From Domibacillus sp. DTU_2020_1001157_1_SI_ALB_TIR_016 (GTDB lineage: Bacteria; Bacillota; Bacilli; Bacillales; Domibacillaceae): 64,000 nucleotides of DNA. Where the stretch lies: positions 3,059,501 to 3,123,500 of the forward strand of contig NZ_CP135439.1 of assembly GCF_032341995.1 (NCBI RefSeq), written 5' to 3'. Below are positions 1-64,000 of the stretch, in pieces; position 1 is the stretch's first letter; each line of letters begins with the position of its first letter. The notes beneath the pieces were generated by a model. That model was not told where the DNA came from. It worked only from the letters and a program-made list of their open reading frames with translations, and did no database searches. Position numbers and translations under genes: made by a program.

Positions 1-187
1 TTTATGCTTTTTACACCCCGATTAGACATAATAAAAGATAAACGAAATGATTCCTTTAAAGGAGTGGAATCTAGGAAGAAGGCAGTGTCACTTTCACACG
101 TATTCAAATTTACTCTACCCTGCCCTTATTAGGTTAAAACGTTTATCCCTTTGAAATCACACCCAGTATCTTACAAACAAAACAAAA

Positions 188-228
188 AAACACGCTCATT
201 CAAATTTTACATTTGAATGAGCGTGTTT
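188..228 (-). terminator. rRNA operon terminator
   Basis: A 17-bp inverted repeat with a 7-nt loop lies just downstream of 5S rRNA. On the minus strand it is followed by a T run, as in an intrinsic terminator. No gene is visible in 1-187. Confidence 0.9.
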
Positions 229-250
229 TCAATACAGATCACATTATTCT

Positions 251-366
<116 letters not shown>

Positions 367-457
367 CTATGAAGTTTGAAAGAAGTGTTCTTTCAAAACT
401 GGATAGAAGCGTTATTGTATGGGTAAAAAACCTTTCTGTTACACGCCAAGTGTACAT

Positions 458-3390
<2,933 letters not shown>

Positions 3391-3550
3391 AAAATGGCGG
3401 TGTATCTTACTCGGTTTTTTGCTTTGGTCATACAATGTGTTGCTTCTATCCAGTTTTCAAAGAACAGTTTCATCTTGAAGGATTGAACCTTCAAAACTGA
3501 ACAAAATCAAACGTCAAACGTTTGTGAGAACCAAGTTCTCACTTCCGTAA

Positions 3551-5114
<1,564 letters not shown>

Positions 5115-5253
5115 GTTTGACTTGCTCATTTGTTTCCATTAAAACACGGGGTGTTTTTAATGGAAGATAAAAATTAAAACGTTGACGTTTTTATTGATTT
5201 TGTTCAGTTTTCAATGTTCAATTCGTTCGCGCCATCTCTGCGACAGCTATAAC

Positions 5254-5283
5254 ATCATATCATTAATCACTTTTCAATGTCAA
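5254..5283 (-). promoter_or_regulatory. rRNA operon promoter, proximal
   Basis: On the minus strand, TTGACA (5278-5283) and TATGAT (5254-5259) are separated by 18 bp, about 140 bp upstream of mature 16S. This is a strong sigma-A promoter in the place expected for an rrn P2. Confidence 0.8.
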
Positions 5284-5339
5284 CAACTTTTTTAAAGTTT
5301 ATTTATTTCACACTGACAAGTTATTAACGAAGATACATC

Positions 5340-5472
5340 ACTTTATCATGTCTCTCAATTCTAGTCAATCTTTTTGAAAAGATATTAACCAAAACCATTT
5401 AAGATTTTCATGTTTTGACTTACTGTTCAAGCGACGGTATTAAATATAACACTTTTTCTTTTTAAAAGTCAA
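5340..5472 (-). promoter_or_regulatory. rRNA operon upstream promoters
   Basis: Two further minus-strand sigma-A-like sites lie upstream of the proximal promoter. One is TTGACT (5363-5368), 17 bp, TAAAGT (5340-5345). The other is TTGACT (5467-5472), 18 bp, TATATT (5443-5448). Tandem promoters are normal for Bacillus rrn operons. The distal one is the weaker call. The 448-bp gap 5115-5562 holds these promoters, the 16S leader and the terminator of the next gene. Confidence 0.55.
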
Positions 5473-5499
5473 ACCTTTTTAAAAGAAGACTAAAAAAAT

Positions 5500-5548
5500 A
5501 ACCCTGTTTTTCTTCTCTTCTACTAAAGAAGAGAAGAAAAACAGGGTT
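5500..5548 (-). terminator. terminator of AbrB-type membrane gene
   Basis: A 21-bp perfect stem beginning AACCCTGTTTTTCTTC is followed on the minus strand by a T run, just after the stop codon at 5563. It separates this gene from the rRNA promoters. Confidence 0.92.
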
Positions 5549-5562
5549 AAAAGTTAATTGTA

Positions 5563-6663
5563 CTAAACGGATGCATGAGAATGAGCTTCTTTTCTTCTCT
5601 CCCACGCGTGCAGCATTCGGAATACTGGCGGCAGCACGAGGATCACCGCAATAATACGCAAAACTTGAACAGCTACAACAAAAGTCGCATCAGCATTGAG
5701 AACGACTGCGGTAGTTGCCATTTCCGCTACGCCGCCTGGCGCAAAAGCCAAAGCAGCCGTCATAAACGCGAGGCCCGTTGCTTTTGACACGATATACGCG
5801 CAAACAAACATAGCGCTAATAAACAGAACCGTACTAATAAACGCAATAGCAATGGTCTGCTTTAACCCATAAAACATTTCTTTTCGAAACCTTGATCCAA
5901 TGGAAGCAGCAATCACAATCTGCGAAAGGATCATAATTTCATGCGGCCAGTAAGCCTGCATATCGTATCCGACCGCAGAAGATGTACCTGCCTGTACAAT
6001 TGCTGTTGACAGCATGCCTCCCAGCAGCCAGGGAGCAGGAAACTTTAATTTTTTTCCGACATGGTAGCCCGCATACGCTGTTACAGCGAGGACCGCTGTC
6101 CAGCCAAAGCTGGTCCATTCAAATACAGAAGGAGCTGTTTGGGCAGCAGAAGCGGCAGATGGGTGGAATACGAGGACCGAAACAACGATAGGGATAATAA
6201 AGATAACCAAAAACACACGCATCGTCTGCAAAATGCTGACAACCGCTGTATTAGCCCCTACTTCTTCGGCAATTCCCGGCATAGCCGACAAACCGCCAGG
6301 AGCTGTACTGAAAAAGCTTGTCAGCATATCTGTTTTGCTGAATTTCCACAAAACCACACCTGACAGGAGCGAAAATACGATCGAAAGCAGGAGCATAATG
6401 ATAATAACCGCCCAATCCTTTTGAAAAACAGTAAGAACGGAAAGATTGATTTTTTGACCAAGCTCAATACCTAAAATACATTGACCAGCATAAAGCCAGT
6501 ATTTCGGAACGCCTTTCTTTCCTAAAACGTTTGGCTTAGTGAAAGAAATAAGCATAGCGGCTAAAAGTGTGCCGAGCATCCAGCCAATCGACAGGCCAGT
6601 CATGGAAAGCAGCAGCCCTCCAATAGCGCTTATGGCAATAAACAGCCATTTTGTTTCTTTCAT
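5563..6663 (-). CDS. AbrB-family membrane transporter
   Basis: A 366-residue polytopic membrane protein with about ten hydrophobic segments. It has the internal duplication of the AbrB/PF05145 family: the motif STAPGGLSAM in the first half is echoed by AFAPGGVAEMA in the second. Family members are putative inner-membrane transporters, once labelled ammonia monooxygenase. No substrate can be assigned. The ATG follows AAGGAGT by six bases. It is transcribed divergently from the LysR regulator at 6784, with a palindrome in the shared 120-bp gap, so that regulator probably controls it. Sure of the family, unsure of the function. Confidence 0.85.
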   Translation of the reverse strand: MKETKWLFIAISAIGGLLLSMTGLSIGWMLGTLLAAMLISFTKPNVLGKKGVPKYWLYAGQCILGIELGQKINLSVLTVFQKDWAVIIIMLLLSIVFSLLSGVVLWKFSKTDMLTSFFSTAPGGLSAMPGIAEEVGANTAVVSILQTMRVFLVIFIIPIVVSVLVFHPSAASAAQTAPSVFEWTSFGWTAVLAVTAYAGYHVGKKLKFPAPWLLGGMLSTAIVQAGTSSAVGYDMQAYWPHEIMILSQIVIAASIGSRFRKEMFYGLKQTIAIAFISTVLFISAMFVCAYIVSKATGLAFMTAALAFAPGGVAEMATTAVVLNADATFVVAVQVLRIIAVILVLPPVFRMLHAWERRKEAHSHASV

Positions 6664-6726
6664 GGGGACTCCTTCTTTCGTCTTGTTCTACTATTTACTA
6701 TAATAAAAAAAGAGAAATAAATAAAA

Positions 6727-6751
6727 TATCGTTTATCTATACTTAACGATA
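6727..6751. promoter_or_regulatory. probable LysR-regulator operator
   Basis: A 25-bp imperfect palindrome, TATCGTT on the left and AACGATA on the right, holds a T-N11-A type core. It lies in the intergenic gap between the AbrB-type gene and the LysR gene, where a LysR protein usually binds to control itself and its divergent neighbour. Confidence 0.55.
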
Positions 6752-6783
6752 AATATTGATTATATCTGTAAGGAGACGGTCAA

Positions 6784-7656
6784 ATGGATGAACGCGACTG
6801 GCTTATATTACAAACACTGCATGCACATAAAAATATTACAAGCGCCGCGCGGGCGCTTTATATTTCCCAGCCTGCTCTGACAAACCGGCTGAAACAAATG
6901 GAAAAAGAGTTTGGCGTGCAGATTGTCACACGTGGAAGGCGCGGTGTACAGTTTACACCGCAGGGAGATTATTTAGCAAAATGTGCAGACGATATGATTC
7001 ACCGCATGCAGAAAATCAAAGAAAACGTGTTAAATATGGAAAATACGATGTCCGGCACACTTCGTCTTGGTGTCTCAACTTTTTTTACGGATTATAAGCT
7101 GCCGGGCCTTTTAAAAATGTTTAAAGAAGAATATCCAAATGTCGAGTTCAAAGTTGTGACAGAATGGAGCAGCCATATTACCCATTTAATACACAACCAG
7201 AATGTACACGTTGGATTCGTCAAAGGTGATTACGGCTGGAAAGACCAAAAGCGCCTCCTGTTTGAAGAAACCATCTGTGTGGCATCGAAGCATGAAATTG
7301 ACCTGGAGAACCTGCCTGACCATCCGAGAATTGATTATAGGACTGATCAAGGACTGAAAATGGTCGTCGATAACTGGTGGGCAGAAAATTATGCGAAGCC
7401 TCCTTTAATCAGCATTGACGTTGACAAAGCCGGCACGTGCAAAAACATGGTGGCAAACGGTCTCGGCTATGCCATTTTGCCAAGCATGATTTTAGAAGAC
7501 ATCGAAAATCTTCATAAAACCCCTTTAAGGCAGCCAAACGGCGAACTGATCAAGCGGAAAGGCTGGATGTTTTTTCATGAGGAATCGCTTGAATTAAATA
7601 TTGTCAGAGCGTTTGTTGAATTTATTGAACGAATTGATCTTAAAGCCATTCATTAA
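6784..7656 (+). CDS. LysR-family transcriptional regulator
   Basis: A 290-residue LysR-type regulator. The N-terminal winged helix-turn-helix spans about residues 1-60 (ALYISQPALTNRLKQMEKEFG), followed by a linker helix. A periplasmic-binding-protein-like effector domain (about 90-290) begins GTLRLGVSTFF. The length is typical. AAGGAG lies eight bases before the ATG. Divergence from the AbrB-type transporter and the palindrome at 6727-6751 suggest that it senses a small molecule linked to that transporter. The effector is unknown. Confidence 0.92.
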   Translation: MDERDWLILQTLHAHKNITSAARALYISQPALTNRLKQMEKEFGVQIVTRGRRGVQFTPQGDYLAKCADDMIHRMQKIKENVLNMENTMSGTLRLGVSTFFTDYKLPGLLKMFKEEYPNVEFKVVTEWSSHITHLIHNQNVHVGFVKGDYGWKDQKRLLFEETICVASKHEIDLENLPDHPRIDYRTDQGLKMVVDNWWAENYAKPPLISIDVDKAGTCKNMVANGLGYAILPSMILEDIENLHKTPLRQPNGELIKRKGWMFFHEESLELNIVRAFVEFIERIDLKAIH

Positions 7657-7658
7657 AA

Positions 7659-7694
7659 AAACAGCTCTCCTGTTTCACAGGGAGAGCTGTTTTT
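7659..7694. terminator. bidirectional terminator
   Basis: The stem AAACAGCTCTCCTG / CAGGGAGAGCTGTTT has A runs before it and T runs after it, so it works in both directions. It serves the LysR gene (plus) and the yhfK-like gene (minus), whose stop codon at 7693 touches it. Confidence 0.88.
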
Positions 7695-8337
7695 AAATTT
7701 GTTTTAACGCACTGCTGATCGACTTTTCTCCAGAGATCAGATCAAAGGAACGGTTAAACGTATGTGCCTCGTCAAGTGCATGAAAAACGACCGATGCTAC
7801 GTCTTCACGCGGAATGGAACCGCGCTCAAGCTGTTCGCCCGCCTCCACTCTGCCTGTGCCTGGCTCATCCAACAAGCCGCCAGGGCGCACAATCGTATAA
7901 GTCAGTGAGCTTTGTTCAACTGCACGGTCTGCATAGTGCTTCGCTGCATAGTAAGGAAGAATCGCTTTATTCCAGTTTTCGCGATTGTTCGCTTGCAGTG
8001 CACTCACCATCAAAAATCTTTTTACTCCGATTTTTTCGGCTGCTTCCACCATTTTTGCTGCTCCGTCCAAGTCAATCAAAAGCGTTTTATCAGGACCGGT
8101 GTGACCGCCGGATCCAGCGGTAAAAACAATCGCATCACAGCCATACGCCGCATCTGTCAGCTCATCTACACTGCCTTCCAGATTGGCAACAACCGCTTCT
8201 ATTCCTTTTTCCCTCAGCGCTTCCGCTTGTTCTTCCTTGCGTACCATAGCCTGTGCTTCGTGCTTTTCACTACCCTGCAGAAGCCCGACTAATTTTTGCC
8301 CGATTTGTCCGTTTGCTCCAACTACCAGCACTTTCAT
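7693..8337 (-). CDS. yhfK: YhfK-like NAD(P)-binding reductase
   Basis: A 214-residue atypical short-chain dehydrogenase of the NmrA/YhfK type. The dinucleotide-binding loop GANGQIG is at residues 7-13. A conserved TAGSGG lies near residue 73 and a Y-x-x-x-K pair at 130-134 (YYAAKHY region). It aligns along its length with my memory of B. subtilis YhfK, whose physiological substrate is not established. It is a single gene ending in the terminator at 7659-7694. Confidence 0.88.
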   Translation of the reverse strand: MKVLVVGANGQIGQKLVGLLQGSEKHEAQAMVRKEEQAEALREKGIEAVVANLEGSVDELTDAAYGCDAIVFTAGSGGHTGPDKTLLIDLDGAAKMVEAAEKIGVKRFLMVSALQANNRENWNKAILPYYAAKHYADRAVEQSSLTYTIVRPGGLLDEPGTGRVEAGEQLERGSIPREDVASVVFHALDEAHTFNRSFDLISGEKSISSALKQI

Positions 8338-8413
8338 TGTATATGAGCACCTCTTTCCAAATCATTTCCTGCTCATTATTTCAAAAAAAGGAAGTGGGAT
8401 CAAACGAGACGAC

Positions 8414-8926
8414 TTACGACTCTAATTTGTCTGTTGTTAAATAAGCCGCTAATTCTTTACTGTCCTTTTTCCGCTCTTTCCGCTTTTGTGCCCGCATTGG
8501 TGCCGTTTCATTCAGCTTTTTTTCTTCATTCGTAACAGGGATCACACCTGGAACAGGAGCCGGACGCCGGTTGTCGTCAAGAGCAACAAACGTCAAAAAA
8601 GCAGTAGCCGCGATTTTTCTCGCACCGGTTTTTAAATCTTCCGCAATAATTTTAACAAAGACTTCCATCGAAGAACTGCCTGTCCACGTCACAAACGATT
8701 CAAAGCAAACCGAATCGCTCGGGCGGATCGGATGTAAAAAGTCGACAGAATCGGTTGAAGCCGTTACACATTCCTTCCGGCTGTGGCGCGCAGCTGAAAT
8801 GGACGCAACCTGGTCCACATCACTCATCAGACGTCCCCCAAATAATGTATTATGATTGTTTACATCGTTTGGAAACACCCGGCTTGTCCGCACGACACGA
8901 GATTCTCTGCATTTTTTCGGCTCCAT
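8414..8926 (-). CDS. ykhA: acyl-CoA thioesterase, YkhA-like
   Basis: A 170-residue single hot-dog-fold protein. The family signature NNHNTLFGGRLM at residues 23-34 is followed by D36 and D38, then SAARH and a basic, charged C-terminal tail. It closely resembles B. subtilis YkhA, of the acyl-CoA hydrolase group acting on long-chain acyl-CoA. The start ATG has only a weak GAGTGA ribosome site. It stands alone between yhfK and the HAD gene. Confidence 0.9.
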   Translation of the reverse strand: MEPKKCRESRVVRTSRVFPNDVNNHNTLFGGRLMSDVDQVASISAARHSRKECVTASTDSVDFLHPIRPSDSVCFESFVTWTGSSSMEVFVKIIAEDLKTGARKIAATAFLTFVALDDNRRPAPVPGVIPVTNEEKKLNETAPMRAQKRKERKKDSKELAAYLTTDKLES

Positions 8927-9006
8927 TGTTTATCACTCACTTATCCTTAATTTTAGAAATATGCGTTTCATTATAATCCCAAAATACGTATAAAGAAAGA
9001 AGGATT

Positions 9007-9858
9007 TTACAAGAGCTGGCGAATCGCATGAGCGACGCCAAATTCGTCGTTGGCGAGTGTGACAGCCCCCGCTTTTTCTTTTACTCCTTCCGGCGCATTG
9101 CCCATTGCCACACTCCGGCCGGCGGCTTCAAACATCGATATATCATTGAAGTTGTCGCCGATCGCCATCGTTTCTTCTGTTTTGACACCAAATTGATCAG
9201 CCAGCTTCCGAACAGCATTGCCTTTTGAAACATCCGGATGCATAATATCGAACACATGACTCGCTGAAGCCGTCAGAGCAAGATCACGCCGGCCCGCATA
9301 ACGGTCCCATGCTTCCTGCAATTTTTCTTCATCATAAGAAAAAGCGAGCAAATTAAAAAACTGATTCGTTTCCTGCAGTATCTCTTTATAAGACGTTACA
9401 AAACGAAAAGGTTCCTGACTAAACTGCCGCTCGGCCGCTTCTTTCATTTCTTCACGGTCCGCATGCGGGTTGGCGGTTAGAATACGGTCCATTTCAACTT
9501 TCACCAATTCATGGCCATTGTTCGGTGAAAAAATGCTTTGTTCCGAAAATACCTCGTAGTAAAAGCTGCGCCCTTCAAAATAAGCAAGGATCTCTTCTGC
9601 CTGTTCCCTGCTTAAGGAAACAGCCTGGACACAGGTTCCGGACGGGTCATGTATTGTCGCTCCGTTCGCGCCGATAATCCAGGTGACCAGTCCAGCCTCC
9701 TTCATAAGCTTTGAAGCATCCGGGTATGAGCGTCCAGTTGAGATGACAACCTCTATTCCTTTTTTCTGCGCTTTGCGTATCGCTTCTATATTTTCATGCG
9801 GAATCTTATTTTGGCTGCTGAGAAGTGTTCCATCCATATCTATAGCAATCAGCTTCAT
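9007..9858 (-). CDS. HAD-superfamily (Cof-type) phosphatase
   Basis: A 283-residue HAD hydrolase, type IIB. Motif I DMDGT has the nucleophile D7 and the acid D9. Motif II STGR is at 40-43, a motif III lysine lies in SKGNAV, and motif IV is GDNFND. The cap between motifs II and III is the usual Cof type. Such proteins dephosphorylate sugar phosphates or flavin precursors; the substrate cannot be read here. Its start overlaps the stop of the upstream inositol-phosphatase-like gene by four bases, so the two form an operon. Confidence 0.9.
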   Translation of the reverse strand: MKLIAIDMDGTLLSSQNKIPHENIEAIRKAQKKGIEVVISTGRSYPDASKLMKEAGLVTWIIGANGATIHDPSGTCVQAVSLSREQAEEILAYFEGRSFYYEVFSEQSIFSPNNGHELVKVEMDRILTANPHADREEMKEAAERQFSQEPFRFVTSYKEILQETNQFFNLLAFSYDEEKLQEAWDRYAGRRDLALTASASHVFDIMHPDVSKGNAVRKLADQFGVKTEETMAIGDNFNDISMFEAAGRSVAMGNAPEGVKEKAGAVTLANDEFGVAHAIRQLL

Positions 9859-10613
9859 TTTGCTTCCTCAAGTAAAGAAACGAGTTTGTCAGCCGCCTGT
9901 TTCTGTCCAAACATCGTATACGGACCGGCTGCTGCCATTACACCTCCTGCTTCAGTTACAAGAAGCTGACCTGCCGCAATATCATAAAAAGCCGGGTTCA
10001 TATAAAGTGCAGCATCCCATTTTCCGGCTGCAATGTATGCGAGCGTAACAGCTGCCGTGCCAATAATACGGACACGGTATACATCGTTTACAATCTTCGA
10101 AAGCAGATCGAGCCGCTGCACATTCGCTTCTTTGCTGCCGTCTTTCGCGAAATCACTATGTGAAACAAAGGATTCCGCCAAAGGCACATTCCTTACACGA
10201 ATCGGTTCACCATCCTTAAAAGCACCGCCGCCTTTTGATGCCCAATACGTTTCATCCAGCCCTGGCAGATCAATGACTCCGACAATCGGTTCCCCTTTGT
10301 ATGTAAGCGCAATGGAGACACCATACTGCGGTACGCCAATGCTGTAGTTAATCGTTCCATCAATCGGATCAATTACCCATTCGTAGTCACTGTCCGCCTC
10401 AATCACTCCAGCTTCTTCACTGAAAATGCGATGTTCTGGATACTTCTGTTGAATTCGTTCGATAATAAGCGCTTCGACTTTGATATCCATTTCCGTAACG
10501 AAATCCTTTGCTGCTTTGATTGTCTGTCCGCCCGCTTTTCCGGCATTCGGCCGTAAAAAAGCACCCGCTTCCTTTCCAAGCTCAATCGCAAACGCAGTAT
10601 ACTCCTCGTACAT
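9855..10613 (-). CDS. inositol monophosphatase family protein
   Basis: A 252-residue member of the IMPase/SuhB family. Metal-binding residues appear as EE at 66-67 and DPIDGT at 82-87, and a later aspartate lies in the FYDIAAG region near residue 200. Such enzymes hydrolyse inositol-1-phosphate or related sugar phosphates and need Mg2+. AGGAG lies eight bases before the ATG. It is translationally coupled to the HAD phosphatase at 9007, and the two may act on related phosphate esters. B. subtilis YktC is similar. Confidence 0.9.
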   Translation of the reverse strand: MYEEYTAFAIELGKEAGAFLRPNAGKAGGQTIKAAKDFVTEMDIKVEALIIERIQQKYPEHRIFSEEAGVIEADSDYEWVIDPIDGTINYSIGVPQYGVSIALTYKGEPIVGVIDLPGLDETYWASKGGGAFKDGEPIRVRNVPLAESFVSHSDFAKDGSKEANVQRLDLLSKIVNDVYRVRIIGTAAVTLAYIAAGKWDAALYMNPAFYDIAAGQLLVTEAGGVMAAAGPYTMFGQKQAADKLVSLLEEAK

Positions 10614-10664
10614 CTAATCGCTCCTATCCTTATATGTATTAATCGTATCATATCAAAAAAAGGA

Positions 10665-10691
10665 CCTGCTTCTCCACCGTTGGAGAGCAGG
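10665..10691 (-). terminator. terminator of aldo/keto reductase locus
   Basis: A near-perfect stem CCTGCTTCTCCA / TGGAGAGCAGG is followed on the minus strand by CTTTTTTT. It lies directly after the stop codon at 10698. Confidence 0.88.
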
Positions 10692-10697
10692 CATCCA

Positions 10698-11680
10698 TTA
10701 ATAAACACCACGAATATGCTGTTTTACTTTTTCATCATAAAACGTTTTGATCCGCTCCTGCTCTTCCTGTGTGAAAGAAGGTGTGTGGAGCGCCCGCAGG
10801 TTTTGCTCGACTTGCCGCGTGTTTTTAAATCCGGGAATGATGCACGTTACTTCCGGATAGTCGAGTATCCAGCGAAGAGAAGCTTCTGCCATCGATCCTC
10901 TTCCCTCTGCCATCCACTTTAATTCATCCGAAAGCTCAACGCCTTTTTGAAAGCCAAGCCCCGCAAAGGTTTCACCAACATTAAATGCATATCCATCATT
11001 GTTAAAATGGCGGTGATCGTCCTCTTCAAACGTATCGCTTTGCTTGAACTTGCCCGTCAGCAGGCCGCTCGCAAGCGGAAGGCGGACGATAATACCAACG
11101 CCCTGTTTCTTCGCTCTTTGAAACAGCTCTTCCGCGGGCTTTTGGCGAAAAAGGTTGAAAGTCACCTGCAGGCTTTTGACGTTTGGGTGTTCAAGGCAAA
11201 GAAGGCCCTCTTCGACGCTTTCTACACTGACTCCGTAGTGCTGCACTTTTCCTTCTCTTTGAAGGCGGTCCAAAACATGAAAGACCTCGCCTTCCTCCAA
11301 AATCTTTGTAGCCGGACAGTGAATTTGATACAAATCAATTCTCTCACGCGCCAGTCTTCTTAAACTTGCTTCGCAATACGTACTGACTTGTTCATAAGAA
11401 TACGTTTCTGGCGCATGAATATCGCCTTGGCAGCAAAACTTCGTTGCAACATAAACCTCATCTTCTCTTCCTTTGGTGGCGTTGGCCAACAGCCGTTCAC
11501 TATGGCCGTCTCCGTAAACATCGGCTGTATCAAAAAAATTCACACTTTGTTCCATTGCGTAATCCAGGGCTTTTAATGATTCTTCATCTGTCGTTTTCCC
11601 CAAGAGCCGCCGATTGCCCACGTACCAAAGCTGATTTCGCTTACCTTCAATCCCGTATTGCCCAGTTCGCGATAGTTCAT
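10698..11680 (-). pseudogene. aldo/keto reductase, frameshifted near start
   Basis: The body reads as a normal aldo/keto reductase: NFFDTADVYGDGHSE, then DLYQIHCP, and a C-terminal IPGFKNTRQVEQN cofactor loop. The family N-terminus ([20 protein letters not shown], then WAIGGSWG) is encoded just upstream but in another frame. It has a good GGGAGG ribosome site and ATG at 11680. The two frames meet at 11594-11601, where the minus strand reads GGGGAAAA; one missing base would explain the shift. It is either a recent pseudogene or a homopolymer sequencing error. The continuous frame alone would start at a GTG near 11621 with no ribosome site and would lack the first beta strand. Confidence 0.82.
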
Positions 11681-11699
11681 CATGATCCTCCCTTGATCA

Positions 11700-11713
11700 A
11701 GAAAGCGCTTTTA
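11700..11713. promoter_or_regulatory. possible catabolite-response element
   Basis: AGAAAGCGCTTTTA matches 12 of 14 positions of the Bacillus cre consensus TGWAANCGNTNWCA. It lies about 20 bp upstream of the aldo/keto reductase start, where CcpA would repress. It could be chance. Confidence 0.3.
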
Positions 11714-11750
11714 TAAAAGTAAGTATACGGGACAAGCCGATAAAACAAAA

Positions 11751-11782
11751 GCGCCGGCCCCCTTGATCAAAGGAGCCAGCGC
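11751..11782 (-). terminator. moaA terminator
   Basis: An imperfect stem (GCGCTGGCTCC pairing with GGGGGCCGGCGC) is followed by CTTTTGTTTT on the minus strand, five bases after the moaA stop codon. Confidence 0.7.
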
Positions 11783-11787
11783 TGCTT

Positions 11788-12795
11788 TTATCCGCCAATA
11801 TAAGACATGCCGATTTTTTTACGGCTTTTCGCCGTTTGCTCTGTTCGTTCATCGGAGTAGCGGTCTGTCCGCTTTTCCCATACACCGCGAATAGCCTGGG
11901 CCAGCTCTTCGTCTGAAGCACCGGAGCGCAGCAGTTCTCTTATATCAAATCCATTTGTCGCAAACAAGCACGTATAAAACTTTCCATCCGATGAAAGCCG
12001 GGCGCGTGTGCAGGAAGAACAAAACGACTCAGAAACAGAAGGAATGAACCCAACTTCTGCTTTCGCATCTTTATAACGATACCGTCCGGCTACTTCACCG
12101 AAATAAGCTGCTTCGGCTGGAATGAGTTCTTCTGTTTCGCGAAGGCGGTCAAGAAGCTCTCCTTTTGTGACGACTTGTTTAAAACTCCAGCCGTTGTCTG
12201 TGCCTACATCCATAAATTCAATAAAACGGAGAGTGATGTCCCGCTCCTTAAAATAAGCCGCCATCGGAACGACTTCATGATCGTTCACGCCTTTTTGCAC
12301 GACCATATTGACCTTCACTGTAAATCCAAGTGACTGCGCGTAGTCAATATTTTGAAGAATAACATCCGGTGAAACTCCCCGGCCATTCATCTTCCCGAAC
12401 GTTTCTTTTGATAACGCATCTAGACTGATGTTCAGCCGCCGAAGCCCTGCATCGAACAACGATTTACCATGCTGCTTCAGCAAAAGTCCGTTTGTCGTCA
12501 GACCGATGTCTTCTAGTCCGTCAAGCGCTGACAGCATGCGGATTAACTCCGGCAGATCACGACGCAGCAGCGGTTCTCCACCTGTCAGCCGCACTTTCTT
12601 AACGCCAAATCCTATAAATAGCGCTGCCAGCCGTGTGATTTCTTCAAAAGAGAGAAGCTCGCTTTTCGGCATAAACGCGTAATCATCACCAAAAATCTCC
12701 TTCGGCATACAATACGTACAGCGAAAGTTGCACCGGTCAGTTACGGAAATCCGCAAATCACGCAATGGACGCTGAAGTGTATCGGTTATGTTCAA
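11788..12795 (-). CDS. moaA: GTP 3',8-cyclase MoaA
   Basis: A radical-SAM enzyme of 335 residues. With MoaC it converts GTP to cyclic pyranopterin monophosphate, the first step of molybdenum-cofactor synthesis. The N-terminal cluster motif CNFRCTYC has C22, C26 and C29, and GGEP is at 73-76. The C-terminal 4Fe-4S cysteines are C260, C263 and C277. The protein ends in GG, the catalytically important tail of MoaA. The start is TTG behind AAAAAGGACTGA, spaced better than any ATG. It is the last gene of the moeA-moaE-moaD-moaA run and is followed by a terminator. Confidence 0.96.
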
Positions 12796-12823
12796 AGCGC
12801 TCAGTCCTTTTTCATAGTTTTGG

Positions 12824-13057
12824 TTATCCTCCGCTTACCGGTGGAATAAAAGCTACGTGATCACCTGGGTGAACAGGCTCACCTTCGAGTACATATTCTT
12901 CATTAACCGCTATTTGCACAGCGGAAAAATCAAACTCTGGATACGATGTTTTGGCCCACTGCAGCACATCTGCTGCAGTGCCGCTCTCCCATGCAAGCTC
13001 TTCTTCGGCTTTTCCGGCCGCTTCTTTTAAGCCCGCAAAATAATACAGATAAATCAT
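12824..13057 (-). CDS. moaD: molybdopterin synthase small subunit MoaD
   Basis: A 77-residue ubiquitin-like protein ending in PPVSGG. The terminal GG is adenylated by MoeB and then thiocarboxylated, and it delivers sulfur to precursor Z in the MoaD2-MoaE2 synthase. Its ATG overlaps the moaE stop by four bases (ATGA), which indicates coupled translation with its partner subunit. Confidence 0.95.
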
Positions 13058-13506
13058 GCTTTGCCTCCTTCCGGTTTATAAGCTTGATCGCCGATCCATT
13101 CTTCTCCATCTTCCCATATTTCTTTTTTCCAGATTGGGACCACTTTTTTGATTTGCTCAATCGCGTATTCATTCGCTTCATAAGCAGCTCTTCGATGCGG
13201 AGAGGAGACAGCGATAATCACCGCAATGTCAGAAATAGCAAGCTCGCCAATCCGATGAACAATCGCTACGCGTGAACCCGGCCATTTCTCTATAATTTCA
13301 TCACCGATTTGCGCCAGCTTTTTTTCAGCCATTGGCACGTATGCTTCATATTTTAAGTACATTGTCCGCTTTCCATTTGTCCACTCACGAACTGTACCAG
13401 CAAACAGTGTAACCGCACCTGCTCCCGGGTGCGTGACGTAATCCATATACGGCGCTCCGTCAAGCGGCTCCTCTGTTACATGAAATGGTTTTAATTCAGC
13501 TCCCAT
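13054..13506 (-). CDS. moaE: molybdopterin synthase large subunit MoaE
   Basis: A 150-residue MoaE. It carries the conserved AGTVREWTNGK segment, the family HRIGEL and HRRAAYEAN stretches, and the catalytic-lysine region KVVPIWKKEIWEDG. With MoaD it inserts two sulfurs into cyclic pyranopterin monophosphate. The gene starts inside the end of moeA (16-base overlap) and overlaps moaD at its own end, so it sits in a tight operon. Confidence 0.95.
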   Translation of the reverse strand: MGAELKPFHVTEEPLDGAPYMDYVTHPGAGAVTLFAGTVREWTNGKRTMYLKYEAYVPMAEKKLAQIGDEIIEKWPGSRVAIVHRIGELAISDIAVIIAVSSPHRRAAYEANEYAIEQIKKVVPIWKKEIWEDGEEWIGDQAYKPEGGKA

Positions 13507-14750
13507 ATTGCTGCTCCTTCCTCCGATCCAATGATCAGTACATCTACTTCATCACCTTTTTGGAATCCGCGCGTGCCGCCAGGCAATACAATAAACGCGT
13601 TTCCTCTTGCAATCGATGTGACCGAGTTCGATTTATTAAATCCCGCCGGGCTGACCACCGCACCTGATGGCGCGGATGTATAAACAGCCCGAATAAACCG
13701 GTTAAACGGATTTGGCTTTTTAAAATCTGCCGCCAGCACCGCCTTCTCATAAGGCAAATACGGCCGGCCGCTCCCCATCATGGAAAGAAGAGCGGGACGC
13801 ACAAAAAGCTCAAAGCCAACAAAGCAGGCGGATGGGTTTCCAGACAAGCCAAATAAAAAAGTATCCCGCACATGAGCAACCGTTGTAACACTGCCAGGAC
13901 GCATCTGTACTTTATTAAATAATACCTCAGCTCCGAGACGGCCGTATACGGCCGGCAGGAAGTCAAAATCACCTACCGATACTCCGCCCGTTGTGATGAC
14001 GGCATCACATTCATTAATTGCCGCTTTCACCATATCAAAGCAGGCATCCTCATCATCGGGAAGCGAACCAAGCAGCCGGCACTCTATGCCCATTCGCGCC
14101 AGCTGTGCAGCAATCATAGGACCATTTGAGTTACGGATTTTCCCCGGCGCAAGCGGCTCATGAACGTCAACAAGCTCGGTGCCTGTTGCTAGCAGCCCGA
14201 CGACCGGCTTTTTCGCTACACGCACCTGTGCGTATCCGAATGTTGCCAGGACAGCGATCACGCCAGGCTGGATAAAAGTGCCGGCTTCGACGATGATCTC
14301 TCCTTCTTGTGCATCTTCTCCTCTTAACGACACGTTTTCAAGCGGTTCAAATGGCTTGCGAATGGTAAACGTATCCTCTGTGATCACTGTCTGCTCCAGC
14401 ATCACAACAGCGTCCGCTCCGTCTGGCAGCGGCGCTCCGGTCATGATACGAATTGCTTCTCCTGCGCCGACTGTATGCGGCGACACAGCTCCTGCGCCAA
14501 TGTGATCAATGACGCGAAACTCGACACGCGACTCGCCAGAGGCGCCTTTTGTGTCGGCAGAGCGGACGGCAAATCCGTCATACGGAGAACGATCAAACGG
14601 GGGCACATCGTGACTGGCTTGAACCGGCTCCGCTAAAATCCGCCCGTATGCTTCATGAAGCGGTACCGTTTCTTCTGTTAAATGTGTCACCCGTTTCATC
14701 ACTCTCTCAATCGCCTCTTTTACTGCAATCGGCTGTCGCTTTTCAACCAT
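13491..14750 (-). CDS. moeA: molybdopterin molybdenumtransferase MoeA
   Basis: A 419-residue MoeA, which inserts molybdate into adenylated molybdopterin. Recognisable parts are the DVPPFDRSPYDGFAVRS entry region, the GATGTELV-type loop (LLATGTELVD), the molybdopterin-binding TTGGVSVGDFDF and a C-terminal domain with LPGGTRGFQKGDEV. I place the start at ATG 14750, behind GAGGAAAAGAG; longer versions reach back into the moaC promoter region without a ribosome site. It is divergent from moaC and heads the moeA-moaE-moaD-moaA operon. Confidence 0.95.
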   Translation of the reverse strand: MVEKRQPIAVKEAIERVMKRVTHLTEETVPLHEAYGRILAEPVQASHDVPPFDRSPYDGFAVRSADTKGASGESRVEFRVIDHIGAGAVSPHTVGAGEAIRIMTGAPLPDGADAVVMLEQTVITEDTFTIRKPFEPLENVSLRGEDAQEGEIIVEAGTFIQPGVIAVLATFGYAQVRVAKKPVVGLLATGTELVDVHEPLAPGKIRNSNGPMIAAQLARMGIECRLLGSLPDDEDACFDMVKAAINECDAVITTGGVSVGDFDFLPAVYGRLGAEVLFNKVQMRPGSVTTVAHVRDTFLFGLSGNPSACFVGFELFVRPALLSMMGSGRPYLPYEKAVLAADFKKPNPFNRFIRAVYTSAPSGAVVSPAGFNKSNSVTSIARGNAFIVLPGGTRGFQKGDEVDVLIIGSEEGAAIWELN

Positions 14751-14778
14751 TCTCTTTTCCTCGCTTTCTTTTCCCCAT

Positions 14779-14786
14779 GCTATACT
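14779..14786 (+). promoter_or_regulatory. moaC extended -10 promoter element
   Basis: GCTATACT preceded by T (TGCTATACT) forms an extended -10 element about 32 bp before the moaC start, on the plus strand between divergent moeA and moaC. No good -35 is visible, which is common for extended -10 promoters. Confidence 0.45.
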
Positions 14787-14817
14787 GAGATTATCTATTA
14801 CTTGAAAGGATGTTTGT

Positions 14818-15312
14818 ATGTCTGAATTCACGCATTTTAATGAGCAGGGACACGCTAAAATGGTGGATGTTTCCGAGAAAGCGGAAACGGTCCGTCTTGC
14901 TGTCGCTCATTCCTCTATCGAAGTAAACCAATCTATTTATGAGCAGATCACGCAAGGTACAAATAAAAAAGGGGATGTCTTCGCCGTTGCCCAAGTAGCC
15001 GGCATCATGGCCGCTAAACAAACCTCTTCAATTATTCCCATGTGCCACCCTATTCCTTTAACCGGCGTTAATATCACGTTCCATTGGGAAGTAGACGAAG
15101 CAGCCGGCCGCTTTGTTGTATTCATTGAGGCAGAAGCAAAAACAAAGGGTGTAACCGGGGTTGAGATGGAGGCATTGACTGCCGCTTCAGCCGCTGCACT
15201 CACTATTTATGATATGTGTAAAGCATCCGGGAAAGAAATGGTGATCGGTCCAACGTATTTGCAGAAAAAGTCAGGCGGCAAAAACGGAGACTATGAGCGC
15301 GGCCGCAGTTAA
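14818..15312 (+). CDS. moaC: cyclic pyranopterin monophosphate synthase MoaC
   Basis: A 164-residue MoaC, the partner of MoaA, which rearranges 3',8-cyclo-GTP to cyclic pyranopterin monophosphate. It shows the conserved active-site loop [10 protein letters not shown] near residue 75 and the [12 protein letters not shown] helix followed by [15 protein letters not shown] lies eight bases before the ATG. It is the only gene of the cluster on the plus strand: divergent from moeA and convergent with moaB, with its own terminator whose loop contains the moaC stop codon. Confidence 0.96.
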
Positions 15313-15324
15313 GCGGCCGCTTTT
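15299..15324 (+). terminator. moaC terminator overlapping the stop codon
   Basis: An 8-bp perfect GCGGCCGC stem repeated around the loop AGTTAA is followed by TTTT. The stop codon TAA of moaC lies in the loop. Confidence 0.85.
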
Positions 15325-15372
15325 CCTTTCCTCTACCACCGAATAAAAAGCTCTACACTTTTTATGCCCTTT

Positions 15373-15873
15373 TTATTTTCTAGCTTCATGAAGCAAATGT
15401 GCCGCTTCCGGCAAAATCAACTTCCGCATCGCTAGATCAACCGCCCCGCGCGAGCCCGGCAGAGCAAAAAGCAGTTTTCCGCCTTTAGCTGTTCCCGCTA
15501 ACGCTCTGGATAACATCGCTTTTGTGCCAATATCTTCTGTGAAACTTAAATAACGAAAAAACTCTCCAAATCCCGGAATTTCCTTTTGAAGCAGCGGCTT
15601 TACCGTCTCAATCGTAATATCCCTGGGTGCAATGCCAGTTCCGCCTGTTACAATAATCAAATCAATCTGATCATCTTCGAGCCACTTTCCAATCATCTCG
15701 CCCACTGCTTCCTGTTCATCCGGCACAATGGCATACCGCCTTGTTTGATGGCCGTTTTCTTCCAGGAGAGCCTGGATGTGAGCACCGCTTTTATCCGATT
15801 CAACGGTTCGTGTGTCGCTCACAGTCAGAACGCCGGCTGAACATGACGTTTCTTTCCGAAAATCAACTGACAT
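15373..15873 (-). CDS. moaB: molybdenum cofactor biosynthesis protein MoaB
   Basis: A 166-residue MoaB/MogA-fold protein with the molybdopterin-binding motif TGGTGIAPRD and the end-region motif LPGSRGAVDLAM. In Bacillus MoaB is thought to adenylate molybdopterin before MoeA inserts molybdenum. GGGGGAG precedes the ATG. It lies 15 bases after moeB on the same strand, so the two form a short operon that converges on moaC. Confidence 0.93.
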   Translation of the reverse strand: MSVDFRKETSCSAGVLTVSDTRTVESDKSGAHIQALLEENGHQTRRYAIVPDEQEAVGEMIGKWLEDDQIDLIIVTGGTGIAPRDITIETVKPLLQKEIPGFGEFFRYLSFTEDIGTKAMLSRALAGTAKGGKLLFALPGSRGAVDLAMRKLILPEAAHLLHEARK

Positions 15874-15888
15874 TTCTTCCGCTCCCCC

Positions 15889-16908
15889 TTAACTGAAAAG
15901 CTGGTTATAAATTTTTAAAGCCTGCTTAGCATCCTGCATTCCATGAAAAAACAAACGACCGTTTTGGAACAAAACAATTCGGTGTTCACCAAACATAATC
16001 TGCAAAAAGTAAGGCGTCCGCTTATGTTTTAACTGCTGTTTCCGGGCTATTTTCTCTCCGTCTTCAAGTGTCAGCGTCCGGCCGGCACCAGGCGTCAGCT
16101 GAATAGTGTCACGGCCGCACAAGAAAGCCGCCTTTGTTTCATCTGACCGGCTCAAGGCTGGATACGTGCGTTTCGCTCCGCACGACGGGCAGTCCGGCCG
16201 CTTCATTTTCTTCACACCGAATGCATGCTTTTCATTTGTCCACGCGTCAATTCGCAGCATATCACGCCGCATAGAGTCAGCGTTCCCCGTCAACCACTTT
16301 AGTGCTTCAGCACACTGAAAAGCTGCAGTTATATATACAGCCGGCGCAATCACACCAGCTGTGTCGCATGTTTCAGCAGAAGAGGGAAGCACCGGCAGCA
16401 GGCACCGAAAGCAAGGGCCTTCTCCTGGGATAAACGGCATAACGACACTTGTTGCACCGACGCAGGCTCCATAGATCCAAGGAATGCCATGCTTGACACT
16501 TGCATCATTGATAACAAGACGCGTTTCAAAGTTGTCGGTCCCGTCAATCAGTAGATCGCTGCGCTGTGCCAGCCCTTCAATGAGCGTTGCATCCGCATGA
16601 TCCATCCACGTTTCCACAGACACTTCGCTGTTGACGGCCGCCAGACGCTTTTTCGCCGCTTCCACTTTCGGCATCATATCGCGTGCATCCGCTTCTGTGT
16701 AAAGCGGCTGCCTGTGCAGGTTGGACACTTCAACATAATCACGATCAACAAGCAGCAGCCGGCCAACACCGGCACGCGCCAGTGTATCTGCCGCGGCAGA
16801 ACCGAGCGCCCCGCACCCAATAATCGCGACCGTTGACTGCGCCAGCCCTTCCTGGCCTTTTGTGCCGATCGGATAAAATTTTTGCTGCTTTGCAAACCGG
16901 TTTTCCAT
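15889..16908 (-). CDS. moeB: MoeB/ThiF-family sulfur-carrier adenylyltransferase
   Basis: A 339-residue E1-like enzyme that adenylates the C-terminal glycine of MoaD (or ThiS). The ATP-binding GCGALGS is at about 32-38, followed by DRDYVEVSNLHRQ, DGTDNF, and two zinc CxxC pairs (CFRC and CPSC). The roughly 80 residues after the zinc pair are not a recognisable rhodanese domain; the stretch is short and has no active-site CRxGxR loop. It probably serves MoaD here. GGAGGAAGCGGG lies before the ATG. Confidence 0.9.
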   Translation of the reverse strand: MENRFAKQQKFYPIGTKGQEGLAQSTVAIIGCGALGSAAADTLARAGVGRLLLVDRDYVEVSNLHRQPLYTEADARDMMPKVEAAKKRLAAVNSEVSVETWMDHADATLIEGLAQRSDLLIDGTDNFETRLVINDASVKHGIPWIYGACVGATSVVMPFIPGEGPCFRCLLPVLPSSAETCDTAGVIAPAVYITAAFQCAEALKWLTGNADSMRRDMLRIDAWTNEKHAFGVKKMKRPDCPSCGAKRTYPALSRSDETKAAFLCGRDTIQLTPGAGRTLTLEDGEKIARKQQLKHKRTPYFLQIMFGEHRIVLFQNGRLFFHGMQDAKQALKIYNQLFS

Positions 16909-17026
16909 TTTCCCGCTTCCTCCCTGACGCTTTTCCCATCTTTACGGATAGATTATTGTGCGCTTTTAACGGCTTCGTTTGACTCTTTTATTTTACCATA
17001 CTCTTTTTCTTTCCGCGCAGCCAGAC

Positions 17027-17073
17027 AAAAGGATAAAGGCGTCTCGCAACGCGCGAAACACCTTTATCCTTTT
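17027..17073 (-). terminator. terminator after chemoreceptor remnant
   Basis: A 13-bp stem AAAAGGATAAAGG / CCTTTATCCTTTT encloses the TAA that ends the remnant reading frame. The T run is short, so strength is uncertain. Confidence 0.6.
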
Positions 17074-17228
17074 GATAGTGTAAATTTGTCAATGGCCCGC
17101 CGAAGTGTATCAACAACGAGGGAGCTTTGCTCTGAATCAAAGCGCACTTCTTTAATCAGCTCAGCCATTTTCCCTGCCGACCCGTCCACCTGCTCGACTG
17201 TCTGCGCGTTTTGTGCATTGCTTCTTAT
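17064..17228 (-). pseudogene. chemoreceptor-like C-terminal fragment
   Basis: A 54-codon open frame reading NAQNAQTVEQVDGSAGKMAE and onward to DTLRRAIDKFTL. It looks like the last coiled-coil helix of a methyl-accepting chemotaxis protein, with alternating small and hydrophobic residues. It has no start codon. An in-frame TGA stands just upstream, and beyond it the sequence is GC-rich repeat DNA (17229-17400). I read it as the surviving 3' end of a chemoreceptor gene cut by the repeat. The family call rests on 50 residues and is tentative. Confidence 0.45.
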
Positions 17229-17234
17229 TCACAC

Positions 17235-17400
17235 AACGAGTGCGGACAGTTAGAATGAGAGCCGATAAGGCGGCGGGCGCAGCTTCGCTTTCCATGGGGC
17301 AGGCACTAAGCCCACTTGCCCCGCAGGAGTCTTCGCACGTCCGCCGCCTGTGCGGCTGGACAAAATTGCACAGCTTAATAGATACACTTGCCCTACCAAC
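17235..17400. repeat. degraded copy of GC-rich dispersed repeat
   Basis: GAGCCGATAAG at 17259 is followed by GC-rich DNA containing CGCTTTCCATGGGGCAGGC and CCCCGCAGGAGTCTTCG, words shared with the complete elements at 21594, 33169 and 48250. The copy is rearranged and no clean ends are visible. A GACTTTGTCGACAG near 17527-17540 resembles one element end. The rest of the gap to 17514 shows nothing else I can identify. Confidence 0.6.
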
Positions 17401-17514
17401 AAAGTCGTAAAAGAGCATGTGAAGATGCCTCTTTACTGCTTTTTCGAAACAAATGGGGAAGTGATGTTTCCCGAAAAGTCTCCTGCCCGTTTTCGGCGGT
17501 GAAAACTTTCATAA

Positions 17515-17571
17515 AAAAAGACCGACGACTTTGTCGACAGCCCTGGACCAGATATTTATGCCTGGTCTTTT
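17515..17571 (-). terminator. terminator of ABC substrate-binding gene
   Basis: An outer stem AAAAGACC / GGTCTTTT holds an inner GACCAG...CTGGTC hairpin and is followed by TTTTTTT on the minus strand, right at the stop codon at 17570. Confidence 0.7.
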
Positions 17572-18637
17572 ATTTATAAACGCCAATGATCTCAACCGCT
17601 TTTTCTGTAACGGTCGTATCAATCGCTTTATCAAAATCAAACTCGCCGCGAATGGCCCCATTTTTCTTGTACATATCATATTGCTGGCGGATATCGTCTA
17701 CAAACATTTCTCCATCTGGATCAAGGCCTGTTACGTACACTTCCTCCCACACTGCTGCATCCTTCAAAGAAGTATACTTCGTCATAATGTCAATGATTTC
17801 TTCCTTGCCTTCTCCTTTCTTAAAGGCATCGTTATAGTCGCGGACTCCTTTTAAATAGGCAGCCATAAAGCGCAAAGAAACATCCTTTTGTTCGTTAATA
17901 AACTGCGGCGAGCCAAGCACCATGGCGATTTGCGCTTTCGGGGCAAAGTCCGTTGCATCACCGAAGCGGACATGAATGCCTTCCGATACGCCCTGTGTAA
18001 TGAGCGGTTCAATTTGAAGCGCTGCATCAACGGAGCCATTTTCGATAGCTGCCAGCATATTGCCGAAGTCCGGCATTAAAACAAACTTTACGTCGCTTTC
18101 CTTTAAGCCGGCGTGTTCGAGCATTTTCCGGAAGATATAATCATCAACTGCATGCTCGGTGGATACCGCTACTTTTTTTCCTTTTAAATCGCTGTAATCT
18201 TTAATTTTATCCTTCTTGTCTGTACCAATCACAAAAGTAAAATACGATTTCCCTTTTTCATTGTGCCCTTTGTCAGCGATAATTTTTACATCGATTCCTT
18301 GAGCAATGGCATTAAAGAATGAGGCGGAAGAAACCCCTCCGGCAATATCTACTTCACCGGATGCAAGAGCGGGAAGCATATCGTCACTGTTAGCAAACGT
18401 CGCAAACTCAACTTCAATGTTGTAGTCCTCAAAATACCCTTTTTCATTGGCAATGTAAAACCCAGCACCGGATGCCGAACCGTCTTCCGCTATAATGACT
18501 TTTGTTTTTTCTTCCAAAGGAGCCAGATCACCGGATGGATTATTCTTGCTTACTTCATTTCCTACACTAGATGGTTTTTCTTCTCCACAGCCCGCTAAAA
18601 GGAACATAACACTTAACAATCCAAGCCACTTTTTCAT
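17570..18637 (-). CDS. ABC transporter substrate-binding lipoprotein (NMT1/SsuA type)
   Basis: A 355-residue secreted lipoprotein. A signal peptide with lipobox LLAGC (C17) is followed by a low-complexity linker and an NMT1/SsuA-like binding domain from about residue 45 (GFYIANEKGYFEDYNIEVEF). The family captures nitrate, sulfonates, taurine, or thiamine-pyrimidine precursors. It is last in a permease-ATPase-binding-protein operon. The neighbouring molybdenum-cofactor cluster makes a nitrate-related role conceivable, but no nitrate reductase is present, so the substrate stays open. Confidence 0.88.
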   Translation of the reverse strand: MKKWLGLLSVMFLLAGCGEEKPSSVGNEVSKNNPSGDLAPLEEKTKVIIAEDGSASGAGFYIANEKGYFEDYNIEVEFATFANSDDMLPALASGEVDIAGGVSSASFFNAIAQGIDVKIIADKGHNEKGKSYFTFVIGTDKKDKIKDYSDLKGKKVAVSTEHAVDDYIFRKMLEHAGLKESDVKFVLMPDFGNMLAAIENGSVDAALQIEPLITQGVSEGIHVRFGDATDFAPKAQIAMVLGSPQFINEQKDVSLRFMAAYLKGVRDYNDAFKKGEGKEEIIDIMTKYTSLKDAAVWEEVYVTGLDPDGEMFVDDIRQQYDMYKKNGAIRGEFDFDKAIDTTVTEKAVEIIGVYK

Positions 18638-18650
18638 TCTGATGCTCCTT

Positions 18651-19430
18651 TCATTCTCTTGATCCCTGTACTTCTTCCTGCAGATGCTGCCAGATTTTCG
18701 AAAAAGCGGCGGTCATGTCCGGATTGGACCGGATATCCTCAAGCTTTCTTGGCCTTGGCAGATCAATGCGGACATCAGCGGCAATACGGCCGGGCTGCGC
18801 GCTCATCAAAAGAACCCGGTCGCTTAAATAAAGAGCTTCATCGATACTGTGCGTAATAAAAAGAACCGTTTTCTTCGTCTCGGACCAAATCGACAGCAGT
18901 TCCTCCTGCAAAATAAACCGGTTCTGTTCATCCAGTGCTCCGAACGGTTCATCCATGAGCAGAATCTCAGGGTCGTTCGCAAAAGCCCTGGCGATGCTGA
19001 CCCGCTGCTTCATTCCGCCCGAAAGCTCTTTCGGATACGTTTTCGCGAATTTCTCCAGTCCCACTTTCGCCAAAAAATATTGTGTTTTTTCTTTTACATA
19101 GGCTTTTGGCAAGTGACGCATATTCAAACCGAAGGCGACGTTTTCTTCTACTGTCAGCCATGGCAGAAGCCCCTTCTCCTGAAACACCATCGACTGGCTC
19201 GGACGGTCTGCACCACTTTTTTGAATGTCAAAACGGCCGGCACTTTGTTTTTCAAGACCGGCAATAATACGGAGCAGTGTGGTTTTCCCGCATCCGCTCG
19301 GCCCGACCAAACAAACAAATTCTCCTTCTGCAATATCAACAGAGATTCTTTCAATGGCGGTTGTACTTCCCTGCTTTTTATAGAACACTTTGGTCAGGTC
19401 GCGAATGGCTATTTTTGGCTTATCACTCAT
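18651..19430 (-). CDS. ABC importer ATPase (SsuB/TauB type)
   Basis: A 259-residue ATPase with Walker A GPSGCGKTT, Q-loop, signature LSGGMKQR, Walker B ILLMDEPFGALDEQ and an H-loop FITHSIDEA, the pattern of NrtD/SsuB/TauB. I start it at ATG 19430 behind GGAGGTGATCAA; the longer frame lacks a ribosome site. It sits four bases after the permease stop and 13 bases before the binding-protein gene. Confidence 0.94.
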   Translation of the reverse strand: MSDKPKIAIRDLTKVFYKKQGSTTAIERISVDIAEGEFVCLVGPSGCGKTTLLRIIAGLEKQSAGRFDIQKSGADRPSQSMVFQEKGLLPWLTVEENVAFGLNMRHLPKAYVKEKTQYFLAKVGLEKFAKTYPKELSGGMKQRVSIARAFANDPEILLMDEPFGALDEQNRFILQEELLSIWSETKKTVLFITHSIDEALYLSDRVLLMSAQPGRIAADVRIDLPRPRKLEDIRSNPDMTAAFSKIWQHLQEEVQGSRE

Positions 19431-19434
19431 TTGA

Positions 19435-20241
19435 TCACCTCCACGGAAGTAACTTCCGCTGCAGCGCACGCAGCAGCAGGGAAAAAAGATAGCCGAAAAA
19501 TGAAATTAAAATAAGCCCGACAAACATGTCTTTGAGCAGAAACGCATTATACGATGTCCAAATTAAGTAGCCAATTCCCGACCGCGCCCCCATCATCTCA
19601 GCCGCTACAATGGTTAACAGAGCAATCGCCTGCCCCATTTGAATTCCTTCAAGCATAAAGGGAAGTGAACCAGGTAAGGCAATTTTAAAAAAGAAATCTT
19701 TACGGCTTGCGCCATAGTTTTTAGCTACGTCCAAGTACATGGAATCAATGGAAAGAACACCAGCTGCCGTATTGATCACCACTGGAAAAAAGACACTCCC
19801 TGCAATCGTCACAACTTTCGACGTTTCACCAATGCCAAACAAAATTAAAATAATTGGCAGCAGCGCAAGTGTGGGGATGGGCATAAGCGCCATAATTAGA
19901 GGAGAAAGAAAATGCCTGATTGGTGCATATAAGCCCATGAACAGACCGAGGATAATACCGGGAATGGCTCCAAGCAAAAAGCCCGCAAAAATACGAAACA
20001 ACGAAATCCGAATATGCCCGAATAGTTCACCGCTTACAAGCATGTCAACAAACGTAGCTGCAATAGCGGTCGGCGGCGGAAAAAACCGTGCATCGATTAA
20101 GCCGCTTCGGGATAAAAGTTCCCAAATCAGCAGAAGAAAAAGTGGAGAAAAAACAGTCAGGGCCGTTTTTGCTTTTTGCCGTTTACGTTCCTTCTTCCAT
20201 TCCTGTTTTTCGGTTTCCACTGGATTGTGTAAAACTTTCAT
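19435..20241 (-). CDS. ABC importer permease (SsuC/TauC type)
   Basis: A 268-residue permease with about six membrane segments, the BPD_transp_1 fold and the EAA-like loop NYGASRKDFFFKIALPGSLP, as in SsuC, TauC and ThiX-like permeases. The ATG at 20241 follows AAGAGGTGG at normal spacing; the in-frame GTG at 20250 falls inside the ribosome site. It is the first gene of the three-gene importer operon and lies just after the terminator at 20294-20341. Confidence 0.93.
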   Translation of the reverse strand: MKVLHNPVETEKQEWKKERKRQKAKTALTVFSPLFLLLIWELLSRSGLIDARFFPPPTAIAATFVDMLVSGELFGHIRISLFRIFAGFLLGAIPGIILGLFMGLYAPIRHFLSPLIMALMPIPTLALLPIILILFGIGETSKVVTIAGSVFFPVVINTAAGVLSIDSMYLDVAKNYGASRKDFFFKIALPGSLPFMLEGIQMGQAIALLTIVAAEMMGARSGIGYLIWTSYNAFLLKDMFVGLILISFFGYLFSLLLRALQRKLLPWR

Positions 20242-20293
20242 GTTCACCACCTCTTCTTACCAATAATATGCATGCTTTTAAAAGTGTGTTCCC

Positions 20294-20341
20294 ACCAAAA
20301 AAGCCGGCCTGCTCGCATTTGAGCAGGCCGGCTTTTTTGGT
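20294..20341 (-). terminator. strong terminator after GIY-YIG gene
   Basis: A perfect 21-bp stem beginning ACCAAAAAAGCCGGCC with a 6-nt loop. It insulates the DUF2087/GIY-YIG operon from the ABC importer and could work in both directions. Confidence 0.93.
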
Positions 20342-20384
20342 ATTTACTTATTTAACGGAATCGATCTCAACCACGTTTCCATTT

Positions 20385-20735
20385 TTATTTGAGCCCGTTA
20401 TAGCCCTTTTCTCCATACGGCTGTTTTTCAGCAAGCCATTTTCCCTCGAGCTTTTGAAGCGCCCGCTTTTCATCGAAAAACCCGGTCTCCGGCTTTTTCA
20501 GATGCTCAAGAATCGTAAATTGAAAAGCTTCTTTTCCAAATTCGTTCCATTCTTTCTGTAAAGCCTTGTTTGTGCTTGAACCTGCTTCCAGCTCGAACTT
20601 CCGCCCATTCAACGTTTTAAAATTCCGGGTGCTGCCAATAAAGATCTTTTGATTGATCGTATTTTTTATTTCATACACGCCTGCTTCTATCTTCATTTCT
20701 TTAAACTGCTGTTTCAGTTCTCTTTTTCGCTCCAT
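20385..20735 (-). CDS. GIY-YIG nuclease-fold protein
   Basis: A 116-residue small protein with a divergent GIY-YIG core: GVYEIKNTINQKIFIGST (residues about 19-36; GIY appears as GVY, YIG as FIG), then an N-terminal-type KALQKEWNEFGKEAFQFTIL helix. Such domains cut DNA in homing enzymes and repair proteins, but small bacterial versions are mostly uncharacterised. GGGGAGGT lies seven bases before the ATG at 20735. It follows the DUF2087 regulator by 15 bases, so the two are probably co-transcribed. Confidence 0.75.
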   Translation of the reverse strand: MERKRELKQQFKEMKIEAGVYEIKNTINQKIFIGSTRNFKTLNGRKFELEAGSSTNKALQKEWNEFGKEAFQFTILEHLKKPETGFFDEKRALQKLEGKWLAEKQPYGEKGYNGLK

Positions 20736-20750
20736 TTTCAATACCTCCCC

Positions 20751-21497
20751 TTATTCATTCACCCAATACTCGCTTCCGTCCGGCTTGCGGTTTAAAAAGC
20801 CATATTCAATTAAGTATCTTCGTATTTTGACGTAATCATTGAAAATAGCGAACAGGATCTCGTTTGTTTCTTTTTCGCTATATACCTGGCCCGCTTTGAA
20901 CTTTTTCGCCATTTCCCGCATGATAATGAGCCGCTGTTTTTCTTTTGGCGGAAATGTGAGCAGAACCCCCTCTGGCATAAACTTTTGAATCACCTTTTCC
21001 TGTTCTTCTTCTGTTACGTTATAACGGCTGTCAACCATTCTCGCCTGTTTGTGGGGAGGCACGACAACAGGAGCATGGGCATCCCTTTCATTTAACAGCT
21101 CCATCACTGCCAAAAACATTTTAGCCTGGCGTTCTTTTTCTTTTAGTACAAAACGATGGTTTCGGATGGTGGAAATGCTTCCGATCCCCATTTCCGCTTG
21201 TATTTCTTTATTGTTTTTTCCCTCGTAAAAAAGGCGCAGCAGCTTATTTTGATGTTCGGTCAGCCCCGTCAGCTTTTTATCCATTTTCATGATATAGTCA
21301 AAAACGGAGACGTGTTCTTGTTTAATATGAGCCTGCGTATACCGCTCCGCGTCATAGAGCTTGTCTTCAACCGGATAAATGATCCCTTTCTCAATTCTTT
21401 TTCCGCACAGCAGGCAGGTAAAAAAATCATTTTCTTCTACGTAGCCTTTTTTCAATTCCTGAATCGACGCATTCCAAAACATTGCTGAAGTATCCAT
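20751..21497 (-). CDS. DUF2087 HTH-type regulator
   Basis: A 248-residue protein. A zinc-finger-like CLLCGK lies near residue 31 with a following H-x-x-x-x-H (AHIKQEH). A LuxR-type helix-turn-helix region follows (LTEHQNKLLRLFYEGKNNKE then GIGSISTIRNHRF). The C-terminal domain is typical DUF2087, with PEGVLLTFPPKEKQRLIIM and YVKIRRYLIEYGFLNRKPDG. It is probably a DNA-binding regulator, possibly autoregulated through the palindrome in its promoter. AAGGAAT precedes the ATG at 21497. The ligand or target is unknown. Confidence 0.8.
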   Translation of the reverse strand: MDTSAMFWNASIQELKKGYVEENDFFTCLLCGKRIEKGIIYPVEDKLYDAERYTQAHIKQEHVSVFDYIMKMDKKLTGLTEHQNKLLRLFYEGKNNKEIQAEMGIGSISTIRNHRFVLKEKERQAKMFLAVMELLNERDAHAPVVVPPHKQARMVDSRYNVTEEEQEKVIQKFMPEGVLLTFPPKEKQRLIIMREMAKKFKAGQVYSEKETNEILFAIFNDYVKIRRYLIEYGFLNRKPDGSEYWVNE

Positions 21498-21535
21498 ATC
21501 AAACAATTCCTTTTTACGTTTATTTATTTATAGAC

Positions 21536-21564
21536 ATATTAATAAAACGTTTGTTTTATGTCAA
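21536..21564 (-). promoter_or_regulatory. DUF2087-GIY-YIG operon promoter with palindrome
   Basis: On the minus strand TTGACA (21559-21564), a 17-bp spacer and TAATAT (21536-21541) form a strong sigma-A promoter. The spacer holds the palindrome ATAAAAC/GTTTTAT, a likely operator. Confidence 0.7.
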
Positions 21565-21567
21565 TAA

Positions 21568-21593
21568 AAAACCACCTATTTTCTAGGTGGTTT
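21568..21593. terminator. duplicated terminator hairpin, left copy
   Basis: The hairpin AAACCACCTA-TTTTC-TAGGTGGTTT is identical over 25 bases to the terminator of the sucrose hydrolase gene at 21913-21937. The two copies bracket the repeat element exactly. Confidence 0.9.
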
Positions 21594-21912
21594 CAGTGTG
21601 TAGACAAAGTCTTTCTCTTTTAAATAAGAGCCGATAAGTGTTATTGAATATCAATAAGCAAGGATTGAATAGAAATTTTTTCTATTTAAATAGAAAGATA
21701 CAACCTTATTAGCTCTATACCATCTTGTTGCAAGCCACTTGGCGGCGGGAGGGCAGCGCAGACTCCTATGGAACTAGCTGGCAGCTGAGACCGATGGAGC
21801 CGCCAGGCGAAGTCGGGCTCAGCGCCTGCCCCATGGAAAGCGGAGCTGCCTGGACGCCGCCGATCTATCCAATTCATGTACGCGATCATCCATATCATTT
21901 GTCTCCAGTCTG
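21594..21912 (+). repeat. terminator-nested repeat element, copy A (short form)
   Basis: A 319-bp element with ends CAGTGTGTAGACAAA on the left and CAGTCTG on the right; the right end read inward on the other strand starts CAGACTG. It shares blocks with copies B (33169) and C (48250), including GAGCCGATAAG, a block starting GCCACTTGGCGGCGGGAG and a block ending GACGCCGCCGATC. It lacks the CCTGCGGGG module found in B and C. It has no credible gene. Identical 25-bp terminator hairpins flank it on both sides like a target duplication. Confidence 0.85.
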
Positions 21913-21937
21913 AAACCACCTATTTTCTAGGTGGTTT
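21913..21937 (-). terminator. sacA1 terminator
   Basis: Perfect 10-bp stem AAACCACCTA / TAGGTGGTTT, nine bases after the stop codon of the minus-strand sucrose hydrolase gene. It is also the right-hand member of the duplicated hairpin pair. Confidence 0.85.
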
Positions 21938-21945
21938 AAAAACAT

Positions 21946-23406
21946 TTATTCCTGTTTCCACACATCTTTCAGTTTCCATGCCGCGAACGAAACCAGCCTC
22001 GCTTCGCCGCCGTCGGCAAATAATTGAACCTTTGTACTTTTTTCATTCGGATAAATACGTCCAGTCATAACCGCTTCTCCGTTATTCACAAACACTTCAA
22101 CCGAAGAACGATCGACAAATATATGCAGTTTCACAACAGCTGATGCTCCAATTTTTGCTTTGCGGATACCGCCTTCCCCTTTACCAGATGAATGCCGGTC
22201 AAAAGTAATGGCTTGATCAGCTGCATCAAAGCGGATCGTCGTTTTTTCCTGGCTGTCTTCTGAACATCTTACATGCAGGCCAAACGACGTGGCACTTCGC
22301 GCTTCGAATTCCGCTTTGATTTCCAGACGGTCTCCGGATACATGGAACAGCTGTGTCCCGGAAAGAGGCATTGGACCGGCAATCGTTTTTTCCCGGCGCA
22401 GTTTTTTCAATTCTTCTACAGGCTGCATCACAAGCCGTCCTGATTGATTAAAGGACAGCTGGCGCGGAATCGTCAGCGCCCCTGCCCAGCCATGTGCCTG
22501 TTCCGGCATAACCGCCTCCCACATATTCATCCAGCCGAATACAATCCGCCGTCCCTGGTCATCCTCAAATGACTGTGCCGCATAAAAATCAAAGCCTTGA
22601 TCAAGCTCAGTAAATTCACTGTACGTGAATGCAGCCGTTTCGTAATCCAAATCGCCGATCAGCGTTCCAGTCTGGTAAAGGTTTTGATAACGGTCGCCAG
22701 AAGCCTCAATGCCTTGCGGTGAAACGAGAAGCACATGCCTGCCCTCAAGCTCAAAAAAGTCAGGACATTCAAGCATAAATCCAAGCTTACCGTCGCTTTT
22801 TACAATGGCCCCGCGATCCTTCCACGAAAAAAGATCCGCCGACTCATACAAGTGTACACAACCAAGCTTGTCCTTTTGACTGCCGACAACCATATACCAT
22901 TTCTCTTTATACTTCCACACTTTCGGGTCACGAAAATCAGCCGCGGCTCCCCGGGGAGGAGCAGAAATAACCGGGTTTTGTGGATACTTCTCGAAATGAA
23001 TGCCATCTGTGCTCATTGCGATACACTGGACCTCTTTTATTCCGTCTTCATCTTCTGCATGCCCGGTATAAATGAGCGTTAATATACCGTCATGATCGAC
23101 TGCACTGCCGGAAAAACAACCGCTTCTGTCATATTCCTCATCTGGCGCAAGCGCAATCGGCAAATGCTCCCAATGAACAAGGTCACGGCTTTTCATATGC
23201 CCCCAATGGATGGAGCCTGGCTTTACGTCATACGGGTGATGCTGATAAAACACGTGATAGTCACCCCGCCATTGAATAAGGCCATTTGGATCATTTATCC
23301 AGCGGGCAGGCGCCATAATATGATAACCGAGCCGGTACGGACTGTGTGCTGCCCGCTTTTCGTCCTGACGAACAGCGTGATGTGCTTTTTCAATTGCTTG
23401 TTTCAT
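21946..23406 (-). CDS. sacA: sucrose-6-phosphate hydrolase (GH32), copy 1
   Basis: A 486-residue family-32 glycoside hydrolase. It has the nucleophile motif RWINDPNG near residue 36, the FRDPK motif near 160 and the acid-base ECPD near 216. A C-terminal beta-sandwich is marked by FVDRSSVEVFVNNGE. It hydrolyses sucrose-6-phosphate to glucose-6-phosphate and fructose and has no signal peptide, so it is cytoplasmic. AAAGGAGGCGG precedes the ATG. It lies divergent from the repressor gene and is a paralogue of the hydrolase at 26500. Confidence 0.93.
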   Translation of the reverse strand: MKQAIEKAHHAVRQDEKRAAHSPYRLGYHIMAPARWINDPNGLIQWRGDYHVFYQHHPYDVKPGSIHWGHMKSRDLVHWEHLPIALAPDEEYDRSGCFSGSAVDHDGILTLIYTGHAEDEDGIKEVQCIAMSTDGIHFEKYPQNPVISAPPRGAAADFRDPKVWKYKEKWYMVVGSQKDKLGCVHLYESADLFSWKDRGAIVKSDGKLGFMLECPDFFELEGRHVLLVSPQGIEASGDRYQNLYQTGTLIGDLDYETAAFTYSEFTELDQGFDFYAAQSFEDDQGRRIVFGWMNMWEAVMPEQAHGWAGALTIPRQLSFNQSGRLVMQPVEELKKLRREKTIAGPMPLSGTQLFHVSGDRLEIKAEFEARSATSFGLHVRCSEDSQEKTTIRFDAADQAITFDRHSSGKGEGGIRKAKIGASAVVKLHIFVDRSSVEVFVNNGEAVMTGRIYPNEKSTKVQLFADGGEARLVSFAAWKLKDVWKQE

Positions 23407-23439
23407 TGATTCCGCCTCCTTTAAATGCCCGACAGCACT

Positions 23440-23766
23440 TTAAAAGTCACCTTTTATATGTATGGGAGCCAAAATATCCGCATACATCCGTTTATCCTTT
23501 CCTGGTATATCGCCTGTCAGCTCCCTCGCAGCAAGCCATGAACTTTTAGAACGCGAAAGCGGGGTATTTTGGTTATTAACCACCCGGAAGTCATAGCGAA
23601 CGACTTTTTTCTTTTTGTAACGAACACCAGGCGATTTTGTGTGCTTTAAAATGAAACTTCTCAACTTCCTTAAACCTTCCCCAGCCATTTTATAGCGCTT
23701 ACATTTCACCATAGTCGATTTTTTTCTGTATTTCACCCCAAACGATGTGAACCTCTTCGCTTTCAT
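23440..23766 (-). CDS. doubtful small basic protein
   Basis: A 108-codon frame starting at ATG 23766 behind AAAGAGAATTTT, very rich in lysine and arginine (KKKKVVRYDF). I recognise no family. The last 45 residues (SRSKSSWLAARELTGDIPGK) look more protein-like than the rest. It fills the 448-bp gap between sacA1 and the repressor gene and points the same way as sacA1. It may be a real small gene or only AT-rich promoter DNA that happens to be open. No other feature is clear in the gap. Confidence 0.3.
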   Translation of the reverse strand: MKAKRFTSFGVKYRKKSTMVKCKRYKMAGEGLRKLRSFILKHTKSPGVRYKKKKVVRYDFRVVNNQNTPLSRSKSSWLAARELTGDIPGKDKRMYADILAPIHIKGDF

Positions 23767-23854
23767 AAAATTCTCTTTCTGTATTTCGCTTTCTTTCGTT
23801 TTCTCCCTCCTCTTCAATCATGTATAGTAGAAGATAGAAACGGAGTGGGATTTG

Positions 23855-24853
23855 ATGAAAACCATTGCAGATATTGCCAAAATTGCCGGTGTCGCAAAAA
23901 GTACTGTGTCACGGTTCTTAAACGGCGGTTCGGTCAGTGAAGAAACAAAAAGGAAAATTGAACAGGTCATCAATGAAACAGGCTATACACCGAACGCTTT
24001 TGCCCAGAGCTTAAAAGCGAAACAAACAAATATGATCGGCACAATCGTTCCCCGGCTCGATTCCTACGCTACTTCCCGTACGCTGATGGGGATTGATGAA
24101 CGGCTTCGCGAATTAAATTATCATATGCTTGTTTCCAATACGGGACAAGATCTCCAGCGGGAAATTGAAAACATTTATACACTCGCCAAACAAAAAGCGG
24201 CGGGCATTATTCTGCTCGCTACCCAAGTAACAGCTGCACATTTACAAGCATTTCGCACCATTGATATCCCGGTTCTTCTTGTCGGCCAGCAGCACGAAGA
24301 GGTATACAGCCTGATCCATGATGATGAAACAGCAGGCTACGCCATTGGTAAATACATTGCCCAGCGCGGACATAAAAAAATTGCTTTTCTTGGGGTCGGC
24401 GAATATGACGTAGCAGTCGGAGTCAAGCGAAAAAAAGGAGTTGCCCAGGCGCTGCGCGAACATGCGGAAGAAGTAGAAGCCCGCTTTTTTGAAACGACTT
24501 TTAATATGACGGACGCTGCCGAAAAAGCAGAACAGCTTTTTGATGAATTTTCGCCTTCAGCGCTTATTTGTGCCACCGACAATATTGCTTTCGGGGCCAT
24601 GAAAGCAGCCTACCGAAAAAAACAGTATGTTCCAAAAGATATTTCCATTACGGGCTTTGGAGGCTATGAAGTAACCGCTATGATGCATCCTTCTTTAACA
24701 ACCGTCCATATTCATTTTAAAGAAGCCGGCCAGATGGCAGCGGACCATATCACCAAGCTGATCAAAGGTGAAGACATTCCCAAATTGACCTATTCGCGAT
24801 TTGAACTTGTTTTACGAGAAAGTGTTGACATCCGTACAAATCATCTTTTATAA
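23855..24853 (+). CDS. scrR: LacI-family sucrose operon repressor
   Basis: A 332-residue LacI/GalR regulator. The N-terminal helix-turn-helix TIADIAKIAGVAKSTVSRFL and hinge helix span about 1-60, and a periplasmic-binding-like effector domain follows. It lies between sacA1 and the PTS gene, and LacI-type operators (GGAACCGGTTCC) lie right after it, so control of the scrA-sacA2-scrK operon by sucrose or a fructose derivative is the natural reading. I place the start at ATG 23855 with GGAGTGG upstream; the preceding TTG is less likely. Confidence 0.9.
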   Translation: MKTIADIAKIAGVAKSTVSRFLNGGSVSEETKRKIEQVINETGYTPNAFAQSLKAKQTNMIGTIVPRLDSYATSRTLMGIDERLRELNYHMLVSNTGQDLQREIENIYTLAKQKAAGIILLATQVTAAHLQAFRTIDIPVLLVGQQHEEVYSLIHDDETAGYAIGKYIAQRGHKKIAFLGVGEYDVAVGVKRKKGVAQALREHAEEVEARFFETTFNMTDAAEKAEQLFDEFSPSALICATDNIAFGAMKAAYRKKQYVPKDISITGFGGYEVTAMMHPSLTTVHIHFKEAGQMAADHITKLIKGEDIPKLTYSRFELVLRESVDIRTNHLL

Positions 24854-24860
24854 TCAAGTA

Positions 24861-24885
24861 GAAACCGGTTCCAATTCCGGTTTCC
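24861..24885 (+). terminator. repressor-gene hairpin containing operator O1
   Basis: GAAACCGG and CCGGTTTC form an 8-bp stem seven bases after the repressor stop, followed by CCTATTT. The left part, GAAACCGGTTCC, also matches the operator sequence, so this site may be both a weak terminator and an operator. Confidence 0.5.
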
Positions 24886-24901
24886 CTATTTACTCGTTAT
24901 T

Positions 24902-24913
24902 GGAACCGGTTCC
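24902..24913. promoter_or_regulatory. sucrose repressor operator O2
   Basis: GGAACCGGTTCC is a perfect 12-bp palindrome with the central CG typical of LacI-family operators. It is preceded by T, and the same sequence recurs at 24936. Confidence 0.8.
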
Positions 24914-24935
24914 TCTTTTTTATTTAATGTTTTTA

Positions 24936-24947
24936 GGAACCGGTTCC
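24936..24947. promoter_or_regulatory. sucrose repressor operator O3 overlapping the promoter
   Basis: A second perfect GGAACCGGTTCC lies 22 bp upstream of the probable -10 box TATACT (24970-24975). It therefore covers the -35 region of the PTS operon promoter, where binding would block transcription. Confidence 0.8.
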
Positions 24948-24998
24948 AAATAATCTTACACGTATCGGTTATACTTTACCTACAAAGGAGGAACTCCA

Positions 24999-26438
24999 AT
25001 GAATTACCCTCAAATTGCACGCGAAACGCTTGAAGCGCTTGGCGGAAAGGAAAACATTGCAGCCGCTGCCCACTGTGCTACACGGCTTCGGCTCGCGCTG
25101 CATGATGAATCGATTGTCGATCAGGAAAAGCTCGACGCAATGGACAGCGTCAAAGGGACTTTTTCTACCAGCGGTCAATACCAAATTATTTTTGGCTCTG
25201 GCACCGTTAATAAAGTGTATGCAGAGTTTGCCAAGCTGACTGGTACCGGCGGCATGTCAACAGCTGATGTGAAAAGCGCCGGCGCCAAGAAAATGAACCC
25301 TCTCCAGCGGTTTGTAAAAATGCTGTCTGATATTTTCGTACCGATTATTCCAGCCATCGTTGCCGGCGGTCTGTTGATGGGAATCAACAACCTGCTCACA
25401 GCGCAGGGATTGTTTGTAGATGGCCAGTCACTGATTGAAGCTTATCCAAATATGGCTGATTTAGCAGCTCTTATTAATACATTTGCCAATGCTGCCTTTG
25501 TGTTTCTCCCTATTTTAATTGGTTTTTCTGCAACCCAGCGCTTCGGCGGCAATCCTTATCTTGGTGCCACGCTCGGTATGCTGATGGTTCACCCGGATTT
25601 ATTGAATGCTTACAATATTGCAGATGCTCTAGCTAAAAACGAAATTCCTGTCTGGTCTATTTTCGGATTTGAAATTGAAAAAATCGGTTACCAGGGTACG
25701 GTTCTTCCCGTTCTCGCTGCTTCCTTTATTCTGGCTAAAGTGGAACTATCCCTTCGCAAAATTGTTCCATCGATCTTTGATAACTTACTGACGCCGCTTT
25801 TAACAATTTTCATTACAGGTATTTTAACGTTTACACTTGTAGGCCCGCTTACTCGTACAGCCGGCAACCTGCTGTCTGACGGTATGATCTGGCTTTATGA
25901 TACCACCGGTTTTATAGGAGGCGCCCTGTTCGGCCTGCTTTACGCACCTATTGTAATCACCGGTATGCATCACAGCTTTATTGCCGTTGAAACACAACTT
26001 CTTGCGGATATAGCAAAAACAGGCGGCTCCTTTATCTTCGTTGTAGCGACCATGTCAAACGTCGCTCAAGGAGCGGCTACACTTGCCGTCTTTATGAGAA
26101 CAAAAAACAAAAAATTAAAAGGAACGGCTTCTGCTGCAGGTGTTTCAGCCCTGCTCGGCATTACAGAACCTGCCCTGTTCGGAGTGAATTTAAAGCTCCG
26201 CTATCCGTTTATTGGTGCGTTGATCGGTTCTTCTGTGGCAACAGCATATGTAACATTCTTTAAAGTAAAAGCAATTGCGCTTGGCGCAGCCGGTCTTCCG
26301 GGCATCATTTCCATTCAGCATGGAGGACTTGTTCAATATGTGATTGGGATGCTTATTTCAATTGTAGTTGCTTTTGCTGTAACGATGATCCTTGGGAAGC
26401 GTGATGAGAAAAAGCAGGCTGTGCAAAAAGCAGCATAA
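24999..26438 (+). CDS. scrA: sucrose-specific PTS enzyme IIBC
   Basis: A 479-residue PTS permease. The EIIB domain spans about 1-85 with the phosphorylated cysteine C26 in AAHCATRLRL. The EIIC domain (about 105-470) has roughly ten membrane segments and the motifs GITEPALFGVN and GMHHSF. It imports sucrose as sucrose-6-phosphate. There is no EIIA domain, so a glucose-type EIIA elsewhere must supply phosphate, as is usual for sucrose EIIBC. AAAGGAGG lies eight bases before the ATG. It is the first gene of the operon with sacA2 and fructokinase. Confidence 0.94.
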   Translation: MNYPQIARETLEALGGKENIAAAAHCATRLRLALHDESIVDQEKLDAMDSVKGTFSTSGQYQIIFGSGTVNKVYAEFAKLTGTGGMSTADVKSAGAKKMNPLQRFVKMLSDIFVPIIPAIVAGGLLMGINNLLTAQGLFVDGQSLIEAYPNMADLAALINTFANAAFVFLPILIGFSATQRFGGNPYLGATLGMLMVHPDLLNAYNIADALAKNEIPVWSIFGFEIEKIGYQGTVLPVLAASFILAKVELSLRKIVPSIFDNLLTPLLTIFITGILTFTLVGPLTRTAGNLLSDGMIWLYDTTGFIGGALFGLLYAPIVITGMHHSFIAVETQLLADIAKTGGSFIFVVATMSNVAQGAATLAVFMRTKNKKLKGTASAAGVSALLGITEPALFGVNLKLRYPFIGALIGSSVATAYVTFFKVKAIALGAAGLPGIISIQHGGLVQYVIGMLISIVVAFAVTMILGKRDEKKQAVQKAA

Positions 26439-26443
26439 CATTT

Positions 26444-26464
26444 AGGTGGAGAAGATTTCTCCAC
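26444..26464 (+). other. intercistronic hairpin between scrA and sacA2
   Basis: GGTGGAGAA-GAT-TTCTCCACC forms a perfect 9-bp stem six bases after the PTS stop, followed by TCCTTTTCATTTT. The T tract is interrupted, so it is more likely an attenuating or RNA-stabilising hairpin than a full terminator. Confidence 0.6.
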
Positions 26465-26499
26465 CTCCTTTTCATTTTAATAAGTATGAGGTGATCAGA

Positions 26500-27972
26500 T
26501 TGCAATGGACAACAGAACAGCGTTATACACGACTTGAAGACATATCTAAATCAGAGTTGGCTGCTTTAATAAAACAGGTGGATGGTTCCCCGTGGCGGCA
26601 AACTTATCATATTCAGCCTGAAACAGGATTGTTAAATGATCCGAACGGCTTTTCTTTTTATAATGGTGAATATCATTTATTTTACCAGTGGTTCCCGCTT
26701 GGCCCTGTTCATGGCATTAAATATTGGTATCACACAAAATCAAAAGATCTCGTTCATTGGGAAAATGCCGGTATCGCGATTCGGCCAGATAGTGACCTTG
26801 ACAGTCATGGTGCTTACTCTGGCAGCGGTATCGTGCACAATGACCAATTGTACTTAATATATACCGGCAATACACGTGATGAGCAATGGGTGCGGCATCC
26901 GAAGCAGAATATTGCCATTATGGACAAGCAGGGCATTATTCAAAAAAAGCAAAAACCAGTGATTCATGAAGTGCCGCCCGGCTATACCGATCATTTCCGC
27001 GATCCAAAAGTATGGAAAGAAAATGGGCTTTTTTATGCCATTATCGGTGCCCAGCGGACAAACCTGACGGGCTGCATCGTGCTCTACAGCTCCCCAGATA
27101 TGGAAACATGGACATTCGAAGGTGAAATTAAAACCGCCCTTCCCCGCTTTGGTTATATGTGGGAATGCCCTGATTACTTTACGATTGATGGACAAGGTGT
27201 CCTTGTTTTTTCACCGCAGGGCATTGCGCCGAAAGGTGATTGCTATCATAATATTTATCAATCCGGCTATGTTCTCGGGAATCTTGATGTTGAAACACAA
27301 AGCATAGATCATGGCGTATTCGCTGAGCTGGACCGCGGCTTTGATTTTTATGCACCGCAAACAATGGAAGCGCCGGACGGACGTCGTATTTTAGTCGGCT
27401 GGATGGGACTTCCTGAAATGTCTTATCCAACGGATTCACATGGCTGGGCGCACTGCCTGACCCTGCCCCGGGAAATCACGATTGAAAACGGGCGGCTTAT
27501 GCAAAGACCAGTCCGGGAGCTTGAGCGCCTGCGCGGTGTTCAAATGGAAGCTTCAGCTGATCTTTGTGATGAAGTACAGACTTTTGACAGCTTCAGCGGC
27601 ACAGCTTTTGAAATGATTTGTTCGTTTGAGCTGGAGGATGCAGATTCATGCGGAATTGAAATTCGCGTAAGCGAAAAAGAAAAAACCGTTATTACGTACG
27701 ACGCCCTCAAGCAAAAAGTTCATTTGGATAGAACATATTCTGGTGCGCTTACGGATTCGCCATATGGAACCCTGCGCAGCTGCTCGTTAGCGGCGGACAA
27801 AGTGACGTTTCGTTTATTTGTGGATTCTTCTTCCCTTGAGCTCTTTATAAACGATGGAGCCGAAGTTTTTACAAGCCGTATTTTTCCAAGCAAGGACTCG
27901 GCAGGCATCCGCTTTTTTGCAAAAGGCGGCCGCGCGTCATGTCAGGCGATAAAATGGACGATAGGAGAGTAA
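26500..27972 (+). CDS. sacA: sucrose-6-phosphate hydrolase (GH32), copy 2
   Basis: A 490-residue GH32 enzyme with LLNDPNGF near residue 45, FRDPKVW near 167 and the acid-base ECPD. The C-terminal domain is marked by FVDSSSLELFINDGA. It is cytoplasmic and cleaves the sucrose-6-phosphate made by the PTS protein. The start is TTG 26500, eight bases after GAGGTGA; the longer frame from 26446 would run through the intercistronic hairpin. It is followed after one base by fructokinase. It differs clearly from copy 1 at 21946, so the two are old paralogues. Confidence 0.93.
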   Translation: MQWTTEQRYTRLEDISKSELAALIKQVDGSPWRQTYHIQPETGLLNDPNGFSFYNGEYHLFYQWFPLGPVHGIKYWYHTKSKDLVHWENAGIAIRPDSDLDSHGAYSGSGIVHNDQLYLIYTGNTRDEQWVRHPKQNIAIMDKQGIIQKKQKPVIHEVPPGYTDHFRDPKVWKENGLFYAIIGAQRTNLTGCIVLYSSPDMETWTFEGEIKTALPRFGYMWECPDYFTIDGQGVLVFSPQGIAPKGDCYHNIYQSGYVLGNLDVETQSIDHGVFAELDRGFDFYAPQTMEAPDGRRILVGWMGLPEMSYPTDSHGWAHCLTLPREITIENGRLMQRPVRELERLRGVQMEASADLCDEVQTFDSFSGTAFEMICSFELEDADSCGIEIRVSEKEKTVITYDALKQKVHLDRTYSGALTDSPYGTLRSCSLAADKVTFRLFVDSSSLELFINDGAEVFTSRIFPSKDSAGIRFFAKGGRASCQAIKWTIGE

Positions 27973-27973
27973 A

Positions 27974-28960
27974 ATGAGTACATTATTTTCAATTGGAGAA
28001 GTATTAATTGATTTTATCCCACAGCAAAAAGGGCTGGCTCTTAAAGATGTCGTATCCTTTGAGCGCGCACCCGGCGGAGCCCCGGCCAATGTGGCCGCTG
28101 CCGTTTCAAAACTCGGCGGGCACTCCGCCATGCTGACGAAGCTTGGCTCCGATGCATTTGGTGATTTTTTATTGGAGAAGCTGGTTGAAGCAGGTGTGGA
28201 AACCAAGCACATTATCCGCACGAGTGAAGCCAATACGGCTCTTGCGTTCGTTTCCCTCCGTGAAGATGGTGAACGGGACTTTTCTTTTTACCGGAAGCCT
28301 TGTGCAGATTTGCTGATGACAGCAGACGAAGTGGACGAATCCTTGTTTCACCCCGGTGACATTCTCCACTTTTGTTCCGTTGATTTAGTTGAAAGTCCAA
28401 TGAAGCATGCGCATATTAAAGCAATCGACCGGGCTAAACAGCGCGGTGCTTTCATCAGCTTTGATCCAAATGTGCGGCTTCCGCTTTGGGAGGATCCGAA
28501 TGCGTGCCGCGAAACCATTTTAGCGTTCATGCCAAAAGCGCATCTGATTAAAATTTCAGATGAAGAGCTTGAATTTATTACAGGTATTTCAGAAGAAAAA
28601 GCGGCTATTGCTTCTCTGTTTACAGGAGATGTAAAAGCGGTCGTGTATACACGCGGTGCAGCAGGTGCCTCACTGTTTGTGAACGGAACAGAAATCCAAG
28701 CAGACGGCTTTGCTGTACAGGTACAGGATACGACTGGTGCCGGGGATGCTTTTATTGGCAGCTTTTTATTTCAGCTGCTTCAGGCCAGCGCCAATGTAGA
28801 AAACGTTTCTGCTCTTCTTGAGCAGCGCGGAGAAGAAATCGTCCGTTTTGCCAATGCAGCAGGTGCCATTACAACCACCGGCAAAGGAGCCATCTCTTCC
28901 CTGCCTTCCCTGCAGCAAATAGAAAACATGCTTAATGAAGTTTATTCAGATACAAAATAA
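27974..28960 (+). CDS. scrK: fructokinase, PfkB family
   Basis: A 328-residue PfkB-family sugar kinase. The N-terminal FSIGEVLIDFIP is followed by the substrate motif GGAPANVA at 34-41 and the anion-hole/catalytic motif TGAGDAFIGS at about 254-263. It phosphorylates the fructose released by the hydrolase. GGAGAG precedes the ATG, one base after the sacA2 stop. It ends the sucrose operon, with a terminator directly behind. Confidence 0.93.
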   Translation: MSTLFSIGEVLIDFIPQQKGLALKDVVSFERAPGGAPANVAAAVSKLGGHSAMLTKLGSDAFGDFLLEKLVEAGVETKHIIRTSEANTALAFVSLREDGERDFSFYRKPCADLLMTADEVDESLFHPGDILHFCSVDLVESPMKHAHIKAIDRAKQRGAFISFDPNVRLPLWEDPNACRETILAFMPKAHLIKISDEELEFITGISEEKAAIASLFTGDVKAVVYTRGAAGASLFVNGTEIQADGFAVQVQDTTGAGDAFIGSFLFQLLQASANVENVSALLEQRGEEIVRFANAAGAITTTGKGAISSLPSLQQIENMLNEVYSDTK

Positions 28961-28990
28961 AAAGCACCGCCCGTTTGGGCGGTGCTTTTT
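28959..28990. terminator. bidirectional terminator after fructokinase
   Basis: The stem AAAAGCACCGCCC / GGGCGGTGCTTTT is flanked by A and T runs. It ends both the sucrose operon and the convergent NlpC/P60 gene (stop at 28989). Confidence 0.93.
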
Positions 28991-30002
28991 ATTTTGTGTT
29001 CATCGCATTGTAGATGGCCACTGTAAATGCTTCACGTGTTGCATTGTGTGTTCCATAAAACCTGTCGCCTTTAAAAAAGCCGGTTTTATCAATAGAAGCC
29101 ATAGAAACGATGCCTTCGTATGCCCAATGGCCTGCCTTAATGTCTGTATACACAACATTTGCTGCCGCCGTTTCAGACACTTTTAAGTTAAAAGCACGCT
29201 GGATCAAAGATGCCATTTCGTTTCTTGTCATTTCTTCTTCTAAGCCGAATGTTTTATCTCCGTAGCCATTCATAATGCCCGCTTCATGAACCGCTGCTAT
29301 ATCTACAGCAAACCGGTTTGTTTTCGGCACATCGGTAAAGTAGCTCATTTTTTCTGGTTTCAAGCCAAGTACACGGTTGATAATAGCTGCGGCTTGTCCG
29401 CGCGTTATTTTTTCGTCCGGCGCGAACGTATCGATTGTAAATCCGTTAATAACTCCCTGTTCCGTCAATGATTTAATTGCATTGTACGCAAGGTCTGTTT
29501 TTTCTATATCTGTAAACCATTCCGGTGCTTGCTCTTCAATCACACGTTTAGCGCCTGCATACTTTGGAGACCAGTAGGGATCACCATCTAGTGGAACAAG
29601 CGCGATGCCTTTGCTTGATGTGGCATTCAATACTTGGTTGTTGCCTGCGTATACCCCAACATGGGAGATGCCTTTTTTATATGTGTTAGCGTAAAAAACA
29701 AGATCGCCAACCTGAAGATCGCTTTTGGCTACTGCTGTGCCCACATTGTACTGTTCACCTGTTGTGCGTGGCAAAGAAATGTCAGCAACATGTTTATAAA
29801 TATATTGAACGAAACCGGAGCAGTCGAATCCTTTTGGCGTTGTGCCGCCAAACACGTACTCTACACCCATGAACGTTTTCCCAAAAGCAACAACTGATTC
29901 ACCAATGGACGCGGCTTCTGCTTTAACAGATGCCAATGGGGACAGGCTAAAAAACAAGATGACCGCTAAAAATGAAAGAATTGCTTTCTTGCAACTGTTC
30001 AC
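28989..30002 (-). CDS. NlpC/P60 peptidoglycan hydrolase with SLH domains
   Basis: A 337-residue secreted cell-wall enzyme. A signal peptide (about 1-30) precedes an NlpC/P60 domain with catalytic Cys61 in GFDCSGF and His114 in ISHVGVY. Three S-layer-homology domains then fill residues 160-337 (FTDI..ITRGQAAAI, FTDVP..MTRNEMASL, YTDIKAGHWAYEGI). The enzyme cleaves peptide stems, and the SLH domains bind secondary wall polymers. GTG start at AGGAGGTACATA. It is the active paralogue of the degenerate domain protein at 32561. Confidence 0.93.
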   Translation of the reverse strand: MNSCKKAILSFLAVILFFSLSPLASVKAEAASIGESVVAFGKTFMGVEYVFGGTTPKGFDCSGFVQYIYKHVADISLPRTTGEQYNVGTAVAKSDLQVGDLVFYANTYKKGISHVGVYAGNNQVLNATSSKGIALVPLDGDPYWSPKYAGAKRVIEEQAPEWFTDIEKTDLAYNAIKSLTEQGVINGFTIDTFAPDEKITRGQAAAIINRVLGLKPEKMSYFTDVPKTNRFAVDIAAVHEAGIMNGYGDKTFGLEEEMTRNEMASLIQRAFNLKVSETAAANVVYTDIKAGHWAYEGIVSMASIDKTGFFKGDRFYGTHNATREAFTVAIYNAMNTK

Positions 30003-30096
30003 TATGTACCTCCTAATTTCCCATTCTTTTTTCTCTACTTAATTCCTCATAAATCTTATTTTAGCAAAAATAAACATTACGATGTTTTACGGTAAA

Positions 30097-30122
30097 ATTA
30101 CAAATTTCGATCTTTTTGTAAT
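30097..30122. promoter_or_regulatory. palindrome upstream of the NlpC/P60-SLH gene
   Basis: ATTACAAA and TTTGTAAT, separated by 10 bases, lie about 95 bp upstream of the start codon. This has the form of a repressor site but I cannot name a regulator. Confidence 0.3.
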
Positions 30123-30157
30123 AATTTATCCTTATTTTCCCTAAAAACCTCATAAAA

Positions 30158-30184
30158 AAAAGAACTGGGGAGCACAGTTCTTTT
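30158..30184 (-). terminator. terminator of DUF202 gene
   Basis: The stem AAAAGAACTG / CAGTTCTTTT is followed by TTTT on the minus strand and overlaps the stop codon at 30183. Confidence 0.8.
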
Positions 30185-30545
30185 AAGAAAAAACAAATAA
30201 TATATACACTCCGAACAGCAAAATTAAAGTGACAATGATACCTGTCAGGAACAAAATACTCGCTTTTTCAGGCTTAAACATTTCGTTGTCTATCGCCCTG
30301 GCTTTAACAAAATAACTGCGTGTAGAAAAAGCAAGGACCAGCAGTCCTGATAGAATAGCAGCAAACCCGACTATGTCTGCCAGGAGATCGGCACGTGTCG
30401 AATGCCGGGACAAAAAACTAAAGTGAAGGTTGCTGATTAAAAACCCAATTCCTATAATGGCAATGGCCGTTCTTGTCCATGCCAAATAAGTGCGTTCATT
30501 CGCCAAATGCTGCTGAACAAAAGCAGCGCTTTTTGTTTTTGTCAT
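30183..30545 (-). CDS. DUF202 (YidH-like) membrane protein
   Basis: A 120-residue protein of the DUF202 family. The N-terminal signature LANERTYLAWTRTAIAIIG is followed by three membrane segments. The function of the family is not known. GGAGGGAATCG lies before the ATG. It is a single-gene unit, divergent from murB. Confidence 0.85.
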   Translation of the reverse strand: MTKTKSAAFVQQHLANERTYLAWTRTAIAIIGIGFLISNLHFSFLSRHSTRADLLADIVGFAAILSGLLVLAFSTRSYFVKARAIDNEMFKPEKASILFLTGIIVTLILLFGVYILFVFS

Positions 30546-30675
30546 TGTGTCGATTCCCTCCTCTTTAACCGTTTAAGGCAGGCACCCATTTGTCTATACT
30601 TACATACAATACCCTGAAAAATGGGGAACATTTCTCAAATCGTGAAAGATCATTAACGAATTCCCTTATATCCTT

Positions 30676-30681
30676 TATAAT
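30676..30681 (+). promoter_or_regulatory. murB -10 box
   Basis: A perfect TATAAT about 40 bp before the murB initiation region; the -35 region is poor. The transcript would carry the GGAAGGTGA ribosome site at 30701-30709. Confidence 0.5.
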
Positions 30682-30754
30682 AGAGAGGATTATGAGAAAA
30701 GGAAGGTGAGCAGCTATCGATGCGCTGCAAATTGCAAACGACTTAAAGAAGAAA

Positions 30755-31627
30755 GTGGATGAACAGTCTGTGTATCCACTGTTTCCATTGCATAAGCACA
30801 CATATACGAAAACAGGCGGGGTAGCCGATGTTTTCATTAAGCCTAAACATATAGACGATCTACAAACCGTTATCTATTACGCAAAAGAACATGCGCTTCC
30901 ACTGACAATTCTAGGAAACGGCTCAAACGTACTTGTCCGGGATAAAGGCTTGCGCGGTATCGTCATTGCCCTTGAATACTTTGACCAAATTCATGTGGAC
31001 GGCACGACGATTACGGCAGGAAGCGGGGCAAAAATCATTGATGTTTCCCGCACGGCACTCGATCATCATTTAACCGGTCTTGAGTTCGCCTGCGGCATTC
31101 CGGGTTCAGTAGGCGGGGCTCTTGTCATGAATGCCGGCGCTTATGGAGGCGAGACGTCAACGGTGCTGAGAAAAGCAACGGTTCTTTCTTATGACGGTGA
31201 CTTGATCACGCTTGGAGAAGATGATTTTCACTTCGGCTACCGCAAAAGCATTTTCACAGAAAAAGACTACATTATTCTAGAAGCAGTGTTTGAATTAAAA
31301 CCAGGCCGCTTTGAGGAAATTAAAGAAGCGATGGACACCTTTACTGCGCTCCGCGAATCAAAACAGCCGCTTGAATATCCGTCCTGCGGAAGTGTATTTA
31401 AACGCCCGACCGGTTATTTCGCCGGCAAACTGATTCAAGACAGCGGCTTGCAGGGAACCCGGATCGGCGGCGCGGAAATTTCTAAAAAGCATGCCGGCTT
31501 TATTGTAAACGTGGACGGTGCTTCTTCTACGGACTATTTAAACTTAATCCGTTACGCGCAGGATCGTGTACGCGAAAAATTTGGTGTAGAACTTGAAACA
31601 GAAGTAAAAATTATCGGCGAAGATTAA
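30755..31627 (+). CDS. murB: UDP-N-acetylenolpyruvoylglucosamine reductase MurB
   Basis: The enzyme reduces UDP-GlcNAc-enolpyruvate to UDP-MurNAc in peptidoglycan synthesis. It has an FAD-binding half (TKTGGVADVF, LGNGSNVLV, GIPGSVGGALVMNAGAYGGE) and a C-terminal half with YPSCGSVFKRP and AGKLIQDSGLQG. I give the canonical GTG start at 30755, but it has a poor ribosome site. The conserved N-terminal helix continues upstream in frame (DALQIANDLKKK) back to an ATC at 30716, seven bases after GGAAGGTGA, so translation may begin at that ATC. The gene stands alone. Confidence 0.92.
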   Translation: MDEQSVYPLFPLHKHTYTKTGGVADVFIKPKHIDDLQTVIYYAKEHALPLTILGNGSNVLVRDKGLRGIVIALEYFDQIHVDGTTITAGSGAKIIDVSRTALDHHLTGLEFACGIPGSVGGALVMNAGAYGGETSTVLRKATVLSYDGDLITLGEDDFHFGYRKSIFTEKDYIILEAVFELKPGRFEEIKEAMDTFTALRESKQPLEYPSCGSVFKRPTGYFAGKLIQDSGLQGTRIGGAEISKKHAGFIVNVDGASSTDYLNLIRYAQDRVREKFGVELETEVKIIGED

Positions 31628-31629
31628 TC

Positions 31630-31662
31630 AAAAGCCGCTTCGGTCGACCGAAGCGGCTTTTT
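31630..31662 (+). terminator. murB terminator
   Basis: The stem AAAGCCGCTTCGGT / ACCGAAGCGGCTTT is followed by TTG and T-rich DNA, three bases after the murB stop. Confidence 0.92.
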
Positions 31663-31682
31663 GTTCGTAAGGGGGGCTTCAC

Positions 31683-32417
31683 TTGTTTACAAATGAAATG
31701 ATTTCATCGTTTAATGAGCTTGAAACCGCCGTCTATCAATATGTATCTAAAAATGGGAGCAAAGTCATTTATATGCGTATTCGGGAGCTGGCAGCGGAAA
31801 CACATGTCTCAACAGCGACCATTCTGCGTTTTTGCCGAAAAACAGGCTGTGATGGTTTTACAGAGTTTAAAGTTCGGTTAAAGCTTTATTTAAAAGAACA
31901 GGAGCCATGTGAGCCCAAAAGCATGCACCATTCTGTCACAGATTTTTTTGAACGGTCGCTGAACGGGCCGATTGAAGATCAAATGCTCGAAGCAGCCCGC
32001 ATAATGTCCCTTTCTGACAGCATTATCTTTATTGGAATCGGCAGCTCGGGGATTTTAGCTGAGTACGGTGCCCGCTACTTTTCAAGCCTTGGCAAGCTGT
32101 CCCTTTACATAAAAGACCCGCACTACCCGATTCATACAAACTTTCTTCAAAACAGTACGACGATTGTTCTGTCTGTATCCGGTGAAAACGAGTATACCGT
32201 TCGTCATACCCACCAAATGCGTGAAGCGGGCAGCACCATTATCAGCATTACAAATAATAAACATTGCACCATTGCCAAAATGTCTGATATTAACCTTTCC
32301 TACTATGTTTCAGAGGAGCGGTTTGCACACTCCAATATTACGACGCAGGTGCCGGTTGTGTATATCCTTGAATCACTCGCCCGTGAACTGTACAGGCTTT
32401 CAAATATCCAAAAGTAA
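31683..32417 (+). CDS. RpiR-family transcriptional regulator
   Basis: A 244-residue regulator. The N-terminal RpiR helix-turn-helix spans about 1-75 (IRELAAETHVSTATILRFCR) and a C-terminal SIS sugar-phosphate-binding domain about 100-240 (IIFIGIGSSGILAEYGARY, then TTIVLSVSGENEYTV). Family members respond to phosphosugars. TTG start six bases after a GGGGGG ribosome site. No sugar operon adjoins it, so its target is not evident here. Confidence 0.88.
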   Translation: MFTNEMISSFNELETAVYQYVSKNGSKVIYMRIRELAAETHVSTATILRFCRKTGCDGFTEFKVRLKLYLKEQEPCEPKSMHHSVTDFFERSLNGPIEDQMLEAARIMSLSDSIIFIGIGSSGILAEYGARYFSSLGKLSLYIKDPHYPIHTNFLQNSTTIVLSVSGENEYTVRHTHQMREAGSTIISITNNKHCTIAKMSDINLSYYVSEERFAHSNITTQVPVVYILESLARELYRLSNIQK

Positions 32418-32420
32418 CCA

Positions 32421-32448
32421 AACCGGACTGCCAGCAGACAGTCCGGTT
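32421..32448 (+). terminator. RpiR gene terminator
   Basis: The stem AACCGGACTG / CAGTCCGGTT is followed by CTATTC, three bases after the stop codon. The T run is weak. Confidence 0.75.
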
Positions 32449-32560
32449 CTATTCACAGTCCTTCTCCGGCTACTAGAATCATAAGCTGATATCAGGCTAA
32501 GCTGTCGCAGCTTTTCTTAACACAAGGCCGATTATTCTATTAATTTATCTATAGTGCTTG

Positions 32561-33043
32561 TTATTTGACAATTCTTTTAGCACCTATATACCGTTCCTTC
32601 CAATACGTATCGCTCATTTTCACTACTTTTACTCCTTTGGAGGTAGCACCAATAAAAGTGCCGTTTTTATAATAAATGGCAGCAAATGATACCTTTCCTT
32701 TTGTGCCGGTTGCATAAAAAACTAAATCGCCGGGTTTGAGCTGGCTTCGGCTTACCGGGGTTCCGATTTTATATTGGTCAGCGCTTGTGCGCGGAATCGT
32801 CATTTTCGTTGCGGCATTTTTATAAACATACTGTGTAAACCCGCTTGCATCGAATCCTTTTGGTGTTGTTCCTCCGTGCTTGTACGGGTTTCCTACATAC
32901 CTTTTGGCCACAGCCGCTGCTTCTTCTCCATAATTGATTGTTGCAGATGCACTTGAGGCTGAACCAAACACAAAAGCTATTGCCAGAGACAAAATTGCTA
33001 GAACTGCCGCTGCCCATCTTACCCTTGATCCGTTCATAACCAA
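32561..33043 (-). CDS. NlpC/P60-like protein lacking catalytic residues
   Basis: A 160-residue secreted protein. A signal peptide (about 1-34, ending near SASA) precedes one NlpC/P60 domain closely similar to that of the gene at 28989 (GNPYKHGGTTPKGFDASGF). The catalytic cysteine of the DCSGF motif is alanine (A66) and the catalytic histidine of SHVGVY is phenylalanine (F120, VSFAAIYY). The fold can be followed to the end (YIGAKRIVK), so this looks like an intact pseudoenzyme, perhaps a wall-binding or regulatory protein. I start it at TTG 33043, seven bases after AAGGGGG; ATG 33037 is possible. Confidence 0.85.
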   Translation of the reverse strand: MVMNGSRVRWAAAVLAILSLAIAFVFGSASSASATINYGEEAAAVAKRYVGNPYKHGGTTPKGFDASGFTQYVYKNAATKMTIPRTSADQYKIGTPVSRSQLKPGDLVFYATGTKGKVSFAAIYYKNGTFIGATSKGVKVVKMSDTYWKERYIGAKRIVK

Positions 33044-33136
33044 TGCTTTTCCCCCTTGAAATGAAAATGAACCACAAAAGTAAATATATGAGCGTATCCT
33101 TTTTTCATTCCAATAAAATTTAATTTGTAAAAATAA

Positions 33137-33168
33137 AAAGCATAGGCGAATAAGTTCGTCTGTGCTTT
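33137..33168. terminator. duplicated terminator hairpin, left of copy B
   Basis: The 32-bp hairpin AAAGCATAGGCGA...TCTGTGCTTT matches the flavin-reductase terminator at 33583-33614 in 27 of 32 positions. It marks the other side of the repeat element. Confidence 0.85.
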
Positions 33169-33582
33169 GAGACTGTCGAAAAATTATATGGATGACCGTG
33201 CACATGAATGGGATAGATCGGCGGCGTCCGGGCAGCTCCGCTTTCCATGGGGCAGGCGCTGAGCCCGACTTCGCCTGGCGGCTCCACCGGTCTGCGCCGC
33301 CCTTCCGCCGCCAAGTGGCTTGCGACAAGATTGGATAGAGCCAATAAGGTTGTATCTTTCTATTTAAAAAAGAGAAAATGTCTATTCAGCCTGTGCTTAT
33401 TGGTCTTCAATACCACTTAGTGAAGCCTACCCGACGAAGACTCCTGCGGGGGAAGTACAGTGAGTCGGGAGACCCCGCAGGCGCAGCCGAGGAGGCTCCC
33501 GTACTGCCCTAAGGGGCGCGAAGTCCAGCCGGCTTCACTTATCGGCTCTTCTTTAAAAGCGAAAGATTTTGTCTACACACTG
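33169..33582 (-). repeat. terminator-nested repeat element, copy B (long form)
   Basis: A 414-bp element in the opposite orientation to copies A and C: it starts GAGACTGTCGAAAAATT and ends GTCTACACACTG. It contains the GGCGGCGTCC and GCCAAGTGGC blocks, plus a GC-rich module (CGAAGACTCCTGCGGGG through GACCCCGCAGG) that could fold into stems. The only open frames are fragments without ribosome sites. Terminator hairpins flank both ends. Confidence 0.88.
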
Positions 33583-33614
33583 AAAGCACAGGCGAGCAAA
33601 TTCGCCTGTGCTTT
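33583..33614 (-). terminator. flavin reductase terminator
   Basis: The stem AAAGCACAGGCGA / TCGCCTGTGCTTT lies 19 bases after the stop codon at 33633, and its imperfect twin lies at 33137-33168 beyond the repeat element. Confidence 0.85.
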
Positions 33615-33632
33615 CCTTTCTATCTAAAAAAA

Positions 33633-34139
33633 CTACCTTGAAGCGTAAAAAGTGGCCGGAATCGAAGCAAAATGGCGGCGATGATACAGCATGGGGTCTT
33701 TTTCCGCATCAATTTGAATGGTGTCTACTTCTCCAATCAAAATCGTATGATCGCCCGCCTCCACCGTTTGAACGGTTTGGCATTGAAAAACAGCAAATGC
33801 ACCTTCGATAACCGGCAAATGGTGTTCAGGTGAAAAATTCCATTTACATGTGCTGAAACGGTCGGCTCCTTTTGTCGCAAACGTCATACAAATATCTTTT
33901 TGATTGCCCGCTAAAATGTGTACGGCGAACGTGCCGTTTTCCATAAAAGCTGGCAGGGTTGCAGCTTTATGGTCAATCGACCATAAAATCAAAAGGGGAT
34001 CAAGTGATACAGAAGCGAATGAATTCACAGTCAGGCCAGCCGGTCTATCATTTGAGTCCACCGTTGTCATAACTGTGACACCGGTCGGGTAATTGCCCAT
34101 TGCATCTTTGAACAACTGCTGTTTTTGTTCGTCTGCCAT
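33633..34139 (-). CDS. flavin reductase family protein
   Basis: A 168-residue flavin-reductase-domain protein (HpaC/FMN-binding split barrel). It has the typical YPTGVTVMTT opening, NSFASVSLDPLLILWSID near residue 40, FAVHILAGNQ, and GDHTILIGEV near residue 130. It would pass electrons from NAD(P)H to free FMN or FAD for a partner monooxygenase. No monooxygenase is adjacent, so the partner is unknown. AAGGAGGAAGG precedes the ATG. Confidence 0.9.
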   Translation of the reverse strand: MADEQKQQLFKDAMGNYPTGVTVMTTVDSNDRPAGLTVNSFASVSLDPLLILWSIDHKAATLPAFMENGTFAVHILAGNQKDICMTFATKGADRFSTCKWNFSPEHHLPVIEGAFAVFQCQTVQTVEAGDHTILIGEVDTIQIDAEKDPMLYHRRHFASIPATFYASR

Positions 34140-34213
34140 TTTCCTTCCTCCTTTTAATCAAAGACCTGCTTTTATCGTATCGCGGTTTGGTTCACTTTAC
34201 CACTTCAAAAACA

Positions 34214-34245
34214 AAAAGACCGCCTTGTTGAACAGACGGTCTTTT
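34214..34245 (-). terminator. doxX gene terminator
   Basis: The stem AAAAGACCG / CGGTCTTTT is followed by a T run on the minus strand, about 90 bases after the doxX stop codon. Confidence 0.75.
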
Positions 34246-34337
34246 CTTTATACTCTTTTTTCACACTAGGGAAGCGGCAGCTTTTACTTCCGCTGTAATG
34301 GGAACCATCCCTGCTGCCCTCTTCCTATTTTGTTTTT

Positions 34338-34736
34338 TTAACCAAGCAGCGCGTCCAGCGCATAGCGTCCTGGGCCCGTTAGGGCAATACCGATGGCAAC
34401 AGCCAGCAGCACTAAATTGTACTCATAGCCATTTTGTGTGCTCCAAAAACCGTTTGGACCATGTACTTTTACAATCGCAACAACCATTGTCAAAGCAATT
34501 AATACACCAGCAAGCGGTGTGAGCAAACCAAGCGCAAACAGGGCACCGCCGACGAATTCTGAAAGCCCTGCGATCAGCGCCATGGCGTAACCAGGCTTCA
34601 TGCCGATGGAGTCAAACCAGCCTCCCGTTCCTTTTAAGCCGTAGCCTCCAAATGAGCCAAATAGTTTCTGCGCGCCGTGTCCGACAAACGCAAGCCCAAT
34701 GACTAAACGAATAATTAACAATCCTGCATCTAACAT
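34338..34736 (-). CDS. mhqP: DoxX-family membrane protein, MhqP-like
   Basis: A 132-residue four-helix membrane protein of the DoxX family: GLAFVGHGAQKLFGSFGG near residue 16, then GGALFALGLLTPLAG. In B. subtilis the DoxX protein MhqP (YdfP) belongs to the MhqR regulon, which answers quinone and catechol stress. The two MhqR-like boxes in this gene's promoter support the same assignment. The start is ATG 34736 behind GAGGAGG; the longer frame runs through the operator. No dioxygenase partner (mhqO) or mhqN is adjacent. Confidence 0.85.
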   Translation of the reverse strand: MLDAGLLIIRLVIGLAFVGHGAQKLFGSFGGYGLKGTGGWFDSIGMKPGYAMALIAGLSEFVGGALFALGLLTPLAGVLIALTMVVAIVKVHGPNGFWSTQNGYEYNLVLLAVAIGIALTGPGRYALDALLG

Positions 34737-34757
34737 TCTTTCTTCCTCCTCTTTCAT

Positions 34758-34775
34758 TATCTTGAATTCGAGATA
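34758..34775. promoter_or_regulatory. MhqR-type operator, proximal
   Basis: TATCTTGAATTCGAGATA is an 18-bp palindrome close to the reported B. subtilis MhqR box (tATCTcgaAtTCgAGATa). It lies in the 5' leader of the doxX gene. Confidence 0.75.
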
Positions 34776-34821
34776 TATAGTTAAAAAAAGTTCGATATAT
34801 TCCACTAACGTTTTGGTTATT

Positions 34822-34868
34822 TATCTTGAATTCGAGATAATCATATCAGCTTTTTTTCAAAACGTCAA
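34822..34868 (-). promoter_or_regulatory. doxX promoter with distal MhqR-type operator
   Basis: On the minus strand TTGACG (34863-34868), a 17-bp spacer and TATGAT (34840-34845) are immediately followed by a second copy of TATCTTGAATTCGAGATA (34822-34839) covering the transcription start. A repressor bound there would block initiation. Confidence 0.8.
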
Positions 34869-34906
34869 TTACTTTTAGAAACTTTTTTACTTTTTCTCAA
34901 AAAGAA

Positions 34907-34932
34907 AACCATCCCTGTTATAAGAGATGGTT
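34907..34932 (-). terminator. ywnA terminator overlapping the stop codon
   Basis: AACCATC and GATGGTT form the stem; the ywnA stop codon (34918-34920) lies in the loop. The minus strand continues TTCTTTTTG. Confidence 0.7.
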
Positions 34933-35325
34933 CATAACATCTTTAAGGGTCTGGCTGCTTAACTCCTGCTCCATCGCAGACTGAGCCCGCCCAAACGTGA
35001 CGTCGAGCGCAGACTGAATATTTTTTCCGACCGCACACTCCGGGTTCGGTTTTTCATGGATGGCAAACAATTCTTCTTTCGGCTCAACGGCTCGAAAAAT
35101 ATCCATAAGGGTAATGTCTGCCGGATCCTTCGTCAGAGCTGCGCCTGTTTTACCGGCACGTGAGGTTAAAAGACCGGCTTTGCGAAGCATGCCCATAATC
35201 CGCCGAACGACAACGGGGTTTGTATTGACACTCCCTGCCATCCATTCTGATGAAACCGTTTCACGGGGATTAGATGCAATGAGAACCATAATATGAATTG
35301 CTACTGCGAGACGGCTGTTGATCAT
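34918..35325 (-). CDS. ywnA: Rrf2-family transcriptional regulator, YwnA-like
   Basis: A 135-residue Rrf2 regulator. A winged helix spans about 1-70 (SRLAVAIHIMVLIASN, VNTNPVVVRRIMGMLRKAGLL), followed by the dimer helix. It lacks the cysteine trio that binds iron-sulfur clusters in IscR or NsrR, having a single Cys in PNPECAVGKN, as in B. subtilis YwnA. The target is unknown; it reads away from the adjacent doxX promoter region. GGTGGTGAAAAA precedes the ATG at 35325. Confidence 0.9.
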   Translation of the reverse strand: MINSRLAVAIHIMVLIASNPRETVSSEWMAGSVNTNPVVVRRIMGMLRKAGLLTSRAGKTGAALTKDPADITLMDIFRAVEPKEELFAIHEKPNPECAVGKNIQSALDVTFGRAQSAMEQELSSQTLKDVMNHLL

Positions 35326-35408
35326 TTTTTTCACCACCATTTGTTCTTATTTTAGTTACACTTAAAATCCTTGTCAAACAAGCGGGAAACCCTTTACCAC
35401 TGCAAAAC

Positions 35409-35439
35409 AAAGACCGCTTTTAATTTAAAAGCGGTCTTT
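35409..35439 (-). terminator. terminator of ykvR-rpiA-hypothetical operon
   Basis: The stem AAAGACCGCTTTTA / TAAAAGCGGTCTTT contains the stop codon at 35425-35427 in its loop. An A-rich tract lies on one side and T residues on the other. Confidence 0.85.
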
Positions 35440-35799
35440 TTCTTCGTTTTCATATCGTTCATATAACGTATCGAGTACTTCATCGACAACATCTTGAACT
35501 TCACTGGCGAAATGAACAAAAATAAACTGCATGGCTTCTGCTTCCTCCATAAACCGCTCGCCTTCGGGGCCATAGGCACTGAAAAATGGAACCGTAAAAT
35601 GAACATCGATTTCTTCGCTGCCCTCTTCTTTTCCAAAGCCTTTTACCATAAAATAAATATCCAAGTCACCGACATGCTCACCTTCTCGATCTTTAAAGCT
35701 GACCGTCTGGCAATACGTTTCGTTATGTTCTCCCAGCTCAATTCGTTTCTCTTTTAAGCTGCCCTCTGCCAACACTTGAATGCCGCTTACTGAATACAT
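35425..35799 (-). CDS. conserved hypothetical acidic protein
   Basis: A 124-residue acidic cytoplasmic protein with no signal or membrane segment: MYSVSGIQVLAEGSLKEKRI at the start, then alternating beta-strand-like stretches (VGDLDIYFMVKGFG) and a helical acidic tail (DVVDEVLDTLYERYENEEK). I do not recognise the family. AGGAGTGATAGG precedes the ATG at 35799, five bases before the rpiA stop end, so it is co-transcribed with rpiA. The stop codon sits in the terminator loop. Confidence 0.75.
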   Translation of the reverse strand: MYSVSGIQVLAEGSLKEKRIELGEHNETYCQTVSFKDREGEHVGDLDIYFMVKGFGKEEGSEEIDVHFTVPFFSAYGPEGERFMEEAEAMQFIFVHFASEVQDVVDEVLDTLYERYENEEKDRF

Positions 35800-35803
35800 C
35801 CTA

Positions 35804-36487
35804 TCACTCCTGTTTTGTTCGTTTTTTAACCTGTATCTCTTGTTTTTCATTTACAGTAATGATCGTATCCGCCATGTCGATAAACAATCCGTTTTCTACA
35901 ACACCAGGGATGAGATTCAATTCCCGCTCCAATTCTTCAGGCGACGCAATAAGACCAAAATCGCAGTCAAAAATATAATGCCCATTATCAGTGATATACG
36001 GCTTTCCTTCTTTTACCCGTAATGCAGATGCCCCTCCTAAAGAACGGATTTTTTTCTCTGTCATCTTGTATCCGAATGTCTCGACCTCAACCGGAAGAGG
36101 AAACCGCCCGAGTTGTTCGACCATTTTAGAAGGATCCGCCACTACTACAAATCTCCGTGCGGAAGAGGCAATGATTTTTTCCCGCAGAAGCGCTCCTCCT
36201 CCGCCTTTGATTAAATGAAAAGCAGGATCGGCTTCGTCAGCGCCATCGATAGCCAGATCGAGCTCGTCCACTTCCTCCAGGCTGAGAAGAGGAATTCCGC
36301 ATTCTTTCGCTAATTGTTCCGTTCGAATCGACGTAGCCACGCCTTGAATGGACAAACCCTGTTGAACGAGCCCGCCTATTTTCTCAATGGTATACCGTAC
36401 TGTACTGCCTGTTCCAAGACCAATGATCATGCCGTCTTCTACAAACTCCGCCGCTTTTTCACCGACGAGCTGCTTTTCCGTTGTCAT
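35804..36487 (-). CDS. rpiA: ribose-5-phosphate isomerase A
   Basis: A 227-residue RpiA, which interconverts ribose-5-phosphate and ribulose-5-phosphate in the pentose phosphate pathway. The signatures are GLGTGSTVRYTIEKI near residue 22, DGADEADP near 80, the catalytic KGGGGALLREK near 94 and FPLPVEVETFGY. Its ATG overlaps the ykvR stop by four bases, and a small hypothetical gene follows after four bases. Confidence 0.96.
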   Translation of the reverse strand: MTTEKQLVGEKAAEFVEDGMIIGLGTGSTVRYTIEKIGGLVQQGLSIQGVATSIRTEQLAKECGIPLLSLEEVDELDLAIDGADEADPAFHLIKGGGGALLREKIIASSARRFVVVADPSKMVEQLGRFPLPVEVETFGYKMTEKKIRSLGGASALRVKEGKPYITDNGHYIFDCDFGLIASPEELERELNLIPGVVENGLFIDMADTIITVNEKQEIQVKKRTKQE

Positions 36488-36780
36488 TGGCCGATCAGTT
36501 CCAGACTGAATGTCCCTGTTGCGCCCGCTTCATATAAATTCGTTACCGAGGTAGAATACGTGTGAATCATGGCCGGAAACTCCATTCCTTTTTCGGGCAC
36601 CTTCACTTGAAAATCATTTTCATATAAAAGAACCGTTATATCATGATACTCTTCGCTTGTGACGCGAAATTGAAAGCTGATTTTTGGCACTTTTGCACCC
36701 GTCTTTTTATTTACAACCGTTTCTTCGTGAAAGTTCTCCACCTGAATCGGCGTATCATTCAAGATCACTTGCTTCACCAT
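36484..36780 (-). CDS. ykvR: DUF3219 protein, YkvR-like
   Basis: A 98-residue protein of the DUF3219 family. It matches B. subtilis YkvR in character: IQVENFHEETVVNKKTGAKV, then ISFQFRVTSEEYHDITVLLY. It is a beta-rich cytoplasmic protein of unknown function. It is the first gene of the ykvR-rpiA-hypothetical operon, with an ATGA overlap to rpiA. A TATAAT box lies about 35 bp upstream on the minus strand. Confidence 0.85.
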   Translation of the reverse strand: MVKQVILNDTPIQVENFHEETVVNKKTGAKVPKISFQFRVTSEEYHDITVLLYENDFQVKVPEKGMEFPAMIHTYSTSVTNLYEAGATGTFSLELIGQ

Positions 36781-36874
36781 TTTTCACTCAGCTCCTATCT
36801 TTATCGTTAGAGCCATTATAATGCTCCTTTTTTAATTGAGCCATTTTTTCGCTTCACTGCTCTCATTTAAATAA

Positions 36875-36909
36875 AAAACCTTTCACTGCTCCAAACAGTA
36901 AAAGGTTTT
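36875..36909 (-). terminator. ABC exporter terminator
   Basis: The stem AAAACCTTTTACTG / CAGTGAAAGGTTTT (minus strand) is followed by TTATTT. It lies right after the stop codon at 36917. Confidence 0.85.
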
Positions 36910-36916
36910 AATAAGC

Positions 36917-38635
36917 TTATACGTGGCCGAACTGCGCTTCATGCAAACGCCGATAATGGCCGTTTTGCTCGAGCAGTTCATAATGGCTGCCTTGTTCTTC
37001 AATGCCTGATGGCGTAACGACAATAATCCGGTCGGCATGCTTGATTGTAGCGAGCCGATGGGCAATCACAAGCGTTGTCCGCCCGACAGACAGCTCCGAA
37101 AGCGCCTGCTGAATGGCAAGCTCTGTTTCCGTATCAAGAGCAGACGTTGCTTCATCCAATATTAAAATCGGCGGGTTTTTCAGGAAAATCCGCGCAATGG
37201 CAAGACGCTGCTTTTGGCCGCCCGACAGCTTTACGCCGCGTTCGCCAATGACCGTATCGAGTCCATCTGGCAAAGAAGAAACAAATTCATCAAGACGCGC
37301 CCGTTTTAAAGCGGACAGGATAGCTTCTTCAGACGCACCAAGATCTCCATATAAAATATTTTCACGAATCGTGCCAGAAAACAAGAATACATCCTGCTGC
37401 ACGATCCCAATTTGACGACGCAGCGACGCAAGCGACATTTTTCTCGTGTCGAGCCCATCAATTGAAATAAATCCTTCCTGCGCATCGTAAAAACGCGGCA
37501 GCAAGCTGCACATAGTCGTTTTACCAGCACCGGACGGACCGACAAACGCCACTGTTTCTCCGGCTTTAATCGACAAGCTGATATTTTGGAGAACCGGCTT
37601 TTTCCCTTCGTACCCGAACGTCACGTTATGGTAGCTGATGTCGCCATGTACTGCGTCTACGTCTATGGCATCTGGTGCATCCGCTACATCGGGAGCCGTC
37701 TGGAGCAGTTCCACATAGCGTTTAAAACCGGCAATTCCTTTCGGGTAACTTTCAATAATGGCATTAATTTTTTCAATCGGACGGAAGAAAATATTAGATA
37801 GGAGAATAAATCCGACAAATTCACCGTAGGTAAGCTCACCCTGCATCACAAAATACGTTCCGCAAATAAGTACAAACAGTGTAATCATGCGCATAAGCAT
37901 GTAGCTGATTGACATATTCTGCGCCATAATTTTATAGGAGATAAGCTTTGTCAGCCGAAATCTTCCATTGTTTTCTTCAAATTGCTTCTTTTCATGTGTT
38001 TCGTTCGCAAAAGCCTGCACGACACGAATGCCGCCCATGCTGTCTTCAATACGGGCATTGAAATCAGCAATGTCACCAAAGAGCTGGTGAAAAGCCCTGG
38101 TCATTTTTTTATTGAAGAAAACAGCAAGCCATAACACAGCCGGCACAATAATAAATGTTAACACGGCCAGCTTCCAGTTGATTGTCAGCATAATGCCAAA
38201 CGCTCCGGTGAGCGTCATCAGTGCAATAAACAAATCTTCCGGCCCATGATGTGCCATTTCACCAATTTCCATTAAATCACTTGTCATCCGTGAAATAAGA
38301 TGGCCTGTTTTTGTGTTATCAAAAAAACGGAATGACAGCTTTTGCACATGGGCAAACAGTTTGCTGCGCATATCTGTTTCAATATTAATGCCGAGCATAT
38401 GCCCCCAGTATGTAACCACGTACTGAAGACCAGCGTTTACAATATAAATAAACAGCAAGCCAATGCTTGCGGCTACAATTAAATTCCAGTTTTCCCCGGG
38501 CAGAAGTGTATCAATAAAATAATTCACAACGAGCGGAAATGCGAGCTCTAACAGACCCGCAAATACCGCACAAAAAAAGTCTAAGAAAAACAGTTTCTTA
38601 TATGGACGGTAATACGAAAAAAAATACTTAATCAC
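36917..38635 (-). CDS. ABC multidrug/lipid exporter half-transporter
   Basis: A 572-residue MsbA/Sav1866-type half-transporter. The N-terminal membrane domain spans about 1-310 with six helices. The ATPase domain follows with Walker A VGPSGAGKTTMCSLLPRFY, Q-loop IVQQDVFLFSGTIREN, signature LSGGQKQR, Walker B ILDEATSALDTE and H-loop IAHRLAT. It works as a dimer exporting lipids or drugs; the substrate is not readable. GTG start with AGGTGA upstream. It lies 26 bases after the siderophore ATPase gene yusV and may share its transcript, although the functions look unrelated. Confidence 0.92.
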   Translation of the reverse strand: MIKYFFSYYRPYKKLFFLDFFCAVFAGLLELAFPLVVNYFIDTLLPGENWNLIVAASIGLLFIYIVNAGLQYVVTYWGHMLGINIETDMRSKLFAHVQKLSFRFFDNTKTGHLISRMTSDLMEIGEMAHHGPEDLFIALMTLTGAFGIMLTINWKLAVLTFIIVPAVLWLAVFFNKKMTRAFHQLFGDIADFNARIEDSMGGIRVVQAFANETHEKKQFEENNGRFRLTKLISYKIMAQNMSISYMLMRMITLFVLICGTYFVMQGELTYGEFVGFILLSNIFFRPIEKINAIIESYPKGIAGFKRYVELLQTAPDVADAPDAIDVDAVHGDISYHNVTFGYEGKKPVLQNISLSIKAGETVAFVGPSGAGKTTMCSLLPRFYDAQEGFISIDGLDTRKMSLASLRRQIGIVQQDVFLFSGTIRENILYGDLGASEEAILSALKRARLDEFVSSLPDGLDTVIGERGVKLSGGQKQRLAIARIFLKNPPILILDEATSALDTETELAIQQALSELSVGRTTLVIAHRLATIKHADRIIVVTPSGIEEQGSHYELLEQNGHYRRLHEAQFGHV

Positions 38636-38661
38636 ACAGTCACCTGCTTTATTGAATTCCT

Positions 38662-39477
38662 TTAGCGGCTTCCTGCCAGCGCAAGTTCTGGTGCTTTTGC
38701 CAAGTCATAGGTTAAACAAACTGGCTTGCCGGAACGAGGATCGCGGACAATTTCCGCATCAATTTGAAAAACAGAACGCAGATTTTCTTTTGTCATAACC
38801 GTTTCTGGCGTTCCCTCGCATATGATACTGCCTTTTCTCATCGCGACGAGGTAATCGGCGAAGCGTGCCGCGTGGTTTAAATCATGGAGCACCATCACAA
38901 TGGTCCGGCCTTCCCGTTCATTTAATTCCTGTAAAAGCTCCAGCACTTCCAGCTGATGGGCCAAGTCTAAGTAGGTCGTTGGTTCATCGAGTAAAATCAA
39001 ATCTGTTTCCTGTGCCAGCGCCATCGCGATCCAGACACGCTGACGCTGTCCGCCTGAAAGCGCGTCAATTTCCCGGTCACGGAAGTCCGCCGTACCGGTT
39101 ACATCCATCGCCCACTGGATCACTTCTTTATCGTGTGCGTTTAGTGCGCCAAAGCCTTTTTGATGCGGGAAGCGGCCGTATGAAATCAGCTCATAGACAG
39201 TTAGTCCAGCTGGAGCTTCCGGCGTTTGCGGCAAAATAGCCATTTGCTTCGCGATTTCTTTTGTGGACAGACGGTGAATGTCCGCACCATTTAAGTACAC
39301 CGAACCGCTGTTTTGATTTAAAAGACGTGCCATTGTTTTGAGCAATGTGGATTTCCCGCAGCCGTTCGGCCCAATAATCGTTGTTACTTTTCCCGCTGGA
39401 ATATCGACGGTTAAATCCTCGACGATTGTCGCAGCCCCATAGCCAATGTTTACTTGTTCCGCACGCAGCTTGCTCAT
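38662..39477 (-). CDS. yusV: iron-siderophore ABC importer ATPase, YusV-like
   Basis: A 271-residue FecE-type ATPase with Walker A IIGPNGCGKSTLLKTMARLL, ILPQTPEAPAGLTVYELI, signature ALSGGQRQR and Walker B LLDEPTTYLDL. It closely follows B. subtilis YusV, the shared ATPase for bacillibactin and other siderophore permeases, and like yusV it has no permease beside it. The start is ATG 39477 behind GAGGTGG. A Fur-box match lies 55-70 bp upstream. Confidence 0.92.
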   Translation of the reverse strand: MSKLRAEQVNIGYGAATIVEDLTVDIPAGKVTTIIGPNGCGKSTLLKTMARLLNQNSGSVYLNGADIHRLSTKEIAKQMAILPQTPEAPAGLTVYELISYGRFPHQKGFGALNAHDKEVIQWAMDVTGTADFRDREIDALSGGQRQRVWIAMALAQETDLILLDEPTTYLDLAHQLEVLELLQELNEREGRTIVMVLHDLNHAARFADYLVAMRKGSIICEGTPETVMTKENLRSVFQIDAEIVRDPRSGKPVCLTYDLAKAPELALAGSR

Positions 39478-39531
39478 TTCTTCCACCTCGTTTACGTTTT
39501 TCCTTTATCATCTATATCGGACGGTTGCAAT

Positions 39532-39546
39532 TGATAATCAGTTTCA
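39532..39546. promoter_or_regulatory. Fur box upstream of yusV
   Basis: TGATAATCAGTTTCA matches the Bacillus 7-1-7 Fur consensus TGATAATNATTATCA at 12 of 14 defined positions, in the promoter region of the siderophore ATPase gene. Confidence 0.7.
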
Positions 39547-39595
39547 ATTAAAAGTTATCATAAAATTGCCTGCTCTGTCCAGACTTTCGAAGAAA

Positions 39596-39621
39596 AAAGC
39601 CTTGAACGGATTCAAGGCTTT
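39596..39621 (-). terminator. rocB terminator overlapping the stop codon
   Basis: A perfect 11-bp stem AAAGCCTTGAA / TTCAAGGCTTT is followed by TTTTCTTC on the minus strand. The rocB stop codon (39612-39614) lies within the stem. Confidence 0.9.
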
Positions 39622-41216
39622 CTGTGTTTAATCCATTTTTCTAAAAGAACAGGAAGCTGTTCAAAAGCATGTTTCATGTGAAGCCGTTCTGTCCGTTTGT
39701 GGGCATCTTTGCCGAACGGCCCGATGTTTAAAACCGGTGCTTTGAGCTTAGCCATATCGGCAAATGGAATGGAATAGCCGTCCTGCCATACAGGTGTATT
39801 TTTTTCAAACGCCTGCCAGCCTTCTCCCTCGCCGTTTCCATTCACATAACTTAAATCACAAATGCCGTTAAAGTAATGGACCCGTTCAATCGGCAGCCCA
39901 AACTCTTTTTGGGCCAATGTTGTTAGAAACTCGACGGCTTCTTCTACGAGCGCCTCACCGGAAGAATAAACAGCGGGATAAAAAGGAGGCGCAAACAGCA
40001 GAATAATGGCTGGTGCCAGCTCCTGTGACTGGATAATCAGTTTATCCGCGATCCGAAATGACTTTTCCCGATCGTCCCATTCTTCCCGAGTGTACACATC
40101 CGCTTTGATTTCTTCTATTGCTTCTTCTCCCAGTTTATCGATTGAGTAGCGCAGCAGCTCTTCGAAGCGGATGACACGGACCTTCCCTACCGGCTTCACA
40201 CCGTGCATTTGGCAGATTTGTTCATAGGCAGCATTACATTCTCCGGCTGCTTCTTTAGCAATTTGTTCAAATCCTTCTATTATATGTTGTGCTGTCTGCT
40301 TCATTAAAAATACGTTGTAAAGAGCAGATGAACGGTATGGCGTCTGCGTTGAATATTCAAGACGAAGATCTTTTTGCTGCAGGGTGACGGGAAGCGGTGT
40401 TGTTTCACCAAGCTCCGTTTCTTGAAACAGGGGGTTCCATTCCATTTTTCGTGTTAAAAATGACGCGATGTAAGGGGACGTTAATCCGTTAAATGGCTCG
40501 CCCGCATGTGTTTCACGTCCATAAAAAAGGGCACCCGGCATAATTTTTCCAATCGTACCCGTATAGACCTTACGCGTCCTATCACCCGGCTCCTGAGAAA
40601 AAACAGGCTCGCTATTTAAAAATAGTTCATATTCAAGATCAAATTCCTCTTGAATTTCCAACAGTTTCGGCACAGCGGCGCGCATTCCAGCTGAGTTTAC
40701 TTCTTCATCCGGCACGGTTAACAGCAGCAGATTGACGGGCCATTGTTCCACACTTGCTTTCTCAATAAGCTGCATATGCAAAGCCAGCCCCATTTTCATA
40801 TCCATCGTCCCGCGTCCGAATAAATACTCACCTGATTGCAAATCAGCCAGCACGTCCGGCGGCAGATCATTCGGCCGCTCCAGCCAGTAGGCAGTCAATT
40901 CCTCCGGCTGCGTCGCCAGCGGCTCCAACTCGCCATATTCTTCTGTACTGACTGTGTCAAAATGGCTGATCAAGCAAATGGTGCGCACAGCTTTTGGATG
41001 TTTGTAAAGCGCCGTTAAAAACCTCCGCCGCAAATCAGCTGGATGAAGGGACAGGTGCTCAGGATGCTGCTGAAAATAGTGAAGTCCGAGCAGCTTCGAT
41101 TGCAGCTTCATTGGAAACTGCCGCTCATCCTCAGACAAGGTGATGCTTTTCCAGCTGACAAGCTCATCCAGCAGGGCACGAAGTTTTTCTGGTGAATCCC
41201 ATAGACGCTTTTTCAT
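39612..41216 (-). CDS. rocB: M20-family peptidase RocB
   Basis: A 534-residue M20 metallopeptidase-like protein of the RocB type. Metal ligands appear in LISHFDTVSTEEYG near residue 85 and GRGTMDMKMGLALHM near 135, then PDEEVNSAGMRAAV near 170. RocB is part of the Bacillus arginine-utilisation regulon, but its reaction is not settled. ATG 41216 follows GGAAAGGG at ten bases. It lies downstream of rocG, separated by a terminator; I see no clear promoter of its own in the short gap. Confidence 0.92.
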   Translation of the reverse strand: MKKRLWDSPEKLRALLDELVSWKSITLSEDERQFPMKLQSKLLGLHYFQQHPEHLSLHPADLRRRFLTALYKHPKAVRTICLISHFDTVSTEEYGELEPLATQPEELTAYWLERPNDLPPDVLADLQSGEYLFGRGTMDMKMGLALHMQLIEKASVEQWPVNLLLLTVPDEEVNSAGMRAAVPKLLEIQEEFDLEYELFLNSEPVFSQEPGDRTRKVYTGTIGKIMPGALFYGRETHAGEPFNGLTSPYIASFLTRKMEWNPLFQETELGETTPLPVTLQQKDLRLEYSTQTPYRSSALYNVFLMKQTAQHIIEGFEQIAKEAAGECNAAYEQICQMHGVKPVGKVRVIRFEELLRYSIDKLGEEAIEEIKADVYTREEWDDREKSFRIADKLIIQSQELAPAIILLFAPPFYPAVYSSGEALVEEAVEFLTTLAQKEFGLPIERVHYFNGICDLSYVNGNGEGEGWQAFEKNTPVWQDGYSIPFADMAKLKAPVLNIGPFGKDAHKRTERLHMKHAFEQLPVLLEKWIKHRKP

Positions 41217-41238
41217 ACCGATCAATCCCTTTCCAAAT

Positions 41239-41272
41239 AAAAGAATGTCCCTTCATTTTGGGACATTCTTTT
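41239..41272 (-). terminator. rocG terminator
   Basis: The stem AAAAGAATGTCCC / GGGACATTCTTTT lies between rocG and rocB, followed by TATTTGG on the minus strand, so read-through into rocB may be partial. Confidence 0.82.
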
Positions 41273-41316
41273 ACTTTTTTCAATTTTCGTGGAAGAAAGA
41301 CTGCCAGACTCTTTAT

Positions 41317-42636
41317 TTACACCCATCCTCTGAATGTCGCTGCTTCCGCCGCACGTTTAATGCCGACAATATAAGCTGCAAGCCGCATATCAACCCCATG
41401 TATTTGCGCCGTTTCATAAATGAGGTTAAACGAATCGACCATTCTCTTTTGCAATTTTTGCATAACCTCTTCTTCTGACCAGTAATACCCTCCATTATTT
41501 TGCACCCATTCAAAATACGAAACCGTTACGCCTCCAGAGCTTGCCAAAATATCCGGAACAAGCAAAACGCCGCGCTCGGTTAATTGTTTCGTTGCACCAA
41601 TCGTCGTCGGGCCGTTCGCTGCTTCTACAATAATTCCTGCCTTGATGCGCTCTGCGTTTTCTTCCGTGATTTGGTTGGAAATGGCCGCTGGAATTAAAAT
41701 GTCACAGTCAAGCTCCAGCAGCTCCTGGTTTGAGATCGTGTCTTCGAACAGATTTGTCACCATGCCAAAGCTGTCGCGGCGGTCCAGCAAGTAGGGAATA
41801 TCAAGCCCATTTGAATCATGAATACCGCCAAGCACATCCGAGATACCGATAATACGAGCGCCTTCATCATGCAAAAACTTGGCCAGGAAGCTGCCGGCAT
41901 TGCCAAATCCTTGAATGACAATACGGGCGCCTTCAATTTTTATTCCTTTTTTTCTGACCGCTTCTCTTAAGCACATGACGACTCCCTGTGCAGTTGCCGT
42001 TTCCCGGCCGTGAGATCCGCCAAGTACAATTGGTTTTCCGGTAATAAAGCCAGGAGAATCAAATTCCCGTATATGGCTGTACTCATCCATCATCCAGGCC
42101 ATAATTTGCGCGTTTGTATACACATCTGGAGCCGGTATATCTTTGGTCGGCCCGACAATCTGGCTGATTGCGCGTACATAGCCGCGGCTGAGCCGTTCAA
42201 GCTCACCAGCTGACATTCGCTGCGGATCGCAAATAATGCCGCCTTTTCCACCGCTGTAAGGAAGACTGGCAATCCCGCATTTAAGTGTCATCCAAATCGA
42301 TAGCGCTTTTACTTCTTCTTCCGTCACGTTCGGATGAAACCGGACGCCGCCTTTGGTCGGGCCGACTGCGTCACTGTGCTGGGAGCGAAAGCCGGTAAAC
42401 ACCTTTACATGCCCATCATCCATTCGGACTGGAATCCGAACTGTCAGCATCCGCATAGGTTCCTTTAATAATTCGAAGACACTTTCAGGGTATCCGAGTG
42501 TATCAAGTGCTTTCTTTATAATCGTTTGGGTAGATTGAAACAAGCTGCTTACTTGTTTTTGCTTTTCTTCATTTGGAATCGCTGCTGATTTTTGAACAAG
42601 CGGCTTTTCTTTTATTTCGTTTTTCAGCATGGGCAT
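41317..42636 (-). CDS. rocG: glutamate dehydrogenase RocG
   Basis: A 439-residue catabolic Glu/Leu/Phe/Val dehydrogenase: substrate-binding PVRMDDGHVKVFTGFRSQHS, the catalytic lysine region LPYSGGKGGI, and the NAD-binding IQGFGNAGSFLAKFL. It deaminates glutamate to 2-oxoglutarate, the last step of arginine breakdown. The start is ATG 42636, preceded by GAAAGGTGG; the longer frame would run through the promoter. A sigma-54 -24/-12 promoter lies 35-55 bp upstream. Cluster position favours RocG over its homologue GudB. Confidence 0.94.
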   Translation of the reverse strand: MPMLKNEIKEKPLVQKSAAIPNEEKQKQVSSLFQSTQTIIKKALDTLGYPESVFELLKEPMRMLTVRIPVRMDDGHVKVFTGFRSQHSDAVGPTKGGVRFHPNVTEEEVKALSIWMTLKCGIASLPYSGGKGGIICDPQRMSAGELERLSRGYVRAISQIVGPTKDIPAPDVYTNAQIMAWMMDEYSHIREFDSPGFITGKPIVLGGSHGRETATAQGVVMCLREAVRKKGIKIEGARIVIQGFGNAGSFLAKFLHDEGARIIGISDVLGGIHDSNGLDIPYLLDRRDSFGMVTNLFEDTISNQELLELDCDILIPAAISNQITEENAERIKAGIIVEAANGPTTIGATKQLTERGVLLVPDILASSGGVTVSYFEWVQNNGGYYWSEEEVMQKLQKRMVDSFNLIYETAQIHGVDMRLAAYIVGIKRAAEAATFRGWV

Positions 42637-42671
42637 CGCGGCCACCTTTCTATTTGATCTTATGAAAAAGA

Positions 42672-42689
42672 ATGCAAGGATTATGCCAA
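42672..42689 (-). promoter_or_regulatory. rocG sigma-54 promoter
   Basis: On the minus strand TTGGCA, six bases, TTGCAT gives the exact -24/-12 spacing of sigma-54 promoters. It lies directly upstream of rocG, and the cluster encodes the sigma-54 activator RocR. Confidence 0.85.
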
Positions 42690-42739
42690 AAACAGCGGAC
42701 GCTATTTCAAAGGGATTAGCCTTCGGAAAAATAAAAATA

Positions 42740-42777
42740 GACAATAAATTTTGCGTATAGCAGAAAAATTTATTGTC
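42740..42777. promoter_or_regulatory. palindrome upstream of the rocG promoter, possible RocR site
   Basis: GACAATAAATTTT and AAAATTTATTGTC form 13-bp arms around a 12-base centre that contains GCGTATAG. It lies 50-100 bp upstream of the -24 box, the usual place for an activator site. AATTTTGCGTAT inside it is shared with the rocA upstream palindrome. Confidence 0.5.
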
Positions 42778-42790
42778 TGGAAGCAAAAAA

Positions 42791-42818
42791 GAAACCGGCG
42801 GATTTATCCGCCGGCTTC
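42791..42818 (-). terminator. rocD terminator
   Basis: The stem AAGCCGGCGGA / TCCGCCGGTTT (minus strand) is followed by CTTTTTTGC, four bases after the rocD stop codon. Confidence 0.88.
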
Positions 42819-42821
42819 TTA

Positions 42822-44024
42822 TTAAGCAAAAATCTTTTGAATTTTTTCGATGGCCCAATCGAGATCTTCTTTAGAAATAATCAACGGCGGAGCAAAACGG
42901 ATCACCGTTTCATGTGTTTCTTTGCATAAAAGACCTTCCTGTTTTAAACGCTCGCAGTATGGACGAGCTGGCTCTGTCAGCTCAACGCCGATAAACAATC
43001 CGCGTCCGCGCACTTCTTTAATTGCCGGATGTGTAATCGCTGACAGCTTTTCTTTAAAGTACGTACCAAGTTCCAATGAACGCTCTACAAGCTTTTCTTC
43101 CTCAATCACTTGGAGTGAAGCGAGCGACACCGCACACGCAAGTGGGTTGCCTCCAAAAGTAGAACCATGCGATCCAGGGTTAAACACCCCTAATACGTCT
43201 TTGTCTGCCACAACACAGGAAATCGGGAATACTCCGCCGCCCAATGCTTTCCCAAGAATCAGCATGTCTGGAACAACATCTTCCCACTGGCAGGCAAACA
43301 ATTTACCGCTGCGGGCAAGGCCGGCTTGAATTTCATCTGCAATAAACAGCACGTTTTGTTCTTTACACAGCGTTGAAGCTGCTTTTAGGAAGCCTTCCGG
43401 TGGAATGACAATCCCAGCTTCACCTTGAATCGGTTCAATTAAAAAGGCAGCTGTGTTAGGGGTAATGGCTGCTTCAAGCGCGTCGATATCGCCATATGGG
43501 ATCAGCTTGATTCCGGGCAGCATCGGTCCAAAACCGCGTTTATATTCTGCTTCTGAAGAAAGCGATACAGCAGTCATTGTCCGCCCATGAAAATTGCCGA
43601 CACAGGCGATGATTTCAGCCTGGTTTTCTGCCACACCTTTTACGTCATATGCCCAGCGGCGTGCTGCTTTCACTGCTGTTTCTACCGCTTCCGCTCCAGT
43701 ATTCATTGGCAGAGCCATATTTTTACCCGTTAATTCACAAATTTTTTCATACCACGGACCAAGCTGGTCATTGTGAAAAGCACGTGAAGTAAGTGTAACC
43801 CGGTCTGCCTGGTCTTTTAGTGCCTGAATAATTTTCGGATGACGATGCCCTTGATTAACAGCGGAATAAGCGCTCAGCATATCCATGTAACGATTGCCTT
43901 CCGGATCTTTTACCCATACCCCTTCTGCTTCCGACACAACGATTGGCAGCGGATGATAGTTATGCGCCCCAAATTGCTCCGTTTGTTCAATGATTTTTTT
44001 CGATGAGTTTGTTGCAGATGTCAT
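42822..44024 (-). CDS. rocD: ornithine aminotransferase RocD
   Basis: A 400-residue class-III PLP aminotransferase. It has [19 protein letters not shown] near residue 105, [12 protein letters not shown] near 145, the pocket motif [15 protein letters not shown] near 235 and the PLP lysine in [11 protein letters not shown]. It converts ornithine and 2-oxoglutarate to glutamate semialdehyde and glutamate. GGGGGAG lies before the ATG, 22 bases downstream of the rocA stop, so rocA and rocD form one transcript. Confidence 0.95.
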
Positions 44025-44046
44025 TTTCTTCTCCCCCTTTTTAAGT

Positions 44047-45594
44047 TTAAAAAAATTCCGAAATCGTTTTTCCCTGCATGTGAAGAATCAAATAATCCGG
44101 GCTTCCTGCTTTTGAATCGGTTCCTGACATGTTGAAGCCGCCAAATGGCTGGTAACCGACAATGGCACCTGTGCAGCCGCGGTTAAAGTAAAGGTTTCCG
44201 ACGTGGAACTCTTTGCGGGCTCTGTTAATATGTTCACGATTGTTGGAGATAAGTGCTCCGGTTAAGCCGTAATCCGTGTTGTTTGCAATCTCCAGCATGT
44301 GATCGAAATCTCTTGCCTTGCAAAATGCGACGACCGGGCCAAAAATTTCTTCCTGCATAAGGCGGTCCCGTTCCCCTACATCAGCAATAATCGTCGGCTC
44401 AATAAAGTAGCCGGTTTCATCATTCCCATTTCCTCCGGTTACAAGCCGGCCTTCTCCTTTGCCAATTTCAATGTAGTTCATAATTTTTTGGAATGCCCGT
44501 TCGTCAATCACCGGGCCCATATACGTATCAGCAGATTCCGGGCTGCCCAGCGTTAACGTTTTCGTTAAGGCCGCTGCTTTTTCGAGCACTTCATCATATA
44601 CATCTTCGTGAATGACCGCGCGCGAGCCAGCAGAACATTTTTGGCCGGAAAATCCAAAGGCTGAATAAACAATAGATGTTGCGGCAAGATCCAAATCGGC
44701 GCTGCTGTCAACAAGCATTGTATCTTTGCCGCCCATTTCTGCAATGACCCGCTTCAGCCAAATTTGTCCTTCCTGCACTTTTGATGCCCGTTCGTAAATA
44801 CGGCAGCCAACGGCACGAGAGCCGGTAAACGAAACGAAGCGTGTTTTCGGATGCTCTGTTAAAAAGTCACCAATTTCGGCACCGCTGCCCGGGATATAAT
44901 TCAGAACGCCCGGCGGAAGACCTGCTTCCTCCATCACCTCTACAAATTTTGCCGCAATAACCGGTGTGGTTTCTGCCGGTTTTAACAGAACAGTGTTGCC
45001 CGTTACAATGGCTGCGACTGTTGTGCCGGCCATGATGGCCAGCGGAAAATTAAACGGTGAAATCACAATGCCGACACCAAGCGGAATGTAACCGAACTCA
45101 TTATGCTCACCCGGACGGCTTTGAACGGGTGATCCCTTTTTCAGCTCGTTCATTTGGCGTGCATAGTACTCCAGGAAATCAATCGCTTCCGCTGTATCTG
45201 CATCTGCTTCTTTCCATGGTTTTCCTGCTTCTTTTACAAGCCATGCCGAAAATTCATGCTTTCTGCGCCGGATAATCGCAGCTGCGCGGAATAAAATCTG
45301 AGCGCGTGCTGACGGATCTGTATACTGCCACGTTTGGAAAGCAGTGAGCGCTGCCTGCATCGCCTGCTCGGCTTCTTGTTTACCTGCCATTGAAACCGTT
45401 CCGATCACTTCTTCCTTGCGTGCCGGGTTGATGGATGCTGTTTTCGTTTCTGTCTGTACACGCTTTCCATTAATGACAAGCGGGTATTCTTCACCGAGCT
45501 TTGTATTTACAAACCCAAGCGCCTCTTGAAACGCCTGCTTGTTTTCTTCCACACTAAAATCAGTAAATGGTTCGTGCTTGTATGCGATTACCAT
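44047..45594 (-). CDS. rocA: 1-pyrroline-5-carboxylate dehydrogenase RocA
   Basis: A 515-residue aldehyde dehydrogenase that oxidises glutamate semialdehyde to glutamate with NAD. The features are [28 protein letters not shown], the general-base glutamate in IAEMGGKD and the catalytic cysteine in [11 protein letters not shown] near residue 300. It begins at ATG 45594 after GGAGGGATC; the longer frame crosses the promoter. It heads the rocA-rocD operon under a sigma-54 promoter and is divergent from rocR. Confidence 0.95.
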
Positions 45595-45633
45595 GATGAT
45601 CCCTCCAGAAAAATAACTGTCTCGCTTTATACT

Positions 45634-45651
45634 ATGCAAGAAGCATGCCAT
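45634..45651 (-). promoter_or_regulatory. rocA-rocD sigma-54 promoter
   Basis: On the minus strand ATGGCA, six bases, TTGCAT reproduces the -24 GG and -12 GC of a sigma-54 promoter, 40-57 bp upstream of rocA. Confidence 0.85.
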
Positions 45652-45701
45652 TTTTTTAACGTGCGGAAGATCAGCTTTTGTTTCCTTGAAACTCTTTCAA
45701 T

Positions 45702-45720
45702 ACGCAAAATTATTTTGCAT
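45702..45720. promoter_or_regulatory. probable RocR activator site (UAS)
   Basis: ACGCAAAATTATTTTGCAT contains the 15-bp palindrome GCAAAAT-T-ATTTTGC, 50-70 bp upstream of the rocA -24 box in the rocA-rocR divergent gap. RocR binds palindromic upstream sites in B. subtilis. Confidence 0.65.
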
Positions 45721-45804
45721 GTGACGAAAAAATTTGCCTTTTCAGTCTATTTTTTTTGCTCTATAGTGAATGAGAGCAACACACCTGAAACGGAGGACTC
45801 CGGG

Positions 45805-47214
45805 ATGAAAGAAGATCAGCTGCATTTTATGAACGCCTTATATGAATATATTATGGATCAAGTCGACGTGGGGATTCATGCGATTGACGAAGAAGGGAAA
45901 ACCATTATTTATAACCGAAAAATGCGTGAAATCGAAGCAATGGACACGCAGGATGTGCTGCACAAAAATGTACTGGACGTATTTATGTTTCCCGAAAACC
46001 AAAACAGTACGCTCGTCCGGGCACTGCAGCAGGGAGAAGAAACCGTCAATGTAAAACAAACATACTTTAATAATAAAGGAACGGAAATTACAACTATTAA
46101 TCATACATTTCCGTTCCGGGAAAAGGCTGAAATCCGCGGTGCCGTTGAAATGGCTAAGGATGTTACGAAAATTGAACGCCTCATGCGCAGCAGTACCCGA
46201 AAGGAGGATACACGCTTTACATTTGACAGTATTATCGGCAAGAGCGATGCCATACAGGAAGTGATCGAGCTGTCCAAGCGGGCTACCCGTACTTCTTCCT
46301 ATGTGCTTGTCGTTGGCGAAACCGGCACAGGAAAAGAACTGTTTGCACAAAGCATCCATAACGGGAGTGCCCGGGCTTCAGCACCGTTTATCTCACAAAA
46401 CTGCGCGGCGCTGCCAGACAACTTAATTGAAGGGCTGCTATTTGGTACCACAAAAGGGGCTTTTACCGGAGCCATTGACAGCGCCGGCTTGTTCGAGCAG
46501 GCAGAAGGCGGCACGCTTCTTCTTGATGAAATCAACTCAATGAATATTCACCTGCAGGCGAAGCTGCTGCGTGTTCTTCAGGAAAAAAGGGTCAGACGGA
46601 TCGGCGGCACGAAAGATATTTCAATTAACGTCCGGATTATCGCCACGATCAATGAAGACCCTATCGATGCAATCGCAAACGATCACTTGCGCAAAGATTT
46701 ATATTACCGGCTTGGAGTAGTGACCATTTTTATTCCTCCGCTTCGCGAGCGCTTGGATGACATTCCGCTGTTAATCGAGCAATTTATCACGAAATACAAT
46801 GCACTGTTTGATATGAAAGTACTCGGTGTAAAGCCGGAAGTGCTAGATGCTCTCAATGCGTATCATTGGCCTGGAAACGTGCGGGAGCTTGAGCATGTGA
46901 TCGAAGCATCCATGAATTTGCTTTTAGACGAGGAATGGATCGAATATGATCATCTCCCTTATCACTTCCGCCATAAATCAATGACAAGCGACCAGTCTGC
47001 ACCCGTATCAAAGCTTGCCTCATTCCTTAATGGCGACGAAGAAGGAACCACTCATTTGAAAGATCAGCTGGATGCCTTTGAAAAATACTACATTGAGCAT
47101 TTCCTGCATAAGAACCAATGGAGTATTTCCAGGACCGCTAAGCAGCTGGGCCTGAGCAGGCAAAGTCTTCAATACCGTTTAAAGAAAGTCGGCCTCTCTT
47201 CAAAAAATGAATAA
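45805..47214 (+). CDS. rocR: sigma-54-dependent activator RocR
   Basis: A 469-residue enhancer-binding protein. A PAS-like sensor domain spans about 1-120 (MDQVDVGIHAIDEEGKTIIY). The AAA+ domain has Walker A GETGTGKE and the sigma-54-contacting GAFTGA. A Fis-type helix-turn-helix lies at the end (SISRTAKQLGLSRQSLQYRL). In B. subtilis RocR responds to ornithine or citrulline and turns on the roc operons. ATG 45805 follows CGGAGG; the longer frame lacks a ribosome site and overlaps rocA. The sigma-54 promoters found at rocA and rocG are its likely targets. Confidence 0.94.
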   Translation: MKEDQLHFMNALYEYIMDQVDVGIHAIDEEGKTIIYNRKMREIEAMDTQDVLHKNVLDVFMFPENQNSTLVRALQQGEETVNVKQTYFNNKGTEITTINHTFPFREKAEIRGAVEMAKDVTKIERLMRSSTRKEDTRFTFDSIIGKSDAIQEVIELSKRATRTSSYVLVVGETGTGKELFAQSIHNGSARASAPFISQNCAALPDNLIEGLLFGTTKGAFTGAIDSAGLFEQAEGGTLLLDEINSMNIHLQAKLLRVLQEKRVRRIGGTKDISINVRIIATINEDPIDAIANDHLRKDLYYRLGVVTIFIPPLRERLDDIPLLIEQFITKYNALFDMKVLGVKPEVLDALNAYHWPGNVRELEHVIEASMNLLLDEEWIEYDHLPYHFRHKSMTSDQSAPVSKLASFLNGDEEGTTHLKDQLDAFEKYYIEHFLHKNQWSISRTAKQLGLSRQSLQYRLKKVGLSSKNE

Positions 47215-47313
47215 ACAAGTATAAATACTCCAAAAGATGCGTGCTTGAGCCATTTTATTTTTTGTATGTTTACTAAAACAGCAGGGCATTTACGATGCAA
47301 AGGGGACATTTAC

Positions 47314-48219
47314 ATGCAAAAGAAACAAGTGTCAATCATAGGGGTACCAATGGATTTAGGGCAAACACGCCGGGGTGTCGACATGGGTCCAAGCGCCATC
47401 CGCTATGCGGGACTGACAGAGCGAATCCGCACGCTTGGATATACAGTCCACGATGAAGGCGATATTAAAGTGGAAATTCAGGAACGGGCCATTCCAAAAG
47501 AAACAGCCAACTTAAAAAATTTAACAGCGGTTGCAGAGGCTAGTGAAGCGCTGGCAAAAAAAGTGGAAGAAACGGTCAGCCAGGGCCGCTTTCCGCTTGT
47601 ACTCGGCGGTGATCACAGCGTGGCAATCGGAACGCTTGCAGGCATCGCAAAAAAACATCAAAGCCTCGGCTTGATCTGGTATGATGCGCATGGCGATTTA
47701 AACACAGCGGAAACCTCTCCATCCGGCAACATTCACGGGATGCCGCTTGCCGCGAGCCTCGGCATCGGACACCGCTCTCTCACCCATATTGGCGGCTATT
47801 CTCCGAAAGTAAAGCCGGAGAATGTGGTAATTATTGGGGCAAGGGATTTGGATCATGGTGAGCGTGAGCTCATTAAAGAAAAAGGAATTAAAGTGTACAC
47901 CATGCATGAAATAGACCGTCTTGGCATGACAACCGTTATGAAAGAAACCATCGAATATTTGCGTGAGCGCGCCGATTATGTTCATCTTTCATTGGACCTT
48001 GATGGGCTTGATCCGACAGAAGCACCGGGAGTGGGGACGCCTGTTGCAGGCGGGCTCAGCTACCGCGAAAGCCACTTGGCGATGGAAATGCTTGAGGAAG
48101 CGAACATCATTACGTCAGCGGAATTTGTGGAGGTCAACCCTATTTTAGATGAGAAAAATAAAACAGGCGATGCAGCAGTGGCGCTTATTGCTTCTCTGCT
48201 TGGTGAAAGACTTCTTTAA
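47314..48219 (+). CDS. rocF: arginase RocF
   Basis: A 301-residue arginase, which hydrolyses arginine to ornithine and urea. Manganese-binding motifs are GGDHSVAIG near residue 100, [10 protein letters not shown] near 126 and SLDLDGLDP near 226. The start is ATG 47314 behind AAAGGGGAC; the longer frame has no ribosome site. It follows rocR on the same strand, 99 bases away. Sequence resembling a -24/-12 box just upstream is too close to the start codon to be its promoter. Confidence 0.95.
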
Positions 48220-48221
48220 AA

Positions 48222-48249
48222 AAACGCCGCACAACCCTGTGCGGCGTTT
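48222..48249 (+). terminator. rocF terminator (left copy of duplicated hairpin)
   Basis: The stem AAACGCCGCAC / GTGCGGCGTTT begins two bases after the rocF stop. The related hairpin at 48677-48701 lies beyond the repeat element. Confidence 0.88.
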
Positions 48250-48676
48250 CAGTGTGTAGGCAAAGTCTTTCGCTTTAAAAAAAGAGCCGACAAGTGAAGC
48301 CTGCCTGACTTCGCGTTCCACGGGCAGTGCGGGAGTCTCCTCGGCTGCGCCTGCGGGGTCTCCCGACTCACTGTACTTCCCGCAGGAGTCTTCGTCCGGC
48401 AGGCTTCACTAAGTGGTGTTGAAGAGCAATAAACAAACACTGAATAGACGTTTTCTCTTTTTTAAATAGAAAAACACGACCTTGTTAGCTTTATACAACC
48501 TTGTCGCAAGCCACTTGGCGACGGGAGGGCGGCGAAGGACGAGCGGGCAGCTCAGACCGGTGGAGCCGCCAGGCGGAGTCGGACTCAGCGCCTGCCCATG
48601 GAAAGCGGAGCTGCCTGGACGCCGCCGATCAGCCCATTCATGTGCACGGTCACCCATATAATTTTTCGACAGTCTG
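48250..48676 (+). repeat. terminator-nested repeat element, copy C (long form)
   Basis: A 427-bp element, inverted relative to copy B: CAGTGTGTAGGCAAAGTC at the left end, ATTTTTCGACAGTCTG at the right. It has the same order of blocks: GAGCCGACAAGTGAAGCC, a GC-rich module with CCTGCGGGGTCTCCCGACTC, an AT-rich bridge, GCCACTTGGCGACGGGAGG, and GACGCCGCCGATC. The open frames inside are fragments. Hairpins of the rocF terminator type flank it on both sides. Confidence 0.88.
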
Positions 48677-48701
48677 ACGCCGCACAACCTATACGGCGTT
48701 T
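48677..48701 (-). terminator. kimA terminator (right copy of duplicated hairpin)
   Basis: ACGCCGCACAACC followed by TATACGGCGT is a slightly decayed copy of the rocF terminator. It lies three bases after the kimA stop. T residues follow on the plus strand and an imperfect tract on the minus strand, so its strength for kimA is uncertain. Confidence 0.7.
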
Positions 48702-48703
48702 TT

Positions 48704-50566
48704 TTACTTTTTCAAATGATAAGGCACCGTTGTGACAACGACATTTCTACGGTAAAGCAGAAAAGCCCGGATAAGCAGACTGGATTGATTGTGAAGAAAG
48801 TTATGCCAACCTTTTTTCGGAATAAACTGCGGAATAAGAACCGTCACCTGATAATTCGATTCGCGCGCCTTATGCTCTACTGTGTCCACAAATTTTGTCA
48901 GCGGCTGAATAATACTGCGATACTGCGAGTGTAAGGTAACCAGCCGTACATCCGGCTGCCATGTACTCCACTTTTCTTCAAACTTCTTTTCGTCTTCTCT
49001 TTCAAATGCAACATAAACAGCAATGATCCGCTCGGGTGAAAGAGACTTCGCATAGTTTAAAGAGTTTTCAACTACATGTGTAATACCGGAAACCGGCACA
49101 ATAATAATATTTCCTTCAATCGGCACAACAGGCTCGCATGTCGTAATACGCAGCTGGTCACCGACCGCTTCATAATGCATTTTAATCCGGTGAAAGAGGT
49201 AAATAATAATAGGCAGAAACACAAGTACTGACCAAACCTGTGCAAACTTTGTTAAGAAAAACACGATCGTGACAATAAAGCTGATCAAAGCTCCGGTTGT
49301 ATTAATCACAAATTTCGTGACCCATCCTTTTGGCTTTTCACGAAGCCATTTTACCATCATTCCCGTTTGCGAAAGCGTAAATGGAATAAACACGCCGACC
49401 GCGTAAAGCGGAATCAAGTTTTCCGTATGCCCGCCAAATAAAATAATTAAAAGTATAGAAGCAGCACCTAAGATCATAATACCATTCGAGTAGCCAAGCC
49501 GATCTCCTCTAAAGGTAAACATTCTTGGAATAAATTTATCCTGCGCCAAGTTTACCGCCAGTAAAGGAAATGCCGAATATCCTGTATTCGCGGCGAGAAT
49601 TAAAATTAAAGCGGTCGTTCCTTGAATAAAGAAATACATAAAAGTACGGCCGAATGTTTCTTCTGCAATTTGAGAGACCACCGTTACTTCTGCCAGCGGC
49701 GAGATGCCATAATAATAAGCCAAATATACAATACCCCAAAACAAGAGGGCCAGCAGAAGCCCCATTGCTGTCAGCGTTTTGGCTGCATTGACCGGAGCCG
49801 GGCTTTTAAAGTTCGGGATCGCATTAGAAATTGCTTCAACTCCCGTTAAAGCGGAACTTCCCGATGCAAACGCCCGCAGCAGAATAAATAAGCTGATGCC
49901 TGCAACCGGGGTTCCGGCCGGAGTATGCAGATCCGGCGGCACCTCACCGGTTGCGATTCGAAACAGCCCCACACCAATTAAAATAAACAAAGCAAGGACA
50001 AACAAATAAACCGGATACGCCAGCACGGAGGCAGATTCTGTCACTCCACGCAAATTAAGAAGCGTTAACAGCACAACAAATATAACAGCGATCATTACAT
50101 TGTATTCATGCAGGGCTGGAAAAGCGGACGTAATGGCGTCTGTACCAGCCGACACACTAACGGCAACCGTTAAAATATAATCAACCAGCAGCGATCCCCC
50201 GGCTATCAGCCCCGGATTGGTTCCCAGGTTTGTTTTCGACACCACATATGCGCCGCCGCCTTGCGGATAAGCATAAATAATTTGCCGATAAGACAGGATC
50301 AGTGCTGTTAATAAAATGAGCACACCGAACGCGATCGGAATCGAATACCAAAAAGCAGCTGCGCTAACAGTCATTAAAACAAGCAGTATTTGTTCCGGAC
50401 CATACGCAACAGACGAAAGAGCATCTGAGGACAAAATGGCAAGTGCTTTTGTTTTGTTTAATTTTTGTTCCCCAAGCTCAGTTGACTTTAACGGCCGCCC
50501 GATCAAAAACCGTTTCACAGAAGACACCACGTTGTTCACCATCCAGTTTTGAAGTGTGTATTTCAC
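48704..50566 (-). CDS. kimA: high-affinity potassium importer KimA
   Basis: A 620-residue KUP/APC-type potassium-proton symporter. Twelve or so membrane segments (about 35-465) include SSDALSSVAYGPEQILLVLM, YRQIIYAYPQGGGAYVVSK and SALTGVEAISNAIPNFK, followed by a cytosolic C-terminal domain to the end (NVVVTTVPYHLKK). It matches B. subtilis KimA (YdaO) closely. The start is GTG 50566, eight bases after AAGGAAAGAG; ATG 50542 lacks a ribosome site. A c-di-AMP riboswitch lies in the 5' leader, so high c-di-AMP should shut it off. Confidence 0.94.
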   Translation of the reverse strand: MKYTLQNWMVNNVVSSVKRFLIGRPLKSTELGEQKLNKTKALAILSSDALSSVAYGPEQILLVLMTVSAAAFWYSIPIAFGVLILLTALILSYRQIIYAYPQGGGAYVVSKTNLGTNPGLIAGGSLLVDYILTVAVSVSAGTDAITSAFPALHEYNVMIAVIFVVLLTLLNLRGVTESASVLAYPVYLFVLALFILIGVGLFRIATGEVPPDLHTPAGTPVAGISLFILLRAFASGSSALTGVEAISNAIPNFKSPAPVNAAKTLTAMGLLLALLFWGIVYLAYYYGISPLAEVTVVSQIAEETFGRTFMYFFIQGTTALILILAANTGYSAFPLLAVNLAQDKFIPRMFTFRGDRLGYSNGIMILGAASILLIILFGGHTENLIPLYAVGVFIPFTLSQTGMMVKWLREKPKGWVTKFVINTTGALISFIVTIVFFLTKFAQVWSVLVFLPIIIYLFHRIKMHYEAVGDQLRITTCEPVVPIEGNIIIVPVSGITHVVENSLNYAKSLSPERIIAVYVAFEREDEKKFEEKWSTWQPDVRLVTLHSQYRSIIQPLTKFVDTVEHKARESNYQVTVLIPQFIPKKGWHNFLHNQSSLLIRAFLLYRRNVVVTTVPYHLKK

Positions 50567-50809
50567 TGTTTTTGCTCTTTCCTTGCTGTTTTTACGCAGA
50601 AAAAACCAATGACATTTTTTCCACGCGAAAACAAGAAAAGAATTTTCCTGATTTGCAATTGAAAAAAACATCATTGGTCTACGTAACGCCCAGCAAGCAC
50701 TTCTGCCCTCTTTGCGTTCTGTCTTCCAAGCTGTTTTTTTAAAACTAGGCACAATAAAAAGACCTACTTTTTTGATCAAGCTGCCCTCTTTCGCAGCAGT
50801 ATACCGCCA

Positions 50810-50990
50810 CAAAAAAAAGCCCCCTGAATAAAGGTGGTCTTTAGACCTCCCTCGCTTTAGCCGACGAAGTTAGCTGACGGGCAGGATGGCGAAGAAGTAC
50901 TCTCATCCTTTCCACAAAAACCGTGGAATTAGCCCCGAAAAAATTGGGTCCTCCGTTCCCCGCTGGGGGATTAGGCCGATTATGTGTTTG
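50810..50990 (-). ncRNA. c-di-AMP riboswitch (ydaO-yuaA class) with terminator
   Basis: On the minus strand the conserved ydaO core is readable: GGGGAACGGAGGACCCAA, GGGGCTAATTC, GGATGAGAGTAC, then CCATCCTGCCCGTCAGCTAA and TCGTCGGCTAAAGCGAGG. It is followed by a GGTCTAAAGACC hairpin and a CAGGGGGCTTTTTTTT tract that can terminate transcription. This aptamer class binds c-di-AMP and turns off potassium importers. It begins about ten bases after a strong promoter and ends about 245 bases before the kimA start; that remaining leader holds no gene I can support. Confidence 0.93.
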
Positions 50991-51002
50991 TTGATGACAT
51001 CA

Positions 51003-51031
51003 TTCTACTGCGCTCACTTTTTAAAGTCAAT
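51003..51031 (-). promoter_or_regulatory. kimA promoter
   Basis: On the minus strand TTGACT (51026-51031), a 17-bp spacer and TAGAAT (51003-51008) lie just upstream of the riboswitch, in the seven-gene-free leader region of kimA. Confidence 0.82.
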
Positions 51032-51037
51032 AGAATT

Positions 51038-51409
51038 TTAGTCAGCAGTCATTTCTTTTTCCAAATTGCGGTCGATCACAAATATTTCAATACGTTCCCC
51101 CGTTTTGGTACTCATATCACTGTGGCTTGAAAGCACTTTGCAGCCTGTATGCTTTTCGACGATTTCTTCGAATTGACTGCTGTACATTTCCCGCAGCACC
51201 TGGCGCATTTCCTTTACGAGCTTCCGCCCATCCTGGTGGCCGGCCAAGTGCTTTTCTTCTACCGTCATCACGCCTTTGAAACGGGCGATCACCATATCCT
51301 GAACGATATAGATTTTCGTTTCCTGCGGTCCCCGCCCGATCAATTCGCGCTGCAGCTTAATAAGCGCTTCACCCAGCTCGGCTTCAAGCTTTTTTTTCTG
51401 TCCTGCCAC
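51038..51409 (-). CDS. DUF2294 (MpsC-like) protein
   Basis: A 123-residue cytoplasmic protein of the DUF2294 family: GEALIKLQRELIGRGPQETK, then DMVIARFKGVMTVEEKHLAG and KTGERIEIFVI. In Staphylococcus aureus the family member MpsC belongs to a sodium-translocating membrane-potential system; here no mpsA or mpsB is adjacent, so that role is uncertain. GTG start behind GGGAGGAAGAGG. It precedes the kimA promoter on the same strand. Confidence 0.82.
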   Translation of the reverse strand: MAGQKKKLEAELGEALIKLQRELIGRGPQETKIYIVQDMVIARFKGVMTVEEKHLAGHQDGRKLVKEMRQVLREMYSSQFEEIVEKHTGCKVLSSHSDMSTKTGERIEIFVIDRNLEKEMTAD

Positions 51410-51491
51410 TTCCTCTTCCTCCCATTTGTCAAAATCAACCGTTTTTCATCATACGTTGAATCGCAAACATCTGTAAAGAAGAAATTACAAA

Positions 51492-52751
51492 TTAAAAGAG
51501 AGTTTGAATACCGGCCAGCACAAGACCGATAAAAAAGCCGCAGACAGCCCCATTCACTCGAATCCATTGCAGATCTTTGCCAATATGGTTTTCCATCATC
51601 TGGACAAGTGTTTCATTATCAAGCTTATTTAAATTTTCTTCTACCAGCTTGCCGATTTTTGAATGGTTTTCTTCAACGAGCACACCTATTTGATGCTGAG
51701 CCCATGCTTCCAGCCGGTTTATTTTCTCCGGATTATCCTGCACGCTTCGAATCGTCCGGTTGATAAAAGGAAGAACATAGTTCTCCATGCATTCACCGCT
51801 TTCGATAAAAGCAGAAGCTTTTTGCTGAATGGATGTTAAGATCTCCTCAATTTTCCCGGAAAGCTCCCAGTCCTGAATCGCTGCTTCTTTCCGGGCCTCT
51901 ATAACCTCCATCCATTCTTTCCGTTCTGTAATTCCCCGCATTTCTTCCTTCACCTTTAACAAAAGCGTCTGCCGGTTCATATCCTCCGGCTTCTTTATAT
52001 TAATGAGTGCATTCCGCAGCAGGTTTTGCAGCAGGCTTCCCAGTTTTTCTTCGCTTAACATCTGCTGGAACGATTTCAGGGCAAACTGCATAAATCCATC
52101 CAGCTCCAAGCCTTCGATGGCTCTTAGGGCTGTTCGGCCGAGCTGGCGGCTCGTTTCATTTTTATTGAGCCACTGCTCCATGCGATCAAGCATATAATCA
52201 AGCGCTTTTTCATCGTATTGATGATGAATCAGCTTTTCTACAGCCATTTCGATCACATGTCCGGTATCAATAGACCGCAACGCCTTTTTCAGTTCTTTTT
52301 CGATCAGAGGCGCTATTTTTGTCACATCGATGGAGCGGACCATTTGATCAAGGAGCCCATTGATTTCTTTTTTTACCGCTTCCGACGAGACTTCTTTTTG
52401 GATAACCGGTATCATTTTTTGAATAACGTGCACATTTTGAAGTTTACTTTGAATGCTTTCTTTAGAAAGCCAGTCGTTTTCCAGTGTATTTACGAGCGCC
52501 GCTACAATTTTTTTGCGGTTTTTTGGCAGAAGAGCTGTATGCGGAATAGGAATGCCCATTGGATGACGAAACAGCGCCGTTACGGCAAACCAGTCAGCAA
52601 GACCGCCAACAAGGCCCGCTTCAAATCCGCCATGTAAAATAGCACTCCAGGCTGTTTCTTGAAAAGGAATAGTTGCAATAAAACCACCGCCCATCACAGC
52701 AAGTGATGCACTGGCTAAATGCTTCGATTGTGTTGGTTTTTTGTTTGTCAT
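51492..52751 (-). CDS. DUF445 membrane-associated protein
   Basis: A 419-residue DUF445-family protein. An N-terminal hydrophobic segment and the family motif GGLADWFAVTALFRHPMGIPIPHTALLP (opening with GGLADWFAVTALF) are followed by a long helical middle region. A C-terminal hydrophobic helix (GAVCGFFIGLVLAGIQTLF) closes the protein. The function is unknown; B. subtilis YheB is a relative. GAAGGTG lies before the ATG. Confidence 0.85.
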   Translation of the reverse strand: MTNKKPTQSKHLASASLAVMGGGFIATIPFQETAWSAILHGGFEAGLVGGLADWFAVTALFRHPMGIPIPHTALLPKNRKKIVAALVNTLENDWLSKESIQSKLQNVHVIQKMIPVIQKEVSSEAVKKEINGLLDQMVRSIDVTKIAPLIEKELKKALRSIDTGHVIEMAVEKLIHHQYDEKALDYMLDRMEQWLNKNETSRQLGRTALRAIEGLELDGFMQFALKSFQQMLSEEKLGSLLQNLLRNALINIKKPEDMNRQTLLLKVKEEMRGITERKEWMEVIEARKEAAIQDWELSGKIEEILTSIQQKASAFIESGECMENYVLPFINRTIRSVQDNPEKINRLEAWAQHQIGVLVEENHSKIGKLVEENLNKLDNETLVQMMENHIGKDLQWIRVNGAVCGFFIGLVLAGIQTLF

Positions 52752-52842
52752 GTTTTCTGCACCTTCCGTACGTTCTGTTCCTTTTATTATAGCAATAATG
52801 TGAAAAATATTTTAACGTGAAGCAGATAATTTTTATATTATA

Positions 52843-52872
52843 TTGACATAGCTAAATATTATTTGTTATCCT
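52843..52872 (+). promoter_or_regulatory. promoter of lysine-riboswitch transcript
   Basis: TTGACA (52843-52848) with TATCCT at 52867-52872, 18 bases apart, lies about 35 bp before the riboswitch. The -35 is perfect and the -10 weak. Confidence 0.6.
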
Positions 52873-52907
52873 CTAGTTTGTAAAAATTAAATATAAAATC
52901 CTCATGG

Positions 52908-53098
52908 CTGTCTCAATGAGGTAGAGGTTGCGATTATTAAAAGTAGCATATCAGAAGTCTAATGGGGCTGGTGAAGGTATGTGAAAGGAATGGTCGCCGA
53001 AGTTTGAAGCATCCATTTTATGCTTCAGGCTGGGTTTGTATCAAATAGGTGCAAAACTGTCACAGATTGATTCTGTGGAGAACTATAAAGAGATAGAA
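52908..53098 (+). ncRNA. lysine riboswitch (L-box)
   Basis: Conserved L-box segments are in order: GAGGTAGAGGTTGCG, then GTAGCATATCAGAAGTC, GGTGAAGGTATGTGAAAGG, AATGGTCGCCGAAG, GCTGGGTTTGTATCAAAT, ACTGTCACAG and TCTGTGGAGAACTAT. This five-helix aptamer binds lysine. Together with the terminator at 53117-53146 it should stop transcription of the downstream permease when lysine is plentiful. Confidence 0.95.
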
Positions 53099-53116
53099 AA
53101 TGAGGGTTATAACGAT

Positions 53117-53146
53117 AAAACACAAATGTCCCGTGCATTTGTGTTT
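53117..53146 (+). terminator. lysine riboswitch terminator
   Basis: The stem AAAACACAAATG / CATTTGTGTTTT is followed by TTATTT, between the aptamer and the permease ribosome site. It is the expression platform of the riboswitch. Confidence 0.9.
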
Positions 53147-53167
53147 TTTATTTAGGAGGAACATGGA

Positions 53168-54562
53168 ATGGATAAAAAATGGGGATTATGGCTTCTGACG
53201 GCTATTGTCGTCGGAAACATGGTCGGTTCCGGTATTTTTATGCTGCCGAGCACGCTGGCCCAGATCGCGAGCCCGCTTGGTGTAACGATTGCCTGGCTTC
53301 TGACTGGTTTCGGTGTTTTAATGATTGCTCTCGTTTTTGGCACATTGTCAATTCGCAAGCCTGACTTAACAGGCGGCCCGCAAAGCTACGCGCGGTCGTT
53401 GTTTGAATCACCAAAGTATGGAAACACTGCCGGATTTTCGATGGTATGGGGCTATTGGGTCGCCAACTGGATCAGCAATGTCGCGATCATTACAAGTTTT
53501 GCAGGCTACTTATCAACGTTTTTCCCGGTTATGAGAAGTGAGCATATTCTTTTCACAATTGGCTCTCAGCAAGTTTCTGTAGGGCAGACGATTACATTTA
53601 TCATTTGCAGCTTACTGCTTTGGGGAACACATTTTATTTTGATCACAAGCATGCAAACTGCCGGTAAGTTAAATTTTGTCGCTACTGCTTCAAAAGTGAT
53701 CGGGTTTCTGCTGTTTATCACAGCTGCTCTGTTCGCTTTCCAAGTATCGAATTTTGGCGAGATGTATACACCGATTACAGACAGTGAAGGTCAGACGCAC
53801 GGCTTGTTCAGTCAAGTAAACATGGCAGCTATTTCTACGCTTTGGGCATTTGTTGGAATCGAGTCAGCTGTTATCTTGTCCGGCCGGGCGAAATCCCAGC
53901 GTGATGTTGGACGTGCAACGGTTCTTGGCCTGCTCATTGCCCTTGCCATTTATGTAGCGCTGACCCTGATTACGATGGGTGTATTGCCGCAGGATGTATT
54001 AAGATCGTCTGATAAGCCATTTGTCGATGCTCTTTCTGTTTTGATCGGCGATACAGGAGCAACCGTGATGGCCCTGCTTGCGGTAATCTCGTTGTTCGGT
54101 TCCACAATTGGCTGGATTCTGCTCGCCTCTGAGGTGCCATACATTGCAGCGAAAGAAGGCAACTTCCCGGCTTTCTTTGCAAAAGTGAATAAAAAAGGCA
54201 GCCCGTCTCGCTCATTGGCCATCACAAATGCGATGTCACAGATTTTTGTTTTCTCGACGATTTCCGGAACAATCAGCGAAGCATTCACGTTTTTAACAAC
54301 GTCCGCTACGCTTGCTTACTTGATTCCGTACCTGGTTTCATCTCTGTATCTGTTAAAGCTTACTTTAAAAGGCGAAACGTACGAAGCAGGCGACAAAGCG
54401 CGCATCCGTCACGGAATCATTGCCGCAATTGCGCTTGTGTACTCTCTTTGGGTTATTAAATCAGGAACGGCGGACTGGTTAACCTTTACTCTTGGAATCG
54501 GACTGTTCCTTCTAGGTGTTGTCATTTACCCTATTCTGCGTCGCTCACGTCTTATTAAATAA
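53168..54562 (+). CDS. yvsH: lysine permease, APC family (YvsH-like)
   Basis: A 464-residue APC-superfamily amino acid transporter of the basic amino acid/polyamine antiporter group. The opening MVGSGIFMLPSTLAQIASPL lies in helix 1, and FVGIESAVILSGRAK is the helix-6 signature. It has about twelve membrane segments. The lysine riboswitch directly upstream supports lysine as substrate; B. subtilis YvsH is likewise L-box controlled. AGGAGG lies eight bases before the ATG. Sequence alone would also fit an arginine/ornithine antiporter, which would suit the nearby roc cluster. Confidence 0.9.
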   Translation: MDKKWGLWLLTAIVVGNMVGSGIFMLPSTLAQIASPLGVTIAWLLTGFGVLMIALVFGTLSIRKPDLTGGPQSYARSLFESPKYGNTAGFSMVWGYWVANWISNVAIITSFAGYLSTFFPVMRSEHILFTIGSQQVSVGQTITFIICSLLLWGTHFILITSMQTAGKLNFVATASKVIGFLLFITAALFAFQVSNFGEMYTPITDSEGQTHGLFSQVNMAAISTLWAFVGIESAVILSGRAKSQRDVGRATVLGLLIALAIYVALTLITMGVLPQDVLRSSDKPFVDALSVLIGDTGATVMALLAVISLFGSTIGWILLASEVPYIAAKEGNFPAFFAKVNKKGSPSRSLAITNAMSQIFVFSTISGTISEAFTFLTTSATLAYLIPYLVSSLYLLKLTLKGETYEAGDKARIRHGIIAAIALVYSLWVIKSGTADWLTFTLGIGLFLLGVVIYPILRRSRLIK

Positions 54563-54584
54563 ATCTCTTTGTTATATAGATAAG

Positions 54585-54616
54585 AAAAAACCGTCCCGAA
54601 TTCGGGACGGTTTTTT
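54585..54616. terminator. bidirectional terminator between two permeases
   Basis: The stem AAAAAACCGTCCCGAA / TTCGGGACGGTTTTTT has a perfect match over 16 bp. It ends the lysine permease gene (plus) and yfnA (minus, stop at 54622). Confidence 0.95.
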
Positions 54617-54621
54617 TATTG

Positions 54622-56016
54622 TTATTGATTTAATTTTGAACGCTTGCGCGAATAAACGAAATAAATCACGACCCCGATCAACAGCCAGATAATAAAGCGA
54701 ATCCATGTAGCTGCACCAAGCTGCAGAATCAAGAATCCGCAGAATAGGATGGCTAAAATCGGAACCAGCGGAACAGCCGGGCAGCGGAATGCACGCGGCA
54801 GGTCCGGCTGCTTGTATCGAAGCACGATAACAGCAATCGATACGAGGACAAACGCTGACAACGTACCGATATTAACAAGCTTCGCCAGTTCATCCAGCGA
54901 AATAAGCGCACCCATCAAGCCGGCAATCAATCCGAAAATCCATGTTGCAATAAAAGGCGTTTGATATTTCTTATGCACTTTTGACAAAACAGGCGGCATT
55001 AAACCGTCCCGTGACATGGAAAACATAACACGTGTCTGGCCATACAACATAACGAGCATAACTGTTGTCATCCCTAAAATTGCACCAAGGTCAATCACAC
55101 CAGCTACCCAGTTTTGTCCAGCGACTTGAAGCGGCAATGAAATGGGATGCGCCACTCCTTCAAATTGAGCAAACGGCACAACACCTGTCATAATCGCAGA
55201 AACGACTACATAAAGCACTGTACAAATAAACAGCGATGAAAGAATTCCAATTGGCAGGTCTCTTTTCGGATTTTTTGTTTCTTCAGCCGCAGACGAGATC
55301 GCATCAAATCCGATAAAAGCAAAGAATACAAGTGCCGCAGCGGCAAACACACCATCAAAACCAAATGGCATAAACGGATCCCAGTTAGCCGGCTTTACAT
55401 ACCCGGCAGCTACTACGATAAACAAAAGAACAACTGCTACCTTAATGATAACCATGATATTGTTCACGCGCTTTGATTCTCTCACACCAATTGAAAGTAA
55501 AAACGTAATAAGCATAACAATTAAAAAGGCCGGAAGATTAAAATACGTTGTCGTTCCTTCAATGGTACCCGGAGCTGCTGTTAAAGCAGTAGGAATATGA
55601 AGGCCGAACCCAGCAAGCAATGATTGAAAATAACCAGACCATCCGACTGACACGGCACTTACAGCCAACAAATACTCAAGAACCAAATCCCATCCAATGA
55701 TGAAAGCAATAAATTCACCAAGTGTCGTATACGTGTATGTGTAAACAGAACCTGCGATTGGTACCGTTGACGCAAATTCCGCATAAGACAGAGCAGCAAA
55801 CAAACAAGCAAGACCAGCGATCACAAAGGATATAATTAATCCCGGTCCAGCGGTTAAGGCACCTGTCCCAGTCAGAACGAAAATCCCCGTTCCAATGATG
55901 GCACCAATACCCAGCATCGTTAAATCAAAGGGACCCAATTCTTTTTTGAGCGCGCTTTTTGGCTGGCCATCAAGCAGATCCCTAATATTCTTTTTTCGAA
56001 ATAATGATTGATTCAT
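54622..56016 (-). CDS. yfnA: amino acid permease, YfnA-like (CAT family)
   Basis: A 464-residue APC-superfamily permease of the cationic-amino-acid-transporter group with about twelve membrane segments. The helix-1 motif is IGAIIGTGIFVLTG near residue 37, and FFAFIGFDAISSAAEETKNP is in helix 6. It follows B. subtilis YfnA along its length. Its exact substrate is not evident. GAGGAAAAAAG precedes the ATG. It is convergent with the lysine permease. Confidence 0.9.
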   Translation of the reverse strand: MNQSLFRKKNIRDLLDGQPKSALKKELGPFDLTMLGIGAIIGTGIFVLTGTGALTAGPGLIISFVIAGLACLFAALSYAEFASTVPIAGSVYTYTYTTLGEFIAFIIGWDLVLEYLLAVSAVSVGWSGYFQSLLAGFGLHIPTALTAAPGTIEGTTTYFNLPAFLIVMLITFLLSIGVRESKRVNNIMVIIKVAVVLLFIVVAAGYVKPANWDPFMPFGFDGVFAAAALVFFAFIGFDAISSAAEETKNPKRDLPIGILSSLFICTVLYVVVSAIMTGVVPFAQFEGVAHPISLPLQVAGQNWVAGVIDLGAILGMTTVMLVMLYGQTRVMFSMSRDGLMPPVLSKVHKKYQTPFIATWIFGLIAGLMGALISLDELAKLVNIGTLSAFVLVSIAVIVLRYKQPDLPRAFRCPAVPLVPILAILFCGFLILQLGAATWIRFIIWLLIGVVIYFVYSRKRSKLNQ

Positions 56017-56160
56017 ACTTTTTTCCTCGCTTTCTGAAAATTTATTATATTAGAGTAATAGACTTGTTGCAATACAATAATAAAAAATTTTTTGAAAATT
56101 TAATTGAATGGAAAAATTCTTACTTTTATCCTTTCTTTCCCTGTTTTTCTTTCCGGCAAA

Positions 56161-56223
56161 ACGGCTGATCTTTAATATTTTGTAAAGGTTTCCTCTTGCT
56201 TCTTGAAGGAATGAAACAGCCGT
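56161..56223 (+). other. structured leader upstream of chrA
   Basis: ACGGCTG at 56161 and CAGCCGT at 56217 can pair across 49 bases that themselves hold a TTTCCT/AGGAA hairpin. The element ends about 42 bases before chrA. It is not a riboswitch class I recognise and could be chance. The gap 56017-56265 shows no gene. Confidence 0.3.
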
Positions 56224-56265
56224 GCTACCTTAAATAAAACGTTTTTAAAATTAAAGGAGTAAACG

Positions 56266-57450
56266 ATGAAGAAAAGAAATGCCAAGACACTATGGGAAAT
56301 TTTAGTTGTATCAACCCGGCTTGGGCTGACTTCTTTCGGCGGCCCCACAGCCCACTTAGGATATTTTCACGAAGAATATGTACGCAGACGAAAATGGATA
56401 GATGAACAGAGCTATGCTGACTTGGTCGCTCTCTGTCAATTGATTCCCGGTCCAGCAAGCAGCCAGGTCGGCATCGGCATTGGTGCCGCACGAGGCGGTG
56501 TGATCGGCAGCTTGCTGGCTTTTCTTGGCTTTACGCTCCCTTCTGTTATAGCCCTCATTTTGTTTGCCCTTCTTTTGCAAGGAGGAAACATAGCGGAAGC
56601 CGGCTGGATTCACGGATTAAAGCTTGTGGCTGTAGCGGTTGTGGCTCATGCCATTTTAGGAATGGCGGAAAAATTAGCCCCGGATCTTAAGCGGAAAGCC
56701 ATTGTGCTCGCTGCACTCGCAGTCGTTTTGCTCTGGCAGGCTGTGTTTGTGCAGGTACTCATTATTGCAGCGGCTGCTTTAATCGGCTTTTTTCTTTATC
56801 CAAAGCATGATTCAAATACGGCCCGCCCTTTTATTTTCCCAATTTCCCGGGCATTTGGTATCGCTTGTCTCGTGCTTTTCTTCGCTCTGCTCTTCTGTCT
56901 TCCTTTGCTTCGCCAGGCGACAGGGCTGGACTGGCTGGCACTGTTTGACAGCTTTTACCGTAGTGGTGCACTTGTGTTCGGCGGCGGGCATGTTGTTCTG
57001 CCTCTTTTGGAACGAGAATTTGTTCCAGCGGGCTGGCTGACAGCAGAACAGTTTTTAGCCGGCTATGGAGCTGCTCAAGCTGTACCGGGACCGCTTTTTA
57101 CATTCGCCGCTTATATTGGTGCCGTGATTGATGGCTGGAAAGGCGGTCTGCTCGCTACAGCTGCCATCTTCCTGCCAGCGTTTCTGCTCGTTTTCGGTAT
57201 CCTCCCTTTTTGGGATGAACTTCGCCGCAAGCCTGCTGTTCAAGGCGCTCTGATGGGTGTAAACGCTGCGGTTATCGGTTTATTGATTGCTGCATTTTAC
57301 ATGCCTATTTGGACGAGCAGCATTAATCGTCCCCTTGATTTTGTTTTAGCTGCCGTATTATTCAGCCTGCTGGCACACTGGAAGCTTCCACCCTGGATGG
57401 TCGTCATAATCGGCGCACTGGGCGGCATACTTTTGGACGCTTTTCTATAA
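56266..57450 (+). CDS. chrA: chromate transporter ChrA, two-domain form
   Basis: A 394-residue CHR-family membrane protein with two homologous halves: SFGGPTAHLGYFHEEYVRRR and LCQLIPGPASSQVGIGIG in the first, VFGGGHVVLPLLEREFV and AAQAVPGPLFTFAAYIGA in the second. The long form exports chromate in characterised bacteria. AAAGGAG lies before the ATG. It is a single gene, convergent with the hydrolase at 57492. Confidence 0.93.
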   Translation: MKKRNAKTLWEILVVSTRLGLTSFGGPTAHLGYFHEEYVRRRKWIDEQSYADLVALCQLIPGPASSQVGIGIGAARGGVIGSLLAFLGFTLPSVIALILFALLLQGGNIAEAGWIHGLKLVAVAVVAHAILGMAEKLAPDLKRKAIVLAALAVVLLWQAVFVQVLIIAAAALIGFFLYPKHDSNTARPFIFPISRAFGIACLVLFFALLFCLPLLRQATGLDWLALFDSFYRSGALVFGGGHVVLPLLEREFVPAGWLTAEQFLAGYGAAQAVPGPLFTFAAYIGAVIDGWKGGLLATAAIFLPAFLLVFGILPFWDELRRKPAVQGALMGVNAAVIGLLIAAFYMPIWTSSINRPLDFVLAAVLFSLLAHWKLPPWMVVIIGALGGILLDAFL

Positions 57451-57482
57451 AAAATGGTCTCTTTCCAAAAGAGACCATTTTT
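57450..57482. terminator. bidirectional terminator after chrA
   Basis: The stem AAAATGGTCTCTTT / AAAGAGACCATTTT lies directly after the chrA stop and serves the convergent hydrolase gene as well. Confidence 0.93.
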
Positions 57483-57491
57483 TACATTCAT

Positions 57492-58346
57492 TTATTTTTC
57501 TTCATCTACGTATTTTCCATAATCGGGAACTGCCACTCTGTCGAATTCTTGAACGAGCACAGCTAATCCATCCGATAATTCGCTGCCGCTCATCGGGCGC
57601 CCATGGCCCGTTATTGTGACAGCCGGCTTTAGCTTCTCCAACGCCGCTACAGAATTTTTTGCAGCTTCCCAGTCGGTCGTCAAGTACCGAGGAGGACCGT
57701 TTAACTCTTCCTTTTGCGTCACCACTTTGTAAAAAGAATCCTGCTTAACGGTTACAAATGCATCACCCGCCAGTAAAAGGCGATCCTTGTCGCGGAACAG
57801 CGATATGTGCCCCGGTGAGTGCCCCGGCGTATGAATCCAGCGAAAATCCGGCAGGTGCGGGACTTCCCCATCAGATGGAAGCTTTTCTACATTCCCCCCC
57901 AGGTTAATCGGCTCACGCGGAAACAGCGGCGACATCTTCGCTACCATGCCCCCCTCTACCGTCGCATCCGGCTTCGGGTATGGCTCATGGCCCGTTAAAT
58001 GCGGCAGCTCCAGTTCGTGTGCATAAACCGTTACCTGCCAATGCTTTACCAATTCAATGACAGCTCCCACGTGATCAAAATGGCCGTGTGTTAAAATGAT
58101 TGCTTTCGGACGGCTGCCGGCACCAAAATACTTTTCTGATACGGAAATAATTTCTTCGGCAGAGCCGGGCATTCCTGCATCTACTAAAACGAATTCTCCG
58201 GTGTCTGGATCTCCAACCAGGCAAATATTGACGATTTGAATCGTGTGGCAGACAATACCCGGCACGACTTCAACGGACTCGCCGCTTTTCACTGAAGTGG
58301 CGGGAATAAATTTGTAATCACTGCCATATGTCATCTGCTGTTCCAT
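57492..58346 (-). CDS. metallo-beta-lactamase-fold hydrolase
   Basis: A 284-residue MBL-fold protein. The metal motif THGHFDHVG is near residue 85, HTPGHSPGHIS near 190, LLAGDAF near 208 and a final histidine in TITGHGRPMSG near 250. The order fits glyoxalase-II- or lactonase-like enzymes; the substrate is unknown. The start is ATG 58346 behind AAAGGAGGATGG. Confidence 0.9.
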   Translation of the reverse strand: MEQQMTYGSDYKFIPATSVKSGESVEVVPGIVCHTIQIVNICLVGDPDTGEFVLVDAGMPGSAEEIISVSEKYFGAGSRPKAIILTHGHFDHVGAVIELVKHWQVTVYAHELELPHLTGHEPYPKPDATVEGGMVAKMSPLFPREPINLGGNVEKLPSDGEVPHLPDFRWIHTPGHSPGHISLFRDKDRLLLAGDAFVTVKQDSFYKVVTQKEELNGPPRYLTTDWEAAKNSVAALEKLKPAVTITGHGRPMSGSELSDGLAVLVQEFDRVAVPDYGKYVDEEK

Positions 58347-58430
58347 CTGCCATCCTCCTTTTTTGCTGTAAATGGTACGCCCGTTAGTATTCCTCCGCCA
58401 AAGCAAACTATAAAAAACAGAAGCAGCCTT

Positions 58431-58607
58431 TTAAATCACCGGATATACCCATCCATAACGCGGATTGCAGTAATATGGGGGTCTTGTGCCTATTTTCGGT
58501 ACTTGAATGCTCGCACCACCATCTGCCGTGTACATAATTCGTTCTTTTTCATTAGATTGTTGAACAAGCAGCAGCTTGACCTGGCCATGTACTTCATAAG
58601 CCTGCAC
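58431..58607 (-). CDS. small hypothetical protein
   Basis: A 58-residue frame with a strong ribosome site: GGGAGGAA is followed at eight bases by GTG 58607. It has a basic-polar first half (VHGQVKLLLVQQSNEKERIM) and an aromatic tail (YYCNPRYGWVYPVI). I recognise no family. It precedes the hydrolase gene on the same strand by 84 bases. A real small gene is likely because of the ribosome site, but homologues would decide. Confidence 0.55.
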   Translation of the reverse strand: MQAYEVHGQVKLLLVQQSNEKERIMYTADGGASIQVPKIGTRPPYYCNPRYGWVYPVI

Positions 58608-58759
58608 GTGCACTTCCTCCCTTCTGTTTCGTTTCTCCTTACTTTATTCAGCTTTCATTTAAATGGACTCCGACTTCTTCGTTTCGAAACATTCACCACA
58701 AACGCCTATCTTACATACAGTGAGATAGGTTATTTTCAAATGAGGGGGGTCTTTCCATT

Positions 58760-59695
58760 TTGAATGATAAAACAGATAAGAACCAAAACGGGTCTCCACA
58801 TTCGTATCCTCTTTACCCTAATTATGGAAAAATAACACAATATGAAGATGTTTCGCTTACAGTTCCAGAACAGCGGCAGCTGCGGCAGCCTGGGTTGGAA
58901 AAGTGGATGGTGCCCCGTCCAATTGTAGAAAATCCGAATGAAAAAGGAAGCGGGAAGCTGAAAGGAAAAACGGCCCTGATCACAGGGGGAGACAGTGGCA
59001 TCGGAGCCGCCGTGGCCATTGCTTTTGCCAAAGAAGGAGCCAATGTGGCGATTGCTTATTTGGATGAGCACGAAGATGCCGAACGGACTAAAAACAGAAT
59101 CCAGGAACTCGGACAGTCTTGCTTACTGCTGCCGGGTGATCTCGGAAAAAAAGAGCAATGTGCTGCCATTGTGGAAAACACCGTAAAAACACTTGGCGGC
59201 CTTGATGTGCTGTGCAATCACGTCGGTATTCAATTTCAGCAGCTCAGCCTGCTCGACATTACAGACGAACAGTTTGATCTCACCTTTAAAATTAATATTT
59301 ATTCTCATTTTTATACAACGCGGGCCGCTCTTCCCCATTTGAAAGCAGGAAGTTCTATTATTAATACTTCTTCCGTTACAGCTTACCGGGGACATAAAGA
59401 ATTGATTGATTATACGTCCACCAAAGCAGCAAATATTGGCTTTACAAGGGCTTTAGCCCATAGCCTGATCGGCCAAGGAATTCGCGTAAACGCCGTGGCA
59501 CCCGGCCGCGTGTGGACGCCTCTTATTCCGGCAAGCTTTTCAGCAGACCAGGTTCCGCTCGTTAATAACCTCATGGATCGCCAAGGGCAGCCGTTTGAAC
59601 TGGCCCCAGCTTACGTATATCTTGCTTCCGACGATTCACGGTATATGACCGGGCAGACTATTCACGTTAATGGAGGCGAATGGACTTCTTCATAA
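58760..59695 (+). CDS. SDR-family oxidoreductase
   Basis: A 311-residue short-chain dehydrogenase of the YhdF/YhxC/YdaD type. An N-terminal extension contains [15 protein letters not shown]. The cofactor loop [12 protein letters not shown] is near residue 76. The usual NNAG is altered to NHVGIQ. The active-site serine is in INTSSVTAY and YTSTKAAN provides the Tyr-Lys pair. The end reads [15 protein letters not shown] start nine bases after GAGGGGGG. These paralogues are often linked to general stress in Bacillus; the substrate is unknown. Confidence 0.9.
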
Positions 59696-59720
59696 CGGCT
59701 GTCCTGAAAAATAGGCACAG

Positions 59721-59752
59721 AAAAGGAGACAGCATTCAGCTGCCTCCTTTTT
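59721..59752. terminator. bidirectional terminator
   Basis: The stem AAAAGGAG-CAGC / GCTG-CTCCTTTT with one bulge lies between the convergent SDR and ArsD-like genes. Confidence 0.88.
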
Positions 59753-59765
59753 CAGCTTATCCGTT

Positions 59766-60086
59766 TTACTTCTGTAAACTGCCCGCTTCTGCGCCCAGCC
59801 ATTCTGCAAATTCAGCATCCGTAGGATACATGCGTTCTTTCACTACTTCTCCGTTCAGAAAAATAATCGGCAAAATCCCCGGCCCTTTTTCTTGCATAAG
59901 TGTATGTACCGTTTCATTTTCCAAAAAAGCCTCTGAATGATCCGCTAAGTTAAAGCGTTTAATATGGGCTCCTTTTTCCTGCCACATATGAACTGAAGCG
60001 GCCACGCGGGCGAGCTCAGGGTCTACGCGTGGGCCGCATGTACCAGAACAGCACATGGCCGGGTCGAAAATATGAATGGTTGTCAT
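59766..60086 (-). CDS. arsD: ArsD-family metallochaperone-like protein
   Basis: A 106-residue ArsD homologue, thioredoxin-like, matching its N-terminal half: IHIFDPAMCCSGTCGPRVDP, then RFNLADHSEAFLENETV, LPIIFLNGEVV and MYPTDAEFAEWLG. ArsD carries arsenite or antimonite to the ArsA ATPase. C12, C13 and C17 are present, one residue closer together than the C12-C13-C18 of the plasmid R773 protein. The C-terminal cysteine pairs are missing. No arsA, arsB or arsR lies nearby. ATG 60086 follows GAGGGG. Confidence 0.85.
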   Translation of the reverse strand: MTTIHIFDPAMCCSGTCGPRVDPELARVAASVHMWQEKGAHIKRFNLADHSEAFLENETVHTLMQEKGPGILPIIFLNGEVVKERMYPTDAEFAEWLGAEAGSLQK

Positions 60087-60250
60087 TCGATTCCCCTCTT
60101 TCTTCATTTGCTAAAAGTATACACCGTTTCAGACAGCGCTTTCAACGATAGATTTTTGATAAAAAAGGATATTACGCCTTTATGATTTTAAAAAATAATT
60201 CTATAGACGATCTCGATTTCATACATTATCATATTAGAGAAAGTTTTTAT

Positions 60251-60265
60251 TGATAATTATTATAA
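60251..60265. promoter_or_regulatory. PerR box of katA
   Basis: TGATAATTATTATAA matches the Bacillus PerR consensus TTATAATNATTATAA at 13 of 14 defined positions, just upstream of the katA promoter. Confidence 0.85.
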
Positions 60266-60272
60266 ATAAATA

Positions 60273-60300
60273 TTGACTTTCGTTTGAGAAGTGTTATCAT
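60273..60300 (+). promoter_or_regulatory. katA promoter
   Basis: TTGACT (60273-60278), 16 bp, TATCAT (60295-60300), seven bases after the PerR box and about 37 bp before the start codon. Confidence 0.75.
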
Positions 60301-60337
60301 TTACTTATAGTAAACAATAACTGATGAGGTGATTTCT

Positions 60338-61795
60338 TTGATTGAAAAAAGCAATCGTTTAACAACCAGCTGGGGTGCTCCTGTTGGGGATAATCAAAAC
60401 TCACAAACAGCGGGAGATCGCGGTCCTACTTTAATTCAAGATGTTCATTTGCTTGAAAAACTAGCTCACTTCAACCGCGAACGCGTACCTGAGCGCGTTG
60501 TTCACGCAAAAGGCGCTGGTGCACATGGCTACTTTGAAGTAACAAATGATGAAATCTCAAAATATACAAAAGCAGACTTTTTAGCCGAAGCAGGCAAACG
60601 TACGCCGATGTTTATCCGCTTCTCAACTGTTGCTGGCGAGCTTGGATCAGCTGATACGGTTCGTGATCCGCGCGGCTTTGCAGTTAAGTTTTATACAGAA
60701 GAAGGCAACTATGATATTGTCGGAAACAATACACCTGTATTTTTCATTCGCGACGCGATTAAATTCCCTGACTTTATCCATACACAAAAACGCCATCCGC
60801 AAACGCACTTGAAAAACCCTACAGCCGTTTGGGATTTCTGGTCTTTATCACCTGAATCACTTCATCAGGTTACGATTTTAATGTCTGACCGTGGTATCCC
60901 GGCAACGCTCCGTCATATGCATGGATTCGGCAGCCACACCTTTAAATGGGTAAACGCTGAAGGACAAGCTGTCTGGGTGAAATACCACTTTAAAACAGAC
61001 CAAGGTGTAAAAAATCTGGATGTAGATGTTGCCGCAAAACTAGCTGGTGAAAATCCGGATTATCATACAGAAGATTTATTTAACGCTATTGAAAACGGTG
61101 ATTTCCCATCTTGGACGCTGTATGTGCAAATTATGCCATACGAAGATGCCAATACGTATAAATGGGATCCATTTGATGTCACAAAAGTATGGTCACAAAA
61201 AGACTATCCATTAATCGAAGTTGGTAAAATGACACTGGACCGCAATCCAGAAAACTATTTTGCAGAAGTTGAGCAGGCTACATTCTCACCAGGTACTCTT
61301 GTTCCAGGTATTGAGCCGTCACCAGATAAAATGCTTCAAGGCCGCTTGTTCGCTTATGCAGATGCACACCGCTACCGTGTTGGCGCTAACCATAACACAC
61401 TGCCAATCAACTCGCCAAAATGCCCGTACCACAACTATCAGCGCGACGGCCAAATGCGCTTCGACGGCAATGGCGGCAAGTCGGTTTATTATGAGCCAAA
61501 CAGCTTTGGCGGCCCGGCTGAAACACCGGAAGCGAAGCTGACACCATTTGAAGTGCAAGGCTTTGCAGGTCAGCACAGCTACAGCCATGATGACCATTAC
61601 ACACAAGCAGGCGACTTGTACCGTTTATTGTCTGAAGATGAGCGCACACGCCTTGTGAACAACATCGTTGGTGCGATGAAACCGGTAGAGCGTGAAGACA
61701 TTAAGCTTCGCCAGATCGCCCATTTCTATAAAGCAGATCCGGAATACGGCACACGCATTGCAGAAGGGCTTGGCCTTGCCGTTCCAGCACAGTAA
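60338..61795 (+). CDS. katA: vegetative catalase KatA
   Basis: A 485-residue clade-3 monofunctional catalase, which splits hydrogen peroxide to water and oxygen. It has the catalytic histidine in [17 protein letters not shown] (H56), the asparagine region [18 protein letters not shown], and the heme-ligand tyrosine region [14 protein letters not shown]. It matches B. subtilis KatA throughout. TTG 60338 sits eight bases after TGAGGTGA; the GTG at 60329 is inside the ribosome site. The PerR box upstream predicts induction by peroxide. Confidence 0.96.
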
Positions 61796-61800
61796 ATAAA

Positions 61801-61837
61801 AAAAGAGGTATTCCGCCCGTTTGCGGATACCTCTTTT
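61801..61837 (+). terminator. katA terminator
   Basis: AAAAGAGGTAT-CCGC / GCGG-ATACCTCTTTT with a single bulge is followed by ATTTTG, six bases after the katA stop. Confidence 0.9.
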
Positions 61838-61861
61838 ATTTTGAAAAGGAGTGAACATTCG

Positions 61862-61975
61862 TTGAAAAAAGCCCAAATTTGTCCTGACTGCCAAATGGCT
61901 ATGAAAAAGCTAAAGCACAGTACTTTATGCGGATGCGGTATTAAACTTACAACGATCAGCCGCTCAAAGCGTTAA
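61862..61975 (+). CDS. small zinc-ribbon protein
   Basis: A 37-residue frame below the usual size cutoff. AAAAGGAGTGAAC lies eight bases before TTG 61862. The product MKKAQICPDCQMAMKKLKHS ends TLCGCGIKLTTISRSKR, giving two close cysteine pairs (C7-x2-C10 and C23-x-C25), the pattern of a zinc ribbon, with a basic tail. It overlaps the convergent glycerophosphodiesterase stop by four bases. The good ribosome site and the zinc-finger spacing support it as real. The function is unknown. Confidence 0.6.
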   Translation: MKKAQICPDCQMAMKKLKHSTLCGCGIKLTTISRSKR

Positions 61976-62694
61976 CGAAACCGTTCAGGAAAATCGGTAA
62001 TAAGCGCTTCTACTGGCACACCACTGCCCCGAATCCGCTCCCACTCTTTCGGGTGGTTAATTGTATAGAGACGAAGAAGCATACCGCTGTTAACAGCTTC
62101 CCTGCCATAGCCGCTAAGCGCATAGGATGACTGTGTATGAAGGGCCCTTAAACCAAGCTCTTTCGCTCTTGCCAATGCATCACGGCGTATTTTCCAAATA
62201 AGTCCCGCAACTGCTATGTACGGGTCCAGCTCAATCACCCGCTTAATGCTGTCGAAGTTAAACGAAGAAATAATGATTCTCTCCCGCATCTGGTAAGCGT
62301 TAATCAAATCCAGCACTTGTTTTTCGATTCCGTGGTAAGGTACTTTATTCGTTTTGAGTTCAATATTGATCTGCAGCTTATTGCCTGCCGCCCACTTAAA
62401 AAATTCATCAAGTGTTGGAATTTTTTCGCCTGCGAAGGACGGACTGAACCAGCTTCCTGCATCAAGCTGTGCCAATTCATCCAGCGTCATTCGCCCAATG
62501 GCTCCCCTGCCGTTTGTTGTCCGATTAACGGTTTCATCATGAATAATGACAAGCTCTCCATCCCTTGTCATTTGTACATCGAGTTCAATGCCGTCTGCCC
62601 CTTTTTGAGCAGCTGCCCGGAAAGCGGCCATTGTATTTTCGGGGCATGTTCCGCTTGCACCGCGATGGGCAAAAATGACCGGCTTTTGATTCAT
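61972..62694 (-). CDS. glycerophosphodiester phosphodiesterase
   Basis: A 240-residue cytoplasmic GDPD: IFAHRGASGTCPENTMAAF at residues 7-25 holds the catalytic His and Arg. Metal ligands follow in DGIELDVQMTRDGELVIIHD, and NIELKTNK lies later. It releases glycerol-3-phosphate and an alcohol from phospholipid-derived diesters. GGAGAG precedes the ATG. There is no signal peptide, so it is the cytoplasmic (UgpQ-like) form. Confidence 0.93.
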   Translation of the reverse strand: MNQKPVIFAHRGASGTCPENTMAAFRAAAQKGADGIELDVQMTRDGELVIIHDETVNRTTNGRGAIGRMTLDELAQLDAGSWFSPSFAGEKIPTLDEFFKWAAGNKLQINIELKTNKVPYHGIEKQVLDLINAYQMRERIIISSFNFDSIKRVIELDPYIAVAGLIWKIRRDALARAKELGLRALHTQSSYALSGYGREAVNSGMLLRLYTINHPKEWERIRGSGVPVEALITDFPERFR

Positions 62695-62810
62695 GCTGAT
62701 CTCTCCTTTTTATATCATCCTCTTTATCTTATGTTAAATGAAAGAAGAAGCGCCAGTTTTGAGCTATGCGCTGCTAGGACGCTATACATGTTAAACCGGT
62801 TTTCCTCATA

Positions 62811-62847
62811 AAAAAACGGCTTCCTTGTGCGGAAGCCGTTTTTTTAT
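62811..62847 (-). terminator. terminator of rRNA methyltransferase gene
   Basis: The stem AAAAAACGGCTTCC / GGAAGCCGTTTTTT is followed by T residues on the minus strand and overlaps the stop codon at 62844. Confidence 0.93.
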
Positions 62848-64000
62848 TTCTTTTTAATTTTTACAAACATCACTTTTAAATAATGGCCTTCAGGAAAAGC
62901 CTCTATGGTTCGAAAATCTTCCGGCAGCCCGTATTGCTCGACAATCTCATAAGCCGCTCCCTGTTCCTTGCAGGCTTCTTTAATAAACTTCTTAAATGTT
63001 TTTACATCCACAGCGCTGCTGTTTGTAGAGGCGACAATGATGCCTTTATGCTTCGTTAACTGAATCGTTTCTTCAAGCAGCTTTGTATAATCTTTTGCTG
63101 CGCTGAAGGTCCGTTTTTTTGTTTTCGCAAAACTGGGCGGGTCGACAACAACAAGATCAAAGGTCCGCTTTTTTCGGGCAGCGTATTTAAAATATTGAAA
63201 TACATCGTCCACAACGATTTCCTGCTCCGAGACATCAATTCCGTTCGCTTCAAATTGCTGGATTGTCTTTGGCCTGCTTCGGTTGGCGACATCAACACTT
63301 GTTGTTTTTACAGCGCCTCCAAGCACAGAAGAAACAGAAAATGCGCCTGTATAGGAAAACATATTAAGCATTTCCGCACCTTTGGCATATCTTGTGCGGA
63401 TCGCATTTCTTACTTCACGCTGATCAAGAAAAATTCCGGTCATAGCACCGTCATTTAAATCCACACAAAAATTCACGCCATTTTCTTTGATCAGCATTGG
63501 AAACTCGCCGCGCTCTCCTTCTACAAAATCATCATCTTCAATGTACTGCCCTTTCTGGTCAAAGCGCTTTTTCTCATAAATCCCTTTGAATTCGAGCTTC
63601 TCGCGCATGGCAGTCAGGATGTCTTTCCGGAATGAGTAAATACCCTCGCTGTACCAGTGAATAACATAAAAACCGTCATAGTAATCGATAATTAGCCCGC
63701 CAATTCCGTCTCCTTCACCATTAAACAAGCGAAAAGCCGTTGTATCAGGGTCTTTCATCAGCTCTTTACGGTGCTGAAAAGCCGCCTCTATTTTGCGGGC
63801 GAAAAAAGCAGCATCGATATATTCTTCCGGCTCCCGGGTGATGACCCAGCCGATGCCTTTATTTTGTACGCCGTAATAGCCGGTACCGATATAGTTTTTT
63901 TTATCATCTAAAATACGGAGAATATCCCCTTCTTCTTTGAGTGCTTTTGGGTTTTCAATCGCTTCTTTTTCAAGAAGAGGGTATCCCGCGCGAAGCTTTG
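62844..64000 (-). CDS. ywbD: class I SAM-dependent rRNA methyltransferase, partial
   Basis: The frame runs open to the window edge, so the N-terminus is missing (385 codons visible). Reading inward from the edge: KLRAGYPLLEKEAIENPKAL begins a PUA RNA-binding domain, IGTGYYGVQNKGIGWVITRE continues it, and the methyltransferase domain follows with FLDQREVRNAIR, MLNMFSYTGAFSV and the catalytic VVVDPPSFAKTKK. This is the RlmI/YwbD family that methylates a cytosine of 23S rRNA. The internal ATG at 63758 is not the start. Confidence 0.92.
   Translation of the reverse strand, partial: KLRAGYPLLEKEAIENPKALKEEGDILRILDDKKNYIGTGYYGVQNKGIGWVITREPEEYIDAAFFARKIEAAFQHRKELMKDPDTTAFRLFNGEGDGIGGLIIDYYDGFYVIHWYSEGIYSFRKDILTAMREKLEFKGIYEKKRFDQKGQYIEDDDFVEGERGEFPMLIKENGVNFCVDLNDGAMTGIFLDQREVRNAIRTRYAKGAEMLNMFSYTGAFSVSSVLGGAVKTTSVDVANRSRPKTIQQFEANGIDVSEQEIVVDDVFQYFKYAARKKRTFDLVVVDPPSFAKTKKRTFSAAKDYTKLLEETIQLTKHKGIIVASTNSSAVDVKTFKKFIKEACKEQGAAYEIVEQYGLPEDFRTIEAFPEGHYLKVMFVKIKKK

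Follow-up and report, generated by a model that had tools for sequence, protein, structure and literature searches.

The 427-bp non-coding element found between rocF and a convergent permease-family gene in the window (the whole stretch of 64,000 nucleotides of Domibacillus DNA analyzed here) is in all likelihood a MITE moved by an IS1182-type transposase, whose joins would be symmetric and close to the feet of a hairpin or a cruciform, the hairpin itself being the target duplication. Direct reading (48250-48676, CAGTGTGTAG...CAGTCTG) confirmed that the element has no genes and lies between near copies of the rocF terminator hairpin, as an earlier note made from the sequence alone had described. 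The left hairpin, which that note had placed at 48222-48249, is present, the interval given including two A's before it and two T's after it. Again at 21568-21937 and 33137-33614, where the same arrangement had been claimed, we found a MITE between copies of its own local hairpin. The features of the three sites are listed below, with the state of the site in some relatives (G006, of the same species as the genome of the window, G000; G009 and G010).

47245..48219, + strand: rocF (arginase), upstream neighbour (ORF list; TIGR01229 rocF_arginase, 363 bits, cut-off 228)
48224..48247, no strand: left terminator hairpin copy (target duplication), ACGCCGCACAACCCTGTGCGGCGT (direct reading; single in G006 and G010)
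48250..48676, + strand: MITE, 427 bp, without transposase gene (dispersed matches, mapped ends, absent from G006 and G010)
48250..48264, + strand: left terminal repeat, CAGTGTGTAGGCAAA (end mapping, direct reading)
48309..48394, + strand: G+C-rich palindromic module, element positions 60-145 (blastn matches to a repeat from the leaders of several Bacillaceae IS1182 elements)
48662..48676, - strand: right terminal repeat, inward reading CAGACTGTCGAAAAA (end mapping, direct reading)
48677..48699, no strand: right terminator hairpin copy, ACGCCGCACAACCTATACGGCGT, followed by six T's at 48700-48705 (direct reading)
48704..50812, - strand: gene convergent with rocF, a 702-aa ORF of the amino acid permease family (ORF list; PF13520, 118 bits)
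21569..21593, no strand: second site, left hairpin copy (direct reading, flank test)
21594..21912, + strand: second MITE copy, 319 bp, a short form without the G+C-rich module
21913..21937, no strand: second site, right hairpin copy, identical to the left one over 25 bp
33137..33168, no strand: third site, left hairpin copy
33169..33582, - strand: MITE copy of the third site, 414 bp (G006 and G009 lack it)
33583..33614, no strand: third site, right hairpin copy; the one hairpin of G006 has the identical sequence

At the rocF site the left hairpin starts 4 nt from the rocF stop codon and is separated from the element by TT (48248-48249), and the stop of the permease-family gene is located 4 nt past the right hairpin. 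An alignment of these two hairpins spans 26/25 nt and needs one gap. The duplication is perfect over 25 bp around the 21594-21912 copy and matches at 27 of 32 positions around the 33169-33582 copy. A second element type is represented in the window by a decayed relative at 17249-17567, which resembles elements of G006:C115. Its right end (CGACTTTGTCGACAGCCCTG, 17526-17545) is followed by a hairpin (GACCAGATATTTATGCCTGGTC, 17546-17567), and no left partner was seen for it.

The 427-bp element is a dispersed repeat with 58 BLAST matches in the 5.10-Mb genome (G000), some of which are split pieces of one copy. The ends read inward CAGTGTGTAGACAAAGTCTTTC and CAGACTGTAGACAAATGATATGG, with CAGNNTGTNGACAAA as the common part. 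Short, present in many copies, bounded by terminal inverted repeats and without a transposase gene, it has the attributes of a MITE. By pairing the ends found in a scan of G000 we obtained 34 two-ended copies of 150-547 bp, about 10 one-ended or decayed ones being excluded. A strict ungapped test for duplicated flanks, a check of the kind suggested in the earlier note, was passed by 27 of the 34, which exceeds what chance would give. In 26 of these 27 the centre of the duplication was at most 0.5 bp from the hairpin dyad. Five of the seven failing copies (C2:890514, 1446292, 3004467, 3107750 and 3195951) have recognisable hairpin pairs that are diverged or gapped, and the one at C2:3107750 is the rocF copy itself. 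As for the remaining two, 2457096 has a doubtful duplication, and 1655166, which has none, probably consists of the ends of two different elements. When the two hairpin copies at MITE sites were compared, selection keeping both of them paired was not evident. There were 2 compensatory pairs, 16 with a tolerated one-sided change, 20 broken on one side, 1 broken by changes on both sides and 229 unchanged, giving no sign that both copies are maintained. At C2:711882-712320 the loop of one hairpin appears, by eye, to be nearly the reverse complement of the other.

Other types of element with the same ends were also found between duplicated hairpins, for example at C2:3257933-3258082 (150 bp) and G006:C115:335504-335920 (417 bp). 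A loose end scan gave 13 pairs in 351 kb of G000 and 20 in 496 kb of G006, many of them due to chance. Hairpins were located outside the motif ends of this loose scan in 17 of 70 cases in G000, against 3 of 300 random positions, and in 14 of 128 cases in G006, against 7 of 300, both being weak statistics. A plasmid search with the 427-bp element gave 7 records matching 18-19% of it. We also considered the MITE as a structured RNA, a reading that was left unsupported: no Rfam match at gathering scores was found, with two matches below threshold, and folding was mildly better than that of shuffles (z -1.8 and -1.4). A 4175-bp segment of G000 (C2:1597183-1601357; L064:3184-7358) is bounded by MITE right and left ends and flanked by two hairpin copies, AAGCACCGCCCTCGGGCGGTGCTT / AAGCACCGCCGAGGGGGCGGTGCTT. 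It contains several small ORFs, one of them for an 89-aa protein of the CPCC family (PF14206), no transposase being recognised among them, and looks like a cargo-carrying derivative. Besides, element positions 60-145 resemble a G+C-rich palindromic repeat found by blastn in 11 of the 107 fetched loci (76-80% in most). In several IS1182 loci this repeat is about 140 bp long (GTTGATTT...CTCCAATCAAC), its core being common with the MITE. In L209, L213, L214, L228 and L263 the repeat has the left IS end on one side and the transposase on the other. In L221 and L225 it is upstream of the IS, and it may for this reason be an independent repeat.

We have searched relatives for empty sites with window positions 31500-50800 as the query, comparing the rocF and the 33-kb sites. 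One of these relatives, G006, has a 3,163-bp stretch identical to Domibacillus indicus MSL 225.1.2, which makes D. indicus the probable host species. The matches flanking the rocF site overlap by 26 bp in G006 and by 24 bp in G010, indicating one hairpin and no element. The same was found at the 33-kb site, with overlaps of 32 bp in G006 and 31 bp in G009 that again correspond to one hairpin. Relatives with an empty site and a single terminator do therefore exist for both. The two findings that the earlier note had named as contrary to its reading (most copies without paired hairpins, or empty sites already holding two terminators) were not what we saw at these sites. The target duplication is proven by an empty site at two of the three sites of the window. 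Together with the flank tests, these single-hairpin relatives bear out the proposal that the element is mobile but non-autonomous, goes into intrinsic terminators and duplicates their hairpins. We consider it shown, at the level of sequence comparison, that the insertions take place at terminator-like hairpins, symmetrically about the dyad and with the hairpin itself as the target duplication. The 33-kb hairpin of G010 also holds an element, which is inverted relative to that of the window and cut short at one of its sides. Seen by eye, the loop of the rocF terminator in G010 is the reverse complement of the one in G006 and G009.

No match to an IS1182-type transposase was found in the genome of the window (G000). 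The MITEs of G000 are orphans, and the same species and genus still have a transposase of this type. An element of 1583 bp in G009 (L103:1079-2661) has the same 15-bp ends as the MITE and encodes a 452-aa protein that scores 475 bits on the IS1182 model NF033551 (cut-off 270) and also matches PF13751 and PF05598. It follows a flagellin-like gene, and the hairpin flanking it is perfectly duplicated over 22 bp. In G001 (L167) a copy with one internal stop in its transposase frame is flanked by a perfect 26-bp hairpin duplication. The ends of both elements are CAGACTGTAGACAAA / CAG[AC][CT]TGTAGACAAA. The IS1182 model was matched in 9 of the 13 genomes of the genus, above the cut-off in 4 of the 13. 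The earlier note had guessed at the IS1182 family and at a transposase with the same end sequences, and both have turned up in the same species and genus. The shared ends and the shared target rule suggest that this IS moves the MITEs in trans. The rocF terminator of G009 is split, one contig ending and another beginning with CAGACTGTAGACAAA, which adjoins in both the same 28-bp palindrome AAATGCCGCACAGAGCTGTGCGGCATTT; we read this as a probable independent insertion of a full IS at this terminator, broken up in the draft assembly. Several contigs of G006, G009 and G002 end within or just past an IS end adjoining a hairpin, as expected of repeated ISs in draft assemblies. Two further IS1182 subgroups occur in the genus, represented by L176 (26% identity to L103) and L170 (21%). 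They have different ends, as far as these can be seen, and no obvious hairpin duplication, one copy being without its left flank and the other having unclear ends. A search by sequence gave no solved relative of the transposase.

The genomes of GTDB were scanned with an alignment of two transposases. At least 197 relatives were confirmed, and we took the best 80 loci, all from named genomes. This sample, drawn with two peptide patterns, is biased towards one transposase clade, and the repeat motif was the sole basis for calling the ends. Among these best 80 of at least 197, 21 loci lacked one end and 4 ran off the contig, leaving 55 with both ends and flanks, to which all the following counts of IS copies refer. 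A direct duplication of at least 15 bp was found in 49 of the 55, with identical copies in 46 of the 49. Its centre was exactly at the hairpin dyad in 45 and within 0.5 bp of it in 46 of these 49. Self-complementarity reached at least 0.8 in 43 of the 49, against 0.07% of the windows of the same length shifted by up to 15 bp. In this best-80 sample the duplications measured 18-42 bp, with a median of 26 and no helical phasing (R 0.175, p about 0.22), and their length was moderately correlated with that of the palindrome (r 0.44, p 0.0016). Often they ended inside a longer palindrome. The duplication of the whole hairpin, as claimed in the earlier note, stands as regards the centring on the dyad, but the outermost pair of the palindrome is not always reached. 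The first two bases of the duplication were AA or AG in 40 of the 49, and it started with no more than three A's (mean 1.6), placing the join in the A/T tract that borders the stem. Such a tract (5 in 8) was present on at least one side in 39 of the 49. The hosts of the 49 included Bacillus, Neobacillus, Cytobacillus, Sporosarcina, Saccharibacillus, Exiguobacterium, Enterococcus, Romboutsia and clostridial or Selenomonadales MAGs. Of the six copies without a long duplication, three (L230, L256 and L273) are flanked by two strong hairpins that differ from each other, perhaps as the result of recombination between copies, in which case they would be marks of genome rearrangement. L235 has 7 bp instead, and L257 and L261 have no duplication and a left end that is doubtful or decayed.

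How could a transposase duplicate hairpins of such different sizes? DDE transposons usually cut a fixed few bases apart. In the mechanism that we propose, what the transposase would recognise is the shape of the DNA: the hairpin extruded as a cruciform, a four-way junction. The 3' ends of the transposon would be joined on the 5' side of the hairpin of each strand and gap repair would then copy the hairpin, so that the stagger would be set by the size of the hairpin and not by a fixed number of bases. The main argument for the recognition of a structure is that measuring along a straight helix would favour certain lengths, while the feet of a folded-out hairpin meet at any size. The duplications that end inside palindromes, and the r of only 0.44, indicate that the outermost foot of the hairpin is not the cut site. 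Rather, the junction would tend to settle among the A/T pairs that border the stem. A join in this tract would fit a four-way junction resting in A/T pairs, and equally a short sequence preference; the near-constant A/T context does leave room for a sequence rule. We give about even chances to the wider statement that this clade of IS1182-type DDE transposases is structure-selective, with resolvase-like symmetric joins at cruciform feet, duplication of whole hairpins of any size and a self-protecting life style.

Tandem terminators do occur in bacteria, and the element might have landed between two older ones, or else carry the hairpins itself. However, the hairpins differ from site to site and match in pairs, and a single hairpin is present at the rocF and 33-kb sites of relatives that lack the element, leaving this explanation with a practically negligible probability. 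The A/T context is a more serious matter, as it would be expected if the transposase subunits read a short motif at the base of the terminator (AAA outside, AR...YT inside and TTT outside) and the hairpin were incidental. The context is strong at both junctions, and cuts fall within the A/T tract even where the palindrome extends (e.g. L212, L228 and L246). On the other hand, exact centring on the dyad in 45 of 49, over a free and unphased spacing of 18-42 bp, is hard to obtain from two motifs on straight DNA. Besides, 10 of the 49 have no A/T tract (5 in 8) on either side, and among these all but L233 are centred to within 0.5 bp. We regard direction by sequence as unlikely.

We also think it quite improbable that targeting is coupled to transcription, with a paused RNA polymerase at the terminator, or the RNA hairpin, attracting the transposase in place of a DNA cruciform. 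The targets are terminator-like, with an A/T tract on at least one side in the 39 of 49 already mentioned, and the available part of PMC9208149 reports IS1182 elements as over-represented between convergent genes, an excess that agrees with this idea and fits insertion at terminator hairpins in general. But the duplication is symmetric on both DNA strands, for which a signal from one-strand RNA alone is insufficient, and 10 of the 49 targets are not typical terminators.

Returning to the preferred reading, a join near the feet of the folded hairpin would have consequences for the neighbouring genes. The supposition of the earlier note that both neighbours keep a working terminator holds only in part, since the hairpin copy adjacent to the gene is severed from its T-tract. 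In the 49 IS copies (best 80 of at least 197) the near hairpin copy keeps no more than three T's (mean 1.5) before the element, and a run of at least three T's past the far copy was found in 23 of the 49. The full terminator, where present, is thus on the far side of the insertion. The rocF site has the same layout, the near copy being followed by TT and the element, and the long T-tract being past the far copy. The left IS end folds through its inverted repeat into a hairpin in 26 of the 55 copies of the same sample, all 26 being followed by at least 6 T's in 9 (e.g. L198, L209 and L217). Such a folded end with its T-run is a predicted built-in intrinsic terminator. At the right IS end, a hairpin that includes the end region was seen in 23 of the 55.

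The proposed mechanism would explain why such insertions can be nearly harmless, and predicts longer transcript 3' ends. It also suggests that paired terminators around a non-coding block may flag mobile DNA. If the self-protecting life style is true, it would comprise IS left ends that form terminators, together with swarms of MITEs and cargo derivatives in the tails of transcripts. The dyad-centred and unphased spacing of 18-42 bp makes the published conjecture of transposition into folded DNA directly testable with natural elements.

Several known systems are similar in part. Terminators or palindromes are also the sites occupied by class C group II introns and by IS1111-type and REP-targeting elements, which use different enzymes and are not known to duplicate the whole hairpin. 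Mobile insertion cassettes such as MIC231 have IS ends and passenger genes without a transposase and belong to the IS231 family. The 4175-bp segment of G000 resembles MIC231 in its IS ends and cargo, and differs in the family.

The closest precedents are IS1272 and TnSha1, two members of the IS1182 family from Staphylococcus. In the available parts of PMC5678879 and PMC4923244 they are described as targeting hairpins without sequence consensus, including terminators confirmed by RNA-seq, and a cruciform model is proposed for them. The hairpin as target is common to IS1272 and to our IS copies (46 of 49 within 0.5 bp of the dyad, best 80 of at least 197). However, IS1272 and TnSha1 delete the stem-loop and leave no duplication according to the same texts, whereas here the hairpin is duplicated (49 of 55 IS copies of the best 80 of at least 197; one hairpin at empty sites and two at occupied ones). 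The structure-selective clade, if it is real, would be the duplicating counterpart of the deletion of the stem-loop by IS1272. The duplication of a whole stem-loop is actually drawn in PMC5678879 as a possible pathway b. Both papers cite reviews in which some IS1182 members target palindromes, detailed data being absent from these reviews according to the available part of PMC5678879. The transposition of the family is varied, with or without duplication and with a sequence or a structure as target (PMC12056078, as far as its available text goes). ISPse1, of the same family, is listed with 4-bp direct repeats instead of hairpin duplications in the accessible part of PMC3281130, and listings of this kind indicate that hairpin duplication does not extend to the family as a whole. 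ISMac2 had already provided an example of an IS1182 element with MITEs (160 and 169 bp), and the repeats listed for these, 4 or 0 bp as the columns of the accessible part of PMC3852290 read, are not hairpin duplications.

Within Enterococcus, plasmid copies annotated as ISEfa7 (IS1182-like) are 57% identical to the Domibacillus transposase, and the chromosomal relatives L232, L234, L241 and L243 (from the best 80 of at least 197, and distinct from the ISEfa7-annotated copies) have hairpin duplications. Among the records listed from the literature searched, with few subscription papers in it, systematic duplication of the whole hairpin was not found and appears as a hypothetical pathway only. 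ISfinder gives long, variable direct repeats for the IS1182 family, and its curators may know individual cases. The targeting of hairpins by relatives of IS1182 is already published, and what may be new here is the systematic duplication of the whole hairpin.
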